This document shows, piece after piece, positions 1 to 31,913 of a stretch of 31,913 nucleotides of DNA (the stretch's first letter is position 1; every line of letters begins with the position of its first letter). The position numbers and the translations under genes are program-made. The notes below the pieces were generated by a model, which was not told the DNA's origin, ran no database searches, and worked only from the letters and a program-made list of their open reading frames with translations. The DNA comes from a virus. The stretch lies in IMG/VR virus record IMGVR_UViG_3300009001_000048, positions 1 to 31,913 of that record; one strand, written 5' to 3'.

Positions 1-193
1 CGAGGGATATGGTGGAATCAACATGGGAGAACATCCTCACTTTGAAAATGGATATCATCGCAATGGTGCTAACGCTGGTGAAAACACTGGTGGAGGCGGC
101 GGTGGTGGCTTGCACCAAGGCCGAGGCGGTAACGGTGGGTCAGGTATCGTAGTAATCAGATACCCAATTAGTACCCCAAGGAGCATAGGTTAA
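1..193 (+). CDS. Glycine-rich tail fibre protein, C-terminal end (partial)
   Basis: An open frame enters from the left edge (first full codon at base 2) and stops at TAA 191-193. The 63 visible residues hold a seven-glycine run and end in a GGNGGSGIVVIRYP motif shortly before the stop. That ending is the usual close of glycine-rich domains on phage tail fibres and other surface adhesins, so this is probably the tip of a host-binding or fibre protein, like its larger neighbour. The stop overlaps the next start by one base (TAATG), suggesting translational coupling with the 193 gene. The N-terminal part lies outside the window, so length and other domains are unknown. An alternative is a non-fibre structural protein with the same repeat domain. 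Confidence 0.7.
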   Translation, partial: EGYGGINMGEHPHFENGYHRNGANAGENTGGGGGGGLHQGRGGNGGSGIVVIRYPISTPRSIG

Positions 194-3100
194 TGGCAAT
201 TGATATTACTGGAGCTGGCACTACTGGATCTCACTATTTAAGAAGAGTAAACGTTAATCCAGAACAAAACTACGTTTACTTTAGAGACAAAGATATTCCT
301 GCCACTCTGGTAAGCGGTGACAGTTACATCTACGCCGACGGTATTGGCTCAATTGTTGGCCTTGGAGAGCTTGTCTATGCCGAGACAACAACAAGCAGAA
401 CAGTAAGGTTTAGAGATATCAATGATGTTGTACAAGATATCACTGGGGCAACGGCTGGTGCGGTAACCCTAAACTTCCCATACCTATACAATAGTCAACT
501 TAATGTTGGCCTTACTACAGCTTCTAACCAGGCTGTTAAATACTACACCAACGGAACTCCATTGACTGGCCTAACCGTAGGTGAAACATACTTCCTTAAA
601 AATGTCTCTGCAGACTTCACTGGTGCCGACGAGCTTTATAACATGGACGCAGACACCCACACATTTACCTCTGCTGGCGTCACTGGTAGGGTTGGTCCAG
701 ATTATGCAACATTGCAAGCAGAATACAGCTCAGCCTCTTGGGCATCTTCATACATTACCGAAGGCGATTACCAGGGATACCAAGACTGGACCGTACCCAT
801 TTCTGGTGTTTACGAATTCGAAGCAAAAGGTGCTTCGGGCCATAACAGTGGAGTTGGTCAAGTAGGTCGCGGTGCTATCGTTAGGGGTAGGGTAGAACTA
901 ACTAAGGGTGAGCTTATTACAATAGCCGTCGGTCAACGCGGTGAGGCACCAACAAGTGGTGTAATCGGTGGTTCTGGTGGTGGTACCTTTATTGTTCGTA
1001 AAGCTGGTAATCAGCCACTATTCGTTGCTGGTGGTGGTTCTGCAAATACAGATGTTACTGGAAACTATAGAGAAGGTAAAGATGGTCAGCTAACCACTCG
1101 TGGTGGCGTAGGTGCTTTTGAGGCAGCTGGTGGTGAAGAGGGTCTCGGTGGTCCTTCTGCTGGTGGTGTATCATCTGGTGGTGGTGGTTTCTTCAGCACG
1201 GGTTCTGATTCTAACTACCAGACTGGCTCTACTTGGAGACCAACTATTTATGCCGCCCCTGGTGGTGGAGGATTTATTAATGGACTGAGCCACGATGTTT
1301 CAGACATTGGACCCGCTGGTGGTTTTGGTGGTGGTGGTGTAACAGACCAAACATTGTTCGGTCAATCTGGTGGTGGTGGTGGTTACTCTGGTGGTGCTGG
1401 TGCTAGAACTGGAGCCTCAGACTACTCTGGTGGTGGTGGTGGTTCTTACATCGATCCCCAGGCTACAAATGTTGCAACATCGAATGGTACCTATGAAGAT
1501 CTTGGAACTCTTGGTGGCGAGCCCATCTCTAACATTGGTGCTTATCACACTGGAGACGGTGAAGTCACAGTAACCCTTGTACAATCATTTACTTCTGGTA
1601 ACGAGCTATACCCAACTGCTCAGGACGCTGCTGACGGTACAAATAGAATTAATATCGAAGCTCAGGGTACCTCTCTCCACTCACTAATCCCAATCAATTA
1701 TGACATTGATGCAGACGTTATTTACTCAACGACTCCCCACAACTTTGATGCTGGACAGGCTATTGCGTTTGACCTAGCTAACCCAAGCTCGGATATATCA
1801 ACGAGTGCAGTTTACTATGTTAACTATGTTGATGACTACACCTATGGCCTAACCTATTCTCCAGCGGTAAACTTTACAACACCAATGGGTCGTTCATCTA
1901 CAGATGCTGTTAGAAGAATTGTTGTTAACCTAGACCTGAACTCTCTAAATATTCCAAACCACGGATTCTTGGAAGATCAGCCAATCCAGTACGATACTGG
2001 TGGAGGTGCCCCAATTGAGCCACTCGTAAATGGTGCCACATATTATGTGGCAGAAATTATTGATATCAATAACATTAGGCTCAAAAACGCCTTGGACTCA
2101 CCTCTACCAATTGACTTTACTGCAGCTGGTATTGGTTCAGATCACAGCTTTATCTTCCTAACAGTTAACACAACTGAGAACACGCTATACATTCTCAACC
2201 ACGGACTTGTTTCTGGGCAAAAAGTTAGATATGATAACAACGGCGGAACAAGTGTTCCTGGAGTAACTCAAAACACAGTATATTATGTACAAAAAGTTGA
2301 TGATAGTACAATTAGATTAACCACAGACCCAGACAACCAAAACATTGTCAATCTTACAGGCGTGGGTACTGGAACACACTCTTTGGTTATTCAGGCACTA
2401 AACTATGTAGACAATATCATTACTCTGCCAAGTCACGGATTCCTGCAGGGAGAGCTGGTAGAATACAGCTCCAGAGGTCAGACCGAGATCGATGGACTAA
2501 CTTCTTCGCAAACATATTATGTAATCTTTATTGACGGAGATAACCTAAAGCTTGCTGCAAGTGCAGACGACGCTGAAGATGGAATCGCTATTGACTTTAC
2601 AGATACCCCTCTGGGATCTGGAAGACACACCCTTACCTCTTTGAGCCAAACCCCAGATGGTATTTATACCATTAAGTCCATTCCATCAGATGACACATTC
2701 TTGGTAGAGGCTAGGGGTCAGGTGGCAGAGCTTGTTAAAACATTTAACCCCAGAGCTACAGTAGCTATTGATATTGATGCATTCTATGTACCAGGACATG
2801 GTTTTGTTACTGGAACGAAGCTACATTATGATGCTGGCGTTGGCGGTTCTGCAATCGGTGGAATTACTGACGACACAGATTACTACGTTGTACCATTTAA
2901 CCAAGACTTCTTTAGGCTAGCCACCTCTGTAGAAAATGCTCAGTCTGGTGTTTACGAATCGGTTTCAGACTTTGGTGCTGGAATTACCCATTCATTCACC
3001 TCAGATCAGCTAAATGGTACTGTCGTTGGAAACGGTAGTGTATCCGTACAAGCTGGATCTATTCTGGTTAACGGTACTGGTACATCATTCTCCAAGATTC

Positions 3101-6100
3101 TAAAGGTTGGTGACCCATTTACTCTTTATCCACCAGATGCTGGTGCGGTATTTGGATTCACCGATGCAAATGTTGACACAGCAAACAACCGTATTAATGT
3201 GCCACACACATTTACCACTGGAGACTTCGTAAGGTTTGAAACTAATGGTGGCGTTGCTCCAACACCACTTATTAATACTTACTACTACTATGTTGGCGTT
3301 ATTGACTCTAACAACTTCCAGCTATACCCATCCTATGACTCAGCAATTTCTGGGGTAGGCTTTATTACGCTTACAAGTACTGGTAGCGGTACAGAATTTA
3401 CACTTAGTGCGGTTGAGCCAAGAGGTCCAATTGTTCGCAGAATTACGGCTATCGGTTCTGACACTCAGATTACTGTAGATCGTCCATACTCTTCGGCGTT
3501 CAGCCTTGTACAGTATGCATACCCAACATTCGTTTATGTACGTCCTTCTGGATACTCCCTACACAGACCATTCGATGGCGGTGTTGAGATGTCAACTGGT
3601 GCTGGAAACTCGTGGGGACAGATTATTCGACAGACTCGTAAGTACTTCCGTTACCAGTCTGGTAAGGGTATCCAGACCTCATTTGCTATCAACTTCAAGC
3701 CATCTGTCGATATCATGAGTATGAGAAGACTTAGTGCAACAACTGTAGAGTGTATTACAAGAAGGCCACACGGCCTAATCTCTGGTCTATTCATTCAGGT
3801 TGCCGAAGCACAAGACTCGACTGGAGAGCAGAGCACGGTATACAATGGAGAGTTCCAGGTAACCGTAGACCCAGTAGACCTAACTAAGTTTACTATTGTA
3901 ACCAATCAAACCGTTCCAGAAGGAATTGAAGCAAGAGCTTATGGCTTCCCACAGTTCCACGTAACTTCTTGGGTCAACGGTGCATTGAGGTCTGGAATGT
4001 TCGACTTCCAGAACGGTATGTTCTTTGAGTTTGACGGTCAAAAGCTCTACTGTGTACGTAGAAGTTCTACTCAGCAAACAGCTGGAACAGTGTCAGCCCT
4101 TAGGGGTAGCGAGCTTGTGTTTGGAGACAAGACTCAGTTTACCGCACAGTTTAACGCTGGAGACAACATCGTTATGCGTGGTCAGACTTATAGAATTATT
4201 GATGTTCAAGATGATACAACAATGTCCGTTCGACCAGAGTACCGTGGAGCAACTGGTCTTGAAATCACATTTGACCCACAGACACAGATTGATGTTGGCA
4301 CAAATGTCTTTACGGTCGTAAGGCACGGACTTAGTCAAAGACTACCACTCCTTTACAACTCTATTGACGGTGACCCAATTGGCGGTCTAATTAACGGTAA
4401 TACTTATTACGCCGACGTGATTGATGCAAATACATTTAGATTGTTTGCAGCTCCCGACTCTGAGACCAATGTTAATATTTCTAACACTGGAACAACAAAT
4501 GTACACTCATTTGTTCCAGCTAAGTCAGGTATTATCGTAACCAAGACTGTAGACACCAAGGTCCCACAGGAAGAGTGGAACATTGACACCTGTGATGGAA
4601 ATGGTCCTAGTGGATACGACCTAGATCTTTCTAGAATTCAGATGTGTTACATGGACTACTCTTGGTATGGTGCTGGTAAGATTCGATTTGGATTCAAGTC
4701 AAAAGATGGACAGGTTAGATATGTTCACGAGTTTAAACACAACAACATCCTGTTCGAGTCCTACTTCCGATCTGGTAACTTGCCAGCTCGTTATGAAGTG
4801 ACAACATTTGAAAACCCAACCTTTATTCCGTCACTATTCCACTGGGGTACTTCGGTCATCATGGATGGTCGATTTGACGACGACCGTGGTTATCTGTTTA
4901 CCGCTGGTAGCCAGACTTTGGATGTATCTGGAACAACAACTAAGTCATTTGCTGCCGATGGTATCAACCTAACCACAAGCCTCATTACCTCACTTTCTCA
5001 CGGGTTTAGAACAAACGATATCGTTCAATTCCAGTCAATTGCATCAGACGGTTTCCCAGGAACAGATACTCAGAACCCTCTAACAGAGGTTGTTGGCGAA
5101 AACACTTTGCCATACCTAACTAACAATGCTAAGTACAAGGTTCTTGTAAACAGCCAAGACCTTATCCACCTTGTTCCCGAAGATGCAACAATCTTCACCT
5201 TTGATGACTTCGATGGTGGAATTAGAACAAGGCAGGACGGTGCTACGGTAACTGTTACAGCTAAGGGTCACGGATTTACTACTGGCGACTACATTGGAGT
5301 TTACGGCTCTGACAGAATTACAAACGGTGCCGCAGAAATTACAGTTATTGATGCCGATACGTTTAGCTATCAAATCTTTGAATCAGCAGAGTATACAACT
5401 CCTGGAACATATTCTTGGACAGCCCCCGAAGGCGTTAACGAAGTTTCCGTTGTAGCCGTCGGTGGCGGTGGTGGTGGTAACCGAGGTAACTCAGTCAACG
5501 CAGGTGGTGGTGGAGGTGGAGGCCTCGGATGGAAGTATTCTGTCCCAGTTACCCCAGGAGAAAGCTATACAGTAGTTGTTGGTTCTGGTGGTAACAGAGA
5601 CACCGACAACGATGGTGGATATAACTCTACAAATGGTGGAAACTCATACTTCATATCTACTGGTATTGTTGCTGGTCTTGGTGGTACTAGAGGCCAGGAG
5701 GGTTCTGGTGGGGCTGGAGGTGGCTTCGTAGGAGATGGCGGAGGTAATGGTGGTCGCGGTGGTAACTCAGACGGTGACGACGCTGGTGGTGGTGGAGGTG
5801 CTGGAGGTTACACTGGCAACGGTGGACAGGGTGGTGACCCAGATCAAAACGGAGGCAACGGTTCTGGAGGTGCTGGTGGTGGTTCGGGATCGGCAGATTC
5901 AGGCGATGGCTCTGGTGGTGGTGGTGGTGTCGGTATCGATGGTCAGGGAGCCAGCGGTCTTGGATCTTCAGAAACATCATTCTGGACAGAAGGTGGTGGA
6001 GGAGGTTCTGGTGGAGCTAATGGTACTCGTGGTCAATCACCACGTGGTGACGGTGGAGCATTTGGTGGTGGAGGTGGTGGTGCCGATAGCAATAACGACT

Positions 6101-6771
6101 GGGCAGGTATTGGTGGCGGTGGTGCTGTTAAGATTATCTGGGGTGCACAGACATATCCAAACACAGGTGCTCAGTTCGTAACTGACGGGGCAGATCTTAA
6201 CGTTGTAATATCTGAGGTTATCAAGTTTAACAACGCTGGTAATATTCAGTACACCTACTTCTTGTACCCAGACGGATCGCTAAACAATACAACTGGTCCA
6301 AACTACCAGCCACTGCTCTCGCTAAGGCTCTCACCTTCGGCAGACTCTGGTCTCACTGGTAAACTGGGTGATCGAGACATTATCAACCGAATGCAGGTAC
6401 GTATGCGTGAGATTGGTGTATCGACTACAGAGCTAGTTGAGGTAAAGCTAATTCTTAACGGACGACTTAACAACCTTGGCTTTACTAGTCAGCCAGCACC
6501 ATCACTTGTTGAGCTTGTTGAGCACACTCCACAGGATACTATTTCTGGTGGAATCCAGGTGTATAACTTCCAGGCAGAGGGTGGTACCAATGGAGACAAG
6601 GCCACTACGACAGTCGATATTGATACACTGTTTGAGCTTTCAAACTCAATTCTTGGTGGAGATAACATCTTCCCAGATGGCCCAGACATCTTGACGGTCT
6701 GTGTTTCACGTCTAACTGGTAATGAAACTAGAACTTCGGCTAAGCTGTCATGGGGTGAAGCTCAGGCCTAA
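193..6771 (+). CDS. Giant modular tail fibre/adhesin-like virion protein (2192 aa)
   Basis: Probable virion surface protein for host attachment. The start at 193 has AAGGAG at 178-183, nine bases upstream. Order of parts: a beta-rich N-terminal region (about 1-200); a first glycine-rich domain (about 205-423); about ten divergent modules (about 513-1730) marked by an HGF/HGL-type motif, a glycine-containing turn, a YYV strand and a D-x-N/T-hydrophobic strand; a second glycine-rich domain (about 1733-1984) opening with YTTPGTYSWTAPEGVNEVSV and closing with GGGAVKIIWG; and a non-repetitive C-terminal domain (about 1985-2192) ending in LSWGEAQA. From memory, the HGF/YYV modules and the TWTAP...IIWG domain recur in virion proteins of marine and freshwater phages. 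No catalytic motif, signal peptide or membrane segment was seen. It is coupled to the upstream glycine-rich gene by a TAATG overlap. The fibre role is inference; structural family membership is fairly secure. Confidence 0.75.
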   Translation: MAIDITGAGTTGSHYLRRVNVNPEQNYVYFRDKDIPATLVSGDSYIYADGIGSIVGLGELVYAETTTSRTVRFRDINDVVQDITGATAGAVTLNFPYLYNSQLNVGLTTASNQAVKYYTNGTPLTGLTVGETYFLKNVSADFTGADELYNMDADTHTFTSAGVTGRVGPDYATLQAEYSSASWASSYITEGDYQGYQDWTVPISGVYEFEAKGASGHNSGVGQVGRGAIVRGRVELTKGELITIAVGQRGEAPTSGVIGGSGGGTFIVRKAGNQPLFVAGGGSANTDVTGNYREGKDGQLTTRGGVGAFEAAGGEEGLGGPSAGGVSSGGGGFFSTGSDSNYQTGSTWRPTIYAAPGGGGFINGLSHDVSDIGPAGGFGGGGVTDQTLFGQSGGGGGYSGGAGARTGASDYSGGGGGSYIDPQATNVATSNGTYEDLGTLGGEPISNIGAYHTGDGEVTVTLVQSFTSGNELYPTAQDAADGTNRINIEAQGTSLHSLIPINYDIDADVIYSTTPHNFDAGQAIAFDLANPSSDISTSAVYYVNYVDDYTYGLTYSPAVNFTTPMGRSSTDAVRRIVVNLDLNSLNIPNHGFLEDQPIQYDTGGGAPIEPLVNGATYYVAEIIDINNIRLKNALDSPLPIDFTAAGIGSDHSFIFLTVNTTENTLYILNHGLVSGQKVRYDNNGGTSVPGVTQNTVYYVQKVDDSTIRLTTDPDNQNIVNLTGVGTGTHSLVIQALNYVDNIITLPSHGFLQGELVEYSSRGQTEIDGLTSSQTYYVIFIDGDNLKLAASADDAEDGIAIDFTDTPLGSGRHTLTSLSQTPDGIYTIKSIPSDDTFLVEARGQVAELVKTFNPRATVAIDIDAFYVPGHGFVTGTKLHYDAGVGGSAIGGITDDTDYYVVPFNQDFFRLATSVENAQSGVYESVSDFGAGITHSFTSDQLNGTVVGNGSVSVQAGSILVNGTGTSFSKILKVGDPFTLYPPDAGAVFGFTDANVDTANNRINVPHTFTTGDFVRFETNGGVAPTPLINTYYYYVGVIDSNNFQLYPSYDSAISGVGFITLTSTGSGTEFTLSAVEPRGPIVRRITAIGSDTQITVDRPYSSAFSLVQYAYPTFVYVRPSGYSLHRPFDGGVEMSTGAGNSWGQIIRQTRKYFRYQSGKGIQTSFAINFKPSVDIMSMRRLSATTVECITRRPHGLISGLFIQVAEAQDSTGEQSTVYNGEFQVTVDPVDLTKFTIVTNQTVPEGIEARAYGFPQFHVTSWVNGALRSGMFDFQNGMFFEFDGQKLYCVRRSSTQQTAGTVSALRGSELVFGDKTQFTAQFNAGDNIVMRGQTYRIIDVQDDTTMSVRPEYRGATGLEITFDPQTQIDVGTNVFTVVRHGLSQRLPLLYNSIDGDPIGGLINGNTYYADVIDANTFRLFAAPDSETNVNISNTGTTNVHSFVPAKSGIIVTKTVDTKVPQEEWNIDTCDGNGPSGYDLDLSRIQMCYMDYSWYGAGKIRFGFKSKDGQVRYVHEFKHNNILFESYFRSGNLPARYEVTTFENPTFIPSLFHWGTSVIMDGRFDDDRGYLFTAGSQTLDVSGTTTKSFAADGINLTTSLITSLSHGFRTNDIVQFQSIASDGFPGTDTQNPLTEVVGENTLPYLTNNAKYKVLVNSQDLIHLVPEDATIFTFDDFDGGIRTRQDGATVTVTAKGHGFTTGDYIGVYGSDRITNGAAEITVIDADTFSYQIFESAEYTTPGTYSWTAPEGVNEVSVVAVGGGGGGNRGNSVNAGGGGGGGLGWKYSVPVTPGESYTVVVGSGGNRDTDNDGGYNSTNGGNSYFISTGIVAGLGGTRGQEGSGGAGGGFVGDGGGNGGRGGNSDGDDAGGGGGAGGYTGNGGQGGDPDQNGGNGSGGAGGGSGSADSGDGSGGGGGVGIDGQGASGLGSSETSFWTEGGGGGSGGANGTRGQSPRGDGGAFGGGGGGADSNNDWAGIGGGGAVKIIWGAQTYPNTGAQFVTDGADLNVVISEVIKFNNAGNIQYTYFLYPDGSLNNTTGPNYQPLLSLRLSPSADSGLTGKLGDRDIINRMQVRMREIGVSTTELVEVKLILNGRLNNLGFTSQPAPSLVELVEHTPQDTISGGIQVYNFQAEGGTNGDKATTTVDIDTLFELSNSILGGDNIFPDGPDILTVCVSRLTGNETRTSAKLSWGEAQA
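805..1458 (+). repeat. Glycine-rich domain 1, GGT-repeat DNA
   Basis: Codes for residues about 205-422 of the 2192-aa protein. It opens GVYEFEAKGASG, has regularly spaced GGGS and GGGG runs (VAGGGS, GGGGGYSGGAGA) and closes with GGGGGSYIDP. This pattern resembles the glycine-rich domain family also known from ALK-type receptors and bacterial surface proteins. At DNA level it contains many (GGT)n runs shared with bases 5389-6144 and with the left-edge fragment, so these stretches could recombine or slip. Confidence 0.7.
1729..5388 (+). repeat. Series of about ten HGF/YYV beta modules
   Basis: Divergent repeats within the 2192-aa protein. HGF-like motifs occur near residues 513 (PHNFDAG), 589 (NHGFLED), 668 (NHGLVSG), 747 (SHGFLQG), 867 (GHGFVTG), 1004 (PHTFTTGD), 1192 (PHGLISG), 1377 (RHGLSQR), 1603 (SHGFRTND) and 1693 (GHGFTTGD). 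Several are followed about 20-30 residues later by YYV or YYA and then a D-x-N/T-x-[RK]L strand. Spacing is irregular (roughly 75-190 residues), and the copies have diverged enough to rule out a recent tandem expansion. Confidence 0.7.
5389..6144 (+). repeat. Glycine-rich domain 2 (TWTAP...IIWG type)
   Basis: Codes for residues about 1733-1984. It begins YTTPGTYSWTAPEGV, continues with VSVVAVGGGGGG, a LGWKYSVPVTPGESYTVVVG strand pair and NSYFISTG, and closes GGGAVKIIWG. The order of these signatures matches a glycine-rich domain that I recall as common in virion proteins of aquatic phages. GGT/GGA runs dominate the DNA and create spurious long open frames on both strands. Confidence 0.75.
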
Positions 6772-6792
6772 GAGACTAAGAAAGATAGTCTT
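6772..6792 (+). other. Weak hairpin after the fibre gene
   Basis: AGACTA (6773-6778) and TAGTCT (6786-6791) form a 6-bp inverted repeat with a 7-base loop, and a G-T pair can extend it. It sits between the fibre stop and the next promoter. The stem is short and AT-rich and is followed only by TTAATT, so it is at best a weak terminator or a processing site. Confidence 0.3.
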
Positions 6793-6797
6793 AATTA

Positions 6798-6806
6798 TGA
6801 TAAAAT
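6798..6806 (+). promoter_or_regulatory. Extended -10 promoter TGATAAAAT for the 6814 gene
   Basis: TG-A-TAAAAT matches the extended -10 pattern found before six other genes here. It ends seven bases before ATG 6814, so transcription would begin at the A of the start codon and give a leaderless mRNA. No -35 element was recognised. It also argues against ATG 6805, which overlaps the -10 itself. Confidence 0.5.
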
Positions 6807-6813
6807 GGGTTAT

Positions 6814-9800
6814 ATGGCCACTCCATTAAATGCATATGCTACTAAGGTTTTTGCAGAGCATCCTTTAGCTCTATGGGCACTCGATGAGCAGCTAGACTAT
6901 ATTTCTCTTTTTCCATCAGCCTCTCAAGATCTTTCTACATGGCTTAACCTTGGTGTAGATAGTGTGGTAGATGCAACAGATCAGAATGTTTTTGAAATAC
7001 CCCCACCGACTGCACCATTGCCAGACGTTCCAGTAAATGGAATAATTGCCTCTGCAGGTAATGGCGGTTTTGTTAGTATGGTTAGCCCGTTCACGCTCCA
7101 GCCCACAGACTTTAGCGACAAGATTAAAACTTTTTCTTTTGGGCTATACTGCTATACATATTCCAAACTGTTAAATGTCAAGGTTGGGTATACGTATACA
7201 GATTTGGGCACTGGCCAAAGTGTACCTCCAATACTAAAGCCAGCTGCAATAGGATCTAGCCTTGCGTGGTCTTTTGTCTCAGAAACATTTACCGTACCTT
7301 CAAACTTTGAAGATCTTAAGCTCGTTATTGAAATTGAGTATAACTTCACAGCCGACAATGATGAATTTGTTTTGGTTGGCTTAACAGCTGGACAGTGGGC
7401 AGAAGAGTTTCAGTTAAAGTCATACGGCATCGCCATTGACGATCTTCCAACTGGATTAAATTTGCCAGCACAAAAAGCGGTAGAGGCATTTTCTTATGGA
7501 TTTGATTCAGTTCCAGGGTACTACATTGTTGACAACAACTATCTATACTCTAGAAACAATGGAACGCCAATTGTTTATGGTTCGTCTAATAGCACAAAGC
7601 TAACCCCAATAGCAAATTGCCCCTCGCTTGTAGTTCCTGGAATGGGATTTCTTAATGAGTCTGGAAGATATAACTCTTTGACTGCTGAATTTTGGGTCAA
7701 CATTGAAAACAACTCCAGCGAGCCAAGAAGAATTTTTGGTCCAATATCTTCTACAGATGGTTTGTATGCAGATGGTCCATATATTAAAATTAAAGTAGAT
7801 GGCAATACAGCAGCACACTATGTTGGAACTTGGAACAGGCCAATGCTGATTAGCTTTATTTATTCCGCCAAAAGAATGGCTCTTATTCTTAACGGAGAGG
7901 TAGTCATTGATCAGCAGATAAACGCATCTACGATTTCTTTGCCAGAAAGAATTGATCAAGGAAATGAGCAGGATTGGCTAGGGTTTTATGCCTATGACGA
8001 TGTGCCTTCCATACTTATTGATTCTGTTGCCATCTATCCATATGAGGTGCCAGCAATTGTAGCAAAGAGAAGGTGGGTCTATGGTCAAGGTGTTGAATAC
8101 CCAGCAAATCTAAAAGGCATCAATTCTGCAAATTCTGTAGTAGCTGATTTTTCTGTAGCCAAGTATGCTAGAAATTATTACTTTCCATCTTCTGCTGGTT
8201 GGGAAAGTGGTATTGTAGAAAATCTTGTAATTGATAGAGACAATCTAGTTTCACCATCACATCCATTGCCTTTGTTTAATTTTAGTGCAAAGTCAGAGTC
8301 TGAATGGTTTTCTGAACTAGAGGATGCACAGGACATTCTCACAGACCCCTACATCTCTTTGAGGCCAAACACGGATTGGTCCAATGTTGAGGGGCACATG
8401 TATTATGATAATATTAATTTCTTGCAAGAAGATACAAAAGCGTTTTACGGAATATTTGAAACCAGCTTTGACTCAATGCTTAGAGAGACACTCTTTGAAC
8501 TAACTAGCACAATTACTTCTAACAAGATTTCAGTTTATCTGGAAAACAATGTTATTAGTTACGTCCTGTCTATTAAGCAATCAGATGGAACATTCTCAGA
8601 AGAGGTTTTGTATTCTGCACTCGGTCAGAGGGTTGGAGACAGATTCTTAGTTGGACTAGATTTAGAAAAGTTTGTTAGATATTATGGCAACAAAGTAGCA
8701 TCGTTCTTTGGGTCAAAAAGAAAGATATCCATGTTTGTCGGCGGATCGTCAAATCTATCAAATACTTTTAATGGAAAGATTAGAAGGATTAGCTTTTGCA
8801 ATGCTAGAAATCTAGTCAAGATCCAGCACTTCTTTAGTGAAAGAGGAGTTCCTGTAGATTACGAAAACGTCTTTGATTTGTTTACTGGTGGTGTTTATGA
8901 TGCTGGAGACGAATACTTTGGTAACGATAGCAACTACTGGTCACTAATTCTTGACGGGGGAGACCCATACGACTTTGTTACAATTAGCACAGAAGAACAC
9001 ACAGCAACGTACAATCTAGTTCCAAAGTTTGAGCTAGGCAATTTTGTGTTGGACATTGCAACCAGCTCTTACTGGGAAAATTATGTCCCGCTATCTTACT
9101 TTGCCAAAGATGTACCCGATGCATACGGACAGCCACGCCAGAAGCTAGATTTCTTGCAATTCAACTTTGACTTCCTGAGAGCAAACTCTTTTGACGGAGA
9201 TTACTTTAATACCAACGGTTCGGTCGTAAAGGCATATGTTTCTTTTCAGCCTATTAGTAGTGGTGCTAATGCTTTGCCAGGTAGCCTTTCTACAGTTAAA
9301 TTACATAAAAATAATTCAGTAGTCCCAGGGTCTGAGTGGGTAAATTCAAAATACGAAGTGTTAGAGGGAACAGTAATATACCCACCATCTGGAACTAATT
9401 TTAATCAGCTTTCAATCAATGTTCACTTAGAAATTGTCGTTGACGGTGTCAATTCGAATCCATTTAGGCTAAAGTCTTTACAGCTATCGTCCCAAGCCTT
9501 TGGTGCATTTTCAAATAAGATTGGCTCTAGATTTGGTGCCGACATTATTCCGTTTACTAAAAAGGGTAACTACTTTGAATATCAGACAGCCCCAGCCTTT
9601 TCTATTTATAAGGGCAGCACCCCATATATGTATTTGACAGACAACTCTGGTTTTAAGATCAGCGGAAACTATGAGTCGTCACCGATTAAGGGTATAAGTA
9701 TGCCCATCAATAAAGACGCTGCTGATTTTTATAAACTAAGTAACATTCAGATGTGTTTGAGGTATGACGAAGAGTTGATGCCAGAAGTTCCAGTTAAGCT

Positions 9801-10419
9801 TTTTGAGCTAAAGTCTGCACTCCAAACAACGAGCTTCTACTTGATTTCGGATAGTGTTGATAGAACAAGGGGACAGATCTACGCACTTAATGATGACACC
9901 AAGAGATTGCAAAACAACCTGGTATTTTTCGTTAACGGTAAACCGACAAAACGAGGAATTATTTACCCCAAAACCTGGTCCTACCTGAGTCTGTCATTTC
10001 CAAATAGACTTAGCTTTGAAGGCACGGTCGGTGCATTAAGGTTTATGAGTCCAATTATGTTTAACAACGTTTCAATTTATGAAACAACAATTGCAGACGA
10101 CGAAGAGCGTTTTGGTTTTAGGCAGTGGTTCTCCGTACGTAATTCTGGCGGACAGGACTTTGATTGGGGATACTGGGCTGGTAAAGAGCTTGTAGGTAAT
10201 GAAGTGGTAGTGATACCCGATGCAGGATTTACCTGGCAAGAGGTGCTATTCCTGGCGGCATCCCAGGTACAAGAGGTTGATGCCGAGGTTATCTACAATG
10301 TATTTACTGGTACATCCAGGATCATTGCTGGTGATGATCAGGTCTTAACAATCAGAGATTATCAATATAATGCTTATAACGAACTAGCATGGTCACAAAA
10401 TACGGTGAGTGCCGTATAA
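6814..10419 (+). CDS. Minor tail protein with lectin-like (LamG/ConA-like) regions (1201 aa)
   Basis: Large structural protein, probably in the tail tip or side fibres. The chosen start is ATG 6814 (MATPLNAYATK), because a promoter -10 ends seven bases before it; the in-frame ATG 6805 would lie inside that promoter. The N-terminus (AEHPLALWALDEQ) has the look of actinophage minor tail proteins. Three regions resemble concanavalin/laminin-G sandwiches: about 286-420 (SLTAEFWVNIE, ALILNGEVV, LIDSVAIYPYE), about 515-663 (KISMFVGGSSN, GKIRRISFCNARN) and about 939-1100 (LVFFVNGKPTKRG, FNNVSIYETTIAD). Such folds commonly bind carbohydrate, so a role in cell-wall glycan recognition is plausible but inferred. 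No enzyme motif was seen. It is not coupled to the upstream fibre, having its own promoter, and ends just before a tandem promoter for the next gene. Confidence 0.7.
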   Translation: MATPLNAYATKVFAEHPLALWALDEQLDYISLFPSASQDLSTWLNLGVDSVVDATDQNVFEIPPPTAPLPDVPVNGIIASAGNGGFVSMVSPFTLQPTDFSDKIKTFSFGLYCYTYSKLLNVKVGYTYTDLGTGQSVPPILKPAAIGSSLAWSFVSETFTVPSNFEDLKLVIEIEYNFTADNDEFVLVGLTAGQWAEEFQLKSYGIAIDDLPTGLNLPAQKAVEAFSYGFDSVPGYYIVDNNYLYSRNNGTPIVYGSSNSTKLTPIANCPSLVVPGMGFLNESGRYNSLTAEFWVNIENNSSEPRRIFGPISSTDGLYADGPYIKIKVDGNTAAHYVGTWNRPMLISFIYSAKRMALILNGEVVIDQQINASTISLPERIDQGNEQDWLGFYAYDDVPSILIDSVAIYPYEVPAIVAKRRWVYGQGVEYPANLKGINSANSVVADFSVAKYARNYYFPSSAGWESGIVENLVIDRDNLVSPSHPLPLFNFSAKSESEWFSELEDAQDILTDPYISLRPNTDWSNVEGHMYYDNINFLQEDTKAFYGIFETSFDSMLRETLFELTSTITSNKISVYLENNVISYVLSIKQSDGTFSEEVLYSALGQRVGDRFLVGLDLEKFVRYYGNKVASFFGSKRKISMFVGGSSNLSNTFNGKIRRISFCNARNLVKIQHFFSERGVPVDYENVFDLFTGGVYDAGDEYFGNDSNYWSLILDGGDPYDFVTISTEEHTATYNLVPKFELGNFVLDIATSSYWENYVPLSYFAKDVPDAYGQPRQKLDFLQFNFDFLRANSFDGDYFNTNGSVVKAYVSFQPISSGANALPGSLSTVKLHKNNSVVPGSEWVNSKYEVLEGTVIYPPSGTNFNQLSINVHLEIVVDGVNSNPFRLKSLQLSSQAFGAFSNKIGSRFGADIIPFTKKGNYFEYQTAPAFSIYKGSTPYMYLTDNSGFKISGNYESSPIKGISMPINKDAADFYKLSNIQMCLRYDEELMPEVPVKLFELKSALQTTSFYLISDSVDRTRGQIYALNDDTKRLQNNLVFFVNGKPTKRGIIYPKTWSYLSLSFPNRLSFEGTVGALRFMSPIMFNNVSIYETTIADDEERFGFRQWFSVRNSGGQDFDWGYWAGKELVGNEVVVIPDAGFTWQEVLFLAASQVQEVDAEVIYNVFTGTSRIIAGDDQVLTIRDYQYNAYNELAWSQNTVSAV

Positions 10420-10430
10420 TGTGGTATAAT
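10415..10430 (+). promoter_or_regulatory. Tandem TATAAT; extended -10 TGGTATAAT for the 10438 gene
   Basis: Two TATAAT hexamers lie ten bases apart (10415-10420 and 10425-10430). The first contains the stop codon of the 6814 gene. The second is an extended -10, TG-G-TATAAT (10422-10430), ending seven bases before ATG 10438, the position expected for leaderless transcription. No -35 was recognised. Confidence 0.65.
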
Positions 10431-10437
10431 AGTGGTT

Positions 10438-10818
10438 ATGAATGATAATAAACCACGCTTTCCTGGTCAAATTGGAAAAACAAAAGTTCAGGTTGTAAAC
10501 GAGAACTTCTCTCATTACGGCACTTATGTTTGGATTAAGCCAAACGGAAAAGCTTTTACCGACGGTAACGGTAACGCTCTCTCTATTGAGTCTATGCGAG
10601 GAGATCAGTCACGCATTAAGCAGCTAGAGGATGCGGCAAAGTATTGGGGACAGCCAGAAGGTAAGGCAGAATTTTATGCAAACGCTAAGAAGATTTCAGA
10701 AGAAACTCACAGCGAGCAGGTAGACAGAATGGCTCAAGGACTCATTCCTAACATGAATGATTTAGGTGCAGTCATTGCAGCAAAGCAAACTCTAAAACAG
10801 TATGGAGATGAAGGTTAA
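10438..10818 (+). CDS. Conserved-looking small protein preceding portal (126 aa), function unknown
   Basis: I do not recognise a named family. The protein is soluble, with no membrane segment: a short beta-rich N-terminus (GKTKVQVVNENF, YVWIKPNGKAFTDGNG) and then charged helices (residues about 45-126, including RMAQGLIPNMNDLGAV). The start is taken as ATG 10438: the TATAAT at 10425-10430 is seven bases upstream, and the earlier in-frame GTG 10432 would lie between the -10 and the RNA start. There is no ribosome binding site, consistent with a leaderless message. The stop overlaps the portal start by one base (TAATG), so it is probably translated together with the portal and may act in head assembly or packaging; that role is a guess from position. 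Confidence 0.75.
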   Translation: MNDNKPRFPGQIGKTKVQVVNENFSHYGTYVWIKPNGKAFTDGNGNALSIESMRGDQSRIKQLEDAAKYWGQPEGKAEFYANAKKISEETHSEQVDRMAQGLIPNMNDLGAVIAAKQTLKQYGDEG

Positions 10819-12416
10819 TGGCTCAGGAATGGACTGTCGGTGCAAGAATCGACGACATTGAAAAACAAGACGATGCGTTTAGAAGGCAAGATCCTTTTAT
10901 TAAGTCTTGGGACGAAGTAAGATCCTTTAATGGGTTGGACGCTAACTTTAAGAGACGAGCTGCTAGGGTAGCAAAGAGCGCAGAGCCAACCGAGCAGTAT
11001 CTGAATAATGCTTTGGCCACTTCATCTGGTAGAGATGGTGCCAAGTCTAAAGAGATTAACCCAGGAACTGTATTCCGCAACGGGTACGGAATGTTTGACG
11101 TTATCACGCCCCCATGGAACCTGTACGAGCTAGCTAACTACTATGACACATCTTTTGCTAACCACGCAGCCATTGATGCCAAGGTAGAAAACATTGTTGG
11201 TTTAGGTTATGACTTCGAGGTCTCAAAGAGAACAATGCTCAGGCTAGAGTCTAATCCAGACGGAGAGGCTGTAGAACGTGCTCGTAAAAGAATCGAGAGA
11301 GCAAAGATTGAGCTTCGTGATTGGCTAGAGAATCTTAATGATGATGATTCTTTCACAAATACTATGATGAAGTTCTACACTGACGTACAGGCAACTGGAA
11401 ACGGATTCCTCGAGATTGGCAGGACGGTAAGTGGAGAGATTGGATATCTCGGTCATATTCCAGCTACGACAATGAGAGTTCGTAGACTGAAAGATGGGTA
11501 TGTGCAGATTATTGGTCAGAAGGTTGTTTACTTCCGTAATTTCGGGGCAACCAACAAAAACCCAATCACCACTGATCCACGACCCAATGAGATTATTCAC
11601 TTTAAAGAATACTCTCCGCTAAACACATTCTACGGTGTGCCAGATATCATGTCTGCAATTACATCTCTGCACGGAGATCAGCTGGCATCACAGTACAACA
11701 TTGATTACTTTGCCAACAAGGCTGTTCCACGCTATGTAGTTACCCTTAAGGGTGCAAAGCTTTCTGCAGATGCAGAAGATAAGATGTTTAGATTCTTGCA
11801 GACAAACCTTAAGGGGCAGTCGCACAGAACTCTGTACATCCCACTCCCTGGTGATTCAGACAGTAACAAGGTCGAGTTTAAGATGGAGCCAATTGAAAAC
11901 GGTATTCAAGAAGCATCTTTCCGTGAGTATTCAAAACAGAACAGAGACAACGTCCTGATGGCACACCAGGTTCCGCTATCTAAGATTGGTGGATCTGACG
12001 CATCTAATATTGCTTCAGCTTTAGCACAGGATCGTACATTTAAAGAGCAGGTTGCAAGGCCAGCACAAAAGAGCATCGAAAAGATTATGAACAAGATTGT
12101 TCGTGAAAGAACTGACATTATCGAGTTTAAGTTTAATGAGCTGACGTTGACAGATGAAATTGCACAGTCACAGATCCTAGAGCGTTATGTAAAGAACCAG
12201 ATTATGGTTCCTAACGAAGCAAGAGAGATTTTAGGTTTGCCACAAAGATCAGACGGGGACAATCCGTTTGAGCTAACTGGCAGAAGGGCTACCGATGCTA
12301 TTGCTAACCAGCAGGGCAACAGGACAAGAGATGCCGAGCGTAGCAATAATCAATCAGACAGCCCAAGCACAATCTCTGGCAGAAATGCACAGGGTGAAGG
12401 CAGAGCGTCACAATAA
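10818..12416 (+). CDS. Portal protein (532 aa)
   Basis: Forms the dodecameric ring at one capsid vertex through which DNA enters and to which the connector attaches. Length and pattern fit PBSX/HK97-type portals: a charged N-terminal region (about 1-95), the clip and wing region with PPWNLYELANYYDTSFANHA (about 96-115), VENIVGLGYDFEVS, the ATGNGFLEIGRT strand-helix, PNEIIHFKEYSPLNTFYGVPD and a stem helix (about 275-300), then VLMAHQVPLSKIGG (about 376-390) and a basic, Ser/Asn/Gln-rich tail after about residue 470. Start ATG 10818 overlaps the previous stop, with GGAG at 10804-10807. It is followed by the protease and capsid genes, the usual head order. Gene product identity is secure from these motifs and context. 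Confidence 0.88.
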   Translation: MAQEWTVGARIDDIEKQDDAFRRQDPFIKSWDEVRSFNGLDANFKRRAARVAKSAEPTEQYLNNALATSSGRDGAKSKEINPGTVFRNGYGMFDVITPPWNLYELANYYDTSFANHAAIDAKVENIVGLGYDFEVSKRTMLRLESNPDGEAVERARKRIERAKIELRDWLENLNDDDSFTNTMMKFYTDVQATGNGFLEIGRTVSGEIGYLGHIPATTMRVRRLKDGYVQIIGQKVVYFRNFGATNKNPITTDPRPNEIIHFKEYSPLNTFYGVPDIMSAITSLHGDQLASQYNIDYFANKAVPRYVVTLKGAKLSADAEDKMFRFLQTNLKGQSHRTLYIPLPGDSDSNKVEFKMEPIENGIQEASFREYSKQNRDNVLMAHQVPLSKIGGSDASNIASALAQDRTFKEQVARPAQKSIEKIMNKIVRERTDIIEFKFNELTLTDEIAQSQILERYVKNQIMVPNEAREILGLPQRSDGDNPFELTGRRATDAIANQQGNRTRDAERSNNQSDSPSTISGRNAQGEGRASQ

Positions 12417-12439
12417 TTACAATTTTATAAAGATTGTAA
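12417..12439 (+). other. Inverted repeat TTACAAT-9-ATTGTAA upstream of the protease promoter
   Basis: A perfect 7-bp inverted repeat (12417-12423 and 12433-12439), extendable inward by a few T-A pairs, begins directly after the portal stop. No T-run follows, so it is a poor intrinsic terminator on the + strand. It ends seven bases before the extended -10 at 12446, so it could be an operator or an mRNA 3'-end stabiliser. Neither can be decided from sequence. Confidence 0.45.
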
Positions 12440-12445
12440 AAAAGG

Positions 12446-12454
12446 TGCTATAAT
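12446..12454 (+). promoter_or_regulatory. Extended -10 promoter TGCTATAAT for the protease-scaffold-capsid unit
   Basis: TG-C-TATAAT, nine bases before ATG 12464. The predicted RNA start lies two or three bases before that ATG, so the message is nearly leaderless. It is the last recognisable promoter before the major capsid gene and may drive that gene too. There is no clear -35. Confidence 0.65.
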
Positions 12455-12463
12455 TAGGATAGT

Positions 12464-13810
12464 ATGACTATGTTTAAAGCCCATTGGAATACAGAAGGCG
12501 ACGCCGTTCGCCTCTCTATGCCATTCAGTAAAGTTGATGAAGAGAGACGTATCGTCTCTGGTTTCGCTACCCTAGATAACGTAGATCGTCAAAACGACAT
12601 CGTTACTTCCGATGCTTCTCTTAAAGCATTTGAAAAATTCCGTGGTAACATCCGTGAAATGCACCAACCCACTGCAGTTGGTAAAATGGTCAACTTCAAA
12701 GAAGATAAGTACTTTGACCCAGAGTCAAAGAAATTCTATAGCGGTGTTTACGTATCCGCATATGTATCTAAGGGTGCACAAGACACTTGGGAAAAGGTTC
12801 TTGATGGCACTCTTTCTGGTTTCTCTATTGGTGGCAAGATGAACGACTGGGATGATGCATATGACGAAAAGATGGACACACAGATTCGTGTCATTAAAGA
12901 TTACGATCTTGTAGAGCTTTCCCTTGTGGATTCCCCCGCTAACCAGTTTGCCAGCATCCTTTCTGTAGAAAAGGTTGATGGTGTAGACGTCATCAAAGGT
13001 GAAGGCGTCGAGACAGTTCTCGAAAATGTATTTTGGGATGAAGCAAGTGGCTTGGTTATGCTTTCAGAAAACGAGGCTGAGATTAGCCCCACTTCTGGAA
13101 ATGCAATGACTAACATTGGATTTGTTGAGAAAAACGACAATGAAAAACAAGACATGATAAAGTTCTTAGTTGATAGTGCTAAAGGCATTGATTCTTCTAA
13201 GATAACAAAGGAGGTAAGTCCTATGACTGATGAAACAACTAACCTCGAAGAGGTTGTAGAAAAATCAGATGAGGTCGCTCCAGAGGCAGATGCCGCAGCT
13301 GAAAGCGTTGAGGTTGTCGAGGAAGCTGTAGCAGTCGAAGAGGCTGTTACAGTCGAGAAGGCAGACGATGCTGAAGCAGAGGTCGAGGTTGAGAAGGCCG
13401 AGACTACTGATGACGCCGAATCAGTCGAAAAAGCTGACGAGGTTGTTGAAGAAGCTGCTGAGGTGTCCAAGTCAGATGACGTTGCTGCTAACGCAGTTGC
13501 CGATATCAAAGACACTATCACATCAGCCTTTAGCGATCTAGCAGATACCGTAAAGGCGTTACACGCCGAGGTAGATGCACTAAAGAAGTCAATTACTGGA
13601 GTATCCGAAGAGATCTCTGCAGCCAAGCAGGAGATTTCAGAAACAAAGGGCCAGTTTGATGAGTTTGGAAAGAGAGTCGATGCTGTAGAGCACGACACAG
13701 CTTTCCGCAAGTCTGGCGATCTTGGCGAGATCGTGCAGGAACAACCAGAAATGGTTGAAAAATCCCTATGGGGCGGTCGTTTCCTCAAAACTGCCGACTT
13801 ATTTAATTAA
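12464..13810 (+). CDS. Prohead protease (XkdF-like) fused to a scaffold domain (448 aa)
   Basis: The N-terminal part (about 1-180) looks like an XkdF/HK97-type prohead serine protease of herpesvirus-protease fold, which trims scaffold and capsid subunits during maturation. Signatures: RRIVSGFATLDNVDRQNDIV, likely catalytic His67 (REMHQP), likely catalytic Ser121 in LSGFSIGGKM, and DLVELSLVDSPANQ. The C-terminal part (about 254-448) is a very acidic E/V/A-rich stretch followed by a coiled coil (about 345-410) and a conserved-looking end, EKSLWGGRFLKTADLFN. This is typical scaffold architecture, so one gene carries both functions. An internal in-frame start at codon 254 has an excellent ribosome binding site. 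ATG 12464 was chosen as nearest the predicted RNA start; ATG 12470 is an alternative. The protease call is strong, the scaffold call is well supported by composition and position before the capsid gene. Confidence 0.85.
   Translation: MTMFKAHWNTEGDAVRLSMPFSKVDEERRIVSGFATLDNVDRQNDIVTSDASLKAFEKFRGNIREMHQPTAVGKMVNFKEDKYFDPESKKFYSGVYVSAYVSKGAQDTWEKVLDGTLSGFSIGGKMNDWDDAYDEKMDTQIRVIKDYDLVELSLVDSPANQFASILSVEKVDGVDVIKGEGVETVLENVFWDEASGLVMLSENEAEISPTSGNAMTNIGFVEKNDNEKQDMIKFLVDSAKGIDSSKITKEVSPMTDETTNLEEVVEKSDEVAPEADAAAESVEVVEEAVAVEEAVTVEKADDAEAEVEVEKAETTDDAESVEKADEVVEEAAEVSKSDDVAANAVADIKDTITSAFSDLADTVKALHAEVDALKKSITGVSEEISAAKQEISETKGQFDEFGKRVDAVEHDTAFRKSGDLGEIVQEQPEMVEKSLWGGRFLKTADLFN
13207..13225 (+). 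promoter_or_regulatory. Internal ribosome binding site and ATG for a nested scaffold protein
   Basis: AAAGGAGGT at 13207-13215 is a near-perfect match to the 16S rRNA anti-Shine-Dalgarno. It is followed after seven bases by ATG 13223, which is in frame with the protease-scaffold gene (codon 254). It is stronger than the site before most other genes here and falls at the boundary between protease and scaffold regions. Confidence 0.75.
13223..13810 (+). CDS. Nested capsid scaffolding protein from internal start (195 aa)
   Basis: Predicted separate product made from codon 254 of the protease-scaffold gene. It begins MTDETTNLEEVVEKSDEV, is strongly acidic for about 90 residues with repeated VEK/EEA/EKA units, then forms a probable coiled coil (KALHAEVDALKKSITGVSEE and following) and ends in the short basic and aromatic segment KSLWGGRFLKTADLFN. 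Lambda makes its scaffold Nu3 from a start inside protease gene C, so a nested scaffold has precedent. Here the supporting signal is the strong internal ribosome binding site at 13207-13215. It would let the phage make many scaffold copies per protease copy. The C-terminal end probably contacts the capsid protein. Expression as a separate protein is inferred. Confidence 0.6.
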   Translation: MTDETTNLEEVVEKSDEVAPEADAAAESVEVVEEAVAVEEAVTVEKADDAEAEVEVEKAETTDDAESVEKADEVVEEAAEVSKSDDVAANAVADIKDTITSAFSDLADTVKALHAEVDALKKSITGVSEEISAAKQEISETKGQFDEFGKRVDAVEHDTAFRKSGDLGEIVQEQPEMVEKSLWGGRFLKTADLFN

Positions 13811-13821
13811 GTAAATCACTT

Positions 13822-13830
13822 AGGAGGTGA
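13822..13830 (+). promoter_or_regulatory. Full-consensus Shine-Dalgarno of the major capsid gene
   Basis: AGGAGGTGA is fully complementary to the 16S rRNA 3' end and lies three bases before ATG 13834, or about seven counted from the AGGAGG core. It is the strongest site in the window and fits the need for hundreds of capsid copies. A small inverted repeat, TAAGT (13808-13812) and ACTTA (13818-13822), sits just ahead of it. Confidence 0.8.
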
Positions 13831-13833
13831 CAA

Positions 13834-14964
13834 ATGTCGGAAGAGATCAAGAAAAACCAGCCCAGCGATGGAGGTCTAGGTGACCCCAATCCTGGTAACT
13901 TCCAAGCCCAAGGTGGATTCGCATCTGGTGGCGTTGGAGGCGTATCAACGCCTGGAGCTGACACACTTGGTAACATTCCTACCGCCGAGTTCGGTGTAAC
14001 TACTGGTCCAAACGCAGTAAGCCCTTCGGGTGATGCAGCTAGTGGTATTCTCCGTCCCGAGCAAGCACGTCGTTTTATCGACTACGTGTGGGATGGCACC
14101 GTTCTCGCCAAGGATGGTCGTCGCGTAACTATGCGAGCCAACACAATGGAACTCGAGAAGGTAAATGTCGGGGAGCGCGTTATTCGCGCTGCTGCACAGG
14201 GTATTGGTGACTACACCAACACTGGTGCTACTTTCAGCAAGGTCGAACTTACTACAAAGAAGATTCGTCTTGACTGGGAGGTCTCGGCTGAGGCTCTCGA
14301 AGACAACATTGAAGGTGATGCACTAGAGGACCACCTGGTCCGTCTAATGACCAACGCCTTCGCTAACGATATTGAAGACCTAGCCATTAATGGTGACGGT
14401 ACAACAGGTAACTTCTTGTCCATCATGGACGGCTTTGTAAACAAGGCCACCACTGGCGGCGCACACGAGTCTGTTGTAACTGTTTCCGACGATGAGTGGA
14501 CTCCAAGCGTTATGCAAGACATCATTCTGGCTATGCCACGTAAGTACCGCGCACTTAAGAACAACCTTAAGTTCTACGCAGGTACTGACGCATTCCAGGG
14601 TATTGTCAAGAACAACGGTACACTCGCTGACGCAGTTGCTGAGGCTATTGCTGGACAGGTTCCAGGTAGCACCCAGGCTAACCGTCAGTCCTACCTTGAT
14701 GGCGTTGGCCAGACATTCGGTGGTGCTCGCACCACTCGTGTTCTCGGCGTTGACGTCATGGAGGTTCCTTACTACCCAGCAGGTTATGTAGACCTTACAT
14801 TCCCCGCTAACCGTATTTGGGGCTTCCAGCGCGACATCACGGTCAACCGTGAGTACGTTGCTAAGAAGGACACAATCGAGTACACCGTATTCGTTCGCTT
14901 CGGTATCCAGTGGGAGGAAGAGGACGCTATTGCATTTGCCGATGCAGCAGCAGACGCTTCTTAA
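13834..14964 (+). CDS. Major capsid protein, HK97 fold (376 aa)
   Basis: Shell-forming protein. A low-complexity Gly/Pro/Ser N-terminal arm (about 1-70) precedes the folded domain, which starts near ASGILRPEQARRFIDYVWDG. Features typical of HK97-like capsids: the long central helix region LEDHLVRLMTNAFANDIEDLAINGDG (about 160-186, here cut into two parts in the text by position), a beta strand region LTTKKIRLDWEVSAEALEDN (about 138-157), and the P-domain end TVNREYVAKKDTIEYTVFVR followed by an acidic tail. All 19 arginines use CGN codons, unlike most neighbours, indicating selection for high expression. It has the best ribosome binding site in the window and is closed by a strong terminator. 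It follows the protease-scaffold gene directly, the standard arrangement. The N-terminal arm might be trimmed by the protease; no cleavage site can be fixed from sequence. Confidence 0.92.
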   Translation: MSEEIKKNQPSDGGLGDPNPGNFQAQGGFASGGVGGVSTPGADTLGNIPTAEFGVTTGPNAVSPSGDAASGILRPEQARRFIDYVWDGTVLAKDGRRVTMRANTMELEKVNVGERVIRAAAQGIGDYTNTGATFSKVELTTKKIRLDWEVSAEALEDNIEGDALEDHLVRLMTNAFANDIEDLAINGDGTTGNFLSIMDGFVNKATTGGAHESVVTVSDDEWTPSVMQDIILAMPRKYRALKNNLKFYAGTDAFQGIVKNNGTLADAVAEAIAGQVPGSTQANRQSYLDGVGQTFGGARTTRVLGVDVMEVPYYPAGYVDLTFPANRIWGFQRDITVNREYVAKKDTIEYTVFVRFGIQWEEEDAIAFADAAADAS

Positions 14965-14982
14965 TCACTAGATCATTTAGTT

Positions 14983-15020
14983 GGGGGCAGGGGTTAATTC
15001 CTCTGCCCCCCTCTAATTTA
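14983..15020 (+). terminator. Intrinsic terminator after the capsid gene
   Basis: GGGGGCAGGGG (14983-14993) pairs with CCTCTGCCCCC (15000-15010) over 11 bp with one G-T pair, around a TTAATT loop. A T-rich but interrupted tail (CTCTAATTTA) follows. The stem is very stable, the U-tract only moderate. It lies 18 bases after the capsid stop and just before a new promoter. Confidence 0.8.
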
Positions 15021-15023
15021 TTC

Positions 15024-15032
15024 TGTTATAAT
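15024..15032 (+). promoter_or_regulatory. Extended -10 promoter TGTTATAAT for the connector operon
   Basis: TG-T-TATAAT directly after the capsid terminator. The RNA would start near 15040, leaving a leader of about ten bases that contains most of the ribosome binding site GGGAGG (15039-15044) of ATG 15050. It probably serves the genes from 15050 to 18072. No -35 was recognised. Confidence 0.7.
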
Positions 15033-15049
15033 ATATGTGGGAGGAAAAA

Positions 15050-15469
15050 ATGACATCAGAAAACATTGTGCCAGCTACCTTAGTAGCTGACGAACCATTG
15101 ATTCCAAAAGAGACAGCAGAAAAGCTACAAGATTATTTAGAAAACAAAAAGACTTCTGAGCACCTGGAAGAGACAACAGCCATCACTGTACCAAACAAGG
15201 GTGGTAAGAAAAAGTCTTCTCTGGGTGGGGTAGCCAATAGCGATACTATTGGTCTAGCAGAAGAACCTGCTAAAAAGCCAGCCACAAAGGCTAAGGCAAA
15301 AAAGGCAACCGTTGCTATTTATTCAGAAAGAAATATGCGATGGAGCGACGTGGGAGAGATTAAAAAAGGGTATAACATTGTGTCTCCACAAGCAGCTGAA
15401 AAATGGCTCACACGTAAGCATGTGAGAGAGGCTACGCCAGAAGAGGTTGCTTCAGAATATGGAGCATAG
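15050..15469 (+). CDS. Small head-proximal protein with Lys/Ala linker (139 aa), function unknown
   Basis: Two parts: an acidic N-terminal half (about 1-60) and a compact C-terminal domain (about 92-139, ATVAIYSERNMRWSDVGEIK, KGYNIVSPQAAEKWLTRKHV, ending EEVASEYGA), joined by a basic linker rich in lysine and alanine (KKPATKAKAKKATV). I do not recognise a named family. Start is ATG 15050, five bases after GGGAGG; the earlier in-frame ATG 15035 lies only two bases past the -10 and could not be on the RNA. Position between capsid and connector genes suggests a head decoration, minor capsid or connector function. The basic linker could touch packaged DNA, but this is a guess. Confidence 0.75.
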   Translation: MTSENIVPATLVADEPLIPKETAEKLQDYLENKKTSEHLEETTAITVPNKGGKKKSSLGGVANSDTIGLAEEPAKKPATKAKAKKATVAIYSERNMRWSDVGEIKKGYNIVSPQAAEKWLTRKHVREATPEEVASEYGA

Positions 15470-15471
15470 AC

Positions 15472-16347
15472 ATGGAAATATTAAGGCTTTCTTCGGGTGA
15501 GCCCCAGGCTACGATCGATGTAACAGATCCTAGCACTGAGTATGGTTATACAATTTTAAACTTGGCAGATGCCTCATCCACTACTGGCAATGTCACTTCA
15601 GATGGCAGCTCTCAGGTTACTCTAACTTTCTCTGCAGACTATGACGCAGAATACAGGGTTACTATCGACGGAGAAGAACACTTCTTTACCGTCGTAAGGC
15701 CATACGTAGATCCTAGCAGTGTCGCACCAGAGGGACAGCTAGAGGCATACACAAGACATGAAGAGCTTGCAAGAGCCATCATTGATTCGGTAGTTGTCGA
15801 AGGTTTTTACTACAAGAAAAAAGTTATTGAGACTGTTGGTCTTGGAGCAGACTATCTTCCCCTTTGGGATAGAGTAAGAAAGCTTAACAAGGTCTATGAA
15901 AACAATGTGCTGGTTTACGATGCATCCGATCCAGCTAGCTACGAGCTTGCATATAAACTAACAGACGACAAGACAGCAATCACAATTGATTACGCAGGAG
16001 CCATCAATAGATCCGAGGGTGCTAATCTTAGGATACCTCAGGCTATGTCCGATCTCTGGGATCTTACCTTTGGGTATCGTGGCTTTGCCAAAACTTTTGA
16101 CTATATATTGCACCTAGAGGTGGGATACAAAAGGGTTCCATCAGAAATTTCAAGAGCAGCAGAAATGCTGATTGACGACATTGCATGTGGCAAATTAGAG
16201 TATATCGAACGCTACATTAAAGACTACCAGACAGATCAGTATAAGATTAGGTTTGACGGAAGGGTGTTTGAAGGCACTGGCAACATGCTTGTTGATAAGA
16301 TTTTGTCAAAGTATGCTAAGTCAATTCGTATTGTCGGGGTATTGTAA
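15472..16347 (+). CDS. Probable head-tail adaptor protein (291 aa)
   Basis: Probably the first ring below the portal (role of HK97 gp6 or SPP1 gp15). The N-terminal about 75 residues look like a small beta sandwich (SSQVTLTFSADYDAEYRVTI). The rest is mixed: a helix (RHEELARAIIDSVV), a beta segment, and a long C-terminal helix (SEISRAAEMLIDDIACGKLE) followed by a GTGNMLVDKILSKY segment resembling actinophage adaptor C-termini. It is longer than the usual 100-200 residue adaptor because of the extra N-terminal domain. Start ATG 15472 has GGAG at 15461-15464. The stop overlaps the next start (TAATG). The assignment leans mainly on gene order: capsid, adaptor, stopper, HK97-gp10-like, terminator, tube. 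Confidence 0.6.
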   Translation: MEILRLSSGEPQATIDVTDPSTEYGYTILNLADASSTTGNVTSDGSSQVTLTFSADYDAEYRVTIDGEEHFFTVVRPYVDPSSVAPEGQLEAYTRHEELARAIIDSVVVEGFYYKKKVIETVGLGADYLPLWDRVRKLNKVYENNVLVYDASDPASYELAYKLTDDKTAITIDYAGAINRSEGANLRIPQAMSDLWDLTFGYRGFAKTFDYILHLEVGYKRVPSEISRAAEMLIDDIACGKLEYIERYIKDYQTDQYKIRFDGRVFEGTGNMLVDKILSKYAKSIRIVGVL

Positions 16348-16799
16348 TGACAGATTGCAATGTGCCTAACATTCAGTTTCCCATGCTTGCGGATATTTAT
16401 TATCCAGTAGTTAGTCAGGATGCGTACGGTCAGATCACAAAGCAATGGACGTTAGATAAAACAGTCATAGGTAGCTTTACACCAGCTGGCTCTGATATCA
16501 AAGAAGAGCTTGTTATTAACGTAGACATCAGCCAGGACTCTTTGATGATCGGCAGGGTAAAAGTAGATCTAAGATATGCCGATGCAGATGGCGAAGACTA
16601 TGGTCTTACCAATGTTTTGGTTACCAATATTAGAAACAAAGATGGCGTGGTTCTTTATAAAGAAACAGATGGTCAAAGAAGAAGCCAGCCCACTCTGTTT
16701 GAGCTAGCTACCCAGCAACCTTTCGTAAACCCTTTTGGAAAGATTGAGCACTACAGAGTAATTTTACGTAGATCCGAAAACCAGACGGAGGACCTATGA
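16347..16799 (+). CDS. Probable head closure/stopper protein (150 aa)
   Basis: Small, beta-rich protein (FPMLADIYYPVVSQDAYGQI, KTVIGSFTPAGSD, IGRVKVDLRYAD, HYRVILRRSE). Size, fold character and place after the adaptor fit the stopper that plugs the filled head (role of SPP1 gp16 or HK97 gp7 type proteins). Start ATG 16347 shares a base with the previous stop, with GGGG at 16336-16339. Its own stop TGA overlaps the next ATG (ATGA), so translation is coupled on both sides. The sequence alone does not prove the family. Confidence 0.55.
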   Translation: MTDCNVPNIQFPMLADIYYPVVSQDAYGQITKQWTLDKTVIGSFTPAGSDIKEELVINVDISQDSLMIGRVKVDLRYADADGEDYGLTNVLVTNIRNKDGVVLYKETDGQRRSQPTLFELATQQPFVNPFGKIEHYRVILRRSENQTEDL

Positions 16800-17470
16800 T
16801 TAAGTTAGACTTTGAGGTTGAGCAGTTTAGAAAAGAAATGAATAACATCGTTGCCTATAGCGAAGGTTTCATGCAGGGCATTGAAAGAGGCAAGCAAAAG
16901 ATGATGTCAAATTTTGCTAACGAGGTTAAGGCTGCTCTTAAAGAATTTATTGATGCAAGTGCAAGAGTTAACCCCAGTGCGCTTCACCACATGTACGAGT
17001 GGCACCAAACTGGATCTCCAGATGCAAGACTGTTCGACATTGAGTGCCAGGTAACCCAGGGTGGTATTTCTATGTATGGCACCTTTACCCAGTCTAAGTC
17101 AGTTAAAGAAGGGTCTAAGGTTCCTTTTTATAACAAGGCAGAAGTTATGGAGAACGGTATTCCTGTAATAATTTCTCCTGTATACTCTAGCGTACTAGTA
17201 TTTGATGACAACGGAGAAAAGGTTTTTACTCGTAAGCCAGTAAGGATTGAAAATCCAGGAGGCAAAGAGACCCAGGGATCCTTTGAAAAAGTTTTTGATC
17301 AATTCTTTGATCGATATTTTACTCAAGCATTTTTGCAAACAAGTAAGATTATGCAACACCTTTCTGTGCCAGATGAATATTATAAAAATTGGAGCAAAGC
17401 CAAGAAGTCTGGAAGGGCAGCTGGAATTGCTGCTGGATACAGATGGGTAACCCAGGCAGGAGTTAAATAA
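16796..17470 (+). CDS. HK97 gp10-like neck/tail joining protein (224 aa)
   Basis: Pattern of HK97 gp10-like proteins: a long N-terminal helix (VEQFRKEMNNIVAYSEGFMQ, GIERGKQKMMSNFANEVKAA) running into a mixed beta region and a basic C-terminal end (KKSGRAAGIAAGYRWVTQ). Members act at the head-tail interface or on the tail-terminator side. It is a little longer than the common 110-180 residues. GGAGG at 16787-16791 lies four bases before the start, and the ATGA overlap with the stopper gene indicates coupling. The stop overlaps the 17470 start. The call rests on the helix arrangement and on gene order. Confidence 0.55.
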   Translation: MIKLDFEVEQFRKEMNNIVAYSEGFMQGIERGKQKMMSNFANEVKAALKEFIDASARVNPSALHHMYEWHQTGSPDARLFDIECQVTQGGISMYGTFTQSKSVKEGSKVPFYNKAEVMENGIPVIISPVYSSVLVFDDNGEKVFTRKPVRIENPGGKETQGSFEKVFDQFFDRYFTQAFLQTSKIMQHLSVPDEYYKNWSKAKKSGRAAGIAAGYRWVTQAGVK

Positions 17471-18072
17471 TGGTAGATACGTTACCAGTCTCTCACCCAC
17501 CAACTATTATTAATGCCTATCTTAAAGATAAGATTGGCGGATACTTTGCTGGTGCAGATGACTATGATCTGGTATTTTTTCCAACAGGTCCTACAAACAT
17601 TGATGATCTTACCGAAAACTTTCCAGACGCAGTAGATAATGTTTTTGTTGTTTACGATAGAATGTTTAGGCTTCGTAGAGAAGCATTCCCCCACATTAAA
17701 AAAGAACAAGTTCTTTACTACTTTTATAAAAAAGCCAATGCCATGAAAGAGCTAATCGAAACAACTCAGCTAGTCCAAGATCTGCTTGACAGAGGGGACG
17801 AGTCTGCACAAGAAATAAATGAGTGGACAAGGCAGTTGTGGATAACCCAGGGCCAAAGAACTTCTGTTAAAAACAATATTGTTACAGGGCAGCCTGAAAC
17901 ATTTGACGTAGTAAGCTTTAGCAATGAAGACTTTCTCTTGCCATACTTTCATGAACTAAAGATATTCCAGCTAGAAGAAGCTAGGGATATTATTGATTTT
18001 GGCACAGCAAGGACCTGGGCTGGCAACAAGCTGATCGTTAATTATGATTGGCATCATCCAGCTTCTAAATAA
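17470..18072 (+). CDS. Probable tail terminator protein (200 aa)
   Basis: Lies immediately before the tail tube gene, where long-tailed phages usually carry the protein that caps the finished tail and joins it to the head (role of lambda U). The sequence is mixed alpha/beta: NAYLKDKIGGYFAG, VDNVFVVYDRMFRLRREAFP, YFYKKANAMKELIETTQLVQ, and a C-terminal strand NKLIVNYDWH. The last element resembles the closing strand of tail terminators. AGGAG at 17458-17462 is seven bases before the start, which shares one base with the preceding stop (TAATG). The next gene has its own promoter, so this is the end of the connector operon. Confidence 0.6.
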   Translation: MVDTLPVSHPPTIINAYLKDKIGGYFAGADDYDLVFFPTGPTNIDDLTENFPDAVDNVFVVYDRMFRLRREAFPHIKKEQVLYYFYKKANAMKELIETTQLVQDLLDRGDESAQEINEWTRQLWITQGQRTSVKNNIVTGQPETFDVVSFSNEDFLLPYFHELKIFQLEEARDIIDFGTARTWAGNKLIVNYDWHHPASK

Positions 18073-18091
18073 TTAGTTTTTAAAAAACGGC

Positions 18092-18100
18092 TGGTATAAT
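18092..18100 (+). promoter_or_regulatory. Extended -10 promoter TGGTATAAT for the tail tube gene
   Basis: TG-G-TATAAT, with the RNA start expected near 18107, giving the longest leader of the promoter set (about 45 bases) before ATG 18152. A short T/A palindrome-like stretch (GTTTTTAAAAAAC, 18077-18089) lies just upstream and may act as an UP-like element. That last point is speculation. Confidence 0.7.
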
Positions 18101-18151
18101 TAATTCGAGGAAACGCGCCTACTACTTCAATAGAAAGAAGAGGTGACAACT

Positions 18152-18796
18152 ATGGCATATTCACGCGGTTCAAGTGCGAATATTATCGTTGGTGCAGCAG
18201 CATTGTTCACTTACGACAATGGAACACTAACTGACGCTGACCTGCCAGACGTTGTGGAAGACCTAACCTACAAAGACACTTTGCAGGATGACTTAGGTTT
18301 CCGTAACGTCGGTTACACCATGAACGGTCTTGAGATCGTGTTCCAGCCCGACTTCGGTGAAGTTCAGGTTGACCAGCTACTCGACGTTGCCAAGCTTTAC
18401 AAGCAGGGTATGCAGGTTAATCTAAACACCGCTTTCGCAGAGTCCACACTCGAAAACCTTCTGTTTGCCGTTGCTGGTAAGGACACTGACCTTGCAACTG
18501 CTGGTGTAGGAGAGTTTGCAGAAGCAAACCCAGTAATGACTATGTCCGCTGGTGACATTGGAGAATGTCCCGTCGAGCGTGGTCTTGTTGCTGTTGGTCC
18601 AGGTACAGGTGACTGTGCAATCGGTCAGGGTATTGAGCGTATTTACGTTGCATACCGTGCTCTCTCCATTGAGAGCGTTACAGTTTCGGCTAAGCGTGAC
18701 GAACCCACAATGTTTGAGGTTTCGTTCCGTCTGCTCCCTAACGATGACGCTTCTTATGGTAAGATTGTTGACCGTACACTCAACCTAGTATCATAG
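18152..18796 (+). CDS. Major tail tube protein (214 aa)
   Basis: Polymerises into the hollow tail tube around the tape measure. Typical siphovirus tube features: N-terminus AYSRGSSANIIVGAAALF, a beta-rich body (GFRNVGYTMNGLEIVFQPD, VQVDQLLDVAKLYKQG) and a C-terminal strand set (EPTMFEVSFRLLPNDD, IVDRTLNLVS). Start ATG 18152 is preceded five bases upstream by GAGGTGA (18140-18146); an in-frame GTG at 18143 lies inside this site and is rejected. All eight arginines use CGN codons, as in the capsid gene, showing high expression. The gene has its own promoter and a strong terminator, so it is an isolated single-gene unit. Identity is supported by composition, length and position before the chaperones and tape measure. 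Confidence 0.85.
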   Translation: MAYSRGSSANIIVGAAALFTYDNGTLTDADLPDVVEDLTYKDTLQDDLGFRNVGYTMNGLEIVFQPDFGEVQVDQLLDVAKLYKQGMQVNLNTAFAESTLENLLFAVAGKDTDLATAGVGEFAEANPVMTMSAGDIGECPVERGLVAVGPGTGDCAIGQGIERIYVAYRALSIESVTVSAKRDEPTMFEVSFRLLPNDDASYGKIVDRTLNLVS

Positions 18797-18809
18797 TCAT
18801 AAGTTAACA

Positions 18810-18846
18810 AAAACAGCCCAGGTTAACCCCTGGGCTGTTTTGTTTT
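18810..18846 (+). terminator. Strong intrinsic terminator after the tail tube gene
   Basis: AAAACAGCCCAGG (18810-18822) and CCTGGGCTGTTTT (18829-18841) form a perfect 13-bp stem around a TTAACC loop, followed by TTTTGTTTT. It is a textbook Rho-independent terminator. Its U-tract runs straight into the extended -10 of the next gene. Confidence 0.92.
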
Positions 18847-18854
18847 GCTATACT
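18846..18854 (+). promoter_or_regulatory. Extended -10 promoter TGCTATACT for the long tail chaperone
   Basis: TG-C-TATACT begins on the last T of the preceding terminator. It ends six bases before ATG 18861, so RNA would start at or next to the A of the start codon. There is no Shine-Dalgarno sequence. It is the weakest -10 match of the set (C in place of A at position five). Confidence 0.6.
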
Positions 18855-18860
18855 TGTTAG

Positions 18861-19538
18861 ATGGCAACTAAAATTTATGATGTAGCAACTGTCGAGCTAA
18901 TTGATGGCACACCAATAGAGATTAAACCATTAAAGATTAAGTATCTTCGAGAGTTTATGGAAGTCTTTGATCTAATTAAATTGGCGGTCAATGATGATCA
19001 GGCAATCAGACTGCTTGCTGAATGCACAAGGGTAACCATGAGACAGTTTTATCCATCCATTCAAACAATTGAGCAACTAGAAGACAGCGTAGACCTTCCA
19101 ACAATTTATAAAATTTTAGATGTTGCAGCAGGAATTAAGATTGATGATCCAGACAGAGAGGTAAAGAAGCAAGCAACAGAGAGTGGATCAACTTGGAAAG
19201 ACCTTGATCTTGCAGAGCTAGAGTCTGAGGTGTTTTTGCTAGGTATCTGGAAAGATTATGAAGAGCTTGAGCTTTCTCTTTCAATGCCAGAATTAATTGC
19301 CACTCTGGGATCTAAAAGAGATTTAGACTATCAAGAGAAGAAGTTCTTGGCCGCCATGCAAGGGGTAGATCTTGATAAGCAGTCTGGTAGCAACAACGCT
19401 TGGGAAGAAATGAAGGCTAGGGTCTTTAGCGGTGGACAAACTGATGATCCTAATGATATACTATCATTTCAGGGTACAAAGGCTGAACAAAACGGATTTG
19501 GCCTTGGCATGGGCTTGAAATATGAGAAAATTAATTAG
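18861..19538 (+). CDS. Tail assembly chaperone, long form (G-T type, 225 aa)
   Basis: Helps load the tape measure and tube subunits during tail assembly; not part of the finished particle in known systems. Two regions: an N-terminal G-like domain (about 8-96: VELIDGTPIEIKPLKIKYLR, LLAECTRVTMRQFYP, LEDSVDLPTIYKILDVAAGI) and a C-terminal T-like region (about 115-205: DLDLAELESEVFLLGIW, LSLSMPELIATLGSKRDLDY, QEKKFLAAMQGVDLDK). In most long-tailed phages the T part is added by a programmed frameshift; here both lie in one frame and I see no slippery heptamer at the join. Translation is apparently leaderless. Six of seven arginines use AGA/AGG, unlike the tube gene next door, suggesting low expression. 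The next gene is a paralogue of the N-terminal domain only. Confidence 0.8.
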   Translation: MATKIYDVATVELIDGTPIEIKPLKIKYLREFMEVFDLIKLAVNDDQAIRLLAECTRVTMRQFYPSIQTIEQLEDSVDLPTIYKILDVAAGIKIDDPDREVKKQATESGSTWKDLDLAELESEVFLLGIWKDYEELELSLSMPELIATLGSKRDLDYQEKKFLAAMQGVDLDKQSGSNNAWEEMKARVFSGGQTDDPNDILSFQGTKAEQNGFGLGMGLKYEKIN

Positions 19539-19545
19539 CCTATTG

Positions 19546-19554
19546 TGTTATAAT
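19546..19554 (+). promoter_or_regulatory. Extended -10 promoter TGTTATAAT for the short chaperone and tape measure
   Basis: TG-T-TATAAT, eight bases after the long chaperone stop. RNA would start near 19561-19562, leaving a leader of about 27 bases with AAAGGA (19571-19576) ahead of ATG 19588. It lets the short chaperone and tape measure be transcribed independently of the long chaperone. Confidence 0.65.
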
Positions 19555-19587
19555 TGATAGTGCCCTTATGAAAGGAAAAACAATAAA

Positions 19588-19902
19588 ATGGCAACGATGA
19601 ACGAAGCTAAAAAAGTAAAACTAATTGACGGGACAGAGATTGTAGTCCGACCCTTAAAGGTCTCATTGCTCAGAGAATTTATGTCCAAATTTGCAAAGAT
19701 CGCTGATGTAGCAGAAGATAACGACAAGTCAATGACACTGCTTATGGAGTGCGTACAGATTGCTATGAAGCAGTACAAGCCAGAGATGGCTGATGACGTT
19801 AAGACTTTGGAAGATAACATTGACCTTCCTACTGTCTACGAAATTGTTGAAGAGGCCTCGGGTATCAACATGACTAATATGGGCAATATGCTAGCCCAAT
19901 AA
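19588..19902 (+). CDS. Tail assembly chaperone, short form (G type, 104 aa)
   Basis: Paralogue of the N-terminal half of the preceding gene: both share LIDGT, PLK, LREFM, EC, LED, DLPT and GI in the same order, about 35-40% identical by eye over 90 residues. It stops after the G-like domain with no T region, and only 20 bases separate it from the tape measure, so there is no room for a frameshifted extension. It probably supplies the more abundant G protein, with the long gene supplying G-T. It has a conventional leader with AAAGGA and its own promoter. An ATG at 19568 is in another frame. A tandem duplication followed by loss of one C-terminal half is the simplest origin; that is inference. 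Confidence 0.8.
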   Translation: MATMNEAKKVKLIDGTEIVVRPLKVSLLREFMSKFAKIADVAEDNDKSMTLLMECVQIAMKQYKPEMADDVKTLEDNIDLPTVYEIVEEASGINMTNMGNMLAQ

Positions 19903-19922
19903 GTTCTGAAGGGTCCTGGTGA

Positions 19923-22900
19923 ATGGCTGAAACTAATGCCAATATTAACATAAATGCGGATACGTCGCAAGCATTAGCGGCCATCAAGAATCTTCAACGA
20001 TCCCTTTCTGGTCTTTATACCAACATGAGCAAGGGCAGCGCTGCTGCTCAAGCTAAAGTTGCTGGTTTTCAGCAAAACCTAGTTAATAGTATTAATGCGA
20101 CTGGTCAGTTTACTGCCAAGCTAACAACTGTTAGAACCACTACAGAAGCATTTACTAACGCCCTAGAGAAAAATAAACTTTCTCTAGGGCAATACTTTAA
20201 GTATGGCACCGCTGCCTCTAAGCGTTTTGGCAAAACCTTTTCTACCGAGTTCAACACCATTGAGAAGGTAGCTAGAGAGCGCGTTAAAGATCTCCAGACT
20301 CAGTACATTAAGATGGGCCGTGATGCAAACGGTGCCATGAAGGCAATTGCTGTTAGGCCAACCACTCTTAATATGAAAGACCTTGGCACTCAGACTGCCA
20401 TCGCTGCTCAAAAGCAACAGATATTTAATCAGCTTATTAAGCAGGGTTCCACAAATCTTCTAAACTGGGGTAAGAACACGCAGTGGGCTGGTCGACAGCT
20501 CATGGTTGGTTTTACAATCCCTCTGACTATCTTTGCCACTCAGGCTGGTAGATCATTCATGCAGCTTGAGCAACAAGCAATTAAGTTCCGTCGAGTTTAT
20601 GGAGACTTGTTTACAACTGGTGCTCAAACCGATCAGGCACTTGCCGACATGCGTAAGCTGGCAGAAGAGTTTACCAAGTTTGGTGTTGCAGTTGAGCAAA
20701 CCGTAGGACTTGCTGCAACTGTAGCTCAGATGGGTAAGACTGGTGCCGACCTAACAGCACAGGTTACAGAGGCCACAAGGTTGTCAGTTCTGGGAGGTAT
20801 GACTCAGGAGCAAGCACTAAACACAACTATCGGTCTGACCAATGCATTTGGAGTTTCTGTAGAAGATCTAACTAATAAAGTTAACTTCCTAAACGCAGCA
20901 GAAAACCAAACCATTCTTTCTATTGACGACTTTAACGAAGCAGTTCCTCGTGCTGGTAGTGTTGTCTCACAACTTGGTGGAGACGTAGAAGATCTCGCAT
21001 TCTTCCTTACCGCTATGCGTGAAGGTGGTGTTAATGCATCCCAGGGTGCTAACGCCCTAAAGTCATCTCTGGGTAGGTTGATCAACCCAACACAGAGGGC
21101 TAGAGATCAGCTTGCCGATTATGGCATTAATATTTTGGGTATCGTAAACGAGAACTCTGGAAACCTAAGAGAGACAATCCTTGTGCTAGCAAGAGAGCTG
21201 GACAAGCTTGATCCTCTTGATAAAGCAAGAGCTATTGAGACACTGTTTGGTAAGTTCCAGTTTGCAAGAATGTCAACCCTTTTCCAAAACATTATTTCCG
21301 AGGGTAGCCAGGCAAGCACAATTCTTGGTTTAATTAATAGCGAAGCTGGAGACCTTGCTTCGATTGCTGGACGAGAGCTTGCCAGAGTGGAAGAGTCAGC
21401 TGCTACAAAGTTTACTGCAGCTATCGAAAGATTCCAATCCGCCCTGGCACCAATCGGAGAAGAGTTCTTAAGGTTAGCAACACCAGTTATTGAGTGGGCC
21501 ACTGGACTCCTTGAAAGATTTAACGAGCTGGGAGAAGGCGGTAAGAGGTTTGTAGTTCTTTTGCTCGGTGCAATTGGTGGTATCGCACCAGTGCTACTTA
21601 TGGTTATTGGTCTAACAGCCAACCTAGTTGCTAACTTTATTAAGGGTATTGCAACAATTAGTCAGTTCATGGGTAGGTTTAGGGGTGCCTCTCAAAACCT
21701 AGCCGAGCAAACAAACTATATGAACTCAGAGCAGATTGAGTCTGCGGCCATTGCATCCTCGCTAAATCAAACTCACCAAACACTAACCCAAACCTTTACT
21801 CTTGAGACACAAGCTCTTACCCAGCTGGCTAACGCTTACATGAAAGCAGCCAACACAGCAAAGCAATTTAGAGGACCTATCGTAACAGATGGTGGAAGGA
21901 CAATCAAGGCTCCAGGATTCATGAAGGGCAAGATGGTTCCTGGCTACAAAGATGGTGTTGTTTCAGTTCCTGGACCAAAGGGTGCTGGCGACATTCAGCC
22001 AGCCATGCTGGCTCCTGGCGAAGCTGTAATCCCAGCAGACATGGCAAAGAAGTATGGTCCACTAATTAATGCAATGATCGCTGGCAACATTCCTGGCTTC
22101 GTTAATGGCAAGGGTGCCGCAGCGGGAGCATTTGTTAGCGACATTTCTGGCAGGGCCTCAACCGAAAGAGGCAAGGTAGCGATTGAAAAACTACTGCTAA
22201 GAGATCTTGCAATGCTAGAGAAGGCAGAAGACGCAGTCGTTCAAGAGTTTATGGAGTTCGTGCAAGGGGTTGCAAACGAAACAACCAACATGACAAAGGC
22301 AGTTCTAGATAGAGCACTAAAGGACAACCAGCAGCTTATTGAAAAGTATAGAGACGCTAGGTATTTGCAACAAAACAAAGAGCAGTTTGCACATGTTGGT
22401 GCTAGGACAGAAATGCCAGTTTCTGAATTTGCAGCAGCAGACACTCTGGTTGCTGGAAGGGCTGGCCTAAAGCAAGATATTGACCTAGTATCACGTATGA
22501 TTCCAGAAAAGGTTATTAAGCTATACCACGGCCTCGGTATGGACATTACGGGATCTCTTAATGAACAGATGGGTAATGCTGGAGCACAGATCCAGCAGCT
22601 GAGTGCAGATATTTCTCAAAGAGGCATTGAGGCTTACAGAAAAGCAGTCACCATTGGTGGCGGCGTATTTGATGACATAGCACCAGCACTGCAGCAACTA
22701 GATGCCAATGTTCAGCAAGGCTTGCAAGCCGCATACGACAATGGAGCACAGTACGTTGTCGACACAAGGGCAGACCTCGAAAGACTACGCCAAGAGGCCG
22801 ATGGCACTTTTGATGAAAGCCTTTATGTTGTTTTTGAAGACATTCAAAATGATGCATTAAGAAACGTAACGGTAATGGGCGATGAGCTTCAAGAGATTTT

Positions 22901-25900
22901 TGAGGTTGCGAGAAACAAACTTACAGAACTAAGAATGAGCTTTAACAGGCAAGACATTGACACGCTAATGCAGACTCCAGAAGGTGCAGACTTTGTCAGC
23001 AGAAAACTTACAAATGCTGACGGTAGCTATCGCACATCAATGTCGGTCAGTGCTAGAAGTGCCACGGGACTGGGTGCATTCCCAGGATCTTACGAAGCTG
23101 GTAGAGACACTGTACTAAGAGGTCAGCAAGAGTTCGATAGAGGTGCCAAAGATGCGGGAAGAGTTGCTTCGCCATCGAAAGAAAGCTACGAAGTGGGACA
23201 GGCACACTCTGATGGATTCGTACAGGGTGCTATTGAAAATGTTGACGAAGCCAGAACAGCTGGTGATGCAATTGGAGAGGCAACCACGGCTGGATCACGT
23301 ATCAATATGGGACGTGGAAGAAGAGCAGTAAGATCACAAGACGGCACTGTAACAGTTGCACAAAACAATCAGGTTATTTCGAAGCAGACACCAGCACAAA
23401 TTGCACATGCTGCAGCATTGGCCAAAGCAACAACTAGTGCACAGAACTTTGGTGCCAAGGCTGGTAAAGCAGCTACGACCCTTTCAAATATGGGCGGCAA
23501 ACTTACTGGTGTGGCATTCGGACTCTCTGGTCTTGTTGGTGCATTCTCCATGGTAGATGGTCCACTGGGAGACTTTTCTGCTAAGATGTTCCCAGCAATC
23601 AGCGTAATTACTGGTCTTACCATGTCAATGCAGATGCTTAACACTGCCACGTTGGCCAATGTCGTTTCTAAGAGAGCGGAGGCTGCTTCTCTGGCCTTCC
23701 TGGGGGCACGAGCTGCCGCAACTGGTGGATTGCTTACCAAGATGGGTGGATTCATTAGGGGCATTGGTTTGGCAATAGGTGCAGCACTTGGCCCAATTGG
23801 TCTCTTGGTTGCTGGTCTTACCGTACTTGCTGCAGGCATTTTTGCATTGTTTAAGATTGCAGAAAACGAAAAGCAAAAACTTATCGACATGGGTAATGCT
23901 GCCAAGCTAAGTGCAGATCAGCTTAACTCTCTTGCTAACGCTGGAATTAATCTTAGAACTTCTGGCTTTGCTACCGCTCCAGAACTCGCCACCGTCGGTG
24001 GTAGACAGGTAGACCCAAGCATTGTTCAGCAGCTAAGAAGTTCTGAAGAGTTCTTGAATTCCTGGGGGCCAACTATTGAAAGCCTTAAGGATGCTACACA
24101 GGCACAGGGTGAGCAAATGCTTGCAAACATTGCTGTTCAAATTAAGGCACTTGGCGGAACGGAAGATGAGGTAGCACAGGTCATTGCTGCTATTCAGCAA
24201 GAGGCAGAGAGAACAGAGCTTTCGCTTGACTTTAAAGCAATTGACATTTCTTCTCCACAAGTTCGCCAAGAAAGAATGGCTGGAATTGCAGAAAGGGCCC
24301 AGGGATATCAGGGGCAAATTTCTGCGGCAGCGTCAAGAGCTGGTATGGGAGCTGGAGACGTTACGCAAGAAACAATGGGCATGAATCTTGGAGGCAGGGC
24401 TGCAGCTCAGACTGGGACTCTATTGGCGGGAGATATCTCATCTCAGATTGTTGCACTAGAAGCTCTTAGACAAGAAGGAACACTAACTACAGCAGAACTG
24501 CAGAAAGAGTTTAGAGATCTTTCTGGAATCATCAAAGACATGGAATCTCCTGGTGCACAGTTCGAGGTGTTTGATCAGGTTCTTGCTAATCTTAATCTTG
24601 ACGAAACTCTTGGCGGTATTGACGACATCAACATGGCAATGGCCCTATTAGAACAACAAGCCTTGGGACTTCAGATTTCTTCTAACGATATTGCACTATT
24701 TGAAGCAGCCAGTGCAGACGGTGCCGATGCTGAAACAATTCGTTTTGCTAACATGAGGTTGGATTCGATTAATCGTACCAATGCCGCTCTTGCTGAACAA
24801 AAGAGGGTAGAGCAAGAAGCAGCGGAAGCAAAGGCACTTAGAGACGCTGACGTTGAAGCAGCTCTAACCAGCATTGACGAAGAGATTAAGGCCCTAGAGA
24901 ATCAATCAGCTGCCTACCAGTTCCTGATGGATGCAGAGTTTTCAGAAGCAGAAGCAAAGGCTCTTGCTGGCAATGCCTCTTACGCTCGAGCAATTGCTGC
25001 AGCAGCAGAACAAGATGCTATCAATGGAACAACGGAAGCCAGTGACGAGCTATTGGCTAGCATCAATGCTTTGCGTGAGGCTGGAAATCTTCCAGGTATT
25101 GAAAAGACAAGTCTTGGCGGCAGAAGCGGCGGCGGTGGCGGTGTAGAGACATCACCATTCGATGAAATCACCAAGAAGCTTAGACTATTCAACAATGCAC
25201 AAGTAAGCGTTACAGAAGGCTTTGACGATACTATGGCTGCAATTAATAAGTTTATGAATGTCAATGGTCAAATGTCTAGACAATTCAACGGACTTAACAA
25301 GCAGCTAAACAGCCTTGGTCTCAACGAAAACCTAATCGAAATGATTACTGGCATGGATCCAGACGAATACGAGAAGCGAAAGAATGAGCTATTTGTATTT
25401 GACGACCAGGGATCTATCATTGGCATGACCGCTAAGCTGCAAAGTCTTAACGATGCTCTAAACATGGCCACTATCGGTGAATTTATTGATGAGCAAAACA
25501 ACATTACAGTTAGTGTTGGAAACCAGATTACTGCTCTTAATAGGCTAACTTCCGCTGGTGCCAGTTATGAGGCAGCCTATAGAGCGGTACAAAATACTGC
25601 CCTGGCTGCAGCTATTTCCACAGCCAAGAGTTCCGCCGAGATTCAGGCAGCTGCTGAGGCAGCCATGAGGGCTCAGGAAATGATGGAGAAGTTTGAGCAG
25701 GTTAACGAAGAAGAGATGCGTAAGCAGAGAATCGCTGATGCTGTTAAGAACCAAAACAAAGAATTTGCAAACCAGGCTAAGATTCTAAACTACATTAATA
25801 AGAATAGGAGCAAGCTTTCAGAGGCTCAGATCGAAAGCATCCTTTCTGATAAAGACCTGCAGTCACTGGTCCTAGAGCCCAGCATCGCTCCAGGGGCACT

Positions 25901-27401
25901 ACAAAGAGCTTTGGACAATGCAAACAAGCAAGCAGAACTAGAGCTTAAGATTAAGAAGCTCACAACTTCTGGTCAAGAAGAGATTTTCCAAGACGGCTTT
26001 GACAAGGCAATGGAATCGTTTAACGTTCAAGAAAACAAGATCGAGCTTGAGTTTGAAGCCAAGATGGCCAAAGAGCAATCGATCATTGACGTAGCAGAGC
26101 AAGACATTGCCAAGCTTGAGTTCATGCTTGATGACTACGAGGCTGGACTAGAAGAAATTGATCGCCAAGAGCAAGTTATTAATGATGCATATGACAAGAG
26201 ATATGAAGCTCTAGATAGAATTGCTGATGCCAATGCCGAAATTACCAGACAACAGCAGAGCCAGCTAGACATCGCAGACGCACTTAGCCGTGGTGACATT
26301 GCAGCAGCCGCCAGGGCGGTACAGGAAGCAAGAGCAGCAGCCGCAGAGGCATCTGTAGAAGATGAAAGAGCAAGGCTTGAGAGGGCACAGGCATCCCAGG
26401 TTGCTGGACTAACTTCTCGAGGCGGTCTGACTAGAGACCAGATTCAGGATAGAGTCAGGGGTATCGAAGAGCAAATCTTCCGCATCGAAGAAGACAGGCT
26501 TGAGCCAGCACAAGAAGCAATGCGTCTTGCAGAAATTCAAAAAGAAGCAGACATTGAAGCACTAGAAGTTTTGGGCAAGACCAAGAAAGAGTGGGAAGCC
26601 ATCTCTCAGCGTATCGATGAGGCAAGAATTAATAACTACAAGTTTGTAGACGCTATGAAAGAAGCACTTGATATTGTTGAAAAGCTTGTAGAGTCCTTGG
26701 GTAAGGGTCCAGTAATTGCAGCACCAGCACCAGCACGAGCACCAGCAAGAAGTAGTGGTGGCAGAGGTTCTTCAAGCAAACCAGCTCCAGCCCCAACCCC
26801 ACCAAAGCCACCCCAACCAACAAATAGAGATGACGACCCTCCGAAAAGAGTGGAATCGTCTGTCCAAAGAGCGGCAAAAGAGGTTATGTCCGCAGCGGCA
26901 ACACTTAAGAAAACACAAACAGCTCCAGCAATTTCAATTAGGCAAGTAGAGAATGCATCAGCAAAGTTGAAGTCTGCTCAGTCAAGACTAAGGGCAGCAC
27001 AGATAGCTGCAAAAAAGCCAGCTAGCTCAGCATATTTGTACCGAGCTATGGGTGGTTTTGTTCGCAAGGCATATTCTGGTCCCCCACAGCAGTTTGCACA
27101 AGGAGGCCTTGTTTCTAACTTTATTACACGTATGGCTTCTGGTGGTTTCTCTATGGGGTCGGACACTATCCCCGCAATGCTAACCCCTGGAGAATTCGTA
27201 ATTCGCCGCCCAGCTGTTCAAGGAATGGGTGTCAAGAATCTCGAAAAGATTAATCGTGGTGAAAATATTGGCGGTAGCGTGTATAATTATAACTTGAACG
27301 TTAATGTAAGATCTGAATCAGATCCTAACCAGATTGCACGTAGCGTAATGTCTAGCATTAGACAAATTGAGAACAAGAGGATTAGAGGTAATAGGTTCTA
27401 A
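19923..27401 (+). CDS. Tail tape measure protein (2492 aa)
   Basis: Sets tail length and passes into the host envelope at infection. A TP901-type tape measure core spans about 181-456 (TQWAGRQLMVGFTIPLTIFA, VEQTVGLAATVAQMGKTGAD, GGMTQEQALNTTIGLTNAFG, MREGGVNASQGANALKSSLG, ETLFGKFQFARMSTLF). Hydrophobic, probably membrane-spanning segments lie at about 542-573 and 1276-1315. Two related Gly/Pro modules carry the typical ending IPAML-T/APGE-x-VI: about 664-730 and 2373-2447. A long coiled coil at about 2035-2260 contains the RGDIAAAARAVQEARAAAAE type of sequence I associate with actinophage tape measures, followed by a Pro/Ala linker (about 2266-2315). No peptidase or lysozyme motif was recognised. 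Start ATG 19923 has GAAGGG at 19908-19913. The stop overlaps the next start. By the usual rule of about 0.15 nm per residue, the tail would be roughly 370 nm long. Confidence 0.93.
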   Translation: MAETNANININADTSQALAAIKNLQRSLSGLYTNMSKGSAAAQAKVAGFQQNLVNSINATGQFTAKLTTVRTTTEAFTNALEKNKLSLGQYFKYGTAASKRFGKTFSTEFNTIEKVARERVKDLQTQYIKMGRDANGAMKAIAVRPTTLNMKDLGTQTAIAAQKQQIFNQLIKQGSTNLLNWGKNTQWAGRQLMVGFTIPLTIFATQAGRSFMQLEQQAIKFRRVYGDLFTTGAQTDQALADMRKLAEEFTKFGVAVEQTVGLAATVAQMGKTGADLTAQVTEATRLSVLGGMTQEQALNTTIGLTNAFGVSVEDLTNKVNFLNAAENQTILSIDDFNEAVPRAGSVVSQLGGDVEDLAFFLTAMREGGVNASQGANALKSSLGRLINPTQRARDQLADYGINILGIVNENSGNLRETILVLARELDKLDPLDKARAIETLFGKFQFARMSTLFQNIISEGSQASTILGLINSEAGDLASIAGRELARVEESAATKFTAAIERFQSALAPIGEEFLRLATPVIEWATGLLERFNELGEGGKRFVVLLLGAIGGIAPVLLMVIGLTANLVANFIKGIATISQFMGRFRGASQNLAEQTNYMNSEQIESAAIASSLNQTHQTLTQTFTLETQALTQLANAYMKAANTAKQFRGPIVTDGGRTIKAPGFMKGKMVPGYKDGVVSVPGPKGAGDIQPAMLAPGEAVIPADMAKKYGPLINAMIAGNIPGFVNGKGAAAGAFVSDISGRASTERGKVAIEKLLLRDLAMLEKAEDAVVQEFMEFVQGVANETTNMTKAVLDRALKDNQQLIEKYRDARYLQQNKEQFAHVGARTEMPVSEFAAADTLVAGRAGLKQDIDLVSRMIPEKVIKLYHGLGMDITGSLNEQMGNAGAQIQQLSADISQRGIEAYRKAVTIGGGVFDDIAPALQQLDANVQQGLQAAYDNGAQYVVDTRADLERLRQEADGTFDESLYVVFEDIQNDALRNVTVMGDELQEIFEVARNKLTELRMSFNRQDIDTLMQTPEGADFVSRKLTNADGSYRTSMSVSARSATGLGAFPGSYEAGRDTVLRGQQEFDRGAKDAGRVASPSKESYEVGQAHSDGFVQGAIENVDEARTAGDAIGEATTAGSRINMGRGRRAVRSQDGTVTVAQNNQVISKQTPAQIAHAAALAKATTSAQNFGAKAGKAATTLSNMGGKLTGVAFGLSGLVGAFSMVDGPLGDFSAKMFPAISVITGLTMSMQMLNTATLANVVSKRAEAASLAFLGARAAATGGLLTKMGGFIRGIGLAIGAALGPIGLLVAGLTVLAAGIFALFKIAENEKQKLIDMGNAAKLSADQLNSLANAGINLRTSGFATAPELATVGGRQVDPSIVQQLRSSEEFLNSWGPTIESLKDATQAQGEQMLANIAVQIKALGGTEDEVAQVIAAIQQEAERTELSLDFKAIDISSPQVRQERMAGIAERAQGYQGQISAAASRAGMGAGDVTQETMGMNLGGRAAAQTGTLLAGDISSQIVALEALRQEGTLTTAELQKEFRDLSGIIKDMESPGAQFEVFDQVLANLNLDETLGGIDDINMAMALLEQQALGLQISSNDIALFEAASADGADAETIRFANMRLDSINRTNAALAEQKRVEQEAAEAKALRDADVEAALTSIDEEIKALENQSAAYQFLMDAEFSEAEAKALAGNASYARAIAAAAEQDAINGTTEASDELLASINALREAGNLPGIEKTSLGGRSGGGGGVETSPFDEITKKLRLFNNAQVSVTEGFDDTMAAINKFMNVNGQMSRQFNGLNKQLNSLGLNENLIEMITGMDPDEYEKRKNELFVFDDQGSIIGMTAKLQSLNDALNMATIGEFIDEQNNITVSVGNQITALNRLTSAGASYEAAYRAVQNTALAAAISTAKSSAEIQAAAEAAMRAQEMMEKFEQVNEEEMRKQRIADAVKNQNKEFANQAKILNYINKNRSKLSEAQIESILSDKDLQSLVLEPSIAPGALQRALDNANKQAELELKIKKLTTSGQEEIFQDGFDKAMESFNVQENKIELEFEAKMAKEQSIIDVAEQDIAKLEFMLDDYEAGLEEIDRQEQVINDAYDKRYEALDRIADANAEITRQQQSQLDIADALSRGDIAAAARAVQEARAAAAEASVEDERARLERAQASQVAGLTSRGGLTRDQIQDRVRGIEEQIFRIEEDRLEPAQEAMRLAEIQKEADIEALEVLGKTKKEWEAISQRIDEARINNYKFVDAMKEALDIVEKLVESLGKGPVIAAPAPARAPARSSGGRGSSSKPAPAPTPPKPPQPTNRDDDPPKRVESSVQRAAKEVMSAAATLKKTQTAPAISIRQVENASAKLKSAQSRLRAAQIAAKKPASSAYLYRAMGGFVRKAYSGPPQQFAQGGLVSNFITRMASGGFSMGSDTIPAMLTPGEFVIRRPAVQGMGVKNLEKINRGENIGGSVYNYNLNVNVRSESDPNQIARSVMSSIRQIENKRIRGNRF

Positions 27402-28036
27402 TGGTAAGCACTACTTATATGGCAAACAGGCGTAAATACGCTAGACCACAAGCAATGCTTTTTGCCAACAACCCTGGAATTGTTACCAATGGCGTAATCG
27501 CACCACACGGAGAAGAGTTTACAGACTTCATCGTTCTTTCTGATGACAACAGAGAGGCAATGAATATGAAAATTGATAGAATTGAAAGCAGAGTTCGCAC
27601 TGTAAATGGACGTATGCGTTCTTATCACATCGCAGATAAGCTTAACATTGATGTATCCTGGAACATGTTGCCATCAAGAGCTTTTAGCGGAACCCCCTCT
27701 TTTAATGCTGATGGGTTTTTAAGAGTAGGGTCAGGAGCTTCGGAACGAAATATTAGAGAGGCTGGAGATCCCGTATTGTCGGATGAGCTTTTTACTACCG
27801 ATCGAGGTGCGGGTGGGGTAGAGTTGTTGGATTGGTATAATACATACACTGGACCATTTTGGGTCTATCTTTCATATGACAATTATAAAAACATGGAAGA
27901 CGACAGCAAAACCAGCCTAGCACAATATAACGAAGTTGTAGAGATGTACTTTGCCGACTTCCAGTATTCTGTAGAAAAACGAGGGGGCTCAAACTATGAC
28001 TTTTGGAATATCAGCTTGAGCCTGGAAGAGGTATAA
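27401..28036 (+). CDS. Probable distal tail/tail tip protein (211 aa)
   Basis: First gene after the tape measure, where long-tailed phages usually carry the Dit-like ring that links tube to tip. The sequence is mixed: NREAMNMKIDRIESRVRTVN, a middle segment rich in glycine and serine (about 85-140), and a C-terminal beta-rich end (VEMYFADFQYSVEKRGGSNY, DFWNISLSLEEV) resembling the strand pattern that closes tail tip and tube-like proteins. I do not recognise the family by motif. Start ATG 27401 overlaps the tape measure stop (TAATG) with AGAGGT at 27384-27389; an alternative is ATG 27419 (MANRRKYARPQ). The stop overlaps the next gene, so all three tail-tip genes are coupled. Confidence 0.5.
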   Translation: MVSTTYMANRRKYARPQAMLFANNPGIVTNGVIAPHGEEFTDFIVLSDDNREAMNMKIDRIESRVRTVNGRMRSYHIADKLNIDVSWNMLPSRAFSGTPSFNADGFLRVGSGASERNIREAGDPVLSDELFTTDRGAGGVELLDWYNTYTGPFWVYLSYDNYKNMEDDSKTSLAQYNEVVEMYFADFQYSVEKRGGSNYDFWNISLSLEEV

Positions 28037-31000
28037 TGTTTGTCAATGATACCCTTCAAAACTATATTGAGACTTCTTCTACAGTAAGATTAAACTCTGC
28101 CGTCATTGCAGAGTGGAACATGAACATTGCCGAGAACATTCTTAAAATTGGCAATTATAGGTTTAGGCCATTAAGTACTGAAACTCCTGAATACAACTAC
28201 ATCTCTCAGTCTTTTAGTTTGCAGGATAGTATCAATAGATTTTACACAGGAGCAACCGACGCTGACATTGTAGTTGATGGCGGGTATGACGATGAAGACA
28301 ACCCGATTGCTTTTATTAGCAAAAGAGATAAAGAGAAGTTGCTATATTCTTTGGAAGATTGTTTTGGAAAGTTTAGACCACGCTCTGGTATCAATAAGCT
28401 TAGGTATTTTGATACAAAGTTTTCTCATTTCCCCAACCCAGACATGACTTACAGGCCCAGATACTATATGGCCAGTAAAGAAGATCCGTTTAAGTATTGG
28501 ACCTCCTACAGAACAGAAGAGGGTATTGAAAGAGGAATTGCAAATCAGCTTTTAAATAATCAGTATTACATTGATGACGCCGCCCCTTTTGTTGTGTACA
28601 AGGATCAAGTTCCAGCCAACAGGATTGTTCTTAAAGTTCAAACCAACGTTGGTGAAATAGACATGGGTCCGTTTCAGAATAACGGATCTATAATTCAAGA
28701 TCCTTTTTATGGAGAAGAAAATAAAACTGTGCCATCCAAATGGCAGATGCAATATTTAGACTCATCTAACAACTGGATTAGCATAGCCTCCTTTGACGAA
28801 ACATCTACAAGATCAGACGGCTCTCCTATCTTTGGAGAAGACGGATATGTAGAATTGTTTTATGGGCTAAAGGTTCCAGAAAAGTATAGAGACAGCTTTG
28901 CACTTATTGAGCAATATTCTTCATCGGCCTTAGTGCCCTCTGCCAGTGGTTTGCAAAATGGATCAGCCTACCTGGTTGCTGCTGGAGACGACGCTGGGGT
29001 TTTGTATATTGCAGAAAATAATGATTACATTACCGTGCCAGCAGAATACTACTGGTCAATTGACACGGAAGATGTTGTAGCCAATACTGGGTTTGTCACC
29101 AATCTAACCAACCCACCGTCATTTATTAAGGCAAGCAATGGTCAGCAATACTATAGAGAGTTTCAGTATATTAAGGGGCTACGAGTTGTTGTAGAAACAA
29201 TGAATACCTTTGACTCAACCTTTGACCTTATCGAGCTTTCCCCAAGGCTTACAGTCGATGTTTCCGAAAGAGTAACTCAGTTTAGCCTCAGTAAGAATGC
29301 CTCTGACCTTGGCATCAGTGGTATGCCAGTAGGACAGCTTTTGGCTTCTACGGGGTCTGTAGAGTTGTTCGACTATGACCAAGCGTTTTTCCCAGAAAAT
29401 GTTAATAGCATCATTTCCCAGTTCTTGTCACAAAATATACAGTTTAAATTCTATGAAATAATCAATGTTCCAGACTCTGGTTTTTATTACGTGCCAATGA
29501 AAACAATGTATTCAGAAGAGTTGCCTAGTCTTAATAGCTCAGACCGCATGGCTTCGTTGGAGTTAAGGGATTTATTCTTTTATCTAGAATCTACCATAGC
29601 CCCACAAATGCTGATCGAAAATGCATCTGTTAGCTCAGCCGTCTCTCTGCTCTTAGACTCTATTGGTTTTTCAAACTATTCATTTAAGAGAAACGCCAAT
29701 GAGCAAGAAGACATTATTCCATACTTCTTTATAGAGCCAGACTCATCGGTAGCGGAAGTGCTTAATGAAATTGCTAGATCAACCCAAACGGCAATGTTCT
29801 TTGATGAGCTTAATAACTTTATTATGATGAGCAAAAACTACATCATGCCAACCGAAGAAGAAAGACCTACGGACATTGAGTTATACGGAACAAAAGATCT
29901 AGAAGAAAACAACCTAATTAAGAATGAATCACAAAACGCAAAGCTTGCCAATATTCTAGACATTTCAACTCAAGACAATAAGATTTATAATGGCGGTTCA
30001 ATTAATTACACCACTAGATCTATTCAAAGATCCTTCGCAACAATTAAGCAGGGCAGTTTGCTAGATAGGGATAGGACTTGGATTTACAAGCCAGCGTTAC
30101 TTTGGGAAGTTACTGGGGAAACAAACACCAAGTCTGCCAATGAAGAGGTTGGAACACAGAGCAGCTACTCGCTAGCAGCTATACCCCTAAACTCAGATTT
30201 GTCTAGCAGTCCACCATCCGTACTAAATGGAAGAATCATTAATAACACTATTGATCTTGGCGATGCAATATATTGGATGACAAGGTATAAAGGTTACTTC
30301 TTTGCTAACGGTGAAATTATTAGATTTGATGCCATTCAGTATAATATCCCTGGTCTGTCTTTTGAGCAGAGGCTGTCCGAGGGTATTGATGACGACAATG
30401 TTTGGATTTCTAGCACACAAGAATATCAAAAGTACTTTGCCAAGATTCCATTTAATGGAAAGATGTATCCCACAGGTCTTGTAAGAATCTACGCCGAGCC
30501 AAATTACGTAGAGATTCCAGAAACAGCACTGCTGTCTGACGGACCAGTAGCTAAGCACGGTAGGGGGCAGTTTGGAACAGAAATTGTTGCCCATAATGCT
30601 GGACTATCTGATTACTGGACCAGTGCCTCTTATTTGCGTAGCTGCTTTATGGATTCAAAATATGCCTTCCTAGATCCTCAAGATGTTGTTATAGTTGAAA
30701 ATGCAGAGCTAAGCTCTAATGATCCATCCGCAGTGTTCGTTGTTGACGCGCCAACCGCCCTGAGCGTCGGGATGTTTGTTAGAAAAGCTCCGCTAGCACC
30801 AGGTCAACTTGAACCTGCTGTTCAAAGAAACGAAATACCACCAAGAACAGTGATTTCTGAGATAAACACAGAGTCAAGCACAATTACTTTGAGTGCACCG
30901 CTAAGCGACTTTAATGTGCCAGAAGGGGAAACGCTATATCTTAATCTAGAATTTTATAGTGATGTTCCAGAAGTTGTTCAGGGTATTGCTGGAGAAGAAA

Positions 31001-31913
31001 ACACCATTCAAAAGAGTAGTATCAGAACTGGACTTATTAAGGACATGCTTGCAAACAGATTCATTGAAGAGGTCACAACTAATCTTCAGCAGCCAGGAAC
31101 AGTTCAGTCTTCCGCTTTTGTGTTTAAGGGTAACGTTTCTTCATCAAACAAACGACCCAACAACTACATCACCTATGTATACAAGCAGCTTGATAAAAAG
31201 TTTAAGCATTTCGGCACAAGAATGAGAATTATTGGCAAGGTAGAAAACAGCAAATACAGGGGGCAGTCCCCAGAGGGATCATCAGTATACTACAATTTAA
31301 GCAATATTAAAACTGGAGAATCTCCCTCAATATCTGGTTCGTCTGGTGGTCTGGGTGTCATGCTTAATCCAGAAACAAATAATGGCTACTACTTTGAAAT
31401 TATTTCTCTTAGTACAACCAACGACTCCGAAGGCGAAACCCCTATTTACAATATGGTTTTCTATAAGCTGATGAGGAATCAGGCCGCGCCAGACAGCACA
31501 GCAGCAGCAATTCCAGTTAGACTATGGGCTGGTATTGGAAACATCCAGACCGACGACGGAAAATTTACTGGCCAGTCGAGGATGGCAGCAGAGACAAATC
31601 CAACGGTGTATGATCTAGCTGTAGAATACGAAGACTTTGAGGGTGGTCGTAGATTCTACCTTTACGTTAACAATGTTCAGGTAGGAACCGCGACGGACCT
31701 AAGTCCCCTACCAATCTACAACAACATGGCACTATTTGTCAGGGGTAATGCAAAGTGCATGTTTGAGAACATCTATGCTCTAGCAGATAACTACAGCCAA
31801 AACACAACCTTTAGCTTAGAGGCTCCAGCCAAAGCTGTCTTCGGTGTTGAAGAAATTACTGCAAACAAGTCTTTCCAAAAGTATGCAATGAGTGGACTTA
31901 TTCAATCAACATA
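28036..31913 (+). CDS. Large tail tip/baseplate protein, open at right edge (over 1292 aa)
   Basis: An uninterrupted frame runs from ATG 28036 to the window edge with no stop; I checked each line of the frame. ATG shares a base with the preceding TAA, and AGAGG (28027-28031) is four bases upstream. The N-terminus (VNDTLQNYIETSSTVRLNSA) resembles actinophage minor tail proteins. Further on are tail-protein-like beta segments (LRVVVETMNTFDSTFDLIEL, SPRLTVDVSERVTQFSLSKN, about 380-425), a region about 555-640 that could be a baseplate-hub-like domain, and a probable LamG/ConA-like domain near the edge (about 1165-1255: RRFYLYVNNVQVGTATD, ALFVRGNAKCMFENIYAL). Its place after TMP and Dit-like genes fits a Tal-like or central tip protein. 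No enzyme motif seen in the visible part. The true C-terminus is outside the window. Confidence 0.75.
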   Translation, partial: MFVNDTLQNYIETSSTVRLNSAVIAEWNMNIAENILKIGNYRFRPLSTETPEYNYISQSFSLQDSINRFYTGATDADIVVDGGYDDEDNPIAFISKRDKEKLLYSLEDCFGKFRPRSGINKLRYFDTKFSHFPNPDMTYRPRYYMASKEDPFKYWTSYRTEEGIERGIANQLLNNQYYIDDAAPFVVYKDQVPANRIVLKVQTNVGEIDMGPFQNNGSIIQDPFYGEENKTVPSKWQMQYLDSSNNWISIASFDETSTRSDGSPIFGEDGYVELFYGLKVPEKYRDSFALIEQYSSSALVPSASGLQNGSAYLVAAGDDAGVLYIAENNDYITVPAEYYWSIDTEDVVANTGFVTNLTNPPSFIKASNGQQYYREFQYIKGLRVVVETMNTFDSTFDLIELSPRLTVDVSERVTQFSLSKNASDLGISGMPVGQLLASTGSVELFDYDQAFFPENVNSIISQFLSQNIQFKFYEIINVPDSGFYYVPMKTMYSEELPSLNSSDRMASLELRDLFFYLESTIAPQMLIENASVSSAVSLLLDSIGFSNYSFKRNANEQEDIIPYFFIEPDSSVAEVLNEIARSTQTAMFFDELNNFIMMSKNYIMPTEEERPTDIELYGTKDLEENNLIKNESQNAKLANILDISTQDNKIYNGGSINYTTRSIQRSFATIKQGSLLDRDRTWIYKPALLWEVTGETNTKSANEEVGTQSSYSLAAIPLNSDLSSSPPSVLNGRIINNTIDLGDAIYWMTRYKGYFFANGEIIRFDAIQYNIPGLSFEQRLSEGIDDDNVWISSTQEYQKYFAKIPFNGKMYPTGLVRIYAEPNYVEIPETALLSDGPVAKHGRGQFGTEIVAHNAGLSDYWTSASYLRSCFMDSKYAFLDPQDVVIVENAELSSNDPSAVFVVDAPTALSVGMFVRKAPLAPGQLEPAVQRNEIPPRTVISEINTESSTITLSAPLSDFNVPEGETLYLNLEFYSDVPEVVQGIAGEENTIQKSSIRTGLIKDMLANRFIEEVTTNLQQPGTVQSSAFVFKGNVSSSNKRPNNYITYVYKQLDKKFKHFGTRMRIIGKVENSKYRGQSPEGSSVYYNLSNIKTGESPSISGSSGGLGVMLNPETNNGYYFEIISLSTTNDSEGETPIYNMVFYKLMRNQAAPDSTAAAIPVRLWAGIGNIQTDDGKFTGQSRMAAETNPTVYDLAVEYEDFEGGRRFYLYVNNVQVGTATDLSPLPIYNNMALFVRGNAKCMFENIYALADNYSQNTTFSLEAPAKAVFGVEEITANKSFQKYAMSGLIQST

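Follow-up and report, generated by a model that had tools for sequence, protein, structure and literature searches.

Predicted tail assembly chaperones encoded by paralogous long and short genes, in place of a frameshifted gene, in a lineage of long-tailed phages

How does a long-tailed phage set the ratio of its short and long tail assembly chaperones when each has a gene of its own? Lambda produces G and GT at about 30:1 through -1 frameshifting (PMC5009743), and the conservation of frameshifting has hitherto been read as a sign that tail assembly depends on a fixed ratio. The question is raised by a viral stretch of 31,913 nucleotides (IMG/VR record IMGVR_UViG_3300009001_000048; hereafter the window), in which two neighboring genes would encode a long protein, GT, and a short one, G. 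We consider it distinctly probable that duplicated, paralogous GT and G genes replaced a single ancestral -1 frameshift gene, with the ratio now set by initiation.

GT and G are placed between the genes for the major tail protein and the tape measure protein, all four on the plus strand. The presumed major tail protein gene (18143..18796) matches PHROG 2175 (Ig-domain protein, E=4e-29) and has a weak major tail protein match; its homologue at this position in the Streptomyces phage Coruscant is annotated as the major tail protein. GT (18861..19538, 225 aa) and G (19588..19902, 104 aa) are the two open reading frames claimed in an earlier reading made from the letters of this DNA (the sequence-only reading). 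The tape measure gene (19923..27401, 2492 aa; PF10145, E=3e-26) has an SD-like GAAGGG of its own and starts 20 bases after the stop of G, the distance given in that reading. Directly 5' of the head genes are a 2192-aa gene with glycine-rich domains (193-6771; PF12810, PF21722) and a 1204-aa gene that matched no Pfam family (6805-10419).

G is a paralogue of the first part of GT. Nearly the whole of G aligns with GT residues 1-96 (BLASTP, 42% identity over 98 columns, E=2e-24), and the six shared motifs named at the outset (LIDGT, PLK, LREFM, EC, LED and DLPT) were all found in both proteins. GT joins G-like residues 1-97, a linker and T-like residues from about 110 to 225 in a single frame. 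PHROG 10504 was matched by both proteins and PHROG 10474 only by the second half of GT, which bears out the earlier proposal of a G-like domain and a T-like region within one frame; that the two halves belong to separate PHROG families is a sign of separate frames in most known phages. Structure prediction, suggested earlier as a check on the pair, gave AlphaFold2 models of G (pLDDT 84, fairly confident) and GT (pLDDT 75) in which G and the G part of GT have the same order of elements in nearly the same positions.

Relatives were sought in IMG/VR by similarity to the queries, and among the matches listed, where rarer intermediates could be missed, at least 386 loci (249 distinct sequences) have the split arrangement of an in-frame GT, then a separate G, then the tape measure gene. 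The order of GT first and G second, originally read from the window only, therefore recurs in 249 distinct loci, which rules out a local assembly quirk. In the first survey, every one of the 154 loci in which neither gene is interrupted by a contig end had GT plus G. Across the first 103 distinct split loci, GT is mostly 225-245 aa and G mostly 101-111 aa; the two genes are mostly 39-64 nt apart, with the tape measure gene about 20 nt past G. Twelve loci are incomplete: eleven show GT alone or T plus G, truncated at contig ends in the cases examined, and one has G by itself.

A sister lineage of at least 97 loci (58 distinct) has one G and, in all distinct loci, T in the -1 frame. An in-phase CCCAAAN heptamer, C_CCA_AAY in most, is present in 47 of the 58 distinct loci, and no second G was found among the 97 loci listed. 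The frameshift and split states are mutually exclusive among the listed loci, bar two (L356 and L438) that were rejected as other patterns, their single-frame breaks inside one gene being consistent with assembly or sequencing errors. The sister lineage includes the Streptomyces Stanwilliamsviridae, among them Coruscant, in which G and T occupy separate frames immediately 5' of the tape measure gene. Searches of deposited phages with tblastn matched 127 records, all Streptomyces phages, in one place each and at less than 60% identity; in the records listed the matches fall into two pieces, mostly spread over two adjacent genes, many of which carry a tail assembly chaperone annotation. The single relative found in a genome collection is a frameshift-type contig in a cyanobacterial MAG (L244), where G and T are again in separate frames and an in-phase C_CCA_AAC lies 40 nt short of the end of G. 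The predicted shifted product of the sister lineage is about 205 aa, with a linker homologous to that of GT in the window; for example, the junction ...KLNDPN-PTGSSSSWDELDL is homologous to IDDP...ESGSTWKDLDL. Streptomyces members (L163, L325-L334) have a conserved CCCGGAA in place of their relatives' CCCAAAC heptamer, which is perhaps a non-canonical slippery site. Judged from these sequences, the split lineage is a large, uncultured group of long-tailed phages whose nearest relatives use frameshifting.

The duplication inferred in the sequence-only reading is upheld by a tree of 143 G domains, which has few columns, so that its inner forks are not to be read, and no fixed root. The G domains of GT form one clade (98/94), separate from the clade of the separate Gs (100/97), and the Gs of frameshift loci also stand apart. 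The one odd label is L115, once counted as a frameshift locus; it is a truncated split locus and was removed from the frameshift set. In a tree of tape-measure N-termini, the split and frameshift lineages are likewise separated (98). The duplication could even be older than the divergence of the split and frameshift lineages, in which case the frameshift lineage would have lost the separate G.

Mean pairwise identity is 67.5% for G, 55.3% for the G domain of GT and 70.5% for T. Greater conservation of G than of GT's G domain would be expected if G does the bulk of the coating, a task of which GT's own G part would then bear less. These data also bear on the possibility that the separate G is a neofunctionalised chaperone, serving for example part of the very long tape measure, while GT, with or without a truncated form, does the classical job. 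The 58% of residues that differ between G and the G domain of GT, together with their separate clades, imply long divergence, as this alternative would have it, but G is the more conserved of the two, is present exactly where the frameshift is missing and is in no frameshift locus listed, and no signal for a truncated GT was seen. We regard neofunctionalisation as improbable, and prefer G and GT as the short and long forms of one chaperone system.

The start signals of the two genes differ consistently. A terminator-like hairpin with a T-run (18806..18844, plus strand; RNA fold -23.6 kcal/mol) stands before GT and should insulate it from upstream transcription. It is found 5' of GT in 149 of 149 relatives (median z -6.3, relative to -0.5 for the region before G). 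The extended -10 of GT (TGCTATACT, 18846..18854, plus strand) ends 6 nt before the ATG. This element is in place in 228 of 247 relatives, the 6-nt distance between its last T and the ATG recurs in 111 of the 139 relatives carrying the motif, and no Shine-Dalgarno is present in any of the 247; by comparison, the motif occurs at the leaderless position without a Shine-Dalgarno at 1.4% of other ATGs. Since the usual start point is 7 nt after the -10, transcription of GT would begin on the A of its ATG. GT thus has the sequence features of a leaderless mRNA (a -10 about 6-7 nt before the start, no Shine-Dalgarno and an ATG), and its transcript probably starts at or next to the ATG. Literature searches on leaderless initiation at tail chaperone genes gave no relevant result. 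Elsewhere in the window, TATAAT is very close to the start codon of two other genes, as TTATAATATATG before 15035 (15035-15469) and shortly before 12464 (12464-13810), so this phage may often use starts that are leaderless or have a short leader.

G has an extended -10 (TGTTATAAT, 19546..19554, plus strand) in the gap after GT and a Shine-Dalgarno AAAGGA (19571..19576, plus strand). Among distinct relatives, TGNTATAAT precedes G in 243 of 249 and a Shine-Dalgarno in all 249, with a leader of about 21 nt. The signals for two promoters and two modes of initiation, a putative leaderless one for GT and a leadered one for G, are therefore conserved in 249 distinct loci, as the sequence-only reading had anticipated from one. 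The frameshift sisters have a hairpin and a leadered promoter with a Shine-Dalgarno and a leader of about 18 nt. Their hairpin is kept by the GT of the split lineage and their leadered start by its G, which suggests tandem duplication of the start region together with G. Start codons differ as well, with ATG in 246 of 249 split GTs and TTG in 39 of 58 distinct frameshift sisters; the TTG starts (e.g., L249, L277) lie behind a good Shine-Dalgarno. Leaderless initiation prefers ATG, and the near-constant ATG of GT fits this preference.

It is about equally improbable that one long late transcript serves both genes and that promoters matter little, translation initiation alone setting the ratio through the lack of a Shine-Dalgarno before GT and the strong one before G. 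The short gap, the common strand and the contrast in Shine-Dalgarno sequences (0/247 vs 249/249) are in keeping with a single transcript, but the conservation of the hairpin before GT (149/149) and of the near-consensus TGNTATAAT before G (243/249) implies separate starts. Separate initiation of GT and G is accordingly retained in our preferred account.

A slippery site was claimed to be absent from both genes, and in-phase XXXYYYZ heptamers number zero in GT and zero in G. Frameshifting of the lambda type involves an in-phase heptamer shortly before G ends and a T part read in the -1 frame; in the window neither was found, and the T part of GT is in the same frame as its G part, likewise in the 249 distinct relatives. 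In GT codons 85-125 of the split relatives, 39 in-phase XXXYYYZ heptamers were observed, mostly scattered A-runs, relative to 33.5 expected from synonymous shuffling; with the heptamer frequency near chance, a hidden slippery site in GT is not supported. GT might still be recoded by an unrecognised signal, such as non-canonical ribosomal or transcriptional slippage, to give a short protein, the dosage of which G would supplement. Shifting in the Streptomyces sisters seems to take place in the absence of a canonical XXXYYYZ, so that the family does contain non-canonical sites, but with heptamers at the join near expectation in the split loci and none in phase in the window, we judge such recoding very unlikely and take GT to be an unshifted, in-frame fusion. 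GT had also been described as rich in rare codons. The part of this claim that stands is a mild, real difference, third-position GC being lower in GT than in G in 118 of 143 loci; it was otherwise overstated, as the codon index of GT relative to the capsid and major tail protein genes (0.468, with 0.56 for G) falls among the values for most other genes in the window (0.44-0.60).

Annotated homologues, position and fold matches support the identification of GT and G as tail assembly chaperones of a long-tailed phage, for which binding to the tape measure (by G) and tail tube protein (by T), and absence from the virion, would be expected by analogy. By tblastn, GT and its neighbor are homologous to annotated tail assembly chaperones of Streptomyces phages. 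The best viral fold matches (BFVD) include the tail assembly chaperone A0A6J5QVP5 (TM 0.77, E=3.8e-6), and lower matches, with weak E-values, include chaperones of Mycobacterium, Arthrobacter and Microbacterium phages and GT of N15. The two best matches of a PDB fold search were to the HK97 chaperone 2OB9 and were weak (E=0.49, TM 0.46); the GT model gave no match in the PDB fold search, and a PDB sequence search with a G profile gave chance matches only. That GT and G are not tail assembly chaperones is scarcely credible: neither protein matched a Pfam family and their main PHROG families have no assigned function, but the position before the tape measure gene, the sisters with a canonical -1 frameshift, the annotated homologues and the chaperone fold matches all speak against it.

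The history that we favor would begin with tandem duplication of an ancestral G~T gene. In the first copy, G and T would have been fused in frame and the slippery site lost; of the second, only G would have remained. GT would be expressed from its own promoter behind the terminator, on a leaderless mRNA and at low yield, and G at high yield from the second promoter, its mRNA having a leader and a strong ribosome-binding site; additional G would be translated from GT transcripts that read through. The outcome would be G well above GT, as with frameshifting in lambda, and roles could be lambda-like, many G and few GT coating the tape measure and the T part recruiting the major tail protein. We also lean, a little less firmly, towards the broader view that this phage lineage exchanged a near-universal recoding step for duplication and contrasting modes of initiation, with the ratio fixed by initiation.

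If so, this would be a natural case of recoding replaced by gene duplication, and a conserved natural use of leaderless versus leadered translation for stoichiometry. A frameshift-free lineage with hundreds of members beside a frameshift sister makes it testable whether selection acts on the ratio or on recoding itself. It is also a caution for annotation tools in which a frameshift is expected 5' of each tape measure gene.

The principle of separate genes is already known from T4-like phages and EA1 phages. In some T4-like phages a short gene and a separate gene for the long fusion take the place of a frameshift, as stated in a passage of PMC10885494 that cites Vladimirov, Gautam and Davidson 2022, a precedent missed in the sequence-only reading. 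Microbacterium EA1 phages such as Figueroism are reported to have two separate genes, G/GT paralogy not being stated there (PMC11659878). In the literature searched, no description was found of a siphovirus-like split lineage, its frameshift sister group or the conserved leaderless/leadered contrast. T4 gp26 and gp51, which we take to be the chaperones meant, show mutual similarity (BLASTP, E=1.7e-6 over 161 columns), and the paralogous short and long-fusion pair of T4-like phages has its counterpart in G and GT of the window. In T4, which has a contractile tail, genes 26 and 51 are on opposite strands, whereas the window has a tandem pair directly before the tape measure gene, and its lineage differs further in the leaderless/leadered contrast and in having a sister lineage with canonical frameshifting. 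No T4-like record appeared in tblastn searches with the window chaperones, so the likeness is probably one of working rather than descent. T4 gene 26 (4803-5429 in L336) also has an annotated shorter product, 26', with the same stop, which, together with gp51, may bear on how short and long chaperones are made in T4. Also close are the frameshift sisters, Coruscant and the L244 group, with homologous G and T, the same place in the genome and the same inferred products; they have one gene and a -1 shift, at C_CCA_AAY in most, whereas the window has two genes and no shift.
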